DNA of 64,000 nt from Janthinobacterium sp. SUN073 (GTDB taxonomy: Bacteria; Pseudomonadota; Gammaproteobacteria; Burkholderiales; Burkholderiaceae_D). A program made the position numbers and the translations under genes. Positions within the stretch are counted from its first letter, which is position 1; each line of letters opens with the position of its first letter. Of the stretch, positions 1-64,000 are shown piece after piece. The stretch is from positions 1 to 64,000 of the forward strand of contig NZ_JAPUBT010000007.1 in NCBI RefSeq assembly GCF_030397665.1, given 5' to 3'. The notes beneath the pieces are model-generated. The model worked only from the letters and a program-made list of their open reading frames with translations, ran no database searches and was not told the origin of the DNA.

Positions 1-200
1 GAAAAACGAGCTGGTGCACCATCAACGTTACGCGACCCGGGCCGATGCGAAAGCTGCAATACAGGAATACATCGAAAGCTTTTACAACCGCCAGCGGCGC
101 CACTCGCGCCTCGGCAATGTTCCGCCCGCATTGTTCGCTGAAAAATTCAGCAAACAGCTACGGGCGGCTTGAAACAAGAGTGTCCGCTATTGACAGTACA
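1..200 (+). mobile_element. Right end of an IS3-family insertion sequence (partial)
   Basis: The window opens inside an insertion sequence. Its transposase ends at 172 and the sequence TGTCCGCTATTGACAGTACA (181-200) has the form of an IS3-family terminal repeat: on the other strand it begins TGTACTGTCAATAGCGGACA, with the 5'-TG/CA-3' ends typical of the family. I place the right boundary at 200 from that motif. The left end lies outside the window, so the opposite repeat and any target duplication could not be checked. Confidence 0.6.
2..172 (+). CDS. IS3-family transposase OrfB, C-terminal end (partial)
   Basis: The last 56 codons of an integrase-core transposase. The visible part contains an E-Y-I-E-S-F-Y-N-R-Q-R-R-H-S-x-L-G stretch, which in the IS3 family carries the final catalytic Glu region and the conserved N-R/R-H-S-x-L-G motif of the rve fold. 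The 5' part, including the first catalytic residues, is outside the window. The gene ends 28 bases before the presumed IS end, the normal arrangement for this family. Activity cannot be judged from the fragment. Confidence 0.8.
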   Translation, partial: KNELVHHQRYATRADAKAAIQEYIESFYNRQRRHSRLGNVPPALFAEKFSKQLRAA

Positions 201-627
201 CCTCAAGTTTTGCGAAAAATGGTCGTCCACCGTAGGTGCAAACCTCATCATCTTCGGTAAATATCAGGAGCTGCAGTCCGGGAGCAAGTTGCCGTAACCA
301 TCCAGGGCCGTCAAGTAAGGCATTGGAGGAGACATCCAAGGCTTTCCATAGGACGTGGTTGAGTTCTTTGGCCGATCCAGGTACGAGGTCATTCGCTCGA
401 ACCACCAGAGCTGCGCGCGGGGTAGTCAGACCATGTCGGTATGATGCCCACTTGTTCGAATGGAAATATTTCCCTGCGTTGTTCTGTCTGAAACCTTCCG
501 GCTCAATCAAACGTTCGACGGCGTAGGCCGTCGGAGCTCCCAAGCGTATCCGAACACCTTGAAACCAATATATGGTTCGGATTCGTTTGATGGTGGCGCG
601 CATACGTCTTATATTTTCCTCCATCAT
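187..627 (-). pseudogene. Hypothetical protein, C-terminus replaced by the IS3 insertion
   Basis: An open frame of about 146 codons starting at ATG 627 (an AAGGTG sequence lies about 9 bases upstream; a longer version from TTG 648 is possible). It is basic at the N-terminus and aromatic-rich, and I do not recognise a domain. The stop codon at 187-189 lies inside the terminal repeat of the IS element (ends at 200), so the last residues come from the IS and the original C-terminus is lost. It is probably transposon cargo. Whether it was functional before the insertion cannot be told. Confidence 0.45.
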
Positions 628-772
628 TGGTTTTGCACCTTGTAGCAAAATTGGAGAGTATCTTCATTAAATCATTTTATTTCAATGAGTTACGTTATTT
701 TTTCTAAGAAAACTAGAGTAACTTTTACTTGAAATATACGACCTAGTATTTTTTGAGGGGTGACGCTAACAT

Positions 773-806
773 TTGGTATAACCAAAACCGTATTTGGTGT
801 GACCAA
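773..806. promoter_or_regulatory. Paired TTGGTNNNACCAA operators
   Basis: Two inverted repeats of identical form, TTGGT-ATA-ACCAA (773-785) and TTGGT-GTG-ACCAA (794-806), start 21 bases apart, which is two helical turns. They lie 20-53 bases in front of the start codon at 826. Two same-face dimer sites in front of a small putative DNA-binding gene suggest autoregulation. That function is inferred from layout only. Confidence 0.5.
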
Positions 807-825
807 CCGTAACAACGAAGGTGAA

Positions 826-1155
826 ATGCACCAACCTCTCTTTGACGAACCACTCGCAGTTGTCCTTGAACGAGAACTGATGAATCGGTACGGCCCCATC
901 GTGTCAAACGACAACTTGCGGCTGGTGCTTGGTTACGCCTCAAAAGACGCCTTCAGGCAAGCGGTGTCACGGAAAACGGTGCCCATCGCAGTGTTCGAAA
1001 TTGAGCACAGAAAAGGGAAGTTTGCCCTCGTAAGGGACGTTGCCCTTTGGCTCGCAGCACAAAGGGAACGGGCTTTTATTGCGAGGGCCGGCGAACCAAC
1101 GGGGTCTGTTCCCCATAATGACTATAAAGATCCTAATTCCGGAGGCGGCCTATGA
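826..1155 (+). CDS. Small putative DNA-binding regulator of the transposon
   Basis: A 109-residue protein starting at ATG 826 (an upstream in-frame ATG at 760 would run through the operator pair and is disfavoured; AAGGTG lies just before 826). The middle contains L-R-L-V-L-G-Y-x-S-x-D-A-F-R-Q-A-V, a helix-turn-helix-like stretch of the type seen in excisionase or PrtN-like small regulators, followed by a basic segment and an alanine/arginine-rich helix. It lies directly upstream of tnsA in the same direction, with a terminator between. I infer a regulator of transposition. The family assignment is tentative. Confidence 0.5.
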   Translation: MHQPLFDEPLAVVLERELMNRYGPIVSNDNLRLVLGYASKDAFRQAVSRKTVPIAVFEIEHRKGKFALVRDVALWLAAQRERAFIARAGEPTGSVPHNDYKDPNSGGGL

Positions 1156-1200
1156 CCTAGCCACGCAGATTTAGCAAAAAAAGCGGGGCCGTAAATGACC

Positions 1201-1230
1201 AAAGCCCAAGAGCGTCAACTCTCGGGCTTT
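1201..1230 (+). terminator. Hairpin between the small regulator and tnsA
   Basis: AAAGCCCAAGAG (1201-1212) and CTCTCGGGCTTT (1219-1230) form a 12-bp stem with one A-C mismatch and a 6-base loop. The flanking A- and T-rich bases make it a plausible bidirectional terminator. It separates the regulator at 826-1155 from tnsA and rules out the nominal long tnsA reading frame from 1195, which would translate through it. Confidence 0.6.
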
Positions 1231-1476
1231 GTATTTGCTGCATGGATATTGGCTCATCCTGCGTCAAGTATCGTCTCTCCCGAACCCACTGTCAACACCC
1301 TTGCCCCTTCTTTTCACGGGGCGGGTGGGTTCGTGCGTCCTCTTCCTTCACTTTACGTTTGCGGCTACGTCGCGACTCATTGGCCTGCGCAGCAATACGC
1401 TTGTAGCGAACCTGCGCTCGTCTTTCCCGCACTTAGCGGTGATTCGCGAACAGCTCTTTGGACGATAGGAACCTTG

Positions 1477-2376
1477 ATGAAAACCCAAAAACGATTTACC
1501 CCTGATTTGCTCGACCGCTACCGGCGCCTTGGACGAGGCAAAGGCACCAATGAACATTATGTGCCTTGGCATCGCGTCGGTCGCAGCGACCCGGCCAGTT
1601 CCGGCCGCTCTCATCTTCAACATTGGCGAGGTAGGCAACGGGAGCTGCTCAGTGACCTTGAGTGGGTGACATTTCTATTCTGCACTATGATCGTCGGCAT
1701 AGCCGACATCAGAGAGCAATTTCCTTTGAGTTTGGAAGAAAGTGAGCACAAGCTATCGCCCCCCGATGACTCGACAATTGCAGGTCAATACGCTGGCTCA
1801 CTCAACATTGCAATGGAGCTGCAGGTTAAACATCCCAAGGTGAACGGTGCTGGACGTTCTGTCAATTGGGTGATGACGACAGATCTGCTGCTCACCATAA
1901 GGCAACCAGACGGCAAACTTACGCTTCTGGCCGTCGCCGTCAAGCCCAATCGTGCGGCTGATAAGAAACGTACCAAGGAACTGCTCGCTATCGAATATAT
2001 GTATTGGAAAGCACGGGGTGTCCGGTGGTTACTTGTCACACCCGATCTTTATGACGGGCTGGTGGCGGATACGCTTCGTAATTGTGTGCCTTGGGCACTG
2101 GGACCTCAAGCGGATGAGCCAGGAATTGACTTCGTCGCCATGGCAGCTGATAGGTTACGCGGAAAATCTATGACCGCTGCGCTGGAATATTTGGCTGCGG
2201 AGTTTGGGAGCCAGAACATAGCCCAACTCGCCCTTTGGCAGGCGGTCTGGTCTGGCCGCCTGCCAATCGATCTGCGTAGAGGTTGGCGCCCGCACGAACC
2301 GCTCGCTCTGCTGGATCCGGCAGAATTTCGGCTACTGAATCCTATCACCTCGGGGAGGTCAGCTTGGTCATGCTAA
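1477..2376 (+). CDS. tnsA: TnsA, Tn7-type endonuclease
   Basis: 299 residues, close to the 273 of Tn7 TnsA. In Tn7, TnsA cuts the 5' ends of the element while TnsB cuts the 3' ends, giving clean excision. The restriction-enzyme-like catalytic set can be placed as Glu62 (L-E-W), Asp136 (T-T-D-L-L-L) and Lys156 (A-V-A-V-K-P), matching the E-D-(Q)xK layout of the family. The C-terminal part, expected to contact TnsC, is present. ATG 1477 is chosen because AGGA lies 6 bases upstream and an earlier in-frame start would include the terminator hairpin. The stop overlaps the tnsB start by 7 bases, so the two are translationally coupled. Confidence 0.85.
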   Translation: MKTQKRFTPDLLDRYRRLGRGKGTNEHYVPWHRVGRSDPASSGRSHLQHWRGRQRELLSDLEWVTFLFCTMIVGIADIREQFPLSLEESEHKLSPPDDSTIAGQYAGSLNIAMELQVKHPKVNGAGRSVNWVMTTDLLLTIRQPDGKLTLLAVAVKPNRAADKKRTKELLAIEYMYWKARGVRWLLVTPDLYDGLVADTLRNCVPWALGPQADEPGIDFVAMAADRLRGKSMTAALEYLAAEFGSQNIAQLALWQAVWSGRLPIDLRRGWRPHEPLALLDPAEFRLLNPITSGRSAWSC

Positions 2377-4592
2377 TCCACAATCAAGTCATTGAAATCA
2401 CGTCGGGAGCGTGGGAAGGCATATATCGCGTTGTGCTCGACGCGCCGCGCATAAACCAGACCATTCTCGCGAGACTCTCAGGCTCTACCTCCCCGAATGG
2501 GAAAACTCGGGGAAGAAAAAAGCAAGACGTGACTAAGTCTCCTAGAAAGCAGGCGCCACTTCCCTTAGTCGGCGAACTGATCTGGGTGGGCCATGCGCAG
2601 CTCGATGACCTCAGAAGCGACAATATGATCAAAGTAGTTGACATCGAGCGCGAGCAATTCACTCTCTCAAAGTCAGATCAGGATCGGTATGTTCATCGAG
2701 TCGCGGTCATGTCAGATTTTCTCGATTTTGACACATTGAGCTCCGCAATTCTAAAAGACGGCGGTGTGGCAAGCTTAGTTAATGCTGCAACCGCAAGAAC
2801 GGGAGCAAGCAAGTCGCTAATCTACAAACTCTGGTCACTTCTGTGCCGCTTGGGCTTCTCTGCCATAAGCTTAAAGCCGCGCCGATATCGATGCGGTGCT
2901 CCTGGGGTCGCACGTCCTTGCGATCCGAACGGGCGTCAGAAAGCTGGACGAAAAACGATCGGGGAGTATGCAGCTAAAGCATCCGGAAATATGCTACCTC
3001 CCACGCAGCCCGGAATGAGTACAGAATGGCGTCAGTGGATTATGATCGCTGACAAAAAAATCCCAAGTCCAAAGCCCGATTTTCCCGCCCGCTATAAATT
3101 CATCCTGGACAGTCAATTTGTTAAGCGATACCGCATGGAGAATGGCTTGCATGTTCCTCTTGAACTTAAGCAAGGAGAATATCCTAACCGTAGTCAGGTG
3201 AAGCGGGTTCTGACTACCGACGTACCGCGACTCCAACGACTATTGGATCGGACTACCTCTGGCCACTACGCACGCAGCTTAAGAGGTATGACCGGTCGCA
3301 ACTGGAAAGGCGTCGCAGGTCCTGGCCATACTTGGGCGATCGACTCAACAATCGGCGATATTTATCTCAGGTCGAGTGTCAATAGAGCCTGGATCATTGG
3401 TCGTCCTGTGGTCTACATTATCGTGGATGTTTGGTCGACTGCGATCGTCGGATTCTACGTGTGTTTAACCGGGCCAAGCTGGGATACTGCCAAGGTAAGC
3501 CTGTTCAGCGCCGCTGCGGATCCTGCATTGTTGGCTGACCTATGGCAATACGAACCAATGTTAAGTCTGTATCCCGCGCCGACGATGCCCGCAGTACTGA
3601 TGTGTGACAGAGGGGAATATTTATCGCATGCCGCCCGCCAGACCGGCATAAAGCTAATTCCATGTCTGAGCTATGCACCACCATATCGGCCAGACCTGAA
3701 GGGACTAGTCGAAGTGCTGCACCGTATTGAAAAAGACAGGCAACATCTATGGCTGCCTGGAGCTATCGATGCACGTCGCAAAGAATACGAACTGCGGCGC
3801 TTTGATCCACGCGAAGCCGTCTTGACGGTGCGCGAATACACCGAATATTTGCACACTGTTTTTGCAGAATATAATTTAACGGCAAACCGCACAAAGCGGA
3901 TCGATACCCACATGGCATCGGCAGGTGTGATGCCCAGCCCAGCGGGCCTTTGGCGCTGGGGTCACGAAGTAGGAATCGGTACGCGCAGAGCGTTTCCACA
4001 GTCAGAACTCATCAGCGAACTTCTGCCGCAACAGCGTGGATTAGTCTCCAGTAACGGTGTTCGGTTTTGCGGTTTGCACTATGAGTCGGAAAAAATCAAC
4101 GATGAGCAATGGACAGCGCACGCACGAAATTTCGGCAGTTGGAATATTGATATTAGCCATTTTCCTGGATCCGTCTCGCGCATCTGGACACCGAACCTAG
4201 CAGGCTCTGGTCTGCTGGATTTACGCCTTTCTCAACAGACCATTGCGTCCAGAGAACAAACATTCGACGAAGTGCTCGACGCATTCATGGTTGGGAAACT
4301 GAACGCCGCCGACATCGAGCACGCCAGAGTTTTACAAGCTATGAAATCGCATCAGAGGGTTGAAGCACTTATCGCCAACGCCCGATCTCTTACTGAGGAA
4401 GCAATTGAACGGTACAGCGGAGAAGTGCCCACCATGATGGAATCCAGACAGATAGAAAACCAGACCTCAGTGACTTCCCCCACGGTACCGTCTGCCGCAG
4501 TGACTGCCACCGTTGACGAGGCGCAGCTCACCTATTTGGAGCATATGAAAGATGTCTTCGCGGCAGTCAACGCCGCAGGAGAGAGCTCATGA
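2370..4592 (+). CDS. tnsB: TnsB, DDE transposase of the Tn7-like element
   Basis: 740 residues from ATG 2370, which is preceded by GGGGAGGT at 2351-2358 and overlaps the tnsA stop. TnsB binds the transposon ends and joins them to target DNA. An N-terminal DNA-binding region (about 1-300) is followed by the retroviral-integrase core. The catalytic triad is visible as Asp325 (W-A-I-D-S-T), Asp413 (M-C-D-R-G-E-Y) and Glu448 (K-G-L-V-E-V), a DD(35)E spacing as in Tn7 TnsB. A Mu-transposase-like beta-barrel follows, and the C-terminal tail is where TnsC contact is expected. The stop overlaps tnsC by 4 bases (ATGA). It looks intact. Confidence 0.92.
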   Translation: MLIHNQVIEITSGAWEGIYRVVLDAPRINQTILARLSGSTSPNGKTRGRKKQDVTKSPRKQAPLPLVGELIWVGHAQLDDLRSDNMIKVVDIEREQFTLSKSDQDRYVHRVAVMSDFLDFDTLSSAILKDGGVASLVNAATARTGASKSLIYKLWSLLCRLGFSAISLKPRRYRCGAPGVARPCDPNGRQKAGRKTIGEYAAKASGNMLPPTQPGMSTEWRQWIMIADKKIPSPKPDFPARYKFILDSQFVKRYRMENGLHVPLELKQGEYPNRSQVKRVLTTDVPRLQRLLDRTTSGHYARSLRGMTGRNWKGVAGPGHTWAIDSTIGDIYLRSSVNRAWIIGRPVVYIIVDVWSTAIVGFYVCLTGPSWDTAKVSLFSAAADPALLADLWQYEPMLSLYPAPTMPAVLMCDRGEYLSHAARQTGIKLIPCLSYAPPYRPDLKGLVEVLHRIEKDRQHLWLPGAIDARRKEYELRRFDPREAVLTVREYTEYLHTVFAEYNLTANRTKRIDTHMASAGVMPSPAGLWRWGHEVGIGTRRAFPQSELISELLPQQRGLVSSNGVRFCGLHYESEKINDEQWTAHARNFGSWNIDISHFPGSVSRIWTPNLAGSGLLDLRLSQQTIASREQTFDEVLDAFMVGKLNAADIEHARVLQAMKSHQRVEALIANARSLTEEAIERYSGEVPTMMESRQIENQTSVTSPTVPSAAVTATVDEAQLTYLEHMKDVFAAVNAAGESS

Positions 4593-5845
4593 TCTATGAC
4601 CCATACGAAGGTAATCGACTGACGCAAGGTCTGGGGCCCATCTTGTCGCGTTCAGAAATTCTCACGAAGCTTCTACAATTGCCGCCCAGGCCGGCTAACC
4701 TCAAGGAGATTCCGGTTCATATACGCTTACATTACTTGATGCGTCTTCGTGACTTGCACATCCCGTCACTTGAAGGAGCAAAACTACACACGACCATCGA
4801 TCTCATGCTTCGTCAAAGCTATCGTTATCGTAATCCAGATTTGGTAGACACTTGGCGCATGGTCGGTGGCGAGCCAGGCGCCTATAACACACCAAGAGCG
4901 CCTGCAAGCGCAGCCCTTGCAGTCGGTTTATCTGGAGCTGGGAAGACCGAAGCAGCACTGCGCAGCTTCAATTTATATCCTCGCCAAGTAATTCATCATG
5001 ACACATTTCCTCATATGGCCAACGGATTAAAACAAGTTGTGTGGCTTTCTACTGATGTACCAGCGACCGGCCGATCCGCAGACCTGGCAGCAAATTTAAT
5101 GATGAGCTGGGACCGTGCCACAAACGGCACACGCTTTGCCGCCGCGCTTTCCAAAAATCGCCGCAATGGCATTCAAATGCTAGATGAATGGCGACAAGTA
5201 GCCTTAAGCCATTTTCTTGGAGCCTTGCACCTGGACGAAATACAAAACCTGTTCAAAATTCAAACCCTTGAGCAGCGAGCCAAATCAAAGAAAACCGAAG
5301 AGGGTCGCGAACTGCGTATTATCGAAGATGCCGCCTTGAAATCGATATTGAACTTCACCAACATGTGGCAGATGCCCGTATTTCTATCAGGTACTCCTGA
5401 CGGAGTTGGTGCGCTGACAAAACGATTAGCAACAACGCAGAGAATTGTGACGGCTGGCTATCACCATTTTCCTCACTTCCGAAATGCAGATGACCCAAGC
5501 TTTTGCGACGTATTTTTCCCCCATCTTTGCGAATATCAATACGTTCTCAAGAAGCTGCCTTCGACTGTCGGATTCCGACAACTAATCATCGAACTGACGG
5601 GCGGCCTTCCTCGCATTATTATCGCCCTGTGGATCGCAGCTCATCGCGTCGCATTCGAACGTAAGGACGACGACCTCAGAATGGAGGATTTCAGGAAAGC
5701 ATCACTCACATACCTTGCCCCTCTTGCACCCGCCATCGCAGCGCTGTTGTCGAATGATCCAAAACGGATGTCTCGCTTTGAAGATCTCATGCCGCGTGAC
5801 GATGGCTATTGGGCGCTTTTTTGGAGCGGCATAACTGAAATTTAA
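4589..5845 (+). CDS. tnsC: TnsC, AAA+ ATPase regulator of transposition
   Basis: 418 residues. TnsC links the target-selecting TniQ/TnsD protein to the TnsAB transposase and mediates target immunity. The Walker A motif is G-L-S-G-A-G-K-T (113-120), Walker B is A-L-H-L-D-E-I-Q-N (Asp216-Glu217), and a sensor-1-like F-L-S-G-T-P follows near residue 265. The gene begins in the ATGA overlap with tnsB, so tnsABC form one translationally coupled operon. It is shorter than Tn7 TnsC (555 residues). Its 3' end overlaps the convergent tniQ gene by 4 bases. Confidence 0.9.
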   Translation: MIYDPYEGNRLTQGLGPILSRSEILTKLLQLPPRPANLKEIPVHIRLHYLMRLRDLHIPSLEGAKLHTTIDLMLRQSYRYRNPDLVDTWRMVGGEPGAYNTPRAPASAALAVGLSGAGKTEAALRSFNLYPRQVIHHDTFPHMANGLKQVVWLSTDVPATGRSADLAANLMMSWDRATNGTRFAAALSKNRRNGIQMLDEWRQVALSHFLGALHLDEIQNLFKIQTLEQRAKSKKTEEGRELRIIEDAALKSILNFTNMWQMPVFLSGTPDGVGALTKRLATTQRIVTAGYHHFPHFRNADDPSFCDVFFPHLCEYQYVLKKLPSTVGFRQLIIELTGGLPRIIIALWIAAHRVAFERKDDDLRMEDFRKASLTYLAPLAPAIAALLSNDPKRMSRFEDLMPRDDGYWALFWSGITEI

Positions 5846-7224
5846 ACTTTACATTTAGATGATGCCGTAAGGCACAGTTCATCGTCATTGTGTACGATGT
5901 ATTGTGCTCGAACTTCGCGCGGTGTACGTTGTTTGATGCGCAGAACACCGGTCCCCGGACCGCGCCGAGGGGACTTCATCTCCATCAGCAGTGCTGTCAG
6001 ATTACTGCCGCTTTGTCGAATGAAATTCTCAAATTTCTCTAGATCAACACCGGCAAGCGAAGCACTTTCAGCAAGCGATTTTTTATCCAAAAAGAAAGAA
6101 ATCGCCGCTGAAAACAGCACCGATTGATCGTCTTGGGAGGAGATATCTGGAAGACCCAATACCCGCAAGCGAGTCAATGTGGTATTGGAATTCTTGTTAC
6201 CCAATATATAGGACATTACAGATTTATACTGTCCTTTTGCGCGTACATATAATTTTTTAAGCTCAATGTCATCCATGAGAACACTTGGTTCGCGAGGCCT
6301 TCGTCTCCGGAGGACTGGTGAGCCAGTTGTTAGAGCCAAAATCGCATGATCCGCTGAATCGAACAAGACACAACATGCCAAAATATAGGGTGCAACTGAG
6401 GACGCCGAAGTGGATAAATACAAGACGCCATCGACTTGATTCAGTGGAATCCCGAATGCCTTTTCGGCGAGCGCTGGCACTACTGTCGCAAGCCAGTCTC
6501 TCGGAAACTCCATCAAAATTTGGTCACTCAATAGCTTTTTTTCGGAGCTCCCAGCGTGCGTACTCCACCCTCGATCCAATGCACGTTCGTGCAGCACTTC
6601 TCGCGCTATTTTTACGGCTATGGGCTTCTCGAAGCTTATCAGTTTGCGTGAAATAGCCAAGAAGCGCTGGATTCCGTCGTGTTCCAGGTCCGATCTGGCC
6701 CACACTTCATCTACGACATGGCTATTTTTCTCAAATCGTGATGGGGGCTTTAAAAATGCTTCGGTGTCGTCAACATATCGCAATGGTGTTCGATGTTCCC
6801 AACAAGATGTCACGCCTGGTAACTGATGATCCCGTCTCCAGTAACTCATTCCGTGTGTTTTTTGGTCGGAGTCAACGCAATCAACGCAAAAATACGCTGC
6901 TGGGCGGGCCAACCGCATGCCGGTCAACCTTAGCATTGATCGGCTCTCTGGATTTCCGTGAGCCAGATCTGGCATATAGGAAGTGATCGCTCTACGCAGC
7001 GGTAGCGTGCTATGACTACGGACGAATTGCATTAGCTCCATGTGGGCAGCCCGGCCGAGTAAGTCGATGCAGCAAATTCCCTGAATTGAAGGTTCTGCGA
7101 CGCTCGCCCACTGCGCTAGCAAGCTTATAATTTCCGCTTCAGTTCTTAGCCCATTGGTACGAAGTAAGCGACCTAAATATGAGCGATCCAGCTCGTCGGG
7201 CAATGGGAAAAGCGCGATCATCAA
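5842..7224 (-). CDS. tniQ: TniQ-family target-selection protein
   Basis: 460 residues with the TniQ N-terminal fold. The CCCH zinc site is visible as Cys113-x2-Cys116 and Cys141-x2-His144, the second half within the family hallmark S-Y-W-R-x-D-H-Q-L-P-G-V-x-x-C. TniQ/TnsD proteins recognise the target (directly or via a partner) and recruit TnsC. The gene lies opposite to tnsABC and overlaps the tnsC stop by 4 bases, an unusual tail-to-tail layout, so it must have its own promoter near 7,225-7,360. A second, longer family member (TnsD, 8670-10436) is encoded nearby, so this one may serve a different target pathway. That role is inferred. Confidence 0.85.
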   Translation of the reverse strand: MMIALFPLPDELDRSYLGRLLRTNGLRTEAEIISLLAQWASVAEPSIQGICCIDLLGRAAHMELMQFVRSHSTLPLRRAITSYMPDLAHGNPESRSMLRLTGMRLARPAAYFCVDCVDSDQKTHGMSYWRRDHQLPGVTSCWEHRTPLRYVDDTEAFLKPPSRFEKNSHVVDEVWARSDLEHDGIQRFLAISRKLISFEKPIAVKIAREVLHERALDRGWSTHAGSSEKKLLSDQILMEFPRDWLATVVPALAEKAFGIPLNQVDGVLYLSTSASSVAPYILACCVLFDSADHAILALTTGSPVLRRRRPREPSVLMDDIELKKLYVRAKGQYKSVMSYILGNKNSNTTLTRLRVLGLPDISSQDDQSVLFSAAISFFLDKKSLAESASLAGVDLEKFENFIRQSGSNLTALLMEMKSPRRGPGTGVLRIKQRTPREVRAQYIVHNDDELCLTASSKCKV

Positions 7225-7362
7225 CTGCCGTTCTTGTTTTTAACCTACATCTTGAAAATTAAGTTACGTCCTATCACCGGCGTTTTGAGGTATCTTAGCG
7301 CAACGATTTTTCACGAAAACTTATCCAATGCAATGCTCTAAATAACTACATTTACCATTACG

Positions 7363-7590
7363 TCACATTGCAAGTTTTTCCTCAACTAAGCCAATCATCT
7401 TTGAAGGTGAGACTTGAAGTGCAGAAGCCAGTTTAAAAATGACGCGAACCGTAGGCTGATTGATTCCACGCTCGATCAAGCTCACAAAATTTCGCTCAAT
7501 GTCTGCAGCGAATGCAAGTTGCTCTTGCGACATCCCCGCTTCTTTTCTGAGCACACGCAGTACCTGACCATAAGCGATCGCTGGATCCAA
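7363..7590 (-). CDS. XRE-family transcriptional regulator
   Basis: 75 residues, almost entirely one Cro/C1-type helix-turn-helix (R-K-E-A-G-M-S-Q-E-Q-L-A-F-A-A-D-I-x-x-x-x-V-S-x-I-E-R-G). The start is TTG 7590, with GGGAGA 5 bases upstream. It lies upstream of tniQ on the same strand and probably controls transposition genes, itself, or both. Two CAATATATTG palindromes lie immediately upstream and are likely operators. Similar short XRE proteins act as repressors in Tn7-like and other mobile elements. The specific target here is inferred. Confidence 0.75.
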   Translation of the reverse strand: MDPAIAYGQVLRVLRKEAGMSQEQLAFAADIERNFVSLIERGINQPTVRVIFKLASALQVSPSKMIGLVEEKLAM

Positions 7591-7600
7591 GCAATTCTCC

Positions 7601-7657
7601 CAATATATTGGTAAGAATCTTCCGTGTTGGAGACCGTGAAGTCTTCACAATATATTG
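7601..7657. promoter_or_regulatory. Duplicated CAATATATTG palindromes upstream of the XRE gene
   Basis: The perfect palindrome CAATATATTG occurs at 7601-7610 and 7648-7657, in both cases followed by GTAA. The first copy lies 10 bases upstream of the TTG start at 7590. A duplicated palindrome directly in front of a Cro/C1-type repressor gene is the usual form of an autoregulatory operator. Confidence 0.5.
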
Positions 7658-8007
7658 GTAATTTAAAACTATGAAGTCGAGGTTCTTTTTGTCAAATAGA
7701 CGTATAGAGAGCTGCAGCGAGCAGGTAAGCGTGAAGCCTGCACCGGCTGTAGGGCGGATGTCGCTACCGGCGTAATTTGGCTCCGCCATGGGCCGGCAAG
7801 TATCACAGAGCTCCAGGTCAACCGACTCGACTACCTCCATCCCTGAAACTGCGCCGCGCAGCTCGCCCCAGCTTAAAAAATACGCCGCTTCCCAGGGGGA
7901 TGATGCCATCATTGAGCGATTCGGCGCCGGGCTCAAGACGGCATGTCCTTTATGCCTATGTTGCAAACAGATGTAAAATATTTTGTACATTCACAGAACG
8001 GTAGCTC
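7658..8007. other. Intergenic stretch with no convincing gene
   Basis: Together with the operator pair this forms a gap of about 420 bases between the XRE gene and the HipB-like gene. The open frames across it have no start context or recognisable domain, and the base composition changes abruptly near 7,700, which suggests joined fragments. An AT-rich stretch near 7,970-7,990 probably holds the promoter of the gene at 8008. Nothing else is visible. Confidence 0.4.
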
Positions 8008-8499
8008 ATGCATATCTACGAAGTCGGCAAAGTAGTCCGCGCCCGTCGCCTGGCACTCGGTTTGACGCAGCAACGCTTAGCGAAGTTGGCTGGTCTGTCG
8101 CGCCAGACGGTGCAGCAGCTGGAAGCTGGAACTATTAGTGACTTGAGTTTCGGGCGCGTGGTTAAGCTGCTCGGGGTACTCGGACTCAGTTTTTCCCCGC
8201 CATCGATCGAAGCCAGGGAGAAAAAGCGCGGCTTGTGGATGGCGGCAAAGAACGCTAGTGTCAGTTACAGGGGCGAACTGCATAGCGACCAGTTACAGCA
8301 TGCTTTGGCTACCGGCCAAGTACCGGCTAACCACAAATCCCATTTACTACACTTCCTAGACGAAACGCCCCTGCAGGTGGTTGTGATGGCGGTCGAGGAA
8401 ACCGCTCATCTGGAAGCCGTCCCACCTGCACGCATTTGGGCATGCGTCGCCCAGTTGGCCAGTCAACTCGGAAGTGTGCGTAGCGATCTCTGGCTGTAG
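8008..8499 (+). CDS. HipB-like XRE regulator without a HipA partner
   Basis: 163 residues. The N-terminal 70 form a Cro/C1 helix-turn-helix (A-L-G-L-T-Q-Q-R-L-A-K-L-A-G-L-S-R-Q-T-V) of the kind found in HipB-type antitoxins. About 90 further residues resemble the C-terminal extension of such proteins (S-V-S-Y-R-G-x-L near residue 90). HipB normally represses a hipBA operon and neutralises the HipA kinase. Here no HipA-like gene follows: the next gene, tnsD, is on the opposite strand and converges on it. It is either an orphan antitoxin or a regulator recruited by the transposon. Confidence 0.65.
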   Translation: MHIYEVGKVVRARRLALGLTQQRLAKLAGLSRQTVQQLEAGTISDLSFGRVVKLLGVLGLSFSPPSIEAREKKRGLWMAAKNASVSYRGELHSDQLQHALATGQVPANHKSHLLHFLDETPLQVVVMAVEETAHLEAVPPARIWACVAQLASQLGSVRSDLWL

Positions 8500-8669
8500 C
8501 CGTAGCTGCGGCGGCTCGTGTTCTAAAACGGGCATGCTCATACTTGGTGAGGGTGGTTGAAAACACGAAGACTCGGTCTATATGCGATTTCTGACGGCAT
8601 CATCAAGATCTACAACTTGGCCACAGAATCCCACCCACGTGGGTTAATCCGGCGTCAGAGCGAACAATC

Positions 8670-10436
8670 TCAGAAATCCAAGGGTGTTTGGCTACCTTTC
8701 AGATCCCGCCGGTCTAAAGCTCGCTCTATAGCCCAAACAGTCAGCGGCAAACGACTCAGAGACGATAGCTTCGCCTTCAATTCCGGTATCTCCTGATAGA
8801 GGTGCCAGAGCATTAATTTTTTTGTCCCCAGCGACAAAGATAATGCCAACGCGACTCGCTCGACCGCAGCGCTCAAATCCACGTCTCGCATGTCCCATCG
8901 CACTGATGTAGAGTCTTTGGAGGTTCGAGTCACATGCGCTGGCGACTGTGCCACAAGCCACGTCCGGTCATTCCGATAGAGCCAAGCGTACGTAGCAGGA
9001 TGCATACGCCGTAGAAGCTTGATGCCGAGGTGCGCGTGCGAGCTCGTCAGCCCTTCCCACAAGGCACGGGCATTATTCAAGGCATGCTGGAAACGTACTT
9101 CTTTCCATGCCGAGTGGAGGCCAATCTCAGTACGAAGCACGTGCGTGACGGTTTCGACGGATATCGAAAATTCTATTGCTACGGCGGCCTTTTCGGCGCC
9201 TCCGCGTAACCGGGTGATCAAGGATTCTCGAATCTCGTGTTTGAGCTTTTTCGGCCGACGTGAAACCTGGATACCCATTTGTGCGGCCCATGCCATCGCA
9301 GTCGCAGTATCGATACCGAGCTCAGCAGCGGCAGCACGGACGGAACTGCCATGGTCTTCGATAAGTGCGGCCAAATCTTCCTTTTTGTCGCCATGTAGAA
9401 GAGCCAGGTGCGGCTCAAATTCGTCATGTTTTCCTTGGGAAGCGTGAACCTGCCACTTCGATACGACCTGAGCGTAGCGCTCAAGGAAACGCTCACAATC
9501 TCCAACTAACCAATCGATCATCACGATGTGGCGCAGGGGATGTGTTCCAGTTCTCGGGGTTCTTAAATGACGCGAAAGCTGATGATAGGCCTCATCAACT
9601 GTCGCTGGCAGCGCAGCAAACTCTGGTAATTGACGTAGTGGCCGGACATGAGCCTCAAACTGACTGGCAATCTCTCGAAGTCGAAACCCGCCCTTGGCGG
9701 TCAGCAAATTTCTCCCATCGAGTTCTGCTCGATAGAGTCTATGCAACTGTGCCACATCGAGGCGACCCAACGTTTCGTCTCGAAGCAGATCCACCGTTAG
9801 CTTGGATATTCGAAACAAAGTGCCGGTCGGTGCTATATCAGCGCCCAACCCGCTACCAAAAGTCCGAAAATGAGCTACATCTGGCAGATGCCAAAGAAAC
9901 CGCTCAACGCCATTAGCCTTCAGATTTGACTCATTAAGAAGGCGCCCATGTACAGGGCATACCCATACACCTGGATATTGATGTTCCAGATGCCAGTAGG
10001 CCCAACCAACTGCGTGTCGGTCGATCTCCATGCAGTCGACGCAAGCCTTGAGTGGGTGATTCGCACGAAATCGGCTAGTCAAAATTCCCATCTGAAATTT
10101 CAAGTTCGCCACTGATACGCTGCGTAGCACGACGACCACTCGGTCTTCATCGCTCTGATCAATAAATTTGCGATAGTAGCGCAGCAAAGTTCGATCAGAA
10201 CAGACATACCCAGCGGTGCCAAATTGCCCATTGGTACGAGCCACGAACTCATCGATACAACTCGGCAGATCATGCTGCGCACCACCGCGCCTGTGACCGA
10301 ACAACATGGTGTTTGTGTCGCTTCCCAGCCGACGTCCCCAGAAGTAATGGTGTCGGCTACAAAGGCTAAATAGTGTCTCGTCGGGAAGCCAGGTTAGCGT
10401 CCCGGTTCCCTCGAACAGACTGGCGGTGTCGGTCAT
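8670..10436 (-). CDS. tnsD: TnsD-type attTn7 targeting protein
   Basis: 588 residues, slightly longer than Tn7 TnsD (508). TnsD binds the 3' end of glmS and directs insertion just downstream of it, in keeping with the position of this element. The CCCH zinc finger is Cys132-x2-Cys135 and Cys160-x2-His163, within the family motif W-A-Y-W-H-L-E-H-Q-Y-P-G-V-x-V-C-P-V-H-G. The C-terminal half, where sequence-specific DNA binding resides in the family, holds several helix-turn-helix-like stretches (for example S-V-R-A-A-A-A-E-L-G-I-D-T-A-T-A). The gene is separate from tnsABC and reads the opposite way. No TnsE gene is visible. Confidence 0.85.
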   Translation of the reverse strand: MTDTASLFEGTGTLTWLPDETLFSLCSRHHYFWGRRLGSDTNTMLFGHRRGGAQHDLPSCIDEFVARTNGQFGTAGYVCSDRTLLRYYRKFIDQSDEDRVVVVLRSVSVANLKFQMGILTSRFRANHPLKACVDCMEIDRHAVGWAYWHLEHQYPGVWVCPVHGRLLNESNLKANGVERFLWHLPDVAHFRTFGSGLGADIAPTGTLFRISKLTVDLLRDETLGRLDVAQLHRLYRAELDGRNLLTAKGGFRLREIASQFEAHVRPLRQLPEFAALPATVDEAYHQLSRHLRTPRTGTHPLRHIVMIDWLVGDCERFLERYAQVVSKWQVHASQGKHDEFEPHLALLHGDKKEDLAALIEDHGSSVRAAAAELGIDTATAMAWAAQMGIQVSRRPKKLKHEIRESLITRLRGGAEKAAVAIEFSISVETVTHVLRTEIGLHSAWKEVRFQHALNNARALWEGLTSSHAHLGIKLLRRMHPATYAWLYRNDRTWLVAQSPAHVTRTSKDSTSVRWDMRDVDLSAAVERVALALSLSLGTKKLMLWHLYQEIPELKAKLSSLSRLPLTVWAIERALDRRDLKGSQTPLDF

Positions 10437-11136
10437 TAGACTCTTTCTATCTGAGCGTCAAGATAAGAACGTCGATGAAAAAATTCCTGAGCCATGCGTT
10501 GAGCTTGCGACATCTTGCTGGACAAGAATCGTCTATTTAATTCCGCCGGCATTTGGCGACTCCCTACGACGATACATCATGAAGCCCGTGCAGTGATCTA
10601 TTTTATTTTGCCGAGCTCAGGCAACTTTTCTTGAATGAAGCATGAGTAGGGAAACATCAGATTGAACGTTGCTTATGAGCTATGATGTTGGCGCCGATTG
10701 AATATTGATCCACCCTGCCGACTTTGACTGCCCCATGCACGCTCGGCCGGGTTCTGCGCCAAGCCTTCGTTTACAAACATTCGGGTGGGGCAGAAATTTC
10801 TGGCAGCTTGGGGTAATTCGACGTCGGTATCAACAGCTACCGGTCAAAAAACTGGCAAGCCGTCTCGGGATGCGCGTCCATTTCGCACTGACTGCTCGGT
10901 CAAGACGGCCGGCGGTATCAGTACATTTCCATGTTGGACAATGTACGGTGACCTAGCGAAGGATTGGATCGTCCATTTTTTGCTGCGCCGAGGATAGTGA
11001 TGTGATTAAGCTCATACACACCGTTGGTGCCGTAGGTGCCATTGGTTCTGTAGGTGTCAGTATTACGATGGGATGTATATAGGAAACTTCACCACATCCG
11101 AACACGGGACATCTGAAGATGAAGACTGAGGATTAG
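10437..11136. other. 700-base intergenic region of the cargo
   Basis: No convincing gene. It must hold the promoter for tnsD (leftward) and for the cargo operon at 11137 (rightward). TTGATCCACCCTGCCG near 10,704 resembles the outer end of an IS21-type element and may be a scar, at low certainty. At 11023-11058 an 18-base unit, approximately GTTGGTGCCGTAGGTGCC, is repeated once in tandem with a few mismatches. The rest shows nothing I can name. Confidence 0.4.
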
Positions 11137-12759
11137 ATGACTATCACCACAAGCCTCCAGGCGCCCGATTGGATCAATAGCGGAGCTGTTATCACTGGTG
11201 GATTAGACCTACTCGGTCTTCGTCTACCGGTTCAGTTCATCGGTGGTACTTTGCTGGACGGCGTCACCACGGTGACGCCGTCGATCCGATATCTCTCATT
11301 TCGAGCATGGCTCATCCATTGCTACGGACAGAGCGGTAAGGCTGACCAATGGCAAGCCTTCACGGATTTCGCCGCCCGAATCGAGTCTGCATTGGTGCTC
11401 GGGAATCTGACCCAAGATCGTTCGATAAGTGGCCTCATCGGGGCAGATCAGGCACAGGCGCGCCTCGACGAAAATACACCGCAAGTGCAAGTCTCTGCTC
11501 TCGTAAAATCGCCGGCGTCCACGATCTACGCGGGTCCCTCTGATCAACTCGGACTGAGCAGTAGGCGGGAAAACCTGGTACCAGCTTTGGTCGATACACG
11601 GGGCCTCCCCCTAGCCCTTACGGTGCATCAGCGGCTGGCGCGTGTTCCGCTGATCGAACGCTTAATGGCCGAGCCGAACCTGACGCAGGTATCGATCGAC
11701 GACGTACGTGAATTGGGAGCCGTCACGCGCATCGATCAAATTCCTGATGACGAGCGCGAGCTACTGCTGGCGGCCATCGTTCCCGCTCGACCTCTGGCCA
11801 AGGAGCGTGCTCGTATCAGCACCTACGCAGCGCTGCTGTCGCTTGCCTCCAAACTAAAGGCGCGCCCCACCGAAAGCGACCTGTTCGATACCGCTTGTTC
11901 GATGAATCGTTTTGGCGAACCCCTGCTCGATCAAGTGGCCGATGGCTGGACTTCTTATTGTGTGCGGGACGCCATCGCTGTTACACAGGAGGCAGTACTC
12001 GCGGCAGTGATGGACGAGATCATGGCAAGTCCTGAAGGTGGCTCGGGCGGCGTGACGCGCGATGTGATCGTCGGGGGGCTGATGGAGCGTAGTGACGAGC
12101 ACGATTTGGTCTTGCGTGATCTGGGTTTGCTGGGCGCCGTCGAATCAGTCGCGTCGCTGTCATTCCGCGAGATTTATCGACGCATCGAGGATCGCCTGTC
12201 CGCTGATAGCGTGACCATCAATGGCATCAACCGCTGGAGTGAAAACCTAATTGAGCCGCTGCTGTGCAAGCGCGCCTTGACTTCAGGCGCTGGCGCATTG
12301 ACCCTTGCCGTCGTTGCCTGGATTCTGGCAGTCATTCGAGTTGGCCCGACTGTGCGCGAGAGTGATAAAGAGTCCGGCAGCCTCTCTTACCAGGGCTGGC
12401 GGCGGATGGGCCTGCGTGATGTTATCTTACCCGAACTAGAGCGTTTCCAACGTGAGGATCGGCCAATCCGGGAGGTCGCTGCCGAACTCGCCTACCGAAC
12501 GGTGCAGCAGCACTTACAGATCACATGGTCGCGGTTGCAAGTCGATATCAGCCGGGACGGCGCTCTGCTTACAGCCGAGGGGGCCCATTGGTATTCCCGG
12601 CGGAAGGGCTTCACCGCTGGGCGCACGGCATCACGCATTCAGCAAGCCTTGGGCTGGCTCGGACAGCTGAAGTTGATCGATGCTGACGGCATTACTACAG
12701 ATGGTGACGTGGTCCTCAAACGGGCCTTTAAGGTGTTGTCCGAGGGAGTACGGATATGA
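11137..12759 (+). CDS. Unrecognised 540-aa protein, first gene of a PLD-linked cargo operon
   Basis: I do not recognise this protein. It is soluble in composition, without a signal peptide or obvious membrane span. The N-terminal 70 residues contain G-G-L-D-L-L-G-L-R-L-P and a conserved-looking I-R-Y-L-S-F-R-A-W-L-I-H. The middle is helical and rich in Arg and Glu. The C-terminal 80 residues (W-S-R-L-Q-V-D-I-S to the end) could form a winged helix. No Walker or nuclease motif is visible. It overlaps the next gene by 4 bases (ATGA), so the two are translationally coupled and probably act together. Its location in Tn7-like cargo suggests a role in defence against phage or plasmids, which is inference. 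Confidence 0.6.
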   Translation: MTITTSLQAPDWINSGAVITGGLDLLGLRLPVQFIGGTLLDGVTTVTPSIRYLSFRAWLIHCYGQSGKADQWQAFTDFAARIESALVLGNLTQDRSISGLIGADQAQARLDENTPQVQVSALVKSPASTIYAGPSDQLGLSSRRENLVPALVDTRGLPLALTVHQRLARVPLIERLMAEPNLTQVSIDDVRELGAVTRIDQIPDDERELLLAAIVPARPLAKERARISTYAALLSLASKLKARPTESDLFDTACSMNRFGEPLLDQVADGWTSYCVRDAIAVTQEAVLAAVMDEIMASPEGGSGGVTRDVIVGGLMERSDEHDLVLRDLGLLGAVESVASLSFREIYRRIEDRLSADSVTINGINRWSENLIEPLLCKRALTSGAGALTLAVVAWILAVIRVGPTVRESDKESGSLSYQGWRRMGLRDVILPELERFQREDRPIREVAAELAYRTVQQHLQITWSRLQVDISRDGALLTAEGAHWYSRRKGFTAGRTASRIQQALGWLGQLKLIDADGITTDGDVVLKRAFKVLSEGVRI

Positions 12760-15356
12760 ACCCACGTCTTTTTTGCCGCGAGCAGTCGTTTCACAAGACC
12801 TTGTTGCTGACCTATTCGTTCGATCCCATATTCTTCGAACAAGTGGTGTTACCTGATCTTTGGGCCGGGCGGTCGAGCGACATCCTAGTGCTCGCGGACC
12901 GAACTCAAATCGCCGTTTCAATGGAGTTGGCGGCTGGGCAACTCTGGCACCTTGGTAGGAACTACCTGCTTGCAGGCGCGAACCACTCGGGAGCATTTCA
13001 CCCGAAGGTGTTCTTGCGGCTTGGACCGAAGGATGGGCTGGTGATGCTGGGTAGCGGCAATGTCACTAGTTCGGGTTGGGGGGGCAACCAGGAATTAGGC
13101 TCTACCTGGATAGTGGGACCTGGTCACGCCGATAAGGGTGGCTGGTTGCATTCTTTCCTCGACAGTGTACTGTCCTGGAGCAGTAATGGGCTTGAGCAAG
13201 ACGCTGTACGTCGCATGAAGGACATACCATGGCTTAGCCTGACACCAGCAACTTCGGAATCGGATAGTGCCGTGTTGTACTGTCGGCAGGGCCTTTCCTT
13301 GGCCTCAGCGCTCGCGCAACGGTGGGCCGGTCGGCAGTTTGACGAAGTGAAAATCCTCACTGGATCGACAGATGAATCTGGTGCGTTCTTACGCTGGGCA
13401 CATTCGACCTTCGGTGTGAAGCGGGCGACGGTGGTGCTTACACCAGCGAACGCCAGTTTTGCGCCCGACCAACTGGAGGATCTTCCACTTGAGTTGCGCA
13501 TTATTCCTGCGACAGCAGATCGATCCATGCATGCGAAGTTCTACTGGTTCGACGGGCCTGGTGGACCGGCTGCTGTCATGGGCTCTGCCAACTGTTCTGC
13601 TGCAGCCTGGCTACAGGCCCCCGACAATGGCGGCAACATCGAGGCCCTGGTCGCATACGACCAACCCAATTTCAATGACTTTGAAAGCGTGCTCAGTGTC
13701 TTCGCCGCACCAGCACATGATCCGGTGGATGTGCTCTTGCCAAAGTCGGTCAATATGATCAAGCCAGATGCCATTGAACTGGTGTTCCGACTAAAGACAT
13801 TGTTGTTGGATCGTGAATTCCGGCTTTTGCATGCGGTAATCTCCCCGGCCCCCGAGTCGGACATGATTGTTGAACTCCTCCTCGGTGACCTTCGTCTTCC
13901 TATGGAGCGTTTGCAGGGAGCAGTAGGGTCTTGGGGGTGTGAACTTCCAGAGACTATTGCGACGGCAACGATATTTGCTTTTGTGAAAATTTCTCGTGGA
14001 ACTGAGCAATGGAGAACACTGTCCTTGTGGGTGAATGACGTTGCCGCCCTGGAGCATGCGAGCCACTCGGCTCGGCTGCTTGAGCCATTCAAAGGGCTGG
14101 AGCGAAGCGCGACCTCCTCAGAGCAGCGTCAGATGCTCGACGATCTGCAAGAAGTTGCGCTCGCTCTATTCAATGATGCCGCAGCTTTCCCTGACCCCGG
14201 ATTTGGATATGGGCGCATCGACAAGTCCAAGGATGACACTCCCGCTACGCCCGTCAATCCGGCAGACCTGATCGTACACATGAAGGCGTCCCACGACGGC
14301 TTGCCAAATCTCGGTAAGGCTGGTGCAGGCTCGTTGTCGCTTACTGGCATTATTCGTCTGCTATTCGATTCCGATGAGCGCAACATTGTGGATTCACCGG
14401 CATTTCAAGACGAGGAAACCTACGAGGAGCCACAGCACGACAACGACAAAGGCGCTTCCAAGAAAAATTTTGAGAGGTTGGTGGACAAGTCTCAATCTGC
14501 ACAAATTGAAGATCGCCTCCGGGAACGGTTGGCAGCACAGATCACCACTTTCTTGACCGAGATGTCATCGCCGCAATTTGCAGAGCGATGCTCTGCGACG
14601 CAAATGGTTCAGGCGGTATCGTTCCCGCTTGCTGTGGCCCTGCGAGGTCAACGTAGGGGCTGGGTAAGCCAGGAAGTCGCAGAGAAGTGGGCTCTGAAGG
14701 TGTTTAACATACTCTTCCGTGGGAAGAGGGCTGGATCAGGCGGACTATTGCGTGCCGTCGAACTGCGTTACTCGAACGATCGGCGGTTGACGTTCGATAA
14801 TGTGGTAGGTGATGGCACGCTGTGGATGGTGCTCGTTGCAACCTTGGGCAACGCGAACTGGCAAGGGATTGGCGCCAGTATCGACAAGGCGGTTGCGTTA
14901 AGGGAGGTATTCAGCGCACCGCAACTGCTGGCTTCTGCGCAGCAAAGCCGGGTCGTAGATCTTCTCGGGAAGATCTGCATCGATGAAGCCCGGTCATACG
15001 TTACCGAGATAGCGCCCGTTGTAACGCGATTGCTTACCGAGATCGACATCGTCCTCGTCCCGGTGTGGGAAGCATGCCTGCGCGATCAGGTGGCTCGATC
15101 GATCGGCCATAAAACTGGTGATTTCCTATGGCGTGAAAACATTGGTTGGGCGGTCTGCTTGATTGCCTCGGACGCGAAGCTGGGGCAACCGATCAGAGTA
15201 CGTCTCCGGGGCATCGAGAAAGATGTGATGGGTGGTTTCTATGTTAACGTTTCCGAGCTCTGCCAACGGAATTCCGCTCTCAGAAATCTGATTGAGGAAC
15301 TGCTACAGGCTATGATGGCCAAAATCATCAGCGTCAAATCATTGCGAATGGCGTAA
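12756..15356 (+). CDS. Large protein with paired PLD-type nuclease motifs
   Basis: 866 residues. Two half-sites of the phospholipase D/nuclease fold are visible: His82-x-Lys84 followed by G-S-G-N (99-102), and His259-x-Lys261-x4-Asp266 followed by G-S-A-N-C-S (276-281). Each motif continues with an asparagine-rich turn as in PLD nucleases, whose two HxK motifs form one active site. The Asp of the first HKD motif is replaced by Leu. Residues 300-866 are a large unassigned extension, with a likely flexible acidic segment near 550-580. The start overlaps the upstream gene by 4 bases. I infer nuclease-type activity on nucleic acid, with the upstream protein as sensor or regulator. A lipase role is unlikely because no signal or membrane segment is seen. 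Confidence 0.7.
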   Translation: MNPRLFCREQSFHKTLLLTYSFDPIFFEQVVLPDLWAGRSSDILVLADRTQIAVSMELAAGQLWHLGRNYLLAGANHSGAFHPKVFLRLGPKDGLVMLGSGNVTSSGWGGNQELGSTWIVGPGHADKGGWLHSFLDSVLSWSSNGLEQDAVRRMKDIPWLSLTPATSESDSAVLYCRQGLSLASALAQRWAGRQFDEVKILTGSTDESGAFLRWAHSTFGVKRATVVLTPANASFAPDQLEDLPLELRIIPATADRSMHAKFYWFDGPGGPAAVMGSANCSAAAWLQAPDNGGNIEALVAYDQPNFNDFESVLSVFAAPAHDPVDVLLPKSVNMIKPDAIELVFRLKTLLLDREFRLLHAVISPAPESDMIVELLLGDLRLPMERLQGAVGSWGCELPETIATATIFAFVKISRGTEQWRTLSLWVNDVAALEHASHSARLLEPFKGLERSATSSEQRQMLDDLQEVALALFNDAAAFPDPGFGYGRIDKSKDDTPATPVNPADLIVHMKASHDGLPNLGKAGAGSLSLTGIIRLLFDSDERNIVDSPAFQDEETYEEPQHDNDKGASKKNFERLVDKSQSAQIEDRLRERLAAQITTFLTEMSSPQFAERCSATQMVQAVSFPLAVALRGQRRGWVSQEVAEKWALKVFNILFRGKRAGSGGLLRAVELRYSNDRRLTFDNVVGDGTLWMVLVATLGNANWQGIGASIDKAVALREVFSAPQLLASAQQSRVVDLLGKICIDEARSYVTEIAPVVTRLLTEIDIVLVPVWEACLRDQVARSIGHKTGDFLWRENIGWAVCLIASDAKLGQPIRVRLRGIEKDVMGGFYVNVSELCQRNSALRNLIEELLQAMMAKIISVKSLRMA

Positions 15357-15422
15357 ATCACGATTGGCGTGACTGCACCGCGGTTCATCATTGCTGGAAG
15401 TCCTTTCTCTGTAGTCATAAAA

Positions 15423-15454
15423 AAAGCCCAAGACCTTGTGAGGACTTGGGCTTT
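15423..15454. terminator. Bidirectional terminator between the PLD gene and the GmrSD-like gene
   Basis: AAAGCCCAAG (15423-15432) pairs perfectly with CTTGGGCTTT (15445-15454) around a 12-base loop that can extend the stem with two more G-C pairs. Runs of A before and T-rich sequence after fit termination of the rightward operon. The leftward gene at 15557-17422 ends about 100 bases to the right, so the hairpin can serve both. Confidence 0.65.
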
Positions 15455-15556
15455 GGCTGGATTCAACCATCAAAATGATATATACCGGAAGGCACGGTCG
15501 ATTCATGAATCGATGTTAGTCGGGATGTTGCTCTCGCGCCCTGACAAGGGTACTAC

Positions 15557-17422
15557 TTACGGCGTTTGCCAGACCTGCTGTGCGACTGCAACGTAAGCGT
15601 CGGCACGATGCACAATATTATCCTTCGAGAAATCTGAGATGGCGGCAAGACCTATGTTCAAATTTGCTTGAATGTACGCTGTCACGTTTGGATTGTTTTG
15701 ATACAAAGCATCACACAAGGTCTGTGCAAGGACATTTTCTGTGGCATAGGCGGCCAATTTATCGCGATATGCTTTGTCTTGCAGCGAGCGATTTCTTGAT
15801 CGAGGCAAGAGCACCAGCGCGCCAAACAAGTTCCGAGACCCGTCGTAGTCTTTTGCATCCGAAAAACCATGTATGGCCGGCAAGGCTGCTGTGTCGAATG
15901 GTTCCTTCAAGAGATGTTCGATATCGAACGTTTTCATGCCTCGGTCGCGTTGCCAATATGTTGTGAAGCCAACGCGGTTCGTAAGCGAGAAAGCATCCTC
16001 AAGATGGCATGCGATCCTTGCCAGCAAGTACAGGATGTCTGATCGATCTGCCCTTGCATATTTCAGCTTGGCGAGATCCGGCAGGAGAGATATGTACTTT
16101 GGCCACTCTGCCTGCACGTAGGCCAACAGCGCAGCGTAATCCTTATCGCGGATATCACGAGCTAAGACAAACGATAGTTCCTTCAAGTTGTCGTAGTTGT
16201 TTTCCTTGCCTTCGATCGTGCGGGTCGTGAGAATGACATCAATGAGTCTTGCAACAAGCGCGATTTTCTTCTGCCAATCTGTTGTGTTATCGGAAACCTT
16301 TACGACCGCAAGGAGGACCATGGATTGGAAACTATACTTTCGAGCGGCATTAAAATAGATACATTCGAATCCTGGTTTGAGCTCCATCTCTGCATTCTTG
16401 ATAAATGCATAGATATCAGCAAATTTTGGAATGTCATCTCTAGCAAAACGGACGTAATCATCTCCAGTTGATATCGCCATTCGAGTAGTATTTGATTCAA
16501 ACCAGCGATGGTAAGCCTCGCCGATGATGTCAAAGTCTCCAGCTGCATCACCCTTGGATTTTCCGCGCATTGTGTCTGCCCATTTTGCTCGGAACAGATT
16601 GCGGAAGAAAAGCGAATCTTCCTCTGGGTCTAGTGCGCGAAGTTGATTGATCGTTCGCACCCAAGCGGTGTGGCAAGATTGGGCATCTGCGGCGACTGGT
16701 ATTTTGGATAGAATTTGACCTTTTAGCAGGTCAATCGGGCCCAGGCGCAGGCCACGATCATTCATAGTGACGAACACTCGATGTGCTTCCGACTCACTCG
16801 CGACCGAAATGTCGATTAACAGTACACGCTCTACGACGTAGTCTATGAAGTACGCGATGGCAGTGCGTACTTTCTGATCAAGGAGGCCTTCAGTTGTTCG
16901 GAGTGCATCGAGCAATTTCCTATCCCCATCGTTCAGGTCTGGGACCTCCTCTGCATCGCGCATTGCATCATCGACCGGTTTTGAGTTATCTAAATAGCAA
17001 TCGAAAATGGATTTCCGCGTCGCCGAGAACTCAATTGAATAGTCCATGGCCCCAAAGCTTACACTTCCGAGGAGTGTGGAGAGATCTAAAGCATTTTGTA
17101 CTTGGTTGTCGCGGCGGTAGCGTTCAAGGTACGCAAGCAGCAGGAATGTCGATGTAAGGCGCTGTTGGCCGTCGATTAGCGGTTTCTTGCCATCCTTTTC
17201 AGCCGAAGTAATGATCGATCCCAAGAAGTATGACGAGTAACCAGATACCTCTTTTCTGGCGTGCGTTGGCTCGTAATTCAGTAGGAAGGCATTTTGGATG
17301 TCATTCAACATCTCGGCCATATGCCGTGACTCCCACTTATATTCGCGTTGGAAATACGGCAATGAATAGTGACTTTGGAAGCAAAGCTTCAGACTCTGGG
17401 TCTGCGGATTAATGTAGGCCAT
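15557..17422 (-). CDS. GmrSD-like fused DUF262-DUF1524 restriction protein
   Basis: 621 residues. The N-terminal DUF262 (GmrS/ParB-like NTPase) has S-L-P-Y-F-Q-R-E-Y-K-W (20-30), the D-G-Q-Q-R motif (84-88) and the later F-V-T-M-N-D-R-G-L-R-L-G-P-I-D-L-L-K box. The C-terminal DUF1524 carries an HNH-like nuclease set, F-D-I-E-H (His503) with Asn531 (R-N-L-F-G) and Asn544 (S-R-N-R-S). In characterised GmrSD-type enzymes this pair cuts modified (for example glucosyl-hydroxymethylcytosine) phage DNA, and SspE of phosphorothioate systems has the same architecture. It is a single gene with its own promoter, in Tn7-like cargo, so phage defence is the likely role. The modification recognised cannot be told. 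Confidence 0.85.
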   Translation of the reverse strand: MAYINPQTQSLKLCFQSHYSLPYFQREYKWESRHMAEMLNDIQNAFLLNYEPTHARKEVSGYSSYFLGSIITSAEKDGKKPLIDGQQRLTSTFLLLAYLERYRRDNQVQNALDLSTLLGSVSFGAMDYSIEFSATRKSIFDCYLDNSKPVDDAMRDAEEVPDLNDGDRKLLDALRTTEGLLDQKVRTAIAYFIDYVVERVLLIDISVASESEAHRVFVTMNDRGLRLGPIDLLKGQILSKIPVAADAQSCHTAWVRTINQLRALDPEEDSLFFRNLFRAKWADTMRGKSKGDAAGDFDIIGEAYHRWFESNTTRMAISTGDDYVRFARDDIPKFADIYAFIKNAEMELKPGFECIYFNAARKYSFQSMVLLAVVKVSDNTTDWQKKIALVARLIDVILTTRTIEGKENNYDNLKELSFVLARDIRDKDYAALLAYVQAEWPKYISLLPDLAKLKYARADRSDILYLLARIACHLEDAFSLTNRVGFTTYWQRDRGMKTFDIEHLLKEPFDTAALPAIHGFSDAKDYDGSRNLFGALVLLPRSRNRSLQDKAYRDKLAAYATENVLAQTLCDALYQNNPNVTAYIQANLNIGLAAISDFSKDNIVHRADAYVAVAQQVWQTP

Positions 17423-17679
17423 TGATCAAGGTAAGTGTTTCGCAAGTTAGGGGAAAAGCAGGCTTTTCGCTGAAGCCGAAATAGCGATACTGGTACATGT
17501 GAAAACAATAATTTCCTCAGCTTACCGCTCGAAGACTATACATGTCCACTGGTGACAGCTTTGAATGAGCGCAAAGGTTTCTCGGCTTTGTAAAGAGGGG
17601 TGTACAGTGACTTCGCAAGAGGGAGGGATGTGGTTCCGGAAATAGACCGGACGTGAGGACTTTCTGTCCTGAAAACAAA
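17423..17679. other. Non-coding cargo margin
   Basis: The gap between the GmrSD-like gene and glmS is about 520 bases. This first half shows no gene. It probably contains the leftward promoter of the gene ending at 15557. The second half holds the terminator, the tRNA fragment and the transposon-end repeats listed separately. Confidence 0.4.
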
Positions 17680-17705
17680 AACGCCAACCTGCATGGGTTG
17701 GCGTT
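17680..17705 (-). terminator. Terminator that belonged to the truncated tRNA-Phe gene
   Basis: AACGCCAACC (17680-17689) and GGTTGGCGTT (17696-17705) form a perfect 10-bp stem with a 6-base loop. On the minus strand it is followed by a T-rich tract (TTTTGTTTTC), so it terminates leftward transcription, exactly as expected downstream of the tRNA 3' half at 17723-17772. Confidence 0.7.
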
Positions 17706-17722
17706 CTGTTTGACACTGTTCT

Positions 17723-17772
17723 TGGTGGCTCGGGGCGGAATCGGACCACCAACACAAGGATTTTCAATCCTT
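17723..17772 (-). pseudogene. 3' half of a tRNA-Phe(GAA) gene
   Basis: Read on the minus strand, this has an anticodon arm AAGGA-TTGAAAA-TCCTT (anticodon GAA), a variable region, a T-arm GGTGG-TCCGATT-CCGCC and an acceptor 3' strand ending CCGAGCC-A-CCA. The sequence that should supply the D-arm and the matching 5' acceptor strand (GGCTCGG) is absent: similarity stops at the start of the anticodon stem. The T-loop reads TCC instead of TTC, a further sign of decay. Its own terminator follows. It looks like the attachment-site half left by an integrative element, or a transposed fragment, and is not a working tRNA. Confidence 0.7.
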
Positions 17773-17851
17773 ATGTCATCTATGAGTAAATTAGAACTTG
17801 GCTCCAAAACTAAGTACGTCAATGTTCGATCAAGTCTCCCGCCCTCCTACT

Positions 17852-17910
17852 CAATTTACGACTTTAATGGCTAATTTACGACTTTAATGAACCATTTACG
17901 ACTTTATTGA
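17852..17910 (-). promoter_or_regulatory. Three TnsB-binding-site-like repeats at the glmS-proximal transposon end
   Basis: Three direct copies at exactly 20-bp spacing: on the minus strand TGCTCAATAAAGTCGTAAAT (17891-17910), GGTTCATTAAAGTCGTAAAT (17871-17890) and TAGCCATTAAAGTCGTAAAT (17851-17870). The core CAATAAAGTCGTAAA closely matches the ACAATAAAGTCTTAAACT sites that I know from Tn7R. Closely packed sites are the right-end style in Tn7. They lie about 32 bases from the glmS stop codon, as expected at attTn7. The terminal 5'-TGT of Tn7-type ends is not seen at the expected distance. Confidence 0.75.
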
Positions 17911-17941
17911 GCAGGAATACTGGTGTCCTCCCATGTGACGT

Positions 17942-19771
17942 TTACTCCACCGTCACCGACTTGGCCAGATTCCTCGGCTTGTCCACATCCGTGCCGCGCG
18001 CCAGTGCCGTGTGGTAGGCCAGCAATTGCAGCGCGACCACATGCAGGATCGGCGACAGGTCGCCGTAGTGCTCGGGCAGGCGGATGACGTGCAAGCCTTC
18101 GCCGGAGCTGATGCGCGAGTCGACGTCGGCAAAGACGTACAGCTGGCCGCCACGGGCGCGTACTTCCTGCATGTTCGATTTCAGCTTCTCGATCAGGGCG
18201 TCGTTCGGCGCGATGGTGACGACCGGCATTTCATTCGTCACCAGAGCCAGCGGGCCGTGCTTCAGCTCGCCGGCCGGATACGCTTCGGCGTGGATATACG
18301 AGATCTCCTTCAGCTTTAACGCGCCTTCCAGGGCGATCGGGTAGTGCATGCCGCGGCCCAGGAAGAGGGCGTTTTCCTTGCGTGCGAATTCCTCGGACCA
18401 GGCGATGATTTGCGGTTCCAGCGCCAGCACGGACGCGATGGCGACGGGCAGGTGGCGCATGGCTTTCAGGTGCGCCGCTTCCTGTTCTTCGCTCAAGCGG
18501 CCATTGACTTGCGCCAGGCACAGGGTCAGCAGGAACAGGCCCGCCAGCTGCGTGGTGAAGGCTTTGGTGGACGCCACGCCCACTTCCACGCCGGCGCGCG
18601 TGATGTAGGCCAGCGCGCATTCGCGCACCATGGCGCTGGTGGCCACGTTACAGATGGTCAAGGTGTGATGCATGCCCAGGCTGCGCGCATGTTTCAGGGC
18701 GGCCAGGGTGTCGGCCGTCTCGCCGCTTTGCGAAATCGTCACCACCAGCGTGTTCGGGTGCGGCACGCTGTCGCGGTAGCGGTATTCGCTGGCCACTTCC
18801 ACGCTGACGGGCACTTTCGCAATCGCTTCGATCCAATATTTCGCCGTCATGCCCGCATACGAGCTGGTGCCGCAGGCGAGGATCAGCACGCGGTCGATCT
18901 GCTTGAAGATGGCATAGGCCTTGTCGCCGAACAGTTCCGGCATGATGGCCGTCACACCTTCGAGCGTGTCGCCGATGGCGCGCGGCTGTTCAAAGATTTC
19001 CTTCTGCATGTAGTGGCGGTACGGACCCAGCTCGGCCGCGCCTGTGTGCGCATGCACGGTTTTCACTTCGCGCTCGACAGGCTTGCCATCGACATCGACG
19101 ATCCAGCAGCGCGACAGTTGCAGGTCGACCACGTCGCCTTCTTCCAGATAGATGATCTGGTCCGTCGTGCCGGCCAGCGCCATGGCGTCGGAGGCGACAA
19201 AGTTTTCACCATTGCCCAGGCCGACGATCAGGGGCGAGCCCTGGCGCGCGGCCACCACGCGGTGCGGCTCGTCGCGGCAGAAGACGGCGATCGCATACGC
19301 GCCGTCGAGACGTTTCACGGCCTGCTGCACGGTCTCGAACAGGTCGCCGTTATACATGTGCTCGACCAGGTGGGCGATCACTTCCGTATCCGTCTGGCTC
19401 TGGAAGACGTAGCCGAGGGCCGTCAGTTCCGCGCGCAGTTCGTCATGGTTTTCGATGATGCCGTTATGCACCAGCGCCACGCGGGCGTTCTCCTCCGTTG
19501 GGGAAAAATGCGGATGGGCATTGAAGGAGACAGGGGCGCCATGCGTGGCCCAGCGCGTGTGGGCGATGCCCGTAAAACCGCTCAAGCCTTCTTCGGCGAT
19601 CTGCTTTTCCAGCTCGGCCACGCGCGAGGTGGAGCGCGAACGCTGCAAACGGCCGTCGGCGTGCAGGGCGATACCGCAGGAATCGTAGCCACGGTATTCC
19701 AGGCGCTTCAAGCCTTCGAGCAGGATGGGAGTGATATTACGTTGCGCTACCGCGCCGACGATGCCGCACAT
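17942..19771 (-). CDS. glmS: Glutamine-fructose-6-phosphate aminotransferase
   Basis: 609 residues, the usual length. GlmS makes glucosamine-6-phosphate from fructose-6-phosphate and glutamine, the first step toward UDP-GlcNAc for peptidoglycan and LPS. The N-terminal class-II glutaminase has the nucleophile Cys2 in M-C-G-I-V-G. Two SIS domains follow, with G-T-S-S-Y-A-G and S-Q-S-G-E-T. The protein ends in [12 protein letters not shown], the highly conserved tail whose coding DNA is the TnsD-binding site in Tn7 elements, which explains the neighbouring transposon. glmU, the next pathway enzyme, is encoded at 23563-24939. No glmS ribozyme is expected or seen. Confidence 0.97.
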
Positions 19772-19824
19772 GGAAACCTCTGTCTAAAAATTCATCAATG
19801 CACGCATGCTAATGCAGAGTGCAT

Positions 19825-19932
19825 GAAATATGCTTTCTAAATCCGTATATTTTTGACTGAATATTTCACGACTATTTTACGATGAAATATTATTTCATTT
19901 AAACTCGATATATTTCTCAATTCATCAAAATC
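19825..19932. promoter_or_regulatory. AT-rich divergent control region of glmS and the Lrp gene
   Basis: About 160 bases separate the two divergent starts. The part nearer the Lrp gene is AT-rich and carries repeated GAAATAT / ATATTTC half-sites, including TGAAATATTATTTCA (19881-19895), an inverted repeat. Phased AT-rich palindromes beside an lrp-type gene suggest autoregulatory binding sites. No promoter boxes could be fixed with confidence. Confidence 0.4.
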
Positions 19933-20406
19933 ATGAGCGAACACAACATTACCCTAGACGAGATTGATCGTCGCATCCTGAACGCCTTGCAAATTGATGC
20001 ATCGCAAACCAACAGTGAACTGGCGCGCTCGGTGCATGTCTCGGCGCCCACGTGTTTGCGACGCGTCAAACATTTACGGGAAAGCGGCGTCATCGAGCGA
20101 CAAGTGGCCATCGTCGCGCCGCAGCTGGTGGGTGCGCGCCTGACGGCCATCGTGGAAATCACGCTCGACGTGCAAGCGGCGGAACGCATGGCGGAATTCG
20201 AAGAGTTGGTGGCGCAGGAAGCGGCGGTGCTGCAATGCTACCGCGTCTCGCCCGGGCCCGACTTCGTGCTGATGGTGCAGGTGGCCGACATGCCCGCGTA
20301 TCACGCGCTGGCGCACCGCCTGTTTGCCGCGCATGCGAATGTGCGCAACGTGAAAAGCTATTTTTCCACGTTTCGCAGCAAGTTCGAGACGCGCATCGCT
20401 GTCTGA
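19933..20406 (+). CDS. Lrp/AsnC-family transcriptional regulator
   Basis: 157 residues. The N-terminal winged helix (L-D-E-I-D-R-R-I-L-N-A-L-Q-I-D-A, then S-A-P-T-C-L-R-R-V-K-H-L as recognition helix) is followed by the RAM/AsnC ligand-binding domain (Y-R-V-S-G-P-D-F-type motif, here Y-R-V-S-P-G-P-D-F). Such proteins form octamers and sense amino acids or related metabolites. It is divergent from glmS with an AT-rich, palindrome-bearing intergenic region. Its regulon is not evident from the sequence. Confidence 0.9.
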   Translation: MSEHNITLDEIDRRILNALQIDASQTNSELARSVHVSAPTCLRRVKHLRESGVIERQVAIVAPQLVGARLTAIVEITLDVQAAERMAEFEELVAQEAAVLQCYRVSPGPDFVLMVQVADMPAYHALAHRLFAAHANVRNVKSYFSTFRSKFETRIAV

Positions 20407-20418
20407 TTTTCCATGTGC

Positions 20419-20698
20419 CGATTATCCACCGCTTGCCCACATGCTTATACGCGTCTTGCGCACCGCTTATACGGCACTTTTGCACAGGCTTATACACAAG
20501 CAGGCCAGGCTCTATGAGCGATGGCGGGACGATTTTTCTCCAGCCATCGTCAGACTGGACGGGGCCGTGCCCCGGCAAGCGTGCTGCCACTCTTTCATAC
20601 CCACGAGCCAGGCATTGCCACGGTGACTTTTGCACCGCTTTCACACAGCTTGCCAACAGGCTTTTGCACCACTTGTCGACAGGCTTATCCACAGCCGC
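20419..20698. repeat. Array of degenerate DnaA-box-like repeats (array A)
   Basis: The 620-base gap after the Lrp gene contains two runs (about 20419-20510 and 20626-20698) of an approximately 12-base unit related to GCTTATCCACA. Examples are TTATCCACC (20422), TTATACACA (20490) and a perfect DnaA box TTATCCACA at 20685-20693. Nearly all units have the same orientation. A similar array lies on the other side of the histidine kinase gene. The function is unknown: DnaA titration is one possibility, a proliferated short repeat another. Confidence 0.55.
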
Positions 20699-21015
20699 AC
20701 GCGGAGGGAACAAGAGGAAATTCTCGCCCAGCGACTGGACGATCTGCTGGCGGCTGACGATGCGCTCCGGTTCGGCCATCAGGACGTGCAGCACCGTCAC
20801 ATCCTGTTGTGACAGCGCAATGGCGTCGCCTCCGGGCGGCAGCAGGCGGCGCGGCCCCAGTTCCAGCACTCAGGCCGTGACGGGCGCTGCGATGGCAGCA
20901 GCGGCCGGTTCACCCAGGCGCCGCGCCAGCGCGCTCAGGGTGGCCGCCAGTTCATCCAGGTCGGCGCTCTTGGGCAGGTAATAGCAAGCCGCAGGGGCGT
21001 CATGCCCCGCATGGT
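20699..21015 (-). pseudogene. Remnant of an OmpR-type response regulator
   Basis: On the minus strand, the end of a receiver domain (C-Y-Y-L-P-K-S-A-D-L-D-E-L-A-A-T-L-S-A-L) is readable up to a TGA at 20870-20872. A neighbouring frame then continues with the start of an OmpR-type winged helix (D-A-I-A-L-S-Q-Q-D-V-T-V-L, then E-R-I-V-S-R-Q-Q-I-V-Q-S-L-G). The two belong together but are out of frame, and the gene is cut at both ends: the receiver Asp and the recognition helix are missing. Similarity stops where repeat array A begins. It lies divergent to the histidine kinase at 21029 and was probably its former partner. Confidence 0.6.
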
Positions 21016-21028
21016 AAGCTCCTGCGCC

Positions 21029-23035
21029 ATGAAAATCCTGTTCGCCATTGTTCTGTTCTTCGCCACCCTGCAAGCGCTGGCCGGCGTGGCCGCGCCCGTA
21101 TCGGCGCCACTGCTGCTGCCAGCCAGCGGGCAGCCCGTGTCGGCCAGCGGCCACATGCAGATGCTGCGCGATACTTCCGGCCAGCTGGGTCCGGAAGCCG
21201 CGCTGAGCGCACCCGGCTGGCGCACCCTGCCTGGCGCCGTCAGTGCCGGCTACACGCAGGATGCCATCTGGCTGCGCCTGGAGGTGACGCGCGCGGCGCA
21301 GTCGCCCGATGAATGGGTATTGCGTTTTAGCAACGCCGTACTCGATGACGTGCGCCTGTATCGCCAGGATCAGGCCGGACACTGGCTGCGGCAAGAGGCG
21401 GGCGCCGATGTGATCCGCGACGCCTGGCCCATCGATGCGCGCCAGGTGGTGTTTCCCGTGCAGCTGCAAGCGGATCAGCCACAGCGCTGGCTGGTGCGCC
21501 TGCACACCAAGAAAGCCATGTCGACGGAGCTGACGTTATTGCCCAGCGCCAGCTTCGACGCTTCCTCGCGCCGCGAATACCTGTATTACGGCTTGCAGTT
21601 TGGCAGTTATTTGCTGCTGATCCTGTTCCATATCTTTTTCTGGCGCATGACACGCGAAGCCCACAGCGGCTGGTACCTGCTGTATGTGTTGACGAATGCC
21701 ACCACGGAAGCGCTGACGATCGCCATTCCCCAGCAAATCTTCGCCATGCCGAACGGCTTGTCCGACCCCATGCTGGGCGTATCGATGGCCATGTCGATTG
21801 CCGTCGGCGCGCGTTTTTCCACCTTGCAACTGGAGCTGCCCGCCCTGTATCCCCGTTTCAGCCGTGCCGTGGTGGGCATCACGGCCGCCGCCGCCCTGTT
21901 CGGGGCGCTGCTGGTGCTGCGCGGCGACTATGCTGCAGGCGTGCTGGTGGTGCAAATGACGGCCTTGCCGCTGATCGTGCTGTTCATCGGCCTGGCCAGC
22001 TGGCTGGCGCTGCGCGGCCATCGCCCGGCGCATGCCTTTCTGTTCATTTTCGGCATCTTCTACGCCGGTGTCATCATCAGCTTCCTGCGCAACATGGCCG
22101 TGGTGCCGCCGAATTTCTGGACCAACCATGCGGCCACCCTGGGCGCCTTTGTCCACATGATGCTGATGAGCCTGCGCCTCAACCGCCGCTACGCGGAATT
22201 GCGCCGCGCCAAGGACAGGGCACAGGCCGACGCCGTGCGTGCCGTGCGCGCACTCAATGAACGCCTGGAAGAGCAGGTGGCGCGACGCACGCTGGCGCTG
22301 CAACAGGAAATCGGCCGGCGCGCCGCACTCGAAGGCGAATTGCGTGCCGCCCTGGAAGTGGAAACCCGCACGCGCGAAGAACAGCAGGATTTCGTTGCCA
22401 TGGTGTCGCATGAATTTCACACGCCGCTGGCCATCATCAACACCACGGCCCAGCAAATTGCCCGCAACACGGAGGCGCCACGGGAAAAAACCTTGCAGCG
22501 CTGCCAGAATTTGCGCGAAGCGAGCGGCCGCATGACGGCGCTGGTGGATGAATACCTGAGCGCCGACCGCATGGAAACGAGCGCGGCGACGTTCCGTCCC
22601 CAGCCATGCGACTTGCGCGCCCTGCTGCGCGCCGTGCTGGCCGAATGGCCCGATGGCCGCATCGATGCCAGCGTGCAGGCGCTGCCCGACAGCGTCGTGG
22701 CCGATGCCAGCCTGCTGCGCGTGGCCCTGCGCAACCTGCTCAGCAATGCTGACCGGCATGCGCCGCAGACCCAGGCGATTCGCGTGCAAGCCACCACGCT
22801 CGGGGACGGCCGCGTGCAAATCGTCGTCAGCAATGCGGGCGAGCCCCTGCCTGCCGATGAAATCCCGCGCCTGTTCCAGAAATACTTCCGCGGCCGCATC
22901 GCCCAGCACAAGCCTGGCGCAGGCTTGGGCCTGTACCTGGTTCAGCGCATCGCCGAATTGCACGGCGGCCAGGTCACCCTCGACAGTGCCGGCAACAACG
23001 GCACCATCAGCTTCGCCCTGCGCCTGCCCGCCTGA
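21029..23035 (+). CDS. Membrane sensor histidine kinase of the 7TMR-DISM type
   Basis: 668 residues from ATG 21029 (an earlier in-frame ATG at 21002 is possible). A signal-like N-terminus is followed by a periplasmic 7TMR-DISM extracellular domain (about 25-180), seven hydrophobic segments (about 185-390), a coiled coil, and a HisKA/HATPase core. The phospho-acceptor is His461 in M-V-S-H-E-F-H-T-P-L; the N box is N-L-L-S-N-A-D-R-H and the G box is G-A-G-L-G-L-Y. It should autophosphorylate in response to an external ligand and signal to a response regulator, but the adjacent regulator gene is a frameshifted remnant, so the kinase appears orphaned. Both flanks carry DnaA-box-like arrays. Confidence 0.88.
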   Translation: MKILFAIVLFFATLQALAGVAAPVSAPLLLPASGQPVSASGHMQMLRDTSGQLGPEAALSAPGWRTLPGAVSAGYTQDAIWLRLEVTRAAQSPDEWVLRFSNAVLDDVRLYRQDQAGHWLRQEAGADVIRDAWPIDARQVVFPVQLQADQPQRWLVRLHTKKAMSTELTLLPSASFDASSRREYLYYGLQFGSYLLLILFHIFFWRMTREAHSGWYLLYVLTNATTEALTIAIPQQIFAMPNGLSDPMLGVSMAMSIAVGARFSTLQLELPALYPRFSRAVVGITAAAALFGALLVLRGDYAAGVLVVQMTALPLIVLFIGLASWLALRGHRPAHAFLFIFGIFYAGVIISFLRNMAVVPPNFWTNHAATLGAFVHMMLMSLRLNRRYAELRRAKDRAQADAVRAVRALNERLEEQVARRTLALQQEIGRRAALEGELRAALEVETRTREEQQDFVAMVSHEFHTPLAIINTTAQQIARNTEAPREKTLQRCQNLREASGRMTALVDEYLSADRMETSAATFRPQPCDLRALLRAVLAEWPDGRIDASVQALPDSVVADASLLRVALRNLLSNADRHAPQTQAIRVQATTLGDGRVQIVVSNAGEPLPADEIPRLFQKYFRGRIAQHKPGAGLGLYLVQRIAELHGGQVTLDSAGNNGTISFALRLPA

Positions 23036-23187
23036 TGGCTCCGCATTCCCGACTGCATCAGTCGGGAATCGCTCAGGTTTTGCCCAACCTCACATTCTTC
23101 CCTTCTGCTACGCCTGCAACACCTGGACCAGCGCAACGCCGTGTATCCCGATGCCGGGCCAGGCCTGCCCTGATCAATGGCAGTACT

Positions 23188-23509
23188 TGCACACATGCTA
23201 TCCACCGCCTATTCACGCGCTTTTCCACAGGCTTACCCACAACAACAATAGACAAGCCGGTGGCAAAAAGACAGTTATCCCCACTTGTACCCAGACTATC
23301 CAGCGCTTATCCGCAGGCTTACGCACAGACTTATCCACAATACGGGGATAAATGCCGCTGCGGTGCTTGCGGCGAGCGGCAATCGAAGAAAAAGGCAGCG
23401 ACAGGCGCATGCCAGGCGGTAGGAAGCAACTTGCCAACAGCTTATGCACGGGCTTGCACACAGACTTATCCGCCACTTGTGCAGCCGCTTACCCACATAG
23501 TTATCCACA
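23188..23509. repeat. Array of degenerate DnaA-box-like repeats (array B)
   Basis: The 527-base gap between the histidine kinase and glmU is filled with units such as CTATCCACC, TTTTCCACA, TTACCCACA, TTATCCGCA, TTACGCACA and TTATGCACG. Two perfect boxes TTATCCACA occur at 23331-23339 and 23501-23509. Units share one orientation and are often separated by 11-13 bases. The composition and spacing match array A at 20,419-20,698. No protein-coding gene is credible here. Confidence 0.6.
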
Positions 23510-23518
23510 AATAAAAAA

Positions 23519-23538
23519 GGCAGGCCGCGCGGCCTGCC
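23519..23538 (-). terminator. glmU terminator
   Basis: GGCAGGCCGC-GCGGCCTGCC is a perfect inverted repeat. On the minus strand it is followed by a run of six T, 25 bases beyond the glmU stop codon. This is a typical intrinsic terminator. Confidence 0.85.
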
Positions 23539-23562
23539 TGTGTGCAAAATGGAACGTGGCGC

Positions 23563-24939
23563 TTACTTCTTGATTTTCACGGGGCGCGTCCAGCCGTCGA
23601 TGGTCACTTGCCGCGCGCGCGAGACCGTCAGCTTGCCGGCCGGCGCATCTTTCGACAAGGTCGTGCCGGCGCCAAGGGTGGCGCCCTTGCCGACGGTGAC
23701 GGGCGCGATCAGCTGGCTGTCGCTGCCGATAAAGGCGTCGTCTTCAATCACCGTGCGGAACTTGTTCACGCCATCGTAGTTGCAGGTGATCGTGCCGGCG
23801 CCGATGTTGACCTTCGAGCCGATGGTGGCGTCGCCGATGTAGGCCAGGTGGTTGGCCTTGCTGTGCGCGGCGATCTGGCTGTTTTTCACTTCGACGAAGT
23901 TACCGATATGCACGTCTTCCGCCAGGACCGTGCCGGGGCGCAGCCGCGCGTAGGGGCCGATGATGGAGGCGGCACCGACGACGGCGTCCTCGATATGGCA
24001 AAACGGCTTGATGTGCGCGCCAGCGGCCACCGTGGCGTTGATGATGACGTTGTTGGCGCCCACGCGCACGCCGTCGCCCAGTTCGACGCTGCCTTCGAAC
24101 ACGCAGCCGACGTCGATGGTGACATCGCGGCCGCAAATGAGTTCGCCGCGCACGTCGATGCGGGCCGGGTCCAGCAGGGTCACGCCCCGTTCCAGCAGCG
24201 CTTGCGCGATATTGTTCTGGTGGATGCGTTCCAGCTGCGCCAGTTGCACCTTGCTGTTGACGCCCGCCACTTCCCACACGGCAGCCGGGTGGGCCGAGGT
24301 GACGGCCACGCCATCGGCGACGGCCTGGGCGACGATATCGGTCAGATAGTATTCCCCCTGCGCATTGTCATTCGACAAGGCCGACAACCATTGTTTGAGC
24401 TGCACGGTGGGCGCGACCATGATGCCGCTGTTGATTTCGCGGATGGCGCGCTCTTCTGGCGTGGCATCCTTTTCCTCGACGATGCGCACGATGGCGCCAT
24501 TGTCGCGCACGATGCGGCCCAGGCCGAAGGGATCGTCCTGTTCCACGGTCAAGATGGCCAGCTTGTCGTTGCCGGCCGCCTGCACCAGTTGCTGCAGGGA
24601 AGCGGCGCTGGTCAGCGGCACGTCGCCGTACAGGATCAGGGTCGGCACGCTGTCATCGAGCAAGGACACCGCTTGCTGCACCGCATGGCCGGTGCCCAGC
24701 TGCTGCGTTTGCTCGGCGGCGTCGATCGTCAGGGCATGGCTGCTCTTGTAGCCGTCGAGCAACTTCAGCACGGCGGCGCCCCCATGCCCGTAAATCACGC
24801 ATAATCGGGACGGCGCCAGGCCGCGCGCCGTGTCGATGACGTGCGACAACAGCGGCTTGCCAGCCAGCGGGTGCAATACCTTGGGCAGTGCCGACTGCAT
24901 GCGTTTGCCCATACCGGCAGCGAGAATGACAACGTTCAT
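23563..24939 (-). CDS. glmU: Bifunctional GlmU (GlcN-1-P acetyltransferase / GlcNAc-1-P uridyltransferase)
   Basis: 458 residues from ATG 24939, which begins directly with [14 protein letters not shown], the nucleotide-binding signature of the pyrophosphorylase domain. Longer frames to 25050 would overlap the divergent neighbour and are rejected. The N-terminal half (1-230) joins UTP to GlcNAc-1-phosphate; the C-terminal left-handed beta-helix (repeated I/V/L-G-x4 hexapeptides from about 250) acetylates GlcN-1-phosphate. The product UDP-GlcNAc feeds peptidoglycan and LPS, downstream of GlmS encoded 4 kb away. Only 25 bases separate it from the divergent lipoprotein gene. Confidence 0.96.
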
Positions 24940-24964
24940 AGACCGTCTTTTATAAGTTAAGAAT

Positions 24965-25870
24965 ATGAAAAAGTTTAACATGCAGGCCCCCACTTCCACG
25001 CCCTTTGGGCGTTTTACATATGCCGTGCTGGCCCTCATGCTCGTCGTCATGGCCGGCTGCAGCGGCTTGCGCCTGGCCTACAACAACGGCGATACCGTGC
25101 TGTACTGGTGGCTGAATGCGTATGTCGATCTGGACCGCGACCAGAAGGGCTGGGTGCGCGACGACATCGACAAGCTGTTCGACTGGCACCGCAAGACGCA
25201 ATTGAAGGATTACGTGGACATCCTGCGCACGGGCCAGAAGCAGCTGCAAGGCAATATCACGCAGGCGGACCTGATGGCCGACTACGGCGAGGTCAAGCAG
25301 CGCACCCAGGCGCTGCTGCTGAAGGCGGCGCCCGAACTGGCCGACCTGGCGCGCTCGCTCAAGCCCGAGCAAATCGCCCAGATGGAAAAGAAGTTCAAGT
25401 CGAACAATGACGATTACCGCAAGAAATACCTGAGCGGCGACCAGGAGAAGCGCCAGAAACTGCGCTACAAGAAAGCCATGGAGCAATTCGAGCTGTGGTT
25501 CGGCAGCTTCAGCAGCGAGCAGGAAGCGATCATCCGCAAGGCGTCCGACGCGCGGCCGCTGAACAATGAGATCTGGCTCGACGAACGCATGCGGCGCCAG
25601 CAGAATGTGTTGAACTTGGTCAAGAAAGTCCACCAGGAAAAACTCGGCAAGGAAGCGGCCGCAACCTTGATCACGACGTTGATCAAGGACAGTTTCGAGC
25701 GCCTGGAACATTCCGAGCGCAAGGCCTTCTTCGATGCCTACCAAAGCAGCACGGCGCAGATGGTCTTGACGGTGATCAAGATCGCCACGCCGGCGCAAAA
25801 AGCCCACGCCGTCAAGCGCATGCAGGGCTGGATCGATGATTTCAATTCCCTGGCCGCGCAACCCAAATAG
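24965..25870 (+). CDS. DUF6279-type lipoprotein
   Basis: 301 residues. A signal peptide ends in the lipobox V-V-M-A-G-C-S with the lipidated Cys32. The mature part is highly charged and helical ([15 protein letters not shown] near the start, then L-D-x-D-Q-K-x-W-V), features I associate with the DUF6279 family of proteobacterial lipoproteins of unknown function. The position after Cys (Ser) predicts outer-membrane sorting. It is divergent from glmU by only 25 bases, so its promoter must overlap the glmU start region or the true start may be ATG 24980. No function is assigned. Confidence 0.8.
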
Positions 25871-25939
25871 ACAGGCAGCGCCAGCAGGGGAGGTGGGGCC
25901 ATATGCTATAGTGGCCGCCACCGAATTGAAGAAATCCCC

Positions 25940-26599
25940 ATGCAAAAAAAGATTAAAAAACCCGCCAAAGTCCCCGTCCACCACGCGCCGCCACCGAACC
26001 AGGTGCGCATCATCGGCGGCCAGTGGAAGCGTTCCGTGCTGCCTGTTTTGCAGGCACTGGGCCTGCGCCCGACACCGGACCGCGTACGTGAAACCGTATT
26101 CAACTGGATCAACCACTTGCGCGACGGCGACTGGGCCAACGCCCAGGTGCTGGACCTGTTCGCCGGCAGCGGCGCACTGGGCTTCGAGGCGGCCAGCCGT
26201 GGTGCGGCGTCCGTCACCATGGTCGACACACACACGCCCGTGATCCGCCAGCTGGAAGAAAACAAGGCGAAATTGCGCGCCGAGAATGTGCAACTGCTGC
26301 GCGGCGACGCGTTGCTGACGGCGCAAGGCCTGGCATCGCGCGGCCAGCGTTTCGACCTGATCTTCCTCGATCCGCCCTACCAGCAGGATTTCCTGGCCAA
26401 AGTGCTGCCCTTGTGCGCCAACCTGCTCAAGGAAGGCGGCATGGTCTATGCGGAATCGGGCTTGCCGCTGGTCTTCGACGAGAGCAGCGAACTGGACAAA
26501 CCCGAGTGGATGGCGCCGTGGGAAGTCATCCGCGCCGACAAGGCAGGCACCGTTTATTATCATTTGCTAACTTACAACAAAGTGCCGGCAACTGCCTGA
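25940..26599 (+). CDS. rsmD: 16S rRNA (guanine-966-N2)-methyltransferase RsmD
   Basis: 219 residues. RsmD methylates G966 of 16S rRNA within the assembled 30S subunit using SAM. Visible are the family start V-R-I-I-G-G-Q-W-K-R, the R-P-T-P-D-R-V-R-E-T-V-F-N-W motif, the SAM-binding V-L-D-L-F-A-G-S-G-A-L-G-x-E-A and the catalytic F-L-D-P-P-Y box of N2/N6 methyltransferases. A Lys/Pro-rich N-terminal tail of about 20 residues precedes the fold. It lies upstream of coaD, a neighbour it has in many bacteria, with about 100 bases between them. Confidence 0.93.
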   Translation: MQKKIKKPAKVPVHHAPPPNQVRIIGGQWKRSVLPVLQALGLRPTPDRVRETVFNWINHLRDGDWANAQVLDLFAGSGALGFEAASRGAASVTMVDTHTPVIRQLEENKAKLRAENVQLLRGDALLTAQGLASRGQRFDLIFLDPPYQQDFLAKVLPLCANLLKEGGMVYAESGLPLVFDESSELDKPEWMAPWEVIRADKAGTVYYHLLTYNKVPATA

Positions 26600-26663
26600 A
26601 TCTGCCTATAAATGAGGCAAAAAGGCTCCCTGGCCCGAGGCGCGGCACCAAATTCAGGCATAA

Positions 26664-27197
<534 letters not shown>

Positions 27198-27211
27198 GTA
27201 AGAGTGAAATC

Positions 27212-27475
27212 ATGGCATTACTGATCACCGACGAATGCATCAATTGCGACATTTGCGAGCCCGAGTGCCCGAATGACGCGATCTACATGGGCGCGGAAAT
27301 CTACGAGATCGATCCCAACAAGTGCACCGAATGCGTGGGTCACTTTGACGAGCCGCAATGCCAGCAAGTGTGCCCCGTCAGTTGCATCCCCTTCAATCCC
27401 GCCTGGCGCGAAAGCCCGGAGCAATTGATGGCCAAGTACGAACGCCTGCAGGCGGAACTGCCCGCCAAGCCTTAA
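27212..27475 (+). CDS. YfhL-family 2[4Fe-4S] ferredoxin
   Basis: 87 residues with two cluster motifs: C-I-N-C-D-I-C-E-P-E-C-P near the N-terminus, and C-T-E-C-V-G-H-F-D-E-P-Q-C-Q-Q-V-C-P with the longer insertion typical of YfhL/Alvin ferredoxins. It is a small cytoplasmic electron carrier. The gene follows coaD closely, an arrangement I associate with other betaproteobacteria. The physiological partner is not evident. Confidence 0.9.
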   Translation: MALLITDECINCDICEPECPNDAIYMGAEIYEIDPNKCTECVGHFDEPQCQQVCPVSCIPFNPAWRESPEQLMAKYERLQAELPAKP

Positions 27476-27576
27476 GCCTTTCTCCCGCGCCACTTCTGCG
27501 TGGCGCCAGCTTCTGCCAACTGTTCTACACTGTGTGCTGACTTATCCACAGCACATGGTTTCCACGGAGGTAGAAG

Positions 27577-28173
27577 ATGCAAATAAGCACATCCCGTTTG
27601 GGCCGCTCCCTGGCTTGCGCCTGCCTGTGCGCCGGCCTGGCTCAAGCAGCGCTGGCCGTCGAGGTAGGCGGCGTCAAACTGGACGAGACCGTGCAGCTGG
27701 CCAGCCGCGAGCTGAAACTCAACGGCGCCGGCGTGCGCTACAAGGTCATCTTCAAGGTCTACACGATTGCGCTGTACCTGCCGGAAAAGAAAACCCAGCT
27801 GGCCGACATCCTGGCCCTGCCCGGGCCGCGCCGTCTGGAAATCGTCATGCTGCGCGACATCACTTCCGACGAACTGGGGCAAGCCTTCATGCAGGGCTTG
27901 AAGCGCAGCTCCGACCAGGCCGACCGCACGCGCCTGCTGAGCCAGACGATGCAGTTCGGCGCCATGTTCGCCATGGTGCCCGGCCTGAAAAAAGGCGACA
28001 TCCTGACCGTGGACTGGCTGCCGGAAGAGGGAACGTTGTGCAAGCTGAACGGCAAGCAGGTGGGCGACATGGTGCCGGACCTGGCCTTTTACAATGCGCT
28101 GCTGAAGATCTGGATCGGCGCCCATCCGGCCGACAGCTTGTTGCGCGCGCATTTGCTGGGCGATATGGCCTAA
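27577..28173 (+). CDS. Exported chalcone-isomerase-like protein
   Basis: 198 residues. A cleavable signal peptide (to about residue 27, ending A-L-A) is followed by the bacterial chalcone-isomerase-like domain: V-G-G-V-K-L-D-E-T near the start, G-A-G-V-R-Y-K-V-I-F-K-V-Y-T-I-A-L-Y-L-P, and W-I-G-x-x-P-A-D-S-L-L near the end. Bacterial members have no proven isomerase activity, and a fatty-acid-binding role is only inferred from plant relatives. A strong GGAGG precedes the start, and a DnaA box (27542-27550) lies just upstream. Confidence 0.85.
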   Translation: MQISTSRLGRSLACACLCAGLAQAALAVEVGGVKLDETVQLASRELKLNGAGVRYKVIFKVYTIALYLPEKKTQLADILALPGPRRLEIVMLRDITSDELGQAFMQGLKRSSDQADRTRLLSQTMQFGAMFAMVPGLKKGDILTVDWLPEEGTLCKLNGKQVGDMVPDLAFYNALLKIWIGAHPADSLLRAHLLGDMA

Positions 28174-28205
28174 AGCGGCCTGAAGCAAAACGCGGGCGTA
28201 AAAAA

Positions 28206-28223
28206 AGCCGGCGCAGGCCGGCT
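28206..28223 (-). terminator. Terminator of the small membrane-protein gene
   Basis: AGCCGGC-GCAG-GCCGGCT forms a perfect 7-bp stem followed on the minus strand by six T. It lies 25 bases beyond the stop codon of the gene at 28248-28553 and may also stop rightward transcripts from the chalcone-isomerase-like gene. Confidence 0.8.
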
Positions 28224-28247
28224 GGTCATGCTGCAACAAATTAGCGC

Positions 28248-28553
28248 TCAGGCGCGCGTCGACAGGGCGCGCAATTCAGCGGCATTGCTGGGCGACACGC
28301 CATCCATCTTGCCCAAGGTGCGCTGCAAGGCTTGCGCTTCGCGCATCTGCTGGCGCGCCAGGCGCTCTTCGCGGCTCAGCTTGGGACGCACCACCAGCAC
28401 CATGGCGCGGGCAATGCCCACCAGCAAAGGCTTGAACAGCAGGGCGAACGCGCCCACGGCGACGATCACCAGCACGAGTTGCAGGGCGTTCAGCAGGGAA
28501 ATCTCCAGCACGGGTGCGGATACTGCGTACAGGGCGGAGGCGAAGGTAGACAT
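28248..28553 (-). CDS. Small hypothetical membrane protein
   Basis: 101 residues from ATG 28553, with a GGAAC sequence upstream (a longer frame to 28604 lacks a better start). One long hydrophobic stretch (about residues 18-50, A-L-Q-L-V-L-V-I-V-A-V-G-A-F-A-L-L-F) is followed by a basic, helical tail (R-P-K-L-S-R-E-E-R-L-A-R-Q-Q-M-R-E-A). It is probably an inner-membrane protein with one or two spans and a cytoplasmic tail. I do not recognise the family. It has its own terminator and no close partner. Confidence 0.6.
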   Translation of the reverse strand: MSTFASALYAVSAPVLEISLLNALQLVLVIVAVGAFALLFKPLLVGIARAMVLVVRPKLSREERLARQQMREAQALQRTLGKMDGVSPSNAAELRALSTRA

Positions 28554-28745
28554 ACTGTTCCAGTGCATTATAGAATTTGCCAGTACTATAGTGCAGTGCA
28601 ACATATAAATCTAATTCCATTTCTTGATACCAATTATATGAATCGTGAATGGAAAACGGTAATATTTTTTGACGAGTGAAAATATTCGTGCGCGGCGCGG
28701 TTTACACTCTTACGTAATCAATTCAACTTTTATCTTGGGCTTTCC

Positions 28746-29726
28746 ATGAGTTTTCTGACGCTGGATCTGAACTTGCTGCGTGTTTTCGACGCCGTCATGA
28801 CGGAACAAAACCTGACGCGCGCAGCTGGCCACCTGGCGATGACGCAGCCGGCGGTATCGAACGCCATCAAACGCCTGCGCGAGAGCCTTGGTGACGAATT
28901 GCTGATCCGCACGGCATATGGCGTGAAACCCACGCCCCGCGCCGAAGCGCTGTGGCCATCCGTACGCTCAGCCCTGGCCAGCCTGGAAGCGGCTGTCACG
29001 CCGGAAACCTTCGACGTGTCGAAGACCCACGCCACTTTCCGCATGGCCATGGCCGATGCAACGGCCGCCTTCTGGCTGCCCTCGCTGATGCGCTCGATCG
29101 AACGGGAGGCACCGGGCGTCAACGTGCGCATGATGCCGCTGACCACGCGCGAGCCGCGCCCGATGCTGCTGCGTGGCGATATCGACCTGGCCGTGGGCTT
29201 CTTTCCCGGCGTGGCGGCACAATTGTCGAGCGAAACGGGTTCGCCCATCCGCCATGAGCGCCTGTATTCCGGCAAGTATGTGTGCGTGATGCGGCGCGGC
29301 CATCCGCTGGCCGACAAGGAATTGACTCTGGATAACTACTGCGCGGCGAACCATTTGTTGGTGAGCTTTTCCGGCCGCGCGCATGGCTTGATCGACGAAG
29401 CGCTGTCACAGATCCACCGCGAACGACGCATCTTGCTGACGGTCAACCAGTTCTTCACGGCCGGCAGAGTCGTCGCCAATTCCGACCTGATCACGGTCTT
29501 GCCGCGCCATTTGATCGCCTCGACGGGCATGACGGAGTCGCTGCTGTACAAGGATTTGCCATTGACCTTGCCGGCCGTCCACCTGGACATGCTGTGGCAC
29601 GAACGCGATGCCCGCAGCCCCGCCCACAAATGGCTGCGTAATCATCTGGAAAGCATGAACACGCCCACTTTACGGACGGCCACGGCGGCCGGCGGCGGCG
29701 TGGCGCCCAAGCCGCATATTGAATAA
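28746..29726 (+). CDS. LysR-family transcriptional regulator
   Basis: 326 residues. The N-terminal helix-turn-helix is clear (L-N-L-L-R-V-F-D-A-V, then L-T-R-A-A-G-H-L-A-M-T-Q-P-A-V-S-N-A-I-K-R-L). The rest is the periplasmic-binding-protein-like effector domain. The D-L-N-L-L start and M-T-Q-P-A-V-S-N-A form resemble the NodD/LinR-like branch acting on aromatic or xenobiotic catabolism. No co-regulated target is adjacent: upstream is a divergent small membrane gene and downstream a convergent chemoreceptor. The inducer is unknown. Confidence 0.9.
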   Translation: MSFLTLDLNLLRVFDAVMTEQNLTRAAGHLAMTQPAVSNAIKRLRESLGDELLIRTAYGVKPTPRAEALWPSVRSALASLEAAVTPETFDVSKTHATFRMAMADATAAFWLPSLMRSIEREAPGVNVRMMPLTTREPRPMLLRGDIDLAVGFFPGVAAQLSSETGSPIRHERLYSGKYVCVMRRGHPLADKELTLDNYCAANHLLVSFSGRAHGLIDEALSQIHRERRILLTVNQFFTAGRVVANSDLITVLPRHLIASTGMTESLLYKDLPLTLPAVHLDMLWHERDARSPAHKWLRNHLESMNTPTLRTATAAGGGVAPKPHIE

Positions 29727-29744
29727 ACCGTAGCCTGCTAAAAA

Positions 29745-29776
29745 AAACGCCTGATGATCTCTCATCAGGCGTTTTG
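29745..29776. terminator. Bidirectional terminator between lysR-type gene and chemoreceptor gene
   Basis: AACGCCTGATGA (29747-29758) and TCATCAGGCGTT (29763-29774) form a perfect 12-bp stem with a 4-base loop. Runs of A to the left and T to the right allow termination in both directions between the convergent genes. Confidence 0.85.
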
Positions 29777-31336
29777 CTATGCATGGTTGCTGGAGCGGTA
29801 ACCGATTCTGAAACCGCCCCAATGCTTGCCATCGACGTGGATGGGCACGGATAAATCGTGCATGACTTCGCCCGTGTCGCGTTTATAGGTTTGCAACAGG
29901 AAGGCCTTGGTATTGCTGCCGCAGCGCTTGCCCGTGCGGTCGCTGAAGATGCGCTTGGTGCGGTTATTCACCATATCGGTGGCGTAATCGCCCGTCAGCG
30001 GCTGGGAAAACTTCTTGTTGTGCGTTGGAAAGTATCCATTGTTGTCGACGGCGCCCGCATACGCCAGATGGGGTAATGCCGCCAGCACGCCTTCCTGCAG
30101 GTCCGGCAACACCTTGTCCGTAAACGCATCGAATTTCGTGTTGTGCTTGGGCGGATTGGTGTTCGGGATGGGCCGGTAGTGGCGATCGAACAGGGCTTCG
30201 CGCGTGATGCGCCCCGACGCGATCGCTTGCTCGAACAGTTTGCCCACCTCGCGCGCGGCGCGCTGGGCCGTCTCGCGGATTTCATCGTGCGGCGTGGCCA
30301 CGCTCGATTCGCCCAAAGCGCCGGCGATCGCCTCGGCCCGCTCTGCCAGGGCCATGGCCGACTGCGTGGCACGCGGCAATTCGACATTCGTCGACAGCAT
30401 GCTGTCGCGGATTTGCTCGATGGCGTCGGCGATCAGCTGCGTCGTCTCGACGTGTTCGCGCGAGGCGCGGGCGATTTGCCCGATCGCGTCCTCGGACTCG
30501 CCCGACGATTCCTCGATATGGCTGAGCGAGGCATGCACGCTTTCCACATTGCGCGCCGCTTCCGTCACGCCCGCCGCCAGCGAACTCATGCCACGCGCAG
30601 CTTTTTCCGACTGTTCATTGATTTCGCGCACCATCACGCTGATTTCATCGGAAGCTTCCTTGGTGCGCTGCGCCAATTGCCGCACTTCACCGGCCACCAC
30701 GGCAAAACCACGCCCATGTTCGCCGGCGCGCGCCGCCTCGATGGCGGCGTTCAGCGCCAGCAAGTTGGTGCGCGCGGAAATATCGGAAATGGCTTCCGTA
30801 AAGCCCGTGATGCGTTTGGATTTATCCTGCAAGCTCAGCATGGTGCTGGAGGCGCCTTGCGCTTCCTCGCGGGCCTTATTGATGCGGCGCAGCCCCTGAT
30901 CGACTTCGGCACGCGCCGCCACGCTTTCCACGCGCACGCCAGCGGCCACCTTGGCGGCCCGTTCCGCATTGGCGGCGATCTTTTCCGTCATCACGGCATT
31001 TTGTGCGGAACTGTCGGCGATGTCGCTGGCCGTGCGGACATCGAGTTCCACCTTCTGTTTGACGGAATCGACAAAATACGAGGTTTCCGCCGCGCCGATC
31101 ATGATGGCGTCGATGGCATTGCCCACCGTGTCGGCGAACTGGTGCAAGCCAGGCTCGCCGCGCGGACGGCTGGCGAACGCCAGCAGCGCCGCGCCGATGG
31201 CGGCAGCCACGCAGGCAATCAGATAAGGATGGTCGCCGCCCGACAGCAGCAGCAGATAGGCCAGGCAACAGGCCACGGCCATGGCCAGGATCGTGAATGC
31301 AAAGAAACGCACCAGCTGATGCTGCAACTGCTTCAT
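29777..31336 (-). CDS. Methyl-accepting chemotaxis protein with a C-terminal sensor domain
   Basis: 519 residues from ATG 31336. Two hydrophobic segments (about 12-34 and 40-57) with almost no periplasmic loop are followed by the MCP signalling domain, with the hairpin-tip signature [20 protein letters not shown]. The last 150 residues are a Cache-like sensory module ([12 protein letters not shown], then [11 protein letters not shown], then [11 protein letters not shown] and H-W-G-G-F-R-I-G-Y). The order is inverted relative to classical receptors: the sensor lies in the cytoplasm after the signalling domain. It should signal to CheA/CheW. The ligand is unknown. No che genes are nearby. Confidence 0.87.
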
Positions 31337-31539
31337 TTGTCCCCCGCTGCGCGAACCCGTCACGTCCCGCGAAAGGGACGTGCTGTAGCCGTATGCGGGT
31401 GGGCACGATTGCCCACCTTGCACCCTGAAGTGACCGTCTGCGCGGCGTTTCAGGCGGCTACTGGATAGCAGTGTGTAGTTCTACCCTACAACATTTGTTC
31501 CGATAGCTCAATCAGAAAAGTGGGGCGGCTACACCAAGG

Positions 31540-31995
31540 TCACTTAATTGGCAATTTGGTGGTGTTTTTGACCTCTTCCATGACGGCATAAGTGTGGGTT
31601 TCCCGCACACCTTTCTGCAACAGCGTCTTGCCCAGGAATTCGCGGTAGGCGGCCATGTCCTTGACGCGCGCCTTGACCAGGTAGTCGAAACCGCCAGCGA
31701 CCATATGACATTCCAATACCTCTGGAATGATTTGTACGCTATGCTTGAAGGCGTCGAACACTTCCGGTGTCGTGCGATCGAGCACCACTTCGATGAACAC
31801 CAGCAGCGAGACGTCGAGCAGCTGTGGGTTCAACTGGGCCGTATAGCCCATGATGTAACCGGATTCGTGCAATTTGCGCACGCGCTCCAGGCAGGCGGCC
31901 GGCGACAAGTTCACGCGCGCGGCCAGCTCCACATTGCTGATGCGTCCATCGCTCTGCAATTCCATCAAGATTTTCTTACTGATCTTGTCCAGCAT
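31540..31995 (-). CDS. Lrp/AsnC-family regulator, probable activator of putA
   Basis: 151 residues from ATG 31995 (M-L-D-K-I-S-K-K-I-L). The winged helix (G-R-I-S-N-V-E-L-A-A-R-V-N-L-S-P-A-A-C-L-E-R-V-R) and the RAM domain (G-G-F-D-Y-L-V-K-A-R-V-K-D) are complete. It is divergent from putA across a 208-base AT-rich region. PutA here lacks its own DNA-binding domain, and Lrp-type proteins (PutR/BkdR-like) control putA in other proteobacteria, so proline-responsive activation of putA is the likely role. Confidence 0.9.
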   Translation of the reverse strand: MLDKISKKILMELQSDGRISNVELAARVNLSPAACLERVRKLHESGYIMGYTAQLNPQLLDVSLLVFIEVVLDRTTPEVFDAFKHSVQIIPEVLECHMVAGGFDYLVKARVKDMAAYREFLGKTLLQKGVRETHTYAVMEEVKNTTKLPIK

Positions 31996-32203
31996 TCCTA
32001 TCACCCCCCAAATTAATATTATTTGGTTAAATTGTCGCATCAAAAACTATCTATTGATAGCCCCCTGTATTACCAGAATTAATCCATAAGAATCCCCTTT
32101 ACAATCGAATCATCTTAACGTCCGACTTTCTGTATTTTTTTGCACCAAAAAAGAGCAAGAATTGCGTCAGTTTTCGTCCCCCTTTTCCTTGTAAAGAGCA
32201 CTT
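31996..32203. promoter_or_regulatory. Divergent lrp-putA control region
   Basis: 208 bases between the divergent starts. The AT-rich stretch near 32,005-32,090 contains repeated TTAAT/ATTAA half-sites (AATTAATATTATTTGG, AGAATTAATCC) that could bind an Lrp-type octamer. Exact -10/-35 boxes were not resolved. Confidence 0.4.
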
Positions 32204-35200
32204 ATGCACCCTGCAGGCCCCTCGGCTTTTACCCCGATTCCTTTTGCTGCGTTCCAGGCAGAAATCCTGCCCGAAGCGACACCCCAACGCGCCGCCATCA
32301 CCACCGCCTATAGGCGCGATGAGGTTTCCGCCGTGCAGTGGCTGTTGCAACAAGTGCGCCCCAGCAGTACCGAAACGACGGCCGAGGGACAAGCGCTGGC
32401 ACACCGCCTCGTCTCGAACGTGCGCCACAAACGCACACGCGCCTCCGGCGTCGATGCGCTGATGCACGAGTTCTCGCTATCGTCGGAAGAGGGTGTTGCA
32501 TTGATGTGTCTGGCTGAAGCGCTGTTGCGTATACCCGACAGTCAAACGGCTGATCGCCTGATCGCCGACAAAATCAGCAAGGGCGACTGGAAGAAGCATC
32601 TGGGCGAATCGCCGTCGCTGTTCGTCAACGCGGCCACCTGGGGCTTGCTGATTACGGGCAAACTGGTCAGTACCAGCAGCGAATCGGGTCTCGGCTCGGC
32701 CATGACCAAGCTCATCGCCAAAGGCGGCGAACCGCTGATCCGCAAAGGCGTCGACCTGGCCATGCGCATGCTGGGCAACCAGTTCGTGACAGGGCAAACC
32801 ATCGAGGAAGCATTGAAGAACAGCCGCGAGAATGAAACGCGCGGCTACCGTTACTCGTACGACATGCTGGGCGAGGCGGCCCTGACGCAAGCCGACGCGG
32901 CCAACTACTATGCCTCGTACGAAACGGCGATCCATGCCATCGGCAAGGCGTCGAACGGGCGCGGTATCCGCAACGGCCCCGGCATTTCCGTGAAACTGTC
33001 GGCCCTGCACGCGCGCTACAGCCGCGCCCAGCGCGCCCGCGTCATGGAAGAATTGCTGCCGAAGGTCAAAGCGCTGCTGTTGCTGGCCAAACAGTACAAC
33101 ATCGGCTTCAACATCGATGCGGAAGAAACGGACCGTCTGGAACTGTCGCTCGACCTGATGGAAGCACTGGCTTTCGATGCGGACCTGGCCGGTTTCGACG
33201 GCATCGGCTACGTGGTGCAGGCGTATCAAAAACGCTGCCCCTTCGCCATCGATTTCCTGGTCGACCTGGCGCACCGCAGCGGCCGCAAGTTCATGGTGCG
33301 CCTGGTCAAGGGCGCGTATTGGGATGCGGAAGTCAAACGCGCGCAAGTCGATGGCCAGGAAGGCTATCCCGTCTACACGCGCAAGGTCTACACGGACGTC
33401 TCTTACCTCGTGTGCGCGCAAAAACTGCTGGCCGCCAGCAGCCTGATCTACCCACAATTTGCCACGCACAACGCGCAAACCCTGGCGACCATCTATACCT
33501 GGGCGAAGCGCGACGGCATTAGCGACTACGAATTCCAGTGCCTGCACGGCATGGGCGAGACCCTGTACGACCAGGTCGTCGGCCCCGACAATCTCGACAA
33601 GCCGTGCCGCATCTACGCACCCGTCGGCTCGCATGAAACCCTGCTGGCCTACCTGGTGCGCCGCCTGCTGGAAAACGGCGCCAATTCATCGTTCGTCAAC
33701 CAGATCGTCGATGAAAGCGTGGCCATCGATAGCCTGATCCGCGATCCGCTGGAACAGGCGCGCCTGCAGGGCGGCTTGCCGCACCCGTCGATCCCGTTGC
33801 CGCTGGACATGTTTGGCAGCGAGCGCAAGAATTCGGCCGGCCTGGACCTGTCGAATGAAGACACCTTGCGCACCCTGGCCACCGGTCTGGCACAGCAGCA
33901 ACAATGGCAGGCAGCGCCGCTGATCGATGGCGCCGTCAGCCTGAATGGCCCCACGCACATGCTGCACAATCCGGCCCAGCACGACGATGTCGTGGGCAAG
34001 GTCATGGAAGCAGGTCCGGCCGACGTGGAAACCGCCCTGGCCAGCGCCAGCGCGTATGCCATCGAGTGGCAAACCACCGAGCCTTCGGTCCGCGCGCAAG
34101 CGTTACAACGCGCGGCCGACCTGTTCGAAGAACACCATATCGAGCTGATGGCCCTGGCCGTGCGCGAAGCGGGCAAGTCCTTGCCGAACGCGATCGCGGA
34201 AATCCGCGAAGCCGTCGACTTCCTGCGCTACTACGCGGCGCAGGTGGAACACGCGCCGGCGACCCTGGCGCTCGGTCCCGTCACCTGCATCAGCCCGTGG
34301 AATTTCCCGCTGGCCATTTTTACAGGCCAACTGGCCGCCGCCCTGGCGGCAGGCAACGTGGTGCTGGCCAAGCCGGCCGAGCAAACGCCGCTGATCGCCC
34401 ACCGCGCCGTGCAACTGCTGCATGCGGCGGGCGTGCCGCGCGGTGCGCTGCAATTCCTTCCCGGCAGCGGAGAAGTCGTCGGCGCCGGCCTGTGCAATGA
34501 CGCGCGCGTGAAAGGCGTGATTTTCACGGGCTCGACGGAAGTGGCGCAATTGATCAACCGCAACCTGGCAGCGCGGGCCGTGGCCGAAGGCATCGACATT
34601 CCCCTGATCGCCGAAACGGGTGGCCAGAATGCCCTGATCGTCGATTCGTCCGCCTTGCCGGAGCAAGTGGTGCAAGACGTGATGTCGTCCGCTTTCGATA
34701 GCGCTGGCCAGCGCTGCTCGGCCTTGCGCGTGCTGTTCCTGCAAGCGGAAATCGCGGACAAGACCATCCACATGCTGAAAGGCGCCATGCAGGAATTGCG
34801 CGTTGGCAATCCTGACCGCCTGGCCACCGATATCGGTCCCGTCATCGATGCGGAAGCGCAAAGCAATCTGCTGGCGCACATCAACAAGATGAAAACCGTG
34901 GCCATCGATCACTATTCGCTCGATTTGCCGACCGTCAAAGGCACGTTCGTCGCCCCGACCGTGCTGGAAATCAAGTCGCTGGCGCAATTGACGCAGGAAG
35001 TCTTCGGCCCCGTGCTGCACGTGATCCGCTACAAGCGGGCCGAACTGCCGCAACTGGTGCAATCGATCAACGACAGCGGTTATGGCTTGACCCTGGGCAT
35101 CCATACGCGCATCGATGAAACCATCGATTTCATTACCAGACGCGCGCATGTGGGCAATATTTATGTGAACCGCAACATCGTCGGCGCCGTCGTCGGCGTG

Positions 35201-35857
35201 CAGCCGTTCGGCGGCGAAGGCAAATCGGGGACAGGTCCGAAAGCGGGCGGCCCCCTGTACCTGAAACGCCTGCAGCGCAATGCACCGGCCGGTGCGCAGC
35301 ACCAGCGCCAGGCGCCGCCAGCGCTCGATGCGCTGACCGTGTGGGCCAAGATGCATGGCCACGACAAGGTCGAGCAACTGGCGCAGGAATACGCACGCAC
35401 GACCTTGCTGGGCAGCACCACCGTCTTGCCAGGCCCGACAGGCGAGCGCAATACCCTGAGCTTTGCGGCACGGGGCACGATTCTGTGCGCGGCGGCCACC
35501 TCCGGCACCTTGATGAACCAGCTGGCGGCAGTCCTGGCCACCGGAAACCAGGCCCTGGTGCTGGCGCAATCGCCGGAGTTGATCCCGGGCGACTTGCCTG
35601 CGGCGCTGAAGGACCGCATCCAGGTCGTCAGCAGCCTGGAGTCGGTCAAGCATGATTTCCAGATCGCCATGATCGAGCCGAGCCTCGATGGCCAGCTCAA
35701 ACCGCTGCTGGCGGCCCGGGAAGGTGCCCTGGTGGGCACCATCGCCACCACGCAGGAGGGTATCATCCCCCTGTGGCGCCTGGTCGCTGAGCGGGCGCTG
35801 TGCGTGAATACGACGGCGGCCGGCGGTAACGCCAGTTTAATGATGTTAAGTGTCTAA
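32204..35857 (+). CDS. putA: Bifunctional proline dehydrogenase / glutamate-semialdehyde dehydrogenase
   Basis: 1217 residues. PutA oxidises proline to glutamate in two channelled steps, with FAD in the proline dehydrogenase barrel (about 180-480; motifs G-R-G-I-R-N-G-P-G-I-S-V-K-L-S-A-L and the later R-L-V-K-G-A-Y-W-D) and NAD in the aldehyde dehydrogenase domain (about 560-1010; I-A-E-T-G-G-Q-N-A and nucleophile Cys838 in G-Q-R-C-S-A). A C-terminal ALDH-fold-like domain completes this long type. The N-terminus starts directly with the arm region and has no ribbon-helix-helix, so it cannot repress itself as E. coli PutA does. Control probably falls to the divergent Lrp protein. Confidence 0.96.
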   Translation: MHPAGPSAFTPIPFAAFQAEILPEATPQRAAITTAYRRDEVSAVQWLLQQVRPSSTETTAEGQALAHRLVSNVRHKRTRASGVDALMHEFSLSSEEGVALMCLAEALLRIPDSQTADRLIADKISKGDWKKHLGESPSLFVNAATWGLLITGKLVSTSSESGLGSAMTKLIAKGGEPLIRKGVDLAMRMLGNQFVTGQTIEEALKNSRENETRGYRYSYDMLGEAALTQADAANYYASYETAIHAIGKASNGRGIRNGPGISVKLSALHARYSRAQRARVMEELLPKVKALLLLAKQYNIGFNIDAEETDRLELSLDLMEALAFDADLAGFDGIGYVVQAYQKRCPFAIDFLVDLAHRSGRKFMVRLVKGAYWDAEVKRAQVDGQEGYPVYTRKVYTDVSYLVCAQKLLAASSLIYPQFATHNAQTLATIYTWAKRDGISDYEFQCLHGMGETLYDQVVGPDNLDKPCRIYAPVGSHETLLAYLVRRLLENGANSSFVNQIVDESVAIDSLIRDPLEQARLQGGLPHPSIPLPLDMFGSERKNSAGLDLSNEDTLRTLATGLAQQQQWQAAPLIDGAVSLNGPTHMLHNPAQHDDVVGKVMEAGPADVETALASASAYAIEWQTTEPSVRAQALQRAADLFEEHHIELMALAVREAGKSLPNAIAEIREAVDFLRYYAAQVEHAPATLALGPVTCISPWNFPLAIFTGQLAAALAAGNVVLAKPAEQTPLIAHRAVQLLHAAGVPRGALQFLPGSGEVVGAGLCNDARVKGVIFTGSTEVAQLINRNLAARAVAEGIDIPLIAETGGQNALIVDSSALPEQVVQDVMSSAFDSAGQRCSALRVLFLQAEIADKTIHMLKGAMQELRVGNPDRLATDIGPVIDAEAQSNLLAHINKMKTVAIDHYSLDLPTVKGTFVAPTVLEIKSLAQLTQEVFGPVLHVIRYKRAELPQLVQSINDSGYGLTLGIHTRIDETIDFITRRAHVGNIYVNRNIVGAVVGVQPFGGEGKSGTGPKAGGPLYLKRLQRNAPAGAQHQRQAPPALDALTVWAKMHGHDKVEQLAQEYARTTLLGSTTVLPGPTGERNTLSFAARGTILCAAATSGTLMNQLAAVLATGNQALVLAQSPELIPGDLPAALKDRIQVVSSLESVKHDFQIAMIEPSLDGQLKPLLAAREGALVGTIATTQEGIIPLWRLVAERALCVNTTAAGGNASLMMLSV

Positions 35858-35881
35858 ATTTTAAGCAGGCAATTAGCGCGG

Positions 35882-35913
35882 AAGGGCAGAACCAGTGGTT
35901 CTGCCCTTTTTTT
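35882..35913. terminator. Terminator between putA and mtnN
   Basis: AAGGGCAGAACCA and TGGTTCTGCCCTT form a long near-perfect stem with a very short loop, followed by a T run. It lies between the convergent genes putA and mtnN and can stop both transcripts. Confidence 0.85.
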
Positions 35914-35932
35914 ATGCACGCTTGAATGAAAA

Positions 35933-36709
35933 TCAGCCAGCCAGGCGCTGGCATAGCTGCTGGATCACCGTGAACGCATACGGCGAAGCGACCGTTTGCA
36001 CGAAACGCATGAAGTCGACGGCCGCCTCTTCGTTGGCGTTGTCGGAAATGGTGCGCATGACCGTAAATGGCACGCCCAGTTCAAAACATACTTGCGCCAC
36101 GGCAGCGCCTTCCATCTCGACGGCCAGCAGGTCGGGGATATCCACTTTGAGCTGGTGCAGATGCGCGGCGCTGCTGATGAACTGGTCACCGCTGGCGATC
36201 AGGCCGCGGTGGACTTGCGCGTGCTGCAAGCCAAACGCCGCGATATCGGCCGCCTTGAGCACGCTGGAAACATCGTCACGCAGAAAATCTTCCGCGGCAG
36301 CTGCCAGTTGCGTGCTCAGTTCCAGGTCCGTGGCGAAGCGCTGCAGTCCCGTCAGCGGCACTTCGAAGCGGGGAAATAAAGGTCGGGCGTCCATATCGTG
36401 CTGCAGCAGCGCTTCGGCCACCACAATGTCGCCGACTTTCACGTGTTTATCCCCACTGCCGGCCACGCCGGTGAAGACGATGTGGGTAACTCCGTACTTT
36501 TCCACAAGGATAGAAGCCGTCATGGCAGCGGCAACCTTGCCCAGACGCGACAGGACGCACACAGCGTCGATATTCCACAGGGTCCCCAGGGTGTAGTCGC
36601 GCATGCCGTGCGAGCGCCTCTGGGGGCCTTGCATGGCTTCTACCAGCCCTTGCTGTTCTTCGTGCAAGGCACTGATGATGCCTAAACGCATTTTTTTGTG
36701 TGAATTCAT
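35933..36709 (-). CDS. mtnN: 5'-methylthioadenosine/S-adenosylhomocysteine nucleosidase
   Basis: 258 residues (start ATG 36709; ATG 36691 would begin M-R-L-G-I-I-S-A-L, the usual N-terminus, and is an alternative). The enzyme hydrolyses MTA and SAH to adenine plus the thioribose or ribosyl-homocysteine, recycling methyl-cycle products. The family motifs G-V-A-G, the substrate loop V-E-M-E-G-A-A and the catalytic S-D-N-A box are visible. Its promoter would lie at the edge of the DnaA-box-rich region. speD, whose polyamine pathway yields MTA, lies at the far end of the window. Confidence 0.92.
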   Translation of the reverse strand: MNSHKKMRLGIISALHEEQQGLVEAMQGPQRRSHGMRDYTLGTLWNIDAVCVLSRLGKVAAAMTASILVEKYGVTHIVFTGVAGSGDKHVKVGDIVVAEALLQHDMDARPLFPRFEVPLTGLQRFATDLELSTQLAAAAEDFLRDDVSSVLKAADIAAFGLQHAQVHRGLIASGDQFISSAAHLHQLKVDIPDLLAVEMEGAAVAQVCFELGVPFTVMRTISDNANEEAAVDFMRFVQTVASPYAFTVIQQLCQRLAG

Positions 36710-36829
36710 GCTGTTTTTACAGGTTTTTTGAATTGCCAGACGGTTGACAGGGTGAAAACAGCCGTTTCGGCGACTTTTCCACCGTTCGCGTTTGTTTCTG
36801 TGTTTTAAATAAAGATGTATACATAAAAA

Positions 36830-36866
36830 TAGTAGTGATAGTAAACGGCCATTTTTTTGTGGATAA
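36830..36866. promoter_or_regulatory. DnaA-trio-like tract plus DnaA box, module 1
   Basis: TAGTAGTGATAGTAAAC (36830-36846) is followed 11 bases later by the inverted DnaA box TGTGGATAA (36858-36866). Reading away from the box, the triplets appear as 3'-AAT/GAT-5' steps, the form described for DnaA-trios in basal origin unwinding regions. Confidence 0.55.
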
Positions 36867-37308
36867 GTCGGTATACCGCCGAAAAATCATCGACTTAGCG
36901 CACAAAAAAGTAGGCGCACAAGCATTGTATCTACGGAGGACTTGTTTGGGATAAAAATCGGGCTGTGGACAAAGATCGACTTTTCCCACATCTCATCCTG
37001 TGGATATGCAGGCACTTATCCACAGCAGCAAGCAAAAATCACGGGTTTTCTTGCTGTAGTGGCATGTTTGACGTGCTTCGTACGCTCAGATCCCTGTTTG
37101 GCAATCAAGTTTGGCAATTAAGCTTGAGCGACCACGGGCGCTGTTCTTTCGCGAACGTTGGCATCCAGGTGATTCCTGGAAGGCGGTTTGGCAGTGGGTC
37201 GCGCTGTCGCCGTTGGCTTTTTTTTTGGGATGCTTTTTGCATGCTTTTTGAAAATATCCCCGGACTTCCGCTTTTTTTGTCGGTTTACAATAGATCTATA
37301 TATAAAAA

Positions 37309-37345
37309 TAGTAGTAATAGTAAACGCGGTTTTTTCTGTGGATAA
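37309..37345. promoter_or_regulatory. DnaA-trio-like tract plus DnaA box, module 2
   Basis: TAGTAGTAATAGTAAAC (37309-37325) is followed 11 bases later by the inverted box TGTGGATAA (37337-37345). This is the cleanest of the three tracts and lies next to the run TATATATAAAAATAG, a good candidate melting site. Confidence 0.58.
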
Positions 37346-37776
37346 GTCACTTTTTTTCAACAGGATCAATCGTTTACGCGCAAAATAAAGCGTGCATAAT
37401 CGCTGTATCACGCGAGGAGCAAATTTGTATAAAATGCGGGTCTGCGCAAAAGTTCGTGTTTACTCACAAGTCATCCTGTGGATATCAAGTGACTTATCCA
37501 CAATCGCTTCAAATTCCCCTTCTTTTCGATATCGAATGGCTTGCTGGCCCTGTGCCTGACCAGGTCTGTTGACGTTCCCATTTTGTAAAACGGTTTGGCA
37601 GTGCGCGTGATGCCGGCCGTGCCGGTTTTCGTCGCTCAGTTGTTGGCTGGATTTTTTTTTGTCGGCCAAAGCAGCTCGTCGGCTTTTTTGAGGACAGGTT
37701 TGTGAACCTTCTGGAAGGCGAAGCACAGGCAAAGCACGCGTTGTCGGGTTTACCTTAACAAGATCGTATACAAGAA

Positions 37777-37814
37777 TAGTAATAGTAGTTAACGGCGCCA
37801 TCTTCTGTGGATAA
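37777..37814. promoter_or_regulatory. DnaA-trio-like tract plus DnaA box, module 3
   Basis: TAGTAATAGTAGTTAAC (37777-37793) is followed 12 bases later by the inverted box TGTGGATAA (37806-37814). The triplets are slightly rearranged relative to modules 1 and 2, but the distance to the box is conserved. Confidence 0.52.
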
Positions 37815-38169
37815 GTCCAGATTTATCCTTGTAAACAATCGCTTGGCATGCGGATAAGCGCTGAGTAAGCGTTGTATCTGCCTGGGACGGTTTCTGGACA
37901 AAAAAACGCCGCCGGAAAAAATTTCGTTTACGCACATATCGTCCCTGTGGATATCCATACGGTTATCCACAGCTTGCAGTCCCTGTTTTTCCCAGTTTTT
38001 AGCTTGTCGCGAGGCTTGCCACGAATAATGTCGCCCTGGCCCAGCACTGGTGGTAATCTCAATGTGGCTCAACAGCCATGCATGCATGAAGAAAGACAGA
38101 CTCTGGTAACGGGACGCGGCGGGGAGACACGCCGCGCGACAGCTTGATGGCATACCGAAAGGAGCTTCA

Positions 38170-39795
38170 TTGGAATCAGCAGGCGAATACGATTACATCA
38201 TCGTGGGCGGCGGCACGGCAGGTTGCGTGCTGGCCAATCGGCTCACACGCGACAAGGATGCCAACGTTTTACTCGTGGAAGCGGGCGGCAAGGACGATTA
38301 CGTGTGGATACACATCCCCGTCGGCTATCTGCATTGCATCGGCAATCCCCGCACGGACTGGCTGTATTCCACACAGGCGGACGCGGGCCTGGGCGGGCGC
38401 AGCCTGATGTATCCGCGCGGAAAAGTGCTCGGGGGCAGCTCCTCCATCAACGGCATGATCTACATGCGCGGCCAGGCCGGCGATTACGATCACTGGGCGG
38501 ACCTGACGGACGACGCCTCCTGGCGCTGGGACAAAGTCTTGCCGCTATTCAAACAAAGCGAGGATTACTACGGCGGCGCCTCGGAAAACCATGGCGCGGG
38601 CGGTGAATGGCGCGTCGAAAAACAGCGGCTGTCGTGGGATATTTTGAATGCTTTCCGCGACGCGGCGCAGCAGGTCGGCATTCCGAAAACCAGCGATTTC
38701 AACGGTGGCGACAACAGCGGCAGCGCGTATTTCGACGTCAACCAGCGCCGCGGCATCCGCTGGAATACCTCCAAAGCGTTTTTGAAACCGGCATCGCGGC
38801 GCCCGAATTTGACCATCATGACGGGTTGCCACGTGGAACGTCTGCTGCTGGAGACGACAGAATCGGGGCCCCGTTGCACGGGCATCGTGTTTACGGGCGG
38901 CGGCACGCAGTGGCAGGCGACGGCCAAACGGGAAACCCTGCTGACGGCAGGCGCCATCGGATCGCCCCAATTGCTGCAACTGTCCGGTATCGGCCCGGCC
39001 GCCTTGCTGCACGAACACGGCATTACGCCCGTGCTGGATGCGCCTGGCGTGGGCGGCAATTTGCAAGATCACTTGCAGCTGCGCATGGTCTTTAAAGTGC
39101 AGGGCGTCAAGACTTTGAACGTGATGGCCAGCAATATTGTCGGCAAGATGCAGATCGGCTTGCAATATGCGCTATTTCAGAGCGGGCCCATGTCGATGGC
39201 GCCGTCGCAGCTGGGCGCGTTCGCCAAGTCCGATCCGCAGCAAGCCACGCCGAATCTGCAATATCACGTGCAGCCGCTCTCCCTGGACAAATTTGGCGAA
39301 CCGCTGCACGCGTTTCCCGCGTTTACGGCCAGTGTCTGCAATCTGCGCCCCACCTCGCGTGGCCACGTGCAGATCGCGTCGGCCGACAGCTATGCGGCGC
39401 CGAAGATCGTCCCTAACTATCTCAGTACCCAGCAAGACCGCGCCGTGGCGGCCGACGCCTTGCGCCTGACGCGCGCCATCGCCGCCGCGCCGGCCTTGAA
39501 AAAATTTGCGCCGCAGGAATACAAGCCTGGCGTGCAATTTCAGAGTCAGGAAGAGCTGGCGCAGGCGGCCAGCCAGATCGGCACCACCATCTTTCACCCG
39601 GTGGGCACCTGCCGCATGGGCGTGGCAGGCGATGCGTCGAGCGTGGTCGACAGCCAGCTGCGCGTGCTCGGCGTGGATGGCTTACGCGTTGTCGATGCCT
39701 CCATCATGCCGTACATTACTTCTGGTAACACGAACTCGCCCACCGTGATGATTGCGGAAAAAGCGGCGCAAATGATACATGCGGCCTGGAAATGA
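38170..39795 (+). CDS. GMC-family FAD-dependent oxidoreductase
   Basis: 541 residues, probably from the TTG at 38170, which has AAAGGAG 5 bases upstream. The FAD-binding Rossmann motif is D-Y-I-I-V-G-G-G-T-A-G-C-V-L-A. The GMC signatures (G-K-V-L-G-G-S-S-S-I-N-G-M-I-Y-x-R-G and G-A-I-G-S-P-Q-L-L-x-L-S-G-I-G) and the C-terminal active-site regions F-H-P-V-G-T-C and N-S-P-T-V are present. The family oxidises alcohols (choline, glucose, long-chain or aryl alcohols) with transfer to a quinone or oxygen. The substrate is not evident. It lies between the oriC candidate and the Liv operon. Confidence 0.9.
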   Translation: MESAGEYDYIIVGGGTAGCVLANRLTRDKDANVLLVEAGGKDDYVWIHIPVGYLHCIGNPRTDWLYSTQADAGLGGRSLMYPRGKVLGGSSSINGMIYMRGQAGDYDHWADLTDDASWRWDKVLPLFKQSEDYYGGASENHGAGGEWRVEKQRLSWDILNAFRDAAQQVGIPKTSDFNGGDNSGSAYFDVNQRRGIRWNTSKAFLKPASRRPNLTIMTGCHVERLLLETTESGPRCTGIVFTGGGTQWQATAKRETLLTAGAIGSPQLLQLSGIGPAALLHEHGITPVLDAPGVGGNLQDHLQLRMVFKVQGVKTLNVMASNIVGKMQIGLQYALFQSGPMSMAPSQLGAFAKSDPQQATPNLQYHVQPLSLDKFGEPLHAFPAFTASVCNLRPTSRGHVQIASADSYAAPKIVPNYLSTQQDRAVAADALRLTRAIAAAPALKKFAPQEYKPGVQFQSQEELAQAASQIGTTIFHPVGTCRMGVAGDASSVVDSQLRVLGVDGLRVVDASIMPYITSGNTNSPTVMIAEKAAQMIHAAWK

Positions 39796-39928
39796 CCGCG
39801 GCAAAGCGCGGGTTTGCGCTATTCGGGCTGGTGAAAAATCCCCGTAGTTATACTGTATTGTGCGTTAAATTTAAGTTGTGTATTATAAAAATGACTAAGT
39901 AGTACAAAAAGTACAACTAGGAGACACG

Positions 39929-40699
39929 ATGTCAAACGTAATCTTGGAAACAAGAAATTTGACCAAGGAATTCAAGGGTTTCACCGCAGTGAGCGAGGTG
40001 AACCTGAAGGTAGAGCGGGGCCATATCCACGCCTTGATCGGTCCTAACGGCGCCGGCAAGACCACGTGTTTCAACTTGCTCACCAAATTCCTGGTCCCCA
40101 CCGGTGGACAGATCCTGTTCAATGGGAAAGATATTACGGCAGCCAAACCGGCGCAGATCGCCCGCATGGGCGTGATCCGTTCCTTCCAGATTTCCGCCGT
40201 CTTCCCGCATCTCTCCGTGCTGCAAAATGTACGCATCGGCTTGCAGCGCCAACTGGGTACCTCGTTCCACTTCTGGCAAAGCGAACGTGCCTTGAACCAG
40301 CTCAATGACCGCGCCATGGCTTTGCTGGCCGAAGTCGACCTGACGGAGTTTGCCGACACCATCACGGTTGACATGCCGTACGGACGCAAGCGGGCGCTGG
40401 AAATTGCCACCACCCTGGCGATGGAGCCGGAAATGATGCTGCTCGACGAGCCGACCCAGGGCATGGGTCACGAAGACGTGCACCGCGTCACCGAACTGAT
40501 CAAGAAAGTCTCGGTCGGCCGCACCATTTTGATGGTGGAACACAATATGAGTGTGGTCTCTGGCATCTGCGACAAGATTTCCGTCCTGCAGCGCGGCGCC
40601 ATGCTGGCCGAAGGCAGTTACGCGGAAGTGTCGCGCAATCCGCAAGTGATGGAAGCGTACATGGGCACCACCCACGCCGAACTGGAAGGGGCACATTGA
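39929..40699 (+). CDS. livG: Branched-chain-amino-acid-type ABC transporter ATPase LivG
   Basis: 256 residues with TAGGAG upstream of the start. Walker A is G-P-N-G-A-G-K-T-T; the Walker B region is M-L-L-D-E-P-T-Q-G-M. Instead of a clear LSGGQ, the signature region reads D-M-P-Y-G-R-K-R-A-L-E-I-A, the usual LivG variant (Y-G-x-x-R-x-L-E-I-A). It energises import with LivF through LivH/LivM. The gene opens a five-gene cluster and overlaps livF by 4 bases. Confidence 0.92.
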   Translation: MSNVILETRNLTKEFKGFTAVSEVNLKVERGHIHALIGPNGAGKTTCFNLLTKFLVPTGGQILFNGKDITAAKPAQIARMGVIRSFQISAVFPHLSVLQNVRIGLQRQLGTSFHFWQSERALNQLNDRAMALLAEVDLTEFADTITVDMPYGRKRALEIATTLAMEPEMMLLDEPTQGMGHEDVHRVTELIKKVSVGRTILMVEHNMSVVSGICDKISVLQRGAMLAEGSYAEVSRNPQVMEAYMGTTHAELEGAH

Positions 40700-41421
40700 T
40701 GACCGCTAGCAACAAGGCACCCGCGCTGGAAATTGCACAACTGCACACCTGGTATGGCGAATCGCACATCTTGCATGACGTGAATTTGAAAGTGGAGCAG
40801 GGCGAAGTGGTGACTTTGCTGGGCCGCAACGGCGCCGGCCGCACGACCACCTTGCGCGCCATCATGGGGCTGACGGGGGCGCGCACGGGTTCCATCAAAG
40901 TCAATGGCGTCGAAGCGATAGGTTTGCCCACGCACAAAATCGCCCACCTGGGCATCGGCTATTGTCCTGAAGAGCGCGGCATTTTTTCCTCGCTGTCGAC
41001 GGAGGAAAACCTGATGCTGCCGCCGACCCTGGCCAGCGGCGAAAAGGGCATGTCGGTCGAGGAAATCTACGCCATGTTCCCGAATTTGCAGGAACGCCGC
41101 CACAGCCAGGGCACGCGATTGTCGGGCGGGGAACAGCAGATGCTGGCCGTGGCGCGCATCCTGCGCACGGGCGCGCGCCTGCTGCTGCTCGATGAAATTT
41201 CCGAAGGCCTGGCGCCCGTCATCGTGCAAGGGCTGGCGCGCATGATCACCACCCTGAAAGCGAAGGGATACACCATTGTGATGGTGGAACAGAATTTCCG
41301 GTTTGCCGCACCGCTGGCAGACCGGTTTTATGTGATGGAGCACGGTCAGATCGTCGAGACTTTTGCTGCATCCGAACTGGAAGCCAAGATGCCGGTATTG
41401 ACCGAGCTGCTTGGCGTGTAA
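40696..41421 (+). CDS. livF: Branched-chain-amino-acid-type ABC transporter ATPase LivF
   Basis: 241 residues, starting in the ATGA overlap with livG. The signature L-S-G-G-E-Q-Q-M-L and Walker B L-L-L-L-D-E-I-S-E-G are intact. The Walker A motif reads G-R-N-G-A-G-R-T-T: the lysine that normally contacts the ATP phosphates is arginine (codon CGC). I recall the same substitution in other betaproteobacterial LivF proteins, so it may be a lineage trait and not a defect. LivF is expected to pair with LivG in one nucleotide-binding dimer. Confidence 0.9.
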   Translation: MMTASNKAPALEIAQLHTWYGESHILHDVNLKVEQGEVVTLLGRNGAGRTTTLRAIMGLTGARTGSIKVNGVEAIGLPTHKIAHLGIGYCPEERGIFSSLSTEENLMLPPTLASGEKGMSVEEIYAMFPNLQERRHSQGTRLSGGEQQMLAVARILRTGARLLLLDEISEGLAPVIVQGLARMITTLKAKGYTIVMVEQNFRFAAPLADRFYVMEHGQIVETFAASELEAKMPVLTELLGV

Positions 41422-41491
41422 TGCCCATGTAGTTCTGTATCGTCGTCGAGCAATCGTTTAAATAGCAAACAATAATCCCAACGGAGACACT

Positions 41492-42700
41492 ATGAAACGT
41501 AACGCTATCGCCATTGCCACCGCCACTCTTTGCGCCCTGGGCTTTTCCGCTGCCGCGCACGCCCAGGTATCGGGCGACACCATCAAGATCGGTTTTATTT
41601 CCGACATGTCGGGCGTGTATTCCGACGTCGACGGCCTCGGTGGCGCGGAAGCCATCAAGATGGCGATCGCCGATGCCGGCGTGGTACTGGCCGGCAAAAA
41701 GGTGGAATTCATTTCCGCCGACCATCAAAACAAGGCCGACATCGCCGCTTCGAAGGCGCGTGAATGGTTCGACCAGCAAGGCGTCGACATGCTGATCGGC
41801 GGCACCAATTCCGGCGCCAGCCTGGCCATGGCCAAGGTGGCGGCGGAAAAGAAAAAAATCTTCATTGCCATCGGCGCTGGCTCTTCGCGCCTGACGAATG
41901 AAGAATGCACACCTTACACCGTGCATTACGCCTACGACACGGTAGCGCTGGCGCGCGGGACGGGCGGCACCATCGTCAAGCAGGGCGGCAAGAGCTGGTA
42001 TTTCATGACGGCCGATTACGCGTTTGGCCATTCGCTGGAAAAAGACACGGCCGAGGTCGTCAAGGCGGCCGGCGGCAAGGTGCTGGGCAGCGTCAAGCAT
42101 CCGCTGGGCGCCTCGGATTTCTCTTCCTTCCTGCTGCAGGCGCAGGCAGCCAAGCCGCAAATCCTGGGCCTGGCCAATGCGGGTGGCGACGCCATCAACA
42201 GCATCAAGGCGGCCAACGAGTTCGGCTTGACGAAATCGATGAAGCTGGCCGGTCTGCTGATCTTCATCAACGACATCCATTCGCTGGGCCTGAACCTGAC
42301 GCAAGGTATGTACCTGACCGATGGCTGGTACTGGGACTTGAATGCGGAAACGCGCGCCTGGTCGAAACGCTATTTTGCCAAGATGAAGAAGGAACCGTCG
42401 ATGCTGCAGGCGGCCGACTATTCGGCCGCGGCAAACTACCTGAAAGCCGTCAAGGCGATCGGCACGGATGACACCGAGAAAGTCATGGCGTATCTGAAAA
42501 AGACCAAGATCAACGACATGTTTACCCAGAATGGCGAAGTGCGCCCCGATGGCCGCATGGTGCACGATATGTATTTGATGGAAGTGAAGAAACCGTCCGA
42601 GTCGAAATACCCATGGGATTACTACAAGGTGGTTGCCACCGTGCCCGGTGCGCAAGCGTATGTGACCAAGGCTGAATCGAAGTGTTCGCTGTGGAAGTAA
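41492..42700 (+). CDS. Periplasmic substrate-binding protein of the Liv-type transporter
   Basis: 402 residues with GGAGA before the start. A classic signal peptide ends A-A-H-A-Q. The mature protein begins with the type-I periplasmic-binding fold of Peripla_BP_6/LivK relatives (I-K-I-G-F-I-S-D-M-S-G-V-Y-S-D and A-I-K-M-A-I-A-D-A-G). The set is commonly annotated for branched-chain amino acids, but relatives bind amides, urea, aromatic acids or short acyl compounds. The repeated insertion next to catabolic genes and the adjacent hydroxybutyrate enzymes leave the ligand open. Two hairpins follow the stop codon. Confidence 0.9.
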   Translation: MKRNAIAIATATLCALGFSAAAHAQVSGDTIKIGFISDMSGVYSDVDGLGGAEAIKMAIADAGVVLAGKKVEFISADHQNKADIAASKAREWFDQQGVDMLIGGTNSGASLAMAKVAAEKKKIFIAIGAGSSRLTNEECTPYTVHYAYDTVALARGTGGTIVKQGGKSWYFMTADYAFGHSLEKDTAEVVKAAGGKVLGSVKHPLGASDFSSFLLQAQAAKPQILGLANAGGDAINSIKAANEFGLTKSMKLAGLLIFINDIHSLGLNLTQGMYLTDGWYWDLNAETRAWSKRYFAKMKKEPSMLQAADYSAAANYLKAVKAIGTDDTEKVMAYLKKTKINDMFTQNGEVRPDGRMVHDMYLMEVKKPSESKYPWDYYKVVATVPGAQAYVTKAESKCSLWK

Positions 42701-42718
42701 GGCTGTAGCAACATCCAT

Positions 42719-42808
42719 AGAGTGCCCGCCGCCGCGCGGGCGCTCTGTCCTGCACGCGCTTCGCTCGCAGGGTTCGCCTTGCGCCGCCGCACTTGTTTGC
42801 GGCGGCGC
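42719..42808 (+). promoter_or_regulatory. Two strong hairpins in the gap before livH
   Basis: AGTGCCCGC...GCGGGCGCT (42721-42744) and GCGCCGCCGC-(8)-GCGGCGGCGC (42781-42808) lie between the binding-protein gene and livH. Neither is followed by a clear T run, so they look like mRNA-stabilising or attenuating structures, not full terminators. Such elements commonly raise binding-protein levels above those of the permease. Confidence 0.5.
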
Positions 42809-42861
42809 GTTTCCCTTGATACCACACCGCTACCCGGCGGTGCTTTTTATACTGTGATGCC

Positions 42862-43746
42862 ATGGAAATTTTCGGCGTTCCAATACAAGCGATGATGAGC
42901 CAGCTGCTGCTGGGTCTCGTCAACGGCTCGTTCTATGCCATGTTGTCCCTCGGTCTGGCCGTCATCTTCGGCTTGCTCAACGTTATTAATTTCTCGCACG
43001 GCGCCATGTACATGATGGGCGCCTTCCTGGCCTGGATGGGCCTCAGCTATTTCGACATCAATTACTGGGCCATGCTGGTCATCGCCCCGATTCTCGTCGG
43101 CCTGGTCGGCATCCTGATCGAAAAGACCATGTTGCGCTGGTTGTACAAGCTTGACCATTTGTACGGCTTGCTGCTGACCTTCGGCATTACCCTGATCATG
43201 GAAGGCGTGTTTCGCTCCTTCTATGGCGTCTCGGGCCAGCCGTATGCCGTGCCTGAAGCGCTGGCCGGCGCGACGGACCTGGGCTTCATGACCCTGCCGA
43301 ACTACCGCGCCTGGGTGGTGATCGCCTCGCTCTCCGTCTGCCTGGCGACCTGGTTCGTCATCGAAAAAACCAAATTAGGGGCCTACCTGCGGGCCGGCAC
43401 GGAAAACCCGAAACTGGTGGAAGCGTTCGGCATCAACGTGCCGCTGATGGTGACCTTGACGTTTGGCTTCGGCGTGGCGCTGGCCGGTTTCGCCGGCGTG
43501 CTGGCGGCACCGATCATCCAGGTCTCGCCGCTGATGGGCTCGAACCTGATCATCGTCGTGTTTGCCGTGGTGGTGATCGGCGGCATGGGTTCCATCATGG
43601 GCTCCATCCTGACGGGCCTGGGCCTGGGCGTGATCGAGGGCCTGACCCGCGTGTTCTACCCGGAAGGCTCAGCCACCGTGGTCTTCGTGGTGATGGTCAT
43701 CGTGCTGCTGCTGCGTCCCGCCGGCCTGTTCGGCAAAGAAAAGTAA
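42862..43746 (+). CDS. livH: ABC transporter permease LivH
   Basis: 294 residues with about eight hydrophobic spans. The family pattern L-L-L-G-L-V-N-G-S-F-Y-A-M-L-S-L-G-L-A-V-I-F-G-L-L-N-V-I-N appears at the start, and G-x-x-G-S-I-M-G-S-I-L-T-G-L-G-L-G near the end. It forms the inner-membrane channel with LivM. It is separated from the binding-protein gene by 161 bases containing two hairpins, and from livM by 31 bases. Confidence 0.92.
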   Translation: MEIFGVPIQAMMSQLLLGLVNGSFYAMLSLGLAVIFGLLNVINFSHGAMYMMGAFLAWMGLSYFDINYWAMLVIAPILVGLVGILIEKTMLRWLYKLDHLYGLLLTFGITLIMEGVFRSFYGVSGQPYAVPEALAGATDLGFMTLPNYRAWVVIASLSVCLATWFVIEKTKLGAYLRAGTENPKLVEAFGINVPLMVTLTFGFGVALAGFAGVLAAPIIQVSPLMGSNLIIVVFAVVVIGGMGSIMGSILTGLGLGVIEGLTRVFYPEGSATVVFVVMVIVLLLRPAGLFGKEK

Positions 43747-43777
43747 TCCTCATCAGTCATGTATTGGAGCTACCACG

Positions 43778-44758
43778 ATGAATAAGAATGTAGGCTACGC
43801 CATTGCCCTGCTGCTGGCGTTGGCGGCCCCGTTTTACGGCTATCCCGTCTTCCTGATGAAGTTGCTGTGCTTTGCCCTGTTTGCCTGTGCCTTTAACTTG
43901 CTGATCGGCTACACGGGCTTGCTGTCATTTGGCCATGCGGCCTTCTTCGGCGGCGCCGGCTATGTCACCGGCTACGCGCTGCGCACCTGGGGCTGGCCAA
44001 CGGAACTGGGCTTGCTGGCCGGCGTCGCCACGGGTGCCTTGCTGGGCCTGGTGATTGGTGGTCTGGCGATCCGCCGCCAGGGCATTTACTTTACGATGAT
44101 CACCCTGGCCCTGGCGCAGATGGTGTACTTCCTCGCCTTGCGGCTGCCGTTCACGGGCGGCGAAGATGGCTTGCAGGGTGTTCCACGTGGAACCTTGCTG
44201 GGCATGATAGACCTGGGCAATGACACCGTACTGTATTACTTCGTGCTGGCCATCTTCATCGCCGGCTTCGCCCTGATCGTGCGCACCATCCACTCGCCGT
44301 TCGGCCAGGTCCTCAAGGCCATCAAGGAAAACGAACCGCGCGCCATCTCGCTCGGTTACGACGTCAACAAGTACAAGCTGATGGCCATTGTGCTGTCCGC
44401 TTCGCTGGCCGCCTTGGCCGGTGCCACCAAGACGCTGGTGCTGGGCTTTGAAACCCTCACCGATGTGTACTGGGGCATGTCGGGCCTGGTCGTGCTGATG
44501 ACCCTGGTGGGCGGCATGGGCACCTTGTCCGGTCCCATCCTCGGTGCCGTGCTGATCATCGCGCTGGAAAACAAGCTGGGCGATGTCGGCACCTATCTGG
44601 CTACGCACACGGGCATCGAGTGGTTCGGCACCTTGGGCGAATCGGTGGGCATGGTCACGGGCGTGATTTTCGTCATCTGCGTGCTGCTGTTCCGGCGCGG
44701 CATTGTCGGCGAAGCCATCGCGCGCTTCGGCGGCAGGCCAGCCAAAGCCGCTGTCTGA
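43778..44758 (+). CDS. livM: ABC transporter permease LivM
   Basis: 326 residues, GGAG before the start. Multiple membrane spans and the LivM pattern N-L-L-I-G-Y-T-G-L-L-S-F-G-H-A-A-F-F-G are present, with the coupling segment L-K-A-I-K-E-N-E-P-R-A-I-S-L-G-Y that contacts the ATPases. It completes the transporter. A parS-like 16-mer (44179-44194) lies within the coding sequence. A terminator follows 10 bases after the stop. Confidence 0.92.
   Translation: MNKNVGYAIALLLALAAPFYGYPVFLMKLLCFALFACAFNLLIGYTGLLSFGHAAFFGGAGYVTGYALRTWGWPTELGLLAGVATGALLGLVIGGLAIRRQGIYFTMITLALAQMVYFLALRLPFTGGEDGLQGVPRGTLLGMIDLGNDTVLYYFVLAIFIAGFALIVRTIHSPFGQVLKAIKENEPRAISLGYDVNKYKLMAIVLSASLAALAGATKTLVLGFETLTDVYWGMSGLVVLMTLVGGMGTLSGPILGAVLIIALENKLGDVGTYLATHTGIEWFGTLGESVGMVTGVIFVICVLLFRRGIVGEAIARFGGRPAKAAV
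44179..44194. promoter_or_regulatory. parS-like site inside livM
   Basis: TGTTCCACGTGGAACC matches the ParB consensus TGTTTCACGTGAAACA at 13 of 16 positions and keeps the central CACGTG with symmetric flanks. Confidence 0.6.
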
Positions 44759-44767
44759 TTTTCAAGC

Positions 44768-44795
44768 AACGCCGGACGATTCGTCCGGCGTTTTT
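44768..44795 (+). terminator. Terminator of the liv cluster
   Basis: AACGCCGGACGA and TCGTCCGGCGTT form a 12-bp stem with a very short loop, followed by TTTTT. It lies just downstream of the livM stop. Confidence 0.88.
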
Positions 44796-44834
44796 CATTG
44801 TGCGTCCACTGTTACCTCAACGGAGAGAACCACC

Positions 44835-46904
44835 ATGCAAATGACGATCACGCGCGCGGGCACGACTGGCATGAGCCTGTGCACCCTGCTGGCGTTGGCA
44901 GCCTGCGGCAGCAACCATGCACCGGAAGAGCTGAACCAGATGCCCGGCTACCTGGGTACCATCACGCGCGCCGACTACGATGGCAAGACGAATGATTTAC
45001 TCACGGCCGGCCTGGGCAAGACGGGGCTGGCGGGCGCCACGCCCGCGTATGCGAATACGGAGCAGCCGACGCCGCTCGAACTGCGCCGCAATGCGATCTA
45101 CGCCAACTACCGCGCCGTGCTCGACATTGCCGCCAACAGCGGCTATGGCACCCTGTACGGACCGAACGTGGATGCGTCCGGAAACGTGGGCACGGGCGAG
45201 GGTCTGGTGGCGGGCAGCGAATACATCGCCTATGCCGATGATGGTACGGGCAGGAAGAATGTCACCTTGATGGTGCAGGTGCCGGCCAGCTTCGACCCGG
45301 ACCGTGCCTGCATCGTCACGGGCACATCGAGCGGCTCGCGCGGCATCTACGGCGCCATCGGCAGTTCGGGCGAATGGGGTTTGAAAAAGGGCTGCGCCGT
45401 GGCGTATGCGGACAAGGGTTCCGGCACGGGCCTGTATGTGTTTGAAGACGACAGCGTCAATCTGCAGAACGGCGTGCGCGCGGGCAGGGTGGCCGCCGGC
45501 AAGAACGCGCTCTTCGCACCGGACTTGAGCGATGCGGATCGCCTCGCCTGGGGCGGGGCCAAACCGAACCGCATCGCCTTCAAGCATGCACACTCGCAGC
45601 AGAACCCGGAGAAGGACTGGGGCAAGGTGACCTTGCAGGCGGTCGAGATGGCGTATTACGTCTTGAACGAGCGCTATGGCGTGCTGGCCCGCGATGGCAG
45701 TTCGCGCATCGTGCGCCTGACGCCGAAGAACACCATCACGATCGCCTCGAGCATTTCCAACGGCGCCGGCTCGGCCCTGTTGGCGGCGGAACAGGATACG
45801 CAAGGCTTGATCAGCGGCGTGGCCGCCAGCGAGCCACAAGTCCAGCCGGCGGCGTCGAGTGCCTACAGCGTGCGCCAGGGTGGGGTGGTAGTGAATGCAC
45901 CGGGGCGTGCGTTGTTCGACTACGCCACCTATGCGGCGCTGTACCAGCCATGCATCGCTTCCGTGGCGGGCAATGCGGGACGCTGTACGGCGCTGGTGGC
46001 GAAAGGCTTGCTGAATGGCGCGGACCTGGCGGCGCAGCAGGCGGATGCGAAGCAGCGTTTGCGCGCGTATGGCTGGCTGGTCGATTCCGATCCCCTGCAG
46101 GCGGCGCACGCGGGCACGAATATCCTGGTGGCCGTCACGTACGCGTATGCCTACGGAAAATTTTCCGTGACGGACAAGGTGTGCGGTTTCACGTTTGCGC
46201 AGACGGATGGCGGCGGCAACCCCATCGCGTTCACCTCGGCGCAAAAGGCGGCCAGCTTTGCCGCGCAAAACGGCATCCTCGGCAGTGTCGTGTACGAGAA
46301 CAGCGTGGGCGGCGCCAAGGGCTACACGGCCGGCGTGTCACCCTCGACCAGCCTGGCGGACCAGTCGCTCGATGGCTTCCTGTGCCTGCGCAGCCTGGCG
46401 ACGGGGCGCGATGCCATCAGCGGTGCCAACCTGGAAGGCACTTTGGCAGGGCAGAGCGTGCGCGTGCGGGCAGGCATGGCCGAGGTCGCGGCCAGCGGCA
46501 AACTGAACGGCAAGCCGGCCATCATCGTGCACGGCCGCAGCGATACTCTGATTCCCGTCAATCACGCTTCGCGCGCCTATCTTGGCCTGAACGCCGCAGT
46601 GGAAGGGAGCAATAGCAAACTGCGCTATATCGAGGTGACCCATGCCAACCACTTCGATTCCTTCAGCAGCGCCTTGCCGACACTGATCGTGCCGCTACAC
46701 GTGTACCTGAACCGGGCGCTCGATGCCATGTATGCGCATTTGTCTGCCAAGCAAGCCTTGCCGCCATCGCAGGTGGTGCGCACGGTGACGCGCGCCGATG
46801 CGTCAACCTTGATCACGACTGTCAACGTGCCGGCGATAGCGTCGACGCCAGCGGCCGGCAACGCGATCAGTGTGACGGGGACGGTGGTGGATGTGCCCGA
46901 CTGA
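44835..46904 (+). CDS. D-(-)-3-hydroxybutyrate oligomer hydrolase
   Basis: 689 residues from ATG 44835, with GGAGAG about 9 bases upstream; the longer frame from 44703 would overlap livM and its terminator. The protein matches my memory of the 3HB-oligomer hydrolase family: Y-L-G-T-I-T-R-A-D-Y-D-G near the N-terminus and G-T-S-S-G-S-R-G as the probable nucleophile-elbow region. It would cleave soluble oligomers released from polyhydroxybutyrate. A signal with lipobox A-L-A-A-C-G (Cys24) suggests a lipoprotein facing the periplasm or outside. A hydroxybutyrate-type substrate would fit the neighbouring importer and alcohol dehydrogenase, but that link is only proximity. Confidence 0.82.
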   Translation: MQMTITRAGTTGMSLCTLLALAACGSNHAPEELNQMPGYLGTITRADYDGKTNDLLTAGLGKTGLAGATPAYANTEQPTPLELRRNAIYANYRAVLDIAANSGYGTLYGPNVDASGNVGTGEGLVAGSEYIAYADDGTGRKNVTLMVQVPASFDPDRACIVTGTSSGSRGIYGAIGSSGEWGLKKGCAVAYADKGSGTGLYVFEDDSVNLQNGVRAGRVAAGKNALFAPDLSDADRLAWGGAKPNRIAFKHAHSQQNPEKDWGKVTLQAVEMAYYVLNERYGVLARDGSSRIVRLTPKNTITIASSISNGAGSALLAAEQDTQGLISGVAASEPQVQPAASSAYSVRQGGVVVNAPGRALFDYATYAALYQPCIASVAGNAGRCTALVAKGLLNGADLAAQQADAKQRLRAYGWLVDSDPLQAAHAGTNILVAVTYAYAYGKFSVTDKVCGFTFAQTDGGGNPIAFTSAQKAASFAAQNGILGSVVYENSVGGAKGYTAGVSPSTSLADQSLDGFLCLRSLATGRDAISGANLEGTLAGQSVRVRAGMAEVAASGKLNGKPAIIVHGRSDTLIPVNHASRAYLGLNAAVEGSNSKLRYIEVTHANHFDSFSSALPTLIVPLHVYLNRALDAMYAHLSAKQALPPSQVVRTVTRADASTLITTVNVPAIASTPAAGNAISVTGTVVDVPD

Positions 46905-46907
46905 GTG

Positions 46908-48065
46908 TCATAGCGCGGCCGCATAGATGGCGCGGGCATCCTCGCGCGTGACGACGCGCGGATTGTTGCCCAGCAAGCGCGTCTGCAGCATGGCGTCGTC
47001 GGCCAGCCTATCCAGATCGCTGGCCGCGATGCCCACCTCGCGCAGGGTACGCGCGATACCGGTGGCGTGCGTCAGCGCCTGCATGGCGTCGATCAGGGCC
47101 ACGGCCCGCGCTTCCTCGCTGCCCACAATGCCGGGCTGCACGACGGCCGCCAGTTGCGCATACTGCGGTGCCGCGTGGGACAGATTGAACCGCAACACGT
47201 GCGGTAGCACCAGCGCATTCGACAAGCCATGTGGCACGTGAAACAGTCCCCCGATGGGATAGGCGAGCGCATGCACGGCGGCCACGGGTGCATTGGCAAA
47301 CGCCTGGCCGGCCAGCATGGCACCGAGCAGCATGGCCTGGCGCGCCGGCAAGTTGCTGCCATCGCGGCAGGCGGTGACCAGGTTGCTGGAGAGCAGCGAC
47401 AGCGCCTGGGTGGCCAGCATGTCGGACAGGGGATTTTTCTGCAGGCGGCTGGTGTACGCTTCGATCGCATGCACCATGGCATCGATGCCGGTGGCGGCCG
47501 TCACGGCGGGTGGCAAGCCCAGGGTCAGGCTGGCGTCGAGGATGGCCAGGTCCGCATACAGTTGCGGCGCGACCACACCCATCTTGCTGGTGGTGCCCGT
47601 GGTGACGATGGCGATGTGCGTCACTTCCGAGCCCGTGCCGGCCGTGGTCGGCAATTGCACCAGTGGCAGGCGCTGGCCATGCACATTGCCGATGCCATAC
47701 AGTTGCGCCAGTTCCTGGTGGCCCGGCGCCAGCACGGCGATCAGCTTGGCCACGTCCAGCGAGCTGCCGCCACCGAGGCCGATAATCAGTTCCACGTGAA
47801 ACATCTGCGCGTGGGCCACGCCGGCCAGCACGATGGCTTCCGAGGGATCGGCTTGCACGTCGGCAAAGACGTGCGCTTCGATACCCGCCGCCAGCAGGCT
47901 GTGCAGGGGAGCATCGGCCAGGCCCGTACGCAGGAAGCCCGCGTCGGTGACGAGCAGGGCGCGGCGCACCGTGGGGAAGTGATGGGCGATGTGCGTGCCC
48001 AGTTGGGTGGCGGCGCCTGGTTCAACGATCAGATGCGGCACGGTGCGGAACTGGAAGGCGGACAT
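46908..48065 (-). CDS. Iron-containing (group III) alcohol dehydrogenase
   Basis: 385 residues. The NAD(P)-binding motif G-L-G-G-G-S-S-L-D-V-A-K, the P-T-T-A-G-T-G-S-E signature and the metal-binding region (D-A-M-V-H-A-I-E-A-Y, then H-A-L-A-Y-P-I-G-G-x-F-H-V-P-H-G) are all present. These enzymes interconvert alcohols or hydroxy acids and their carbonyl forms; some act on 4-hydroxybutyrate or maleylacetate. It is convergent with the hydroxybutyrate oligomer hydrolase gene with only 3 bases between stops. A parS-like site lies within the gene (47788-47803). Confidence 0.9.
   Translation of the reverse strand: MSAFQFRTVPHLIVEPGAATQLGTHIAHHFPTVRRALLVTDAGFLRTGLADAPLHSLLAAGIEAHVFADVQADPSEAIVLAGVAHAQMFHVELIIGLGGGSSLDVAKLIAVLAPGHQELAQLYGIGNVHGQRLPLVQLPTTAGTGSEVTHIAIVTTGTTSKMGVVAPQLYADLAILDASLTLGLPPAVTAATGIDAMVHAIEAYTSRLQKNPLSDMLATQALSLLSSNLVTACRDGSNLPARQAMLLGAMLAGQAFANAPVAAVHALAYPIGGLFHVPHGLSNALVLPHVLRFNLSHAAPQYAQLAAVVQPGIVGSEEARAVALIDAMQALTHATGIARTLREVGIAASDLDRLADDAMLQTRLLGNNPRVVTREDARAIYAAAL
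47788..47803. promoter_or_regulatory. parS-like site inside the alcohol dehydrogenase gene
   Basis: AGTTCCACGTGAAACA matches TGTTTCACGTGAAACA at 14 of 16 positions, with the right half perfect. Confidence 0.65.
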
Positions 48066-48123
48066 GCAGACTCCTGACAGTGAGGACAGTAGCCAAGCTT
48101 ACTCCGCTTTCCCGCCGTGCGCA

Positions 48124-48139
48124 TGTTTCACGTGGAACG
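48124..48139. promoter_or_regulatory. parS-like site downstream of the nuoA-like gene
   Basis: TGTTTCACGTGGAACG matches the consensus TGTTTCACGTGAAACA at 14 of 16 positions, with the left half perfect. It abuts the stop codon of the nuoA-like gene (48140). Confidence 0.7.
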
Positions 48140-48499
48140 CTATTCCCACTCCAGCGCGCCGCGTTTCCATTCATATGCCAGGCCGATGGCCAGGATGCTC
48201 AAGAAACCCATGACGGCCCAGAAGCCGGGCAAGCCGAGTTCGTTCACGTTGGCCGCCCACGGCATCAGGAAGATCACCTCGATATCGAACAGGATGAAGA
48301 GGATGGCGACCAGGTAGAAGCGGATGTCGAATTTCATGCGGGCGTCGCCGAACGCTTCGAAGCCGCATTCGTACGGGGACAGTTTTTGCGGATCGGGTTT
48401 GTGCGGACCGAGCACGCGCCCCAGCAGCATGGGCACGATGCCGACCAGGATGCCGATCAGAATGAACAGCAGGACGGGAAAATAGTTTTCGAGGAGCAT
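48140..48499 (-). CDS. nuoA: NADH-quinone oxidoreductase subunit A-like protein (stand-alone)
   Basis: 119 residues from ATG 48499. Three hydrophobic spans and the NuoA/NDUFA3 loop [22 protein letters not shown] are present, followed by [16 protein letters not shown]. NuoA is a membrane-arm subunit of complex I beside the quinone site. Here no other nuo gene is nearby: it is the second gene of a two-gene unit behind sugE (11 bases apart), under the guanidine-II riboswitch. It may be the genome's only nuoA displaced from its operon, or a paralog. The sequence alone does not decide. Confidence 0.85.
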
Positions 48500-48510
48500 G
48501 GGGATTCCTC

Positions 48511-48831
48511 TCAGTGGCTGGATGACAGTTTCATCAGCACGATGCCGCACACAATGAGGACGGCGGCGCACACCCGCATGGTGTTGAGTTGCTCGCCCAG
48601 AAAGACGACGCCGACGATAAAGGCGCCGACGGCGCCGATGCCGGTCCAGATCGTATAGGCCGTGCCCAGCGGCAGGGTGCGCATGGCGAACGACAGCAAG
48701 CCGAAGCTGGCGATCATCATGACCACGGTAATCACGGAGGGAGTGAGTCTGGTGAAACCCTCGGAGAGTTTCATCGAGTATGCCCACACGACTTCAAGCA
48801 TGCCGGCAATAAGTAACAGTATCCAGGCCAT
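48511..48831 (-). CDS. sugE: SMR-family guanidinium exporter (SugE/Gdx)
   Basis: 106 residues with four membrane helices, the small multidrug resistance fold. The E in G-M-L-E-V-V-W-A (Glu13) is the conserved substrate/proton site, and [20 protein letters not shown] is the Gdx signature. Gdx dimers export guanidinium in exchange for protons. A guanidine-II riboswitch lies directly upstream, which supports guanidinium as the true substrate and not quaternary ammonium drugs. AAGGAG (48837-48842) precedes the start. The nuoA-like gene follows after 11 bases. Confidence 0.93.
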
Positions 48832-48850
48832 GGCGGCTCCTTATACAGAG

Positions 48851-48894
48851 CGGGCCGTCCCGGTGTGTGCCCATGATGGGGGAGGCCGTCCTCC
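48851..48894 (-). ncRNA. Guanidine-II (mini-ykkC) riboswitch
   Basis: On the minus strand, two hairpins with ACGG tetraloops occur: GGAGG-ACGG-CCTCC (48881-48894) and CGGG-ACGG-CCCG (48851-48862), joined by an 18-base linker. Two ACGR-loop hairpins are the defining form of the guanidine-II class. The second hairpin ends 8 bases before the AAGGAG of sugE, so ligand-stabilised loop pairing would control access to the ribosome-binding site. The downstream gene is a guanidinium exporter, as expected. Confidence 0.85.
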
Positions 48895-48998
48895 TGGATG
48901 ATCGTCACTATGGCCACTGGCGTGACCACGGATACGGACGATGCGGCAATTGTAGCAAACATTGCTCGCCGCTGCAGCCCCATCGCGAGTCCGGTAAG

Positions 48999-49014
48999 TG
49001 TTCCACGTGAAACA
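48999..49014. promoter_or_regulatory. parS site upstream of mnmG
   Basis: TGTTCCACGTGAAACA matches the consensus TGTTTCACGTGAAACA at 15 of 16 positions (and fits TGTTNCACGTGAAACA fully). It lies in non-coding DNA between the divergent sugE and mnmG genes, 2.9 kb from parA. Confidence 0.85.
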
Positions 49015-49147
49015 GAAATCCCCGTTGACTCGCCCATGCTGAGTAAAAATTAAGCAAAAATTGGCCCGAGGAAGGTTGCGCTCGCAAAAAGACTCTATAA
49101 TCGGAGCTCTCTTCCCGCATTTTTACTTGCACTGTTACCTATTTATC

Positions 49148-51085
49148 ATGTTATTTCCTACAGAATTCGACGTCATCGTTGTCGGTGGTGGTCACGCCGG
49201 TACCGAGGCGGCCCTCGCTTCCGCCCGCATGGGGCAGAAGACGCTATTGCTCACGCATAATATTGAGACACTGGGCCAGATGTCGTGCAACCCCTCCATC
49301 GGTGGCATCGGCAAGGGCCACCTGGTCAAGGAGGTCGATGCCATGGGCGGCGCGATGGCGATTGCCACCGACGAGTCCGGCATCCAGTTCCGCATCCTGA
49401 ACTCCTCGAAAGGCCCGGCAGTCCGCGCCACGCGCGCCCAGGCCGACCGTATTTTATACAAGGCCGCCATCCGTACGCGCCTGGAAAACCAGCCGAATTT
49501 GTGGCTGTTCCAGCAAGCGGTGGATGACCTGATCGTCGAAGGCGACCGGGTCATCGGTGCCGTGACGCAGATCGGCCTGAAGTTCCTGTCGCGCGCCGTG
49601 GTGCTGACGGCCGGCACTTTCCTCGACGGCAAGATCCACGTGGGCTTGAATAATTACTCGGCCGGCCGCGCCGGCGACCCGCCCGCCATTTCGCTGTCCG
49701 CCCGTTTGAAGGAATTGAAACTGCCGCAGGGCCGCTTGAAAACGGGCACGCCGCCGCGCATCGATGGCCGCACGATTGACTTTTCCGTGATGCAAGAACA
49801 GGCAGGCGACCTCGATCCCGTGCCCGTCTTTTCCGTCATGGGCAACACGGCCATGCACCCGCGCCAGGTGCCGTGCTGGGTCACGCATACGAATAGCCAG
49901 ACGCACGACATCATCCGCGCCGGCCTCGACCGCAGCCCCATGTACACGGGCATCATCGAGGGCGTGGGTCCCCGCTATTGCCCCTCCATCGAAGACAAGA
50001 TCCACCGTTTCGCGGGCAAGGAATCGCACCAGATCTTCCTCGAGCCGGAAGGCTTGACGACGCATGAGTTCTATCCGAACGGCATTTCCACCAGCCTGCC
50101 GTTCGACGTGCAGATCGCCCTGGTGCAATCGATGAAGGGCATGGAAAACGCCCACATCCTGCGTCCCGGCTATGCCATCGAATACGACTATTTCGACCCG
50201 CGCGGCTTGAAAGCCTCGCTGGAAACCAAGGCCGTGGCTGGCCTGTTCTTCGCCGGCCAGATCAACGGCACCACGGGCTACGAAGAAGCGGCTGCGCAAG
50301 GCATGCTGGCGGGCCTGAATGCGGCCCTGCTGACGCAGGACAAGGAAGCCTGGGTACCGGGCCGCTCCGAGGCGTATCTGGGCGTGCTGGTCGACGACCT
50401 GATCACCCAGGGCGTGCAGGAACCGTACCGCATGTTCACCAGCCGCGCCGAGTACCGCCTGAGCCTGCGCGAAGACAATGCCGACATGCGCCTGACGGAA
50501 ATCGGCCGCACCCTCGGTTGCGTGGGCGACGCCCAATGGCAAGCGTTCGAAACCAAGCGCGAAGCGGTGGCGCTGGAACTGCAGCGCCTGCGTTCCACGT
50601 GGGTCAATCCGCGCATCCTGGCGGCCGCCGAATCGGAACGCATCGTCGGCCAGGCCATCGAGCGCGAGTATTCGCTGGCGGACTTGCTGTGCCGTCCGAA
50701 CGTCGCCTACGACACGCTGATGAGCATGACGGGCATCGAAGGCCAGGCCCTGGCCGGCCCCGGCGTGCAGGACCCCGCCGTGCGCGAGCAGGTGGAAATC
50801 CAGCTCAAATATGCGGGCTACATCGAGCGCCAGAGCAAGGAAATCGAGCGCCACGAACACTATGAAAACCTGGCCTTGCCGGCCGGTTTCAACTACCTCG
50901 ATATCGGCGCGCTGTCGGTCGAAGTGCGGCAAAAACTCGACAAGCAACGCCCGGAAACCCTGGGCCAGGCCTCGCGCATTTCAGGCGTGACGCCAGCGGC
51001 GATTTCGCTGCTCTTGGTGCATTTGAAAAAGCGCGGCTTCGGTGCCGCGCAGACCACCACTTTAAAGGACGAGGTTGTTGAATGA
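49148..51085 (+). CDS. mnmG: tRNA uridine-5-carboxymethylaminomethyl modification enzyme MnmG (GidA)
   Basis: 645 residues from ATG 49148 ([21 protein letters not shown]); the longer frame from 49061 is rejected. With MnmE, MnmG installs the cmnm5 group on U34 of several tRNAs, using FAD and NADH. The Rossmann FAD motif G-G-G-H-A-G-T-E, the catalytic-loop [15 protein letters not shown] and [16 protein letters not shown] are all present. A TATAAT -10-like box lies at 49096-49101. It heads the mnmG-rsmG-parA-parB group typical of origin-proximal DNA and overlaps rsmG by 4 bases. Confidence 0.97.
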
Positions 51086-51726
51086 AGCAGTTTGACCGGG
51101 CCGCACTGGCCCCCATTTTGAATGAAGGCATCGCCGCGCTGGGGCTGGACCTGAGCGCGGATCAGACGGAAAAACTGCTCGATTACCTGGCCTTGCTGGC
51201 CAAATGGAATAGCGTGTACAACCTGACGTCGGTGCGCGATCCGATGCAGATGCTGACCCTGCACGTGCTCGATTCGCTGGCCGCCGTGCCCGCGTTCGCG
51301 GATGCCAAAAACGTGCTCGACGTGGGCGCCGGTGGCGGCTTGCCGGGCATGGTGCTGGCCATCGCGCGGCCCGATGTGAAGGTGTCGATGATCGACACGG
51401 TGCATAAAAAGACGGCATTTTTGACGCAAGTGAAAGCGGAACTGGGCTTGAGCAACGTCACCGTGTACACCAAGCGCGTGGAACAGCTGGAAGTGCCGCA
51501 GAAATTCGACGTGATCACCTCGCGCGCCTTTGCCGACCTGTCCGACTTCGTCAACTGGTCGCACCACGTGCTGGCCGAGGGCGGGCAATTCATCGCCTTG
51601 AAAGGGGTGGCACCGCCAGACGAGCGTGAGCGACTGCCGGCAGACTGGAAAGTGACCCAATTACGCGCAATCCAGGTGCCAGGGCTAAATGCAGAGCGTC
51701 ATCTGGTCTTTATAGCAAGAATGTAA
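51082..51726 (+). CDS. rsmG: 16S rRNA (guanine-527-N7)-methyltransferase RsmG (GidB)
   Basis: 214 residues, start in the ATGA overlap with mnmG. RsmG methylates G527 of 16S rRNA; its loss gives low-level streptomycin resistance in other bacteria. The family start [13 protein letters not shown], the SAM motif [16 protein letters not shown] and S-R-A-F-A-D-L are visible. A 9-bp tandem repeat array begins 19 bases after the stop. Confidence 0.95.
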
Positions 51727-51744
51727 AGGCCAAACAATTAAACG

Positions 51745-51834
51745 GTATAAATCATATAAACAGTTTATACGGTATAAATGATATAAACCGTATAAACGAT
51801 TTATATCGTATAAATGAAATAAATAGTATAAATC
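51745..51834. repeat. Ten tandem 9-bp repeats in front of parA
   Basis: Ten consecutive 9-mers without a gap: GTATAAATC, ATATAAACA, GTTTATACG, GTATAAATG, ATATAAACC, GTATAAACG, ATTTATATC, GTATAAATG, AAATAAATA, GTATAAATC. Five carry GTATAAA, at 51745, 51772, 51790, 51808 and 51826, with spacings that are multiples of 9. The array fills most of the rsmG-parA gap. It contains many TATAAA/TATAAT-like boxes and inverted pairs (GTTTATAC/GTATAAAC), so it could bind a protein, form hairpins, or act as a promoter region for parAB. Confidence 0.85.
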
Positions 51835-51894
51835 GTTTCGGTCGGGTGCCGGAGCGCACGATGAAGTTTGCATCTCTTTACAACTAGAAGATAC

Positions 51895-52665
51895 ATGGCC
51901 AAAATTTTTTGTGTAGCAAATCAAAAGGGTGGTGTTGGTAAAACCACAACAAGCGTCAACCTCTCCGCCGGTCTGGCCAAGTTGAACCAGCGCGTGCTGC
52001 TGGTCGACCTCGACCCGCAAGGCAATGCGACCATGGGCGCCGGCATCAACAAGGCCGGCCTGAAGGCGTCGACCTATGAAGTCATGCTGGGTGAGTCCGA
52101 TGTCAAGACGGCACGCCAGCGTTCGGAAGCGGGGCGCTTCGATGTCCTGCCGTCGAACCGCGAACTGGCCGGCGCCGAAGTGGAGATGGTCGAACTGGAC
52201 AACCGCGAACGCCGCCTGAAGGATGCGCTGGCCGAAGTGGACGGCGAATACGACTTCATCCTCGTTGATTGCCCACCGGCATTATCGATGCTGACCCTGA
52301 ACGGCCTGTGCGCCGCGCATGGCGTGATCATCCCGATGCAGTGCGAGTACTACGCGCTGGAAGGCTTGTCCGACCTGGTCAACACCATCAAGAAGGTGCA
52401 TGCCAACCTGAACCCGGACTTGAAGATCATTGGTCTCTTGCGCGTGATGTTCGATCCGCGCATGACATTATCGCAACAGGTATCGGCCCAGCTGGAACAG
52501 CATTTCGGCGACAAGGTCTTCAAGACCATCATCCCGCGCAATGTCCGCCTGGCCGAAGCGCCATCGTACGGTTTGCCCGGCGTGACCTTCGACCCCAGCT
52601 CGAAAGGTGCCCAGGCGTATATCGCCTTCGGCGCCGAGATGGTCGAGCGCATCAAACATATGTAA
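51895..52665 (+). CDS. parA: Chromosome-partitioning ATPase ParA (Soj)
   Basis: 256 residues from ATG 51895 (M-A-K-I-F-C-V-A-N-Q), preceded by an AGAAG sequence. The deviant Walker A K-G-G-V-G-K-T-T, the D-L-D-P-Q-G-N-A-T motif and the Walker B-type I-L-V-D-C-P-P-A-L are present. It lacks the N-terminal DNA-binding domain of plasmid type Ia ParA, so it is the chromosomal short form. Nucleoid-bound ParA-ATP moves ParB-parS complexes apart. The tandem 9-bp array lies directly upstream and may influence expression. Confidence 0.96.
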   Translation: MAKIFCVANQKGGVGKTTTSVNLSAGLAKLNQRVLLVDLDPQGNATMGAGINKAGLKASTYEVMLGESDVKTARQRSEAGRFDVLPSNRELAGAEVEMVELDNRERRLKDALAEVDGEYDFILVDCPPALSMLTLNGLCAAHGVIIPMQCEYYALEGLSDLVNTIKKVHANLNPDLKIIGLLRVMFDPRMTLSQQVSAQLEQHFGDKVFKTIIPRNVRLAEAPSYGLPGVTFDPSSKGAQAYIAFGAEMVERIKHM

Positions 52666-52676
52666 ACAGCAGTATC

Positions 52677-52777
52677 GGGGTCGGACCCTTTGGGTCTGAC
52701 CCCGGCTTTAGCGGTTGGGCTAAAAAACTGCCAACCCCAAGAAAAATACTGGGGTCGGACCCGGAGGGTCTGACCCC
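52677..52777. repeat. Pair of GGGGTCGGACCC hairpin repeats between parA and parB
   Basis: GGGGTCGGACCC-(3)-GGGTCTGACCCC occurs at 52677-52703 and again at 52751-52777, in the same orientation and 74 bases apart. Each copy is a near-perfect hairpin. Between them is another inverted pair, GGTTGGG and CCAACCC. The doublet resembles REP/BIME-type extragenic elements. It sits within the likely parAB transcript without a T run, so it probably does not terminate fully but may stabilise the parA mRNA. Confidence 0.7.
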
Positions 52778-52795
52778 TTAGTTAGTTAGGACAGC

Positions 52796-53680
52796 ATGGC
52801 TACGAAAAAATTAAAAGGACTGGGTCGCGGACTCGACGCCCTCCTGGGTGGCGGCGGCGACTTTGCCAGCCCGGACACGCATCAACCCTCCAGCTTGCCC
52901 GTGTCGCAAATGCAAGCCGGCAAATACCAGCCGCGCACGCGCATGGACGAAGGGGCCTTGAATGAACTGGCCGCCTCGATCAAGGCGCAAGGACTGATGC
53001 AGCCGATCCTGGTGCGCCCGATCGGGCAAGACACCCTGAGCGGACTTGTCAAATATGAAATCATTGCCGGTGAACGCCGTTTCCGCGCCTCGCAGCTGGC
53101 CGGCCTGACGGAAGTGCCGGTGCTGGTGCGCGATGTGGACGACCTGGCCGCCGCCGCCATGGCGCTGATCGAGAATATCCAGCGCGAAGACTTGAATCCC
53201 CTGGAAGAGGCACAGGGGATTCACCGCCTGATCGCCGACTTCAATTTTACGCATGAGCAAGCGGCCACTGCGCTGGGACGCTCGCGCAGCGCGGTGTCGA
53301 ACCTGCTGCGTCTGATGAACCTGGCCAGTCCCGTGCAGACCATGCTGATGGCCGGCGATATCGACATGGGCCATGCGCGCGCCTTGCTGGCGGTCGATGC
53401 GGCCAGCCAGATCACCTTGGCCAACCAGGTGGTGGCCAAGCGCCTGTCGGTGCGCGAAACGGAAAAGCTCGTCACCCGCACGGTCGAGGAAGCGGCCAAC
53501 CCGGTCGAGCCGCGGCAAAAGGAAAAGTCCGGCGACATCGCGCGCCTGGAAGAAGAGTTGTCCGACGCGCTGGCCACGCCCGTGGTGTTCAAAATGGGCA
53601 ACAAAGGCCGTGGCCAATTGGTGATCGATTTTGCCGATCTTGACGTGCTCGATGGCTTGTTGACCCGCTTGCGTGGTTAA
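52796..53680 (+). CDS. parB: Chromosome-partitioning protein ParB (Spo0J)
   Basis: 294 residues. The N-terminus K-G-L-G-R-G-L-D-A-L-L-G is the ParA-stimulating peptide (conserved L-G-R-G-L). The CTPase/clamp motif appears as G-E-R-R-F-R-A-S-Q-L-A-G. The helix-turn-helix is T-H-E-Q-A-A-T-A-L-G-R-S-R-S-A-V-S-N-L-L-R, and a leucine-rich dimerisation tail ends the protein. ParB loads at parS and spreads as a clamp. Four parS-like sites lie 3.8 to 8.6 kb upstream. It follows parA after 130 bases holding two hairpin repeats. Confidence 0.96.
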   Translation: MATKKLKGLGRGLDALLGGGGDFASPDTHQPSSLPVSQMQAGKYQPRTRMDEGALNELAASIKAQGLMQPILVRPIGQDTLSGLVKYEIIAGERRFRASQLAGLTEVPVLVRDVDDLAAAAMALIENIQREDLNPLEEAQGIHRLIADFNFTHEQAATALGRSRSAVSNLLRLMNLASPVQTMLMAGDIDMGHARALLAVDAASQITLANQVVAKRLSVRETEKLVTRTVEEAANPVEPRQKEKSGDIARLEEELSDALATPVVFKMGNKGRGQLVIDFADLDVLDGLLTRLRG

Positions 53681-53877
53681 ATAGCAAGCTGCAAAGACAT
53701 GGGGAGTGCGGTGTGGACAATCCGGCCATGCTTTCCAGATGCACCACGTAATTCCTTGATAACACGGCTGGAAGCGGCCAGACAAGCGACTTTGCCATAT
53801 AGTGGTGCAAATGGCGGCGAATAGTCGGTAAAGCGTCAGTTTCACGCAGCAATCGCCCTGCTGCGGTGCAGCAACGT

Positions 53878-53907
53878 TTGACTCTATAGATCAAAGCCAA
53901 CTATAAT
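53878..53907 (+). promoter_or_regulatory. Probable sigma-70 promoter of the ATP synthase operon
   Basis: TTGACT (53878-53883), an 18-base spacer and TATAAT (53902-53907) lie 43 bases upstream of the atpI start. This is the best promoter match in the 269-base parB-atpI gap. Confidence 0.65.
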
Positions 53908-53949
53908 CCCGTGTCTTTGCGTGTGTAGATTTTTCTGGGAACCTGGCAA

Positions 53950-54318
53950 TTGAGTGATTCACAACAAAGTATTGCCAAACCCGTCTACAAAGTAGTTGCA
54001 TTGCAGTTAGCAATCGCTATCAGCTTTGCCACAGTCACCCTGTTTTTCGGTGGCAGTGTCAGAGGCTGGTCCGCCGCATACGGCGGTGCTATCGCAGTCA
54101 TCGGTAGCCTGGTGTATGCCCTGCTGGTCGTTCGCGGTTCTAGCGACGCCAATAAGGCATTCCGGGCGCATTTGCGCGCAGAAGTGATGAAAATATTTAT
54201 CACAGCGGTGCTGTTTATATTAGCACTGGTGTTGTTTCAGTCGGCCGCCTGGTTATGGCTGATCTTGGGTTTCGCGGTGGCAACCTTAGCATACTGGTTT
54301 TCATTGCTCGCTGTTTAA
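53950..54318 (+). CDS. atpI: ATP synthase accessory protein AtpI
   Basis: 122 residues, start probably TTG 53950 (GGGA about 10 bases upstream). Four hydrophobic spans, with Y-G-G-A-I-A-V-I-G-S-L-V-Y near the middle, match the AtpI/UncI family. AtpI assists assembly of the c-ring and is dispensable in E. coli. First gene of atpIBEFHAGDC. Confidence 0.85.
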   Translation: MSDSQQSIAKPVYKVVALQLAIAISFATVTLFFGGSVRGWSAAYGGAIAVIGSLVYALLVVRGSSDANKAFRAHLRAEVMKIFITAVLFILALVLFQSAAWLWLILGFAVATLAYWFSLLAV

Positions 54319-54348
54319 TCATTGGTTTTGGGGCCTGTTGTGCTCTGA

Positions 54349-55179
<831 letters not shown>

Positions 55180-55229
55180 TCAGCAACTTTATATTTTGTT
55201 TTTTTAGTATCTTTCGTTTTTAAATTTAG

Positions 55230-55517
<288 letters not shown>

Positions 55518-55560
55518 TTCGCTCCAACCCTAGGAGAAACTTTTAGTTAGGAGCAAAGGT

Positions 55561-56031
55561 ATGGACATCAATATGTCGCTCATCGGCCAGATGATCACCT
55601 TCGCGGTGTTGGTCTGGTTCTCGATGAAGTTCGTATTTCCAGCGCTGAATAATGCGTTGGATGAGCGTGCCAAACGAATCGCGGATGGATTGGCTGCGGC
55701 CGATCAAGGTCAGGCTTCGATGGCTGTCGCTGAAAAGCGTGCGCAAGAGGCATTGAACAGTGCACGTGAAGAAGCGTCGCAACGCGTTGCGGACGCTGAA
55801 AAGCGCGCGCAGCTGGTTGCTGAAGAGATCAAGCAAAATGCACAAGCTGAAGCTGCGCGTATCATTGCGCAAGCCCAGTCGGACGCCGAACAGCAACTGT
55901 CGAAAGCACGCGAACAATTGCGCGCTCAGGTGGCTGACCTGGCTGTCAAGGGTGCCGAGCAGATCTTGAAGCGTGAAGTCAACGCTACGGCTCACGCCGA
56001 AATGTTGCAGCGTCTTGCTGTCGAGCTGTAA
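55561..56031 (+). CDS. atpF: F0F1 ATP synthase subunit b
   Basis: 156 residues. One N-terminal membrane helix ([16 protein letters not shown]) is followed by a long charged coiled coil rich in Ala, Glu and Arg, the peripheral stalk. The dimer binds AtpH at its C-terminus. atpH begins 3 bases after the stop. Confidence 0.96.
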
Positions 56032-56033
56032 TC

Positions 56034-56579
56034 ATGGCAGAACTCGCAACCGTCGCCCGTCCCTACGCGGAAGCTTTGTTCCGCGTAGCCCAAGCTGGTA
56101 AGGAGTCAAGCAACCTCGCGGCGTGGTCCGAACTGGTGTCCGAACTGGCACAGATCGGTAGCCACCCCGAGGTACAGGCGTACGCGCGCAATCCGAAAGT
56201 TTCGGAAAGCGACGTCGCCGCCACCATCCTGTCGTTGTTGAAATCGCCGCTCAATGAAGAAGTCAAAAACTTCGTCACGTTGTTGATCGAAAATGGCCGC
56301 ATCAGCCTGCTGCCGGAAATCGGCGCGCAATTCCATACCTTGAAAAATGGTCTGGAAGGTGCGGCTGACGCCGAGATCACGAGCGCTTTCGATCTGAGCG
56401 AAGGCCAAACGGCCGAGCTGGTCGCAACGCTGGAAAAGAAATTCAGTCGTAAGCTCAACCCTGCCGTCACAGTGGATCCATCGCTGCTCGGCGGCGTGCG
56501 CGTGGTTGTTGGCGACCAAGTGCTCGATACCTCGGTGCGCGCCAAGCTGCAGCAACTGCACGCTGCACTGGTGTCGTAA
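56034..56579 (+). CDS. atpH: F0F1 ATP synthase subunit delta
   Basis: 181 residues. The start [12 protein letters not shown] and the C-terminal motif [19 protein letters not shown] are hallmarks. It caps the F1 head and binds subunit b. Cytoplasmic. Confidence 0.96.
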
Positions 56580-56657
56580 GACACGCGCTTCGGCAGGCCA
56601 GCTAAGACAGACCCTTACCCCTCGCGCAAGCTGAGAGAAACACTTTTAGGAGTTAGT

Positions 56658-58199
56658 ATGCAACTCAACCCATCTGAAATCAGCGAGTTGATCAAGAGCC
56701 GGATCCAAGGTCTTGACGGCGGCGCTGAAGTGCGTAATCAAGGCACGGTTATTTCCGTCGCCGACGGTATCTGCCGCATCCACGGTTTGTCGGACGTGAT
56801 GCAAGGCGAGATGCTGGAATTCCCAGGCAACACGTTTGGCCTGGCAATGAATCTGGAACGCGACTCCGTCGGTTCCGTGATTCTGGGTGCCTACGAGCAC
56901 ATCTCCGAAGGCGACACGGTGAAATGCACCGGCCGCATTCTGGAAGTGCCAATTGGTCCTGAGCTGCTCGGCCGCGTTGTCAACGCGCTGGGTCAGCCAA
57001 TCGACGGCAAAGGCGCCATCGACACGAAACTGACGGCCGCGATTGAAAAAATCGCTCCGGGCGTGATCGCCCGTGAGTCCGTTTCGCAACCAATGCAAAC
57101 CGGCCTGAAGTCGATCGATGCGATGGTTCCAGTTGGCCGCGGCCAGCGCGAACTGATCATCGGCGACCGTCAAACCGGCAAGTCGGCTGTGGCGATTGAT
57201 GCGATCATCAATCAAAAAGGCCAGGGCATGAAATGTATCTACGTCGCGATTGGCCAAAAAGCCTCGTCGATCAAGAACATCGTGCGCTCGCTGGAACAGC
57301 ACGGCGCGATGGAATACACCATCGTTGTCGCCGCTTCCGCTTCGGAATCGGCCGCCATGCAATACATCTCGCCGTACTCCGGTTGCGCCATGGGCGAATA
57401 CTTCCGTGACCGCGGTGAAGATGCACTGATCGTCTACGATGATCTGTCCAAACAAGCTGTTGCATACCGTCAAATCTCGCTGCTGCTGCGCCGTCCACCA
57501 GGTCGCGAAGCGTACCCAGGCGACGTGTTCTACCTGCACAGCCGCCTGCTGGAACGCGCAGCACGCGTGAATGCCGACTACGTCGAGAAGTTCACCGACG
57601 GCGCCGTCAAAGGCAAGACCGGTTCCCTGACGGCACTGCCGATCATTGAAACGCAAGCTGGCGACGTGTCCGCATTCGTTCCAACCAACGTGATTTCGAT
57701 TACCGACGGTCAGATCTTCCTGGAAACCTCGCTGTTCAACGCCGGTATCCGTCCTGCGATTAACGCCGGTATTTCCGTATCGCGCGTCGGTGGCGCCGCC
57801 CAGACCAAGGTCATCAAAAACCTGTCCGGCGGTATCCGTACCGACTTGGCGCAGTACCGTGAATTGGCCGCGTTTGCGCAGTTCGCATCGGACCTGGATG
57901 AATCGACCCGCAAGCAGCTGGACCGTGGTGCCCGCGTGACGGAATTGCTCAAGCAAGCCCAGTACTCGCCACTGTCGATCTCGCTGATGGCCGTATCGCT
58001 GTTCTCGGTGAACAAAGGCTTCATGGACGACGTGCCAGTCAAGCAAGTGCTGTCGTTCGAAGCTGGTGTCCACGCTTACATGAAGACCAAGCAAGCTGCT
58101 CTGCTGGCCAAGATCGAAGAAACCAAGCAACTCGACAAAGACAGCGAAGCAACTCTGTCGGCGGCCATTGCTGATTTCAAGAAATCCGGCGCATATTAA
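56658..58199 (+). CDS. atpA: F0F1 ATP synthase subunit alpha
   Basis: 513 residues, AGGAG before the start. The nucleotide-binding P-loop is G-D-R-Q-T-G-K-S-A, and the alpha signature [13 protein letters not shown] is present near residue 370. Alpha carries the non-catalytic nucleotide sites of F1 and contributes the arginine finger. Intact. Confidence 0.98.
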
Positions 58200-58261
58200 G
58201 CGGCCAGGCGGCGCCCACCTCGAGTGAGGCGCCGCCCTACGCGCAGAAGGAGTAAGGACTC

Positions 58262-60567
<2,306 letters not shown>

Positions 60568-60582
60568 GTTAAGTCTGGGCCT

Positions 60583-60608
60583 AACCCCGCCCCTTAGAAG
60601 GCGGGGTT
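60583..60608 (+). promoter_or_regulatory. Hairpin between atpD and atpC
   Basis: AACCCCGCC and GGCGGGGTT form a perfect 9-bp stem with an 8-base loop, followed by a pyrimidine-rich stretch with few T. It lies between atpD and atpC and is likely an mRNA-stabilising or partial termination element. Confidence 0.5.
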
Positions 60609-60629
60609 CTTCAACCCGATAGGATACAC

Positions 60630-61049
60630 ATGGCACACACAATTCACGTTGACGTGGTTTCCGCTGAAGAACTGATTTTTTCAGGCGAAGCAGAATTCGT
60701 CGCGTTGCCGGGTGAACAGGGCGAGCTGGGTATCTACCCACGCCACACGCCTTTGATTACCCGCATCCGTCCGGGCGCGGTCCGCATCAAGGTAGTCGGC
60801 CAGGCTGAAGAAGAGTTCGTCTTCGTTGCCGGCGGCCTGCTGGAAGTGCAACCGAATACCGTGACCGTCCTGGCCGATACCGCGATCCGCGGTCACGACC
60901 TGGATGAGGCGAAAGCGCTGGAAGCGAAGAAGTTGGCGGAAGAAAATATCCACAACAAGGATTCGGGCATCGACTACGCGCAAGCGCAAGCCGAGCTGGC
61001 CAGCGCGATTGCGCAGCTGGCAGCGATCCAGAAGTTGCGCAAGCATTAA
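60630..61049 (+). CDS. atpC: F0F1 ATP synthase subunit epsilon
   Basis: 139 residues. The N-terminal beta-barrel ([28 protein letters not shown]) is followed by the helical hairpin that can brake ATP hydrolysis. Last gene of the operon; the terminator begins 22 bases after the stop. Confidence 0.96.
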
Positions 61050-61070
61050 TTTGCTCGCATGCAGTAAAAC

Positions 61071-61100
61071 AAAAAGGCAGCCTGCGGGCTGCCTTTTTTT
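61071..61100 (+). terminator. Terminator of the ATP synthase operon
   Basis: AAAAAGGCAGCC and GGGCTGCCTTTTT form a stem with a 3-4-base loop and a run of seven T. The A run on the left lets it also terminate the convergent gene at 61119-61706. Confidence 0.9.
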
Positions 61101-61118
61101 ATGCCTCAGCCGCTAGAC

Positions 61119-61706
61119 TTATTCGCAGCGTGGCTGCCAGGCACCATCGCGCAACTGGACAGCCAGGCTGGCATTGCCCTCATTGACCAGCTTCAGCGTC
61201 GCCTGCTTGCCCGCCGCCGATTGGTCTTCGCCGGGGGGTGTTTTTACCGCATACTGAAACTGCAGCAGGCCACCGCAGGCGGCAGCGCCATGAAAGCTCT
61301 TGCTGACGTTCGATTCATACACGGGGTTGGCCGCATCCGGTTCATATACCGACCGCATCAGCACGTGGCCATTTTCGACCGTGACGGAGGAAATCGGTTC
61401 CGGCTTGGTGGCTGCCAGCGACTTGAGCAGGGCTGCCGAGAAGGCCAGGGGATCGGTCTTGGAATTGCCTTCGTAGAGTATGGTAATCAGGCTGCTCCAT
61501 TTTTCCACCGCTTCGCCATTCGTCGTATATTCATACAAGGCCCGTTGGCTGTTGCGACCCTGCGGCGCGGTAAACGCCAACGTGTAGACCTTGTCGGCAT
61601 AGTGAATCTCTTGCGGCACGATCAGCTTCTGCGCGAACAGCGAGCCGCTGGCGAACAGGCAAGCTGACAATGTACTCAGAAGTAAAACGGTTTTTCCCTT
61701 GAACAC
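61119..61706 (-). CDS. Hypothetical exported protein
   Basis: 195 residues with a clear N-terminal signal (L-L-L-S-T-L-S-A-C-L-F-A-S-G-S-L-F-A-Q). Cleavage after F-A-Q gives a soluble periplasmic protein. L-S-A-C at 12-15 also fits a lipobox, though early. The mature part is a beta-rich domain with a single Cys pair possible (C-G-G-L and the C-terminal R-C-E). I do not recognise the family. It is convergent with the atp operon and lies after the rsgA group on the same strand. Confidence 0.7.
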   Translation of the reverse strand: MFKGKTVLLLSTLSACLFASGSLFAQKLIVPQEIHYADKVYTLAFTAPQGRNSQRALYEYTTNGEAVEKWSSLITILYEGNSKTDPLAFSAALLKSLAATKPEPISSVTVENGHVLMRSVYEPDAANPVYESNVSKSFHGAAACGGLLQFQYAVKTPPGEDQSAAGKQATLKLVNEGNASLAVQLRDGAWQPRCE

Positions 61707-61715
61707 AGTGCATCC

Positions 61716-61850
61716 TCATTTCATGGTTGGCGGGCCGCGGGCATTGCGTGCGGCGCATGTCTGCTGGTACTGCATTTGACTATACCTTGCATATTTCTCA
61801 ATTGCAACTTTGATATATTCCAGCATCCTGGCTGCGGGTCGGCTGTTCAT
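61716..61850 (-). CDS. Possible 44-aa protein translationally coupled to rsgA
   Basis: The frame begins in an ATGA overlap with the rsgA stop codon and ends 9 bases before the next gene's start. The peptide (M-N-S-R-P-A-A-R-M-L-E-Y-I-K-V-A-I-E-K-Y) is amphipathic, then polar, and ends T-M-K. The coupling overlap and tight packing argue for translation. Its small size and lack of known family leave real doubt. Confidence 0.4.
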   Translation of the reverse strand: MNSRPAARMLEYIKVAIEKYARYSQMQYQQTCAARNARGPPTMK

Positions 61851-62923
61851 GCAATCCCTTTCTTGTCGCGCTGCCTGAAGGCCTTCATCGTCACCTTCCA
61901 CTTGGCGCGCGCTGCGCTGCGCTCGAGCGGCGTCGTTTCGCCACGGAGGGCATCGCGCAGCAGCTTGTGATAATTGCGCAAGCGGTCCGCATCGATGGCG
62001 CCGCGCACGGCGCAACCGGGTTCGCTGGCATGCTGGCAATCGCGGAACTGGCACGTCGCTGCCAGTGCCACAATGTCGTAAAACGTGGCCGCCAGGGTCT
62101 GCGCGTCGGCATCGGCCTGCCAGCTGCGCAAGCCCGGTGTGTCGATGATGCAGGCGCCATCCGCGCACAGGTGCAGCGAGCGCGCCGTCGTCGTATGCCG
62201 GCCACGGCCGTCGCCATGGCGCACGTCGTTGGTCGTTTGATCCACCGCGCACAGGGTGTTGGTCAGGCTGGACTTGCCGGCGCCCGATGAACCGAGCAGC
62301 ACCAGGGTCTGGCCGGCGCCCAGCCAGGGTTCCAGGATGGCCACGTCATATGCGTGGCGCGTATCGACGGCCAACAGCGGCACGTGGGGCGGCAGGCGCT
62401 GTTTCAGCTGCGCCAGTTTACCGGCGACGTCGTCGGCTACGTCGGCCTTGCTCAGCACCACCACGGGCGTCACTTGCGCCGCCAGCACGATGGCCAGGTA
62501 GCGCTCCAGGCGGCGCGGATTAAAATCCTCATCCAGTCCCATCACCAGCAGGGCCGTATCGACATTGCTGGCGAGTACCTGGCGGCGGCCGTCATTGCCG
62601 CGTCGGGCGATTTGCGTGACTGGGGATAAGTGCGCCGTTATCCACAGCGCGCCGTGCGCATCGTGTTCGGCGGCGACCCAGTCGCCGACCGTGAGGACCT
62701 CGTCCTTCGCCTGCAGTTCGTGCAGCAGGCGCGGCAGGATCTGCGCCGGGTGTTCCTTGCCGCCGTCGTGCACGCCGATGCTGTCGCGGTGCACGGCGCT
62801 CACGCGCAGCAGCTGCGCGCTGGAAGAAGATAGTGGGGAGGATACGTCGAGTTGGGCGGCTGCGCTGGCGATGGCCTGCTGCAGCCCGATAAGGCGTAGT
62901 TGCGCAAAATCGAATGCGATCAT
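61847..62923 (-). CDS. rsgA: Ribosome small subunit-dependent GTPase RsgA
   Basis: 358 residues. RsgA (YjeQ) is a late 30S-assembly factor with a circularly permuted GTPase. An N-terminal OB-fold (about 40-110) is followed by the G4 motif S-K-A-D, then the P-loop G-S-S-G-A-G-K-S-S-L and the G3 motif D-T-P-G. The C-terminal zinc finger C-x4-C-x-H-x5-C (C-Q-F-R-D-C-Q-H) is intact. The 5' region holds three hairpins and a possible leader peptide. Confidence 0.95.
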   Translation of the reverse strand: MIAFDFAQLRLIGLQQAIASAAAQLDVSSPLSSSSAQLLRVSAVHRDSIGVHDGGKEHPAQILPRLLHELQAKDEVLTVGDWVAAEHDAHGALWITAHLSPVTQIARRGNDGRRQVLASNVDTALLVMGLDEDFNPRRLERYLAIVLAAQVTPVVVLSKADVADDVAGKLAQLKQRLPPHVPLLAVDTRHAYDVAILEPWLGAGQTLVLLGSSGAGKSSLTNTLCAVDQTTNDVRHGDGRGRHTTTARSLHLCADGACIIDTPGLRSWQADADAQTLAATFYDIVALAATCQFRDCQHASEPGCAVRGAIDADRLRNYHKLLRDALRGETTPLERSAARAKWKVTMKAFRQRDKKGIA

Positions 62924-62947
62924 GGTAGCGTGATTCCAGATTCTGTC

Positions 62948-63004
62948 GTCCGCGTGCGGACATGTAGCCTGCGCGTGCAGGCACCGCCAGTCGCGATGAC
63001 TGGC
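62948..63004 (-). promoter_or_regulatory. Three consecutive hairpins in the rsgA leader
   Basis: GTCCGCGTGCGGAC (62948-62961), GCCTGCGCGTGCAGGC (62967-62982) and GCCAGTC-GCGAT-GACTGGC (62986-63004) are three perfect inverted repeats separated by only 3-5 bases, 25-80 bases upstream of the rsgA start. This looks like a structured mRNA leader. I do not recognise it as a known riboswitch. Confidence 0.55.
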
Positions 63005-63085
63005 ACGAAAGAAGGGGGACGTCGGCTACGCGATCACGCGTATGGGGAGTTGCGAGCTAACAGGCTACGCAGGGAAAAACGGTGA

Positions 63086-63124
63086 TCAGGCAGCCGACAG
63101 CACGGCAGTATGCGAATGGCGCAT
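63086..63124 (-). CDS. Possible 12-aa leader peptide upstream of rsgA
   Basis: ATG at 63124 has an AGGAG 8 bases upstream (63133-63137) and encodes M-R-H-S-H-T-A-V-L-S-A-A before TGA. It lies between the lipoprotein gene and the three-hairpin leader of rsgA on the same strand. A well-spaced ribosome-binding site on so short a frame is what suggests a leader peptide. Two histidines are the only notable composition. Confidence 0.35.
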   Translation of the reverse strand: MRHSHTAVLSAA

Positions 63125-63188
63125 GTTGTCTACTCCTGAGGTGTGATGGAAAATGCCAGTGTGCCAGCGGCGTGCGCCGCCGTCAACC

Positions 63189-63743
63189 TCAGCTGCACAT
63201 GCCGTATGCCTGGCGCTCGGGGAAATAGCGGTACGTAAACGTGCGCACCGGGTAGCGCTTGCCGGCGACGAGCATGTCGGGCATCGACAGATCGAAGCGC
63301 TGCGGCAGCTGGCGCGGCAGTTGCAGGCGCAGCCGCCACTGGGTTTCTGCGCTCGAACCCACGGCGGAAAACATGATGGGCAGTGTTTCGATGACGTCGA
63401 CCATTTCCGCCTTGCGGCTCACGCCGCGCTGGTAAATGGTGAGTATCTTCGCTTCGGCGAACGGTGCTTGTTTCGGCTCTTCCAGCAGGAAGGACAGGCG
63501 CGTAAAACTGGCTTGCGTACCGACGGGCAAGGTGAAGATCAGCGCCAGTTCCGTGCCGCCTTCCTTCAAGGTGACGGGCGGCGTGGCATACACGCTGATA
63601 CCGCGCGGCAGTTCGAAACGCGAACCTTCCGTCCACGTCTTGCACTCGGGCGTGGTGGCCTGGTACAGGCTGGGCGCCGTGTAGTCGTCGCAGGCGGAAA
63701 CCAGCAGTAGCAGGGGCAGGGCGAGGAGGGTGGAACGGCGCAT
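63189..63743 (-). CDS. Hypothetical lipoprotein
   Basis: 184 residues from ATG 63743 (ATG 63752 is an alternative). The signal ends in L-L-L-V-S-A-C-D-D with lipidated Cys18; Asp at +2 and +3 would favour inner-membrane retention by the classical rule. The mature part is probably beta-rich, with a Cys at C-K-T-W and another at M-C-S near the end that could pair. I do not recognise the family. It lies between speD and rsgA on the same strand. Confidence 0.7.
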   Translation of the reverse strand: MRRSTLLALPLLLLVSACDDYTAPSLYQATTPECKTWTEGSRFELPRGISVYATPPVTLKEGGTELALIFTLPVGTQASFTRLSFLLEEPKQAPFAEAKILTIYQRGVSRKAEMVDVIETLPIMFSAVGSSAETQWRLRLQLPRQLPQRFDLSMPDMLVAGKRYPVRTFTYRYFPERQAYGMCS

Positions 63744-63806
63744 GGGAGTCACGGTTGGAGGATCAGCCGACAGTGTAAGCGATCGCCACGCGATCCACCA
63801 GCGACG

Positions 63807-64000
63807 CTAGGAGTGCTCGGGCGGGGCGCGCCGCACGGATTGCAGCTGGCAGTGCGCCGCCTGCAGTGCGTCCTGGATGGCGTCAAGCGCCAGTTGCGGC
63901 TGCGCCGCGCCGCACATGAAGATGTCGACGGCGGCAAAGCTGCATTCCGGCCAGGTGTGGATGGAAATGTGCGATTCGGCCAGCAGCACCACGCCGGTGA
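63807..64000 (-). CDS. speD: S-adenosylmethionine decarboxylase proenzyme, C-terminal part
   Basis: The last 64 codons of the short bacterial AdoMetDC (type related to SpeH/SpeD), cut by the window edge. The self-cleavage site [12 protein letters not shown] is visible: cleavage before the Ser yields the pyruvoyl cofactor. The Cys in F-M-C-G corresponds to the catalytic acid. The enzyme makes decarboxylated SAM for spermidine synthesis, which releases MTA, the substrate of MtnN encoded at 35933-36709. Confidence 0.93.

Follow-up and report, generated by a model that had tools for sequence, protein, structure and literature searches.

Does the chromosome of Janthinobacterium sp. SUN073 begin its replication at an origin with one unwinding unit, or at one in which the unit is repeated? 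The question is raised by a locus in the genome of this strain (6.45 Mb in 34 contigs; family Oxalobacteraceae), where three modules of ~205 bp each lie on the same strand between mtnN and a gene for a GMC-family oxidoreductase. The locus falls within the window, which is the whole stretch of DNA analysed (64,000 bases, positions 1-64000 of its contig).

A module present in three copies

The modules and their surroundings comprise the following features, numbered from the first base of the window.

35933-36709, minus strand: mtnN (MTA/SAH nucleosidase), left neighbour (NCBIfam PRK05584, 277.7 bits)
36821-37025, plus strand: putative origin module 1 (model match E=4.1e-39; alignment), with trio-like tract 36830-36844, R1 36858-36866, IHF-type site 36885-36897, TGTGGACAA 36964-36972, weak box 36982-36990, and the distal pair 36999-37007 and 37016-37024
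37026-37299, no strand: spacer between modules 1 and 2, variable in length, compared part 59% identical among 26 Janthinobacterium genomes
37300-37502, plus strand: putative origin module 2 (model match E=1.3e-41), with trio tract 37309-37323, R1 37337-37345, IHF-type site 37364-37376, weak box 37460-37468, and the distal pair 37477-37485 and 37494-37502
37503-37767, no strand: spacer between modules 2 and 3, variable in length, compared part 57% identical among 26 Janthinobacterium genomes
37768-37972, plus strand: putative origin module 3 (model match E=2.1e-39), with trio-like tract 37777-37788 plus TTAA, R1 37806-37814, IHF-type site 37833-37845, weak box 37928-37936, and the distal pair 37946-37954 and 37963-37971
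38170-39795, plus strand: GMC-family oxidoreductase, right neighbour (choline-dehydrogenase-like, under the curated cut-off)
47230, 47788 and 48124: three further parS-like sites, 2 mismatches each
48999-49014, plus strand: best parS-like site, 1 mismatch
49061: mnmG, ~11 kb from the modules
51868-52665, plus strand: parA (Pfam AAA_31, 6e-65)
52796-53680, plus strand: parB (Pfam ParB_N, HTH_ParB, ParB_C)
54370 and 56658: ATP synthase genes beyond parB, subunit a and alpha, respectively

Both mtnN and the GMC-family oxidoreductase gene also flank the modules in many relatives. ORFs of 90-132 aa in a program-made list overlap the modules, and the region 35000-39000 gave no Rfam match at gathering score that would indicate an RNA gene.

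Each module consists, in order, of an AT-rich stretch, a TAG/TAA tract, a spacer, an R1 box (TGTGGATAA), 18 bp, an IHF-type site, a middle part, a weak box, TGTGGATAT, 8 bp and TTATCCACA. The spacer between tract and R1 measures 13 bases in modules 1 and 2. An earlier note on this DNA had described three copies 479 and 469 bp apart, and all of them were recovered with their elements (R1 starts 36858, 37337 and 37806). The distal spacing that it described is equally regular: TGTGGATAT starts 141, 140 and 140 bp past R1 in the three copies, and TTATCCACA starts 17 bp further in every one.

Perfect TTATCCACA boxes occur 11 times in the window against 0.26 expected, a count that none of 100 shuffles reached, and six of the 11 lie inside the modules' 1.2 kb, between mtnN and the GMC gene. 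The whole 6.45 Mb genome has 31 such boxes. The combined pattern TGTGGATAT-N{5,9}-TTATCCACA matches the genome three times, always at the modules and with N=8, and has zero matches in a control in which the genome was read backwards. Four more perfect TTATCCACA boxes, on the plus strand, are found at 20685-27550, to the left of the origin.

Position of the chromosomal origin

Origins adjacent to dnaA are common (PMC4403523), and several relatives of this strain are numbered from dnaA. The locus might then be a region that is regulated by DnaA or titrates it, with the true origin at dnaA. GC skew places the origin at the modules. In a relative assembled as one contig (G004, 6.31 Mb), for which 40 stretches of 20 kb each were sampled, the arm that runs from the modules to 3.5 Mb has positive skew in 18 of its 20 samples, and the other arm has negative skew in 19 of its 20. 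The best single breakpoint falls at 360-375 kb, with the modules at 363.2-364.3 kb, and the terminus switch lies between 3.52 and 3.70 Mb. Here dnaA is at position 13, 363 kb from the modules, and all 10 samples between the two are negative, the sign expected for an origin at the modules; the earlier note, which suggested a possible origin away from dnaA, is borne out on this point.

Two other genomes, in which the terminus was assumed to lie opposite the modules, agree with G004. Skew in G033, of the same genus, is negative in 5/7 samples before the modules and positive in 7/8 after them, including 4/5 between the modules and dnaA (12/15 agree). In G040, of another genus and with dnaA 719 kb away, it is negative in 7/8 samples before and positive in 10/12 after the modules (17/20 agree). 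A member of a third genus (G317) has a noisy skew that resolves no origin near its modules. On the SUN073 contig itself, skew within the window is -0.009 to the left and +0.025 to the right of the modules, and five of five samples further to the right are positive.

The dnaA region has just one perfect box, 138 bp upstream, and no match to the module model. In SUN073 dnaA is on another contig than the modules. Sixteen of the same-genus genomes searched have dnaA and the modules on a single contig; the distance, subtracted by hand with the genomes taken as circular, is 300-400 kb in 15 of them and ~566 kb in one. Near the modules, four parS-like 16-mers (0.03 expected) are clustered at 47230-49014, within 1.8 kb upstream of mnmG, and these sites and parAB are 9-16 kb away, in keeping with the neighbourhood that the earlier note had pointed out. 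With the skew switch at the modules, a single perfect box at dnaA, and the parS-like sites, parAB and mnmG close by, a true origin at dnaA is very improbable. The locus is almost certainly the chromosomal oriC.

Two other assignments were considered for the locus. A bipartite origin, with two box clusters separated by dnaA, was rejected: dnaA is hundreds of kb away or on another contig. A datA/DARS reading of the locus was also rejected, as each of the modules includes an AT-rich and trio-like element and is located where the skew switches; it survives only for single modules.

An origin at a distance from dnaA has a parallel in chromosome 1 of Cupriavidus metallidurans CH34, where an excerpt of PMC2864759 describes a GC-skew switch ~90 kb from dnaA that adjoins 213 nt containing three perfect DnaA boxes, a region roughly as long as one module. 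Unlike the locus studied here, one such region is reported in that excerpt, which mentions neither a trio nor an IHF site nor any repetition; perhaps the region represents one such unit. Several DnaA-box clusters per chromosome are also a feature of the bipartite and double origins reviewed by Gao 2015 (PMC4403523). However, the clusters of the bipartite cases are split by dnaA, and the double origins are two loci, 150-882 kb apart in 3/4 cases, with no tandem matching units. An excerpt of PMC10225481 cites a strain of Vibrio cholerae in which two oriCs are functional.

Conservation and distribution of the modules

In three-module loci, identity between orthologous modules of different species is 86%, 87% and 82%, whereas paralogous modules are 60-64% identical, be it within or between species. 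Among 26 same-genus genomes, identity amounts to 87-94% in the trio tract plus R1, 81-87% in the middle part and 93-94% in the box pair, with 75-88% in the stretch just upstream and 57-59% in the spacers. Since orthologues are more alike than paralogues, and more alike than the spacers, the module copies are old and separately conserved.

The inner geometry is nearly constant. In a first set of 31 loci, scanned at distances of 131-150, R1 and the pair are 139-142 bp apart in 89 modules. In a wider set of 80 loci, scanned over a much broader range, the figure is 139-143 bp for 183 of 189 modules; the spacing that the earlier note saw maintained across diverged sequence is thus maintained in relatives too. 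The remaining six modules, all diverged, have 105-107 bp, and in these the script probably missed the true pair. The 189 modules are 198 minus nine from five loci that repeat others, and seven loci are common to the two sets. Start-to-start distances between modules span 275-3425 bp.

The best conserved extra element, which was absent from the earlier note, is the IHF-type site. Sites were called by sequence match alone, against the IHF consensus WATCARNNNNTTR. With at most one of nine informative positions mismatched, a site stands exactly +18 bp from R1 in 89/89 modules of the first set, compared with 2/1602 control windows. In the wider set it is present in 162/189 modules at one mismatch (controls 6/3402) and in all 189 at two.

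A tree of the 189 modules (midpoint root) places the last modules of Janthinobacterium, Duganella, Pseudoduganella, Massilia and relatives in a right clade of 57 and the first and middle modules in a left clade of 85 (clade supports 0.86 and 0.93). A third group contains the modules of Undibacterium and other genera. Some modules depart from this order: G040 has both of its modules in the left clade, and in G042 and L228 modules two and three are both in the right one. On the simplest reading of this tree, the ancestor of the Janthinobacterium-Duganella-Massilia group would have had at least two units, with later gains and losses.

Copy number and arrangement vary. Among 40 same-genus genomes (that of SUN073 included), the exact box pair occurs three times in 34, twice in four and once in one, and is absent from one genome that is 82% complete; the matches of a genome lie within ~1.6 kb on one contig. 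With mismatches allowed, 26 of 28 same-genus loci have three modules; L029 has two, and in L030 the third match is just outside the stretch examined. A gene for a 930-aa GGDEF-EAL protein (2259-5051) separates the modules of one Duganella locus (L122). A gap of ~3 kb is seen in several further Duganella and related loci, though not in L138 and L162. In G200 the modules point towards one another from either side of an aldehyde dehydrogenase gene, and those of G226, G235 and G244 are inverted the opposite way. The inverted pairs are nearly identical in G244 (L298) and G226 (L299), which suggests gene conversion or recent duplication, and less alike in G235 (L300).

Variable copy number across family genomes, and the near-identical inverted copies of G226 and G244, which look recent or converted, are what neutral or recent duplication would predict, the copies being recombination leftovers without a function of their own. 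Against this, the copies in Janthinobacterium are old, each being kept at 82-87% between species while the intervening DNA is not, and the inner spacing is held within a few bases while the distance between modules is free to change. As a general account of the modules, duplication of this kind is highly unlikely.

For wider searches we used a module model built from 33 modules that had been found via the exact box pair, so that detection favours that form. Of 294 family genomes with a completeness of 90% or more, 280 were matched by the model. Counted by hand, 239 of these 294 have two or more matches, 41 have one and 14 have none. As the scan scored no more than the 8 best first-look candidates in any genome, modules could be missed; conversely, some counts are raised by partial matches on the reverse strand. 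Where a genome has a fourth match, this is probably an artefact, since loci of this kind contain overlapping partial matches on the reverse strand. All 33 Janthinobacterium genomes in the sample have three or more matches, and the genomes with zero or one match belong mostly to genera with smaller genomes. Because 41 genomes have one match and 14 have none, several units are not needed in every member of the family, unless copies were missed. Thirty single-contig genomes were chosen among those with two or more matches, a choice that omits some such genomes.

A pattern search found at least 119 stretches. Among the 80 listed, full-length model matches are from Janthinobacterium, Massilia, Duganella, Pseudoduganella, Rugamonas, Telluria and Undibacterium, and from MAGs or strains of the same family or order, and the listed pattern matches in Acinetobacter, Luteibacter, clostridia and others have a partial model match or none. 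Of 200 genomes of the order, 75 have a model match; six of these 75 belong to the family, and matches outside the family are weaker (best E 2e-17). Among the members of other families that were examined, G392 (L328), G489 (L332) and G447 (L333) have two units 240-430 bp apart; G417 (L336) has two units in opposite directions ~3 kb apart, and G477 has two model matches but one unit. Of 13 loci of other families in the order, chosen from model matches, 12 have at least one R1-like box with an IHF-type site and a TTATCCACA-like box beyond, and in 17 of the 19 rows in these loci the IHF-type site is at +17 to +19 (offsets searched +10 to +29). Judging from these sequences, repeated units may have arisen more than once in the order.

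Trio tracts and the number of initiation units

Under the published trio rule, a DnaA box must have three or more NAN triplets in unbroken succession no further than 16 bases away. Module 2 follows it, with seven uninterrupted triplets and a spacer of 13. Modules 1 and 3, judged strictly, do not: the tract of module 1 has a break after two triplets, and the triplet run of module 3 begins one base too distant from the box. Thus the earlier note was right that a TAG/TAA tract precedes every R1, and an uninterrupted A-centred run is limited to module 2. A score allowing one break, devised after modules 1 and 3 had failed the strict rule, gives 6, 7 and 5 for modules 1, 2 and 3 on the plus strand and 2, 2 and 1 on the other strand, and the observed scores were matched by 0, 1 and 1 of 500 shuffles. 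A one-break score of at least 4 is found in 86/89 modules of the first set and 131/189 of the wider set, and in none on the other strand. The triplets have the polarity of BUS origins, their strand running 3' to 5' with increasing distance from the box. Module 2 thus has a textbook tract, and modules 1 and 3 have conserved tracts that are interrupted or displaced.

Since the published rule is unmet in modules 1 and 3, these could unwind less well or not at all, and a division of labour between units is possible. The oriC might then have one module that is unwound, most likely module 2, with the others acting as cis reservoirs of DnaA, loading enhancers or datA/DARS-like regulators of DnaA-ATP. 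Relatives repeat the pattern, as the rule is followed by 29/31 second, 7/31 first and 0/27 third modules of the first set (55/189 in the wider set). Excerpts of the literature also describe an E. coli datA that likewise pairs DnaA boxes with an IHF site at a set spacing (PMC10380432), and distal boxes in B. subtilis that raise the local DnaA concentration (PMC6669920). However, the trio tract and R1 are 87-94% identical in all three classes of module, and modules 1 and 3 retain trio-like tracts of the right polarity, whereas minimal datA, as an excerpt of PMC10380432 has it, is boxes and one IHF site without an unwinding element. The tree pairs the first module of Duganella with the second of Janthinobacterium, and joins the first and middle modules of Massilia to the first of Janthinobacterium. 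Because these groupings cross positions between genera, no fixed 'main' copy is evident. A single unwound module is therefore rather unlikely, in our judgement.

The anatomy and conservation of the copies favour the three-unit oriC proposed in the earlier note, and the two tracts that fail the strict rule weaken the part of that proposal that concerns unwinding. In our view the oriC of SUN073 probably consists of three tandem units, facing the same direction, each of them complete for initiation; that all three are able to unwind is also likely, if a little less so. Each copy has its own elements, fixed geometry and strand polarity, and each has been conserved separately over a long time. From these features we infer that DnaA and IHF would bind the modules, that each unit would unwind and that the redundancy would be put to use.

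Initiation at a unit could involve binding of DnaA to the R1 box beside the trio tract, binding of IHF 18 bp further with bending of the DNA, and folding of DnaA at the weak site and the inverted distal pair back over R1. A filament of ATP-DnaA would then extend from R1 onto the TAG/TAA strand and open the AT-rich stretch, at which helicases would be loaded. Two or three units probably raise the certainty of initiation and store DnaA at the origin. Extra units need not mean extra rounds, since forks from one unit copy the other two within ~1 kb. With slightly more doubt than conviction, we suggest that two or three complete, independently firing orisome units at a single locus may have been selected across much of the Oxalobacteraceae and have re-arisen in other Burkholderiales, such that any unit could start a round and all would be reset together.

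By sequence, each module combines features of the E. coli and B. subtilis types, with a trio tract by R1, an IHF-type site at +18 and a distal pair at 140 bp. As in E. coli oriC, R1 has the same orientation beside the unwinding element and an inverted strong box is at the far end. E. coli oriC also has an IHF-like match at +18, but with 2 mismatches and three equal-scoring rivals elsewhere, and it adjoins mnmG, a gene that the modules too have in their vicinity, ~11 kb away; its match to the module model is weak (E=0.002). Unlike this locus, E. coli oriC has one unit, with R1-to-R4 at 180 bp instead of 157-158 bp, and its unwinding element has no trio run (1 triplet on the one-break score). 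According to an excerpt of PMC10380432, R1, the IHF site and neighbouring boxes make up the essential left half of E. coli oriC, the bend made by IHF carries the single strand to DnaA, and helicase loading is enhanced by the right half. For B. subtilis, an excerpt of PMC6669920 describes the passage of DnaA from a box onto the trios, with distal boxes also required.

The modules share with the BUS of B. subtilis and most bacteria the succession of box, spacer and trios with the right strand and polarity (excerpts of PMC6669920 and PMC8287927), and the 13-base spacer of modules 1 and 2 is the commonest BUS spacer length in the excerpt of PMC8287927. They differ from it in that three occur in one origin, with two of the three tracts failing the strict rule. 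The survey excerpted there narrowed to a single candidate in almost all genomes (PMC8287927); a screen of that kind would leave repeats unseen. Searches of open-licence PubMed Central papers gave no account of an oriC with repeated units, or of an origin of this form in the Oxalobacteraceae. Individual parts of the unit are already known, and the repeated, separately conserved unit appears new in the literature searched.

If independently firing units are true, the rule of 'one chromosome, one origin unit' would fail for a large group of ordinary bacteria. The locus touches the open questions of how many unwinding units are needed and in what way DnaA is passed to the trios by distal boxes and an IHF bend, and it offers a direct test of whether adjacent bacterial origin units fire, compete or back each other up. 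More than 200 sampled genomes with two or more copies, be they in tandem, split by a gene or inverted, constitute a natural experiment on unit number. The near-invariant R1, the +18 IHF-type site and the 140 bp to the distal pair suggest what a unit needs, and the variable parts show what it tolerates.

The SUN073 genome has a second cluster of DnaA boxes elsewhere (contig C31:111279-112265), with five perfect and four one-mismatch boxes in 1 kb. Four of the perfect boxes are spaced ~150-160 bp apart on one strand, and a titration or datA-like locus is possible.
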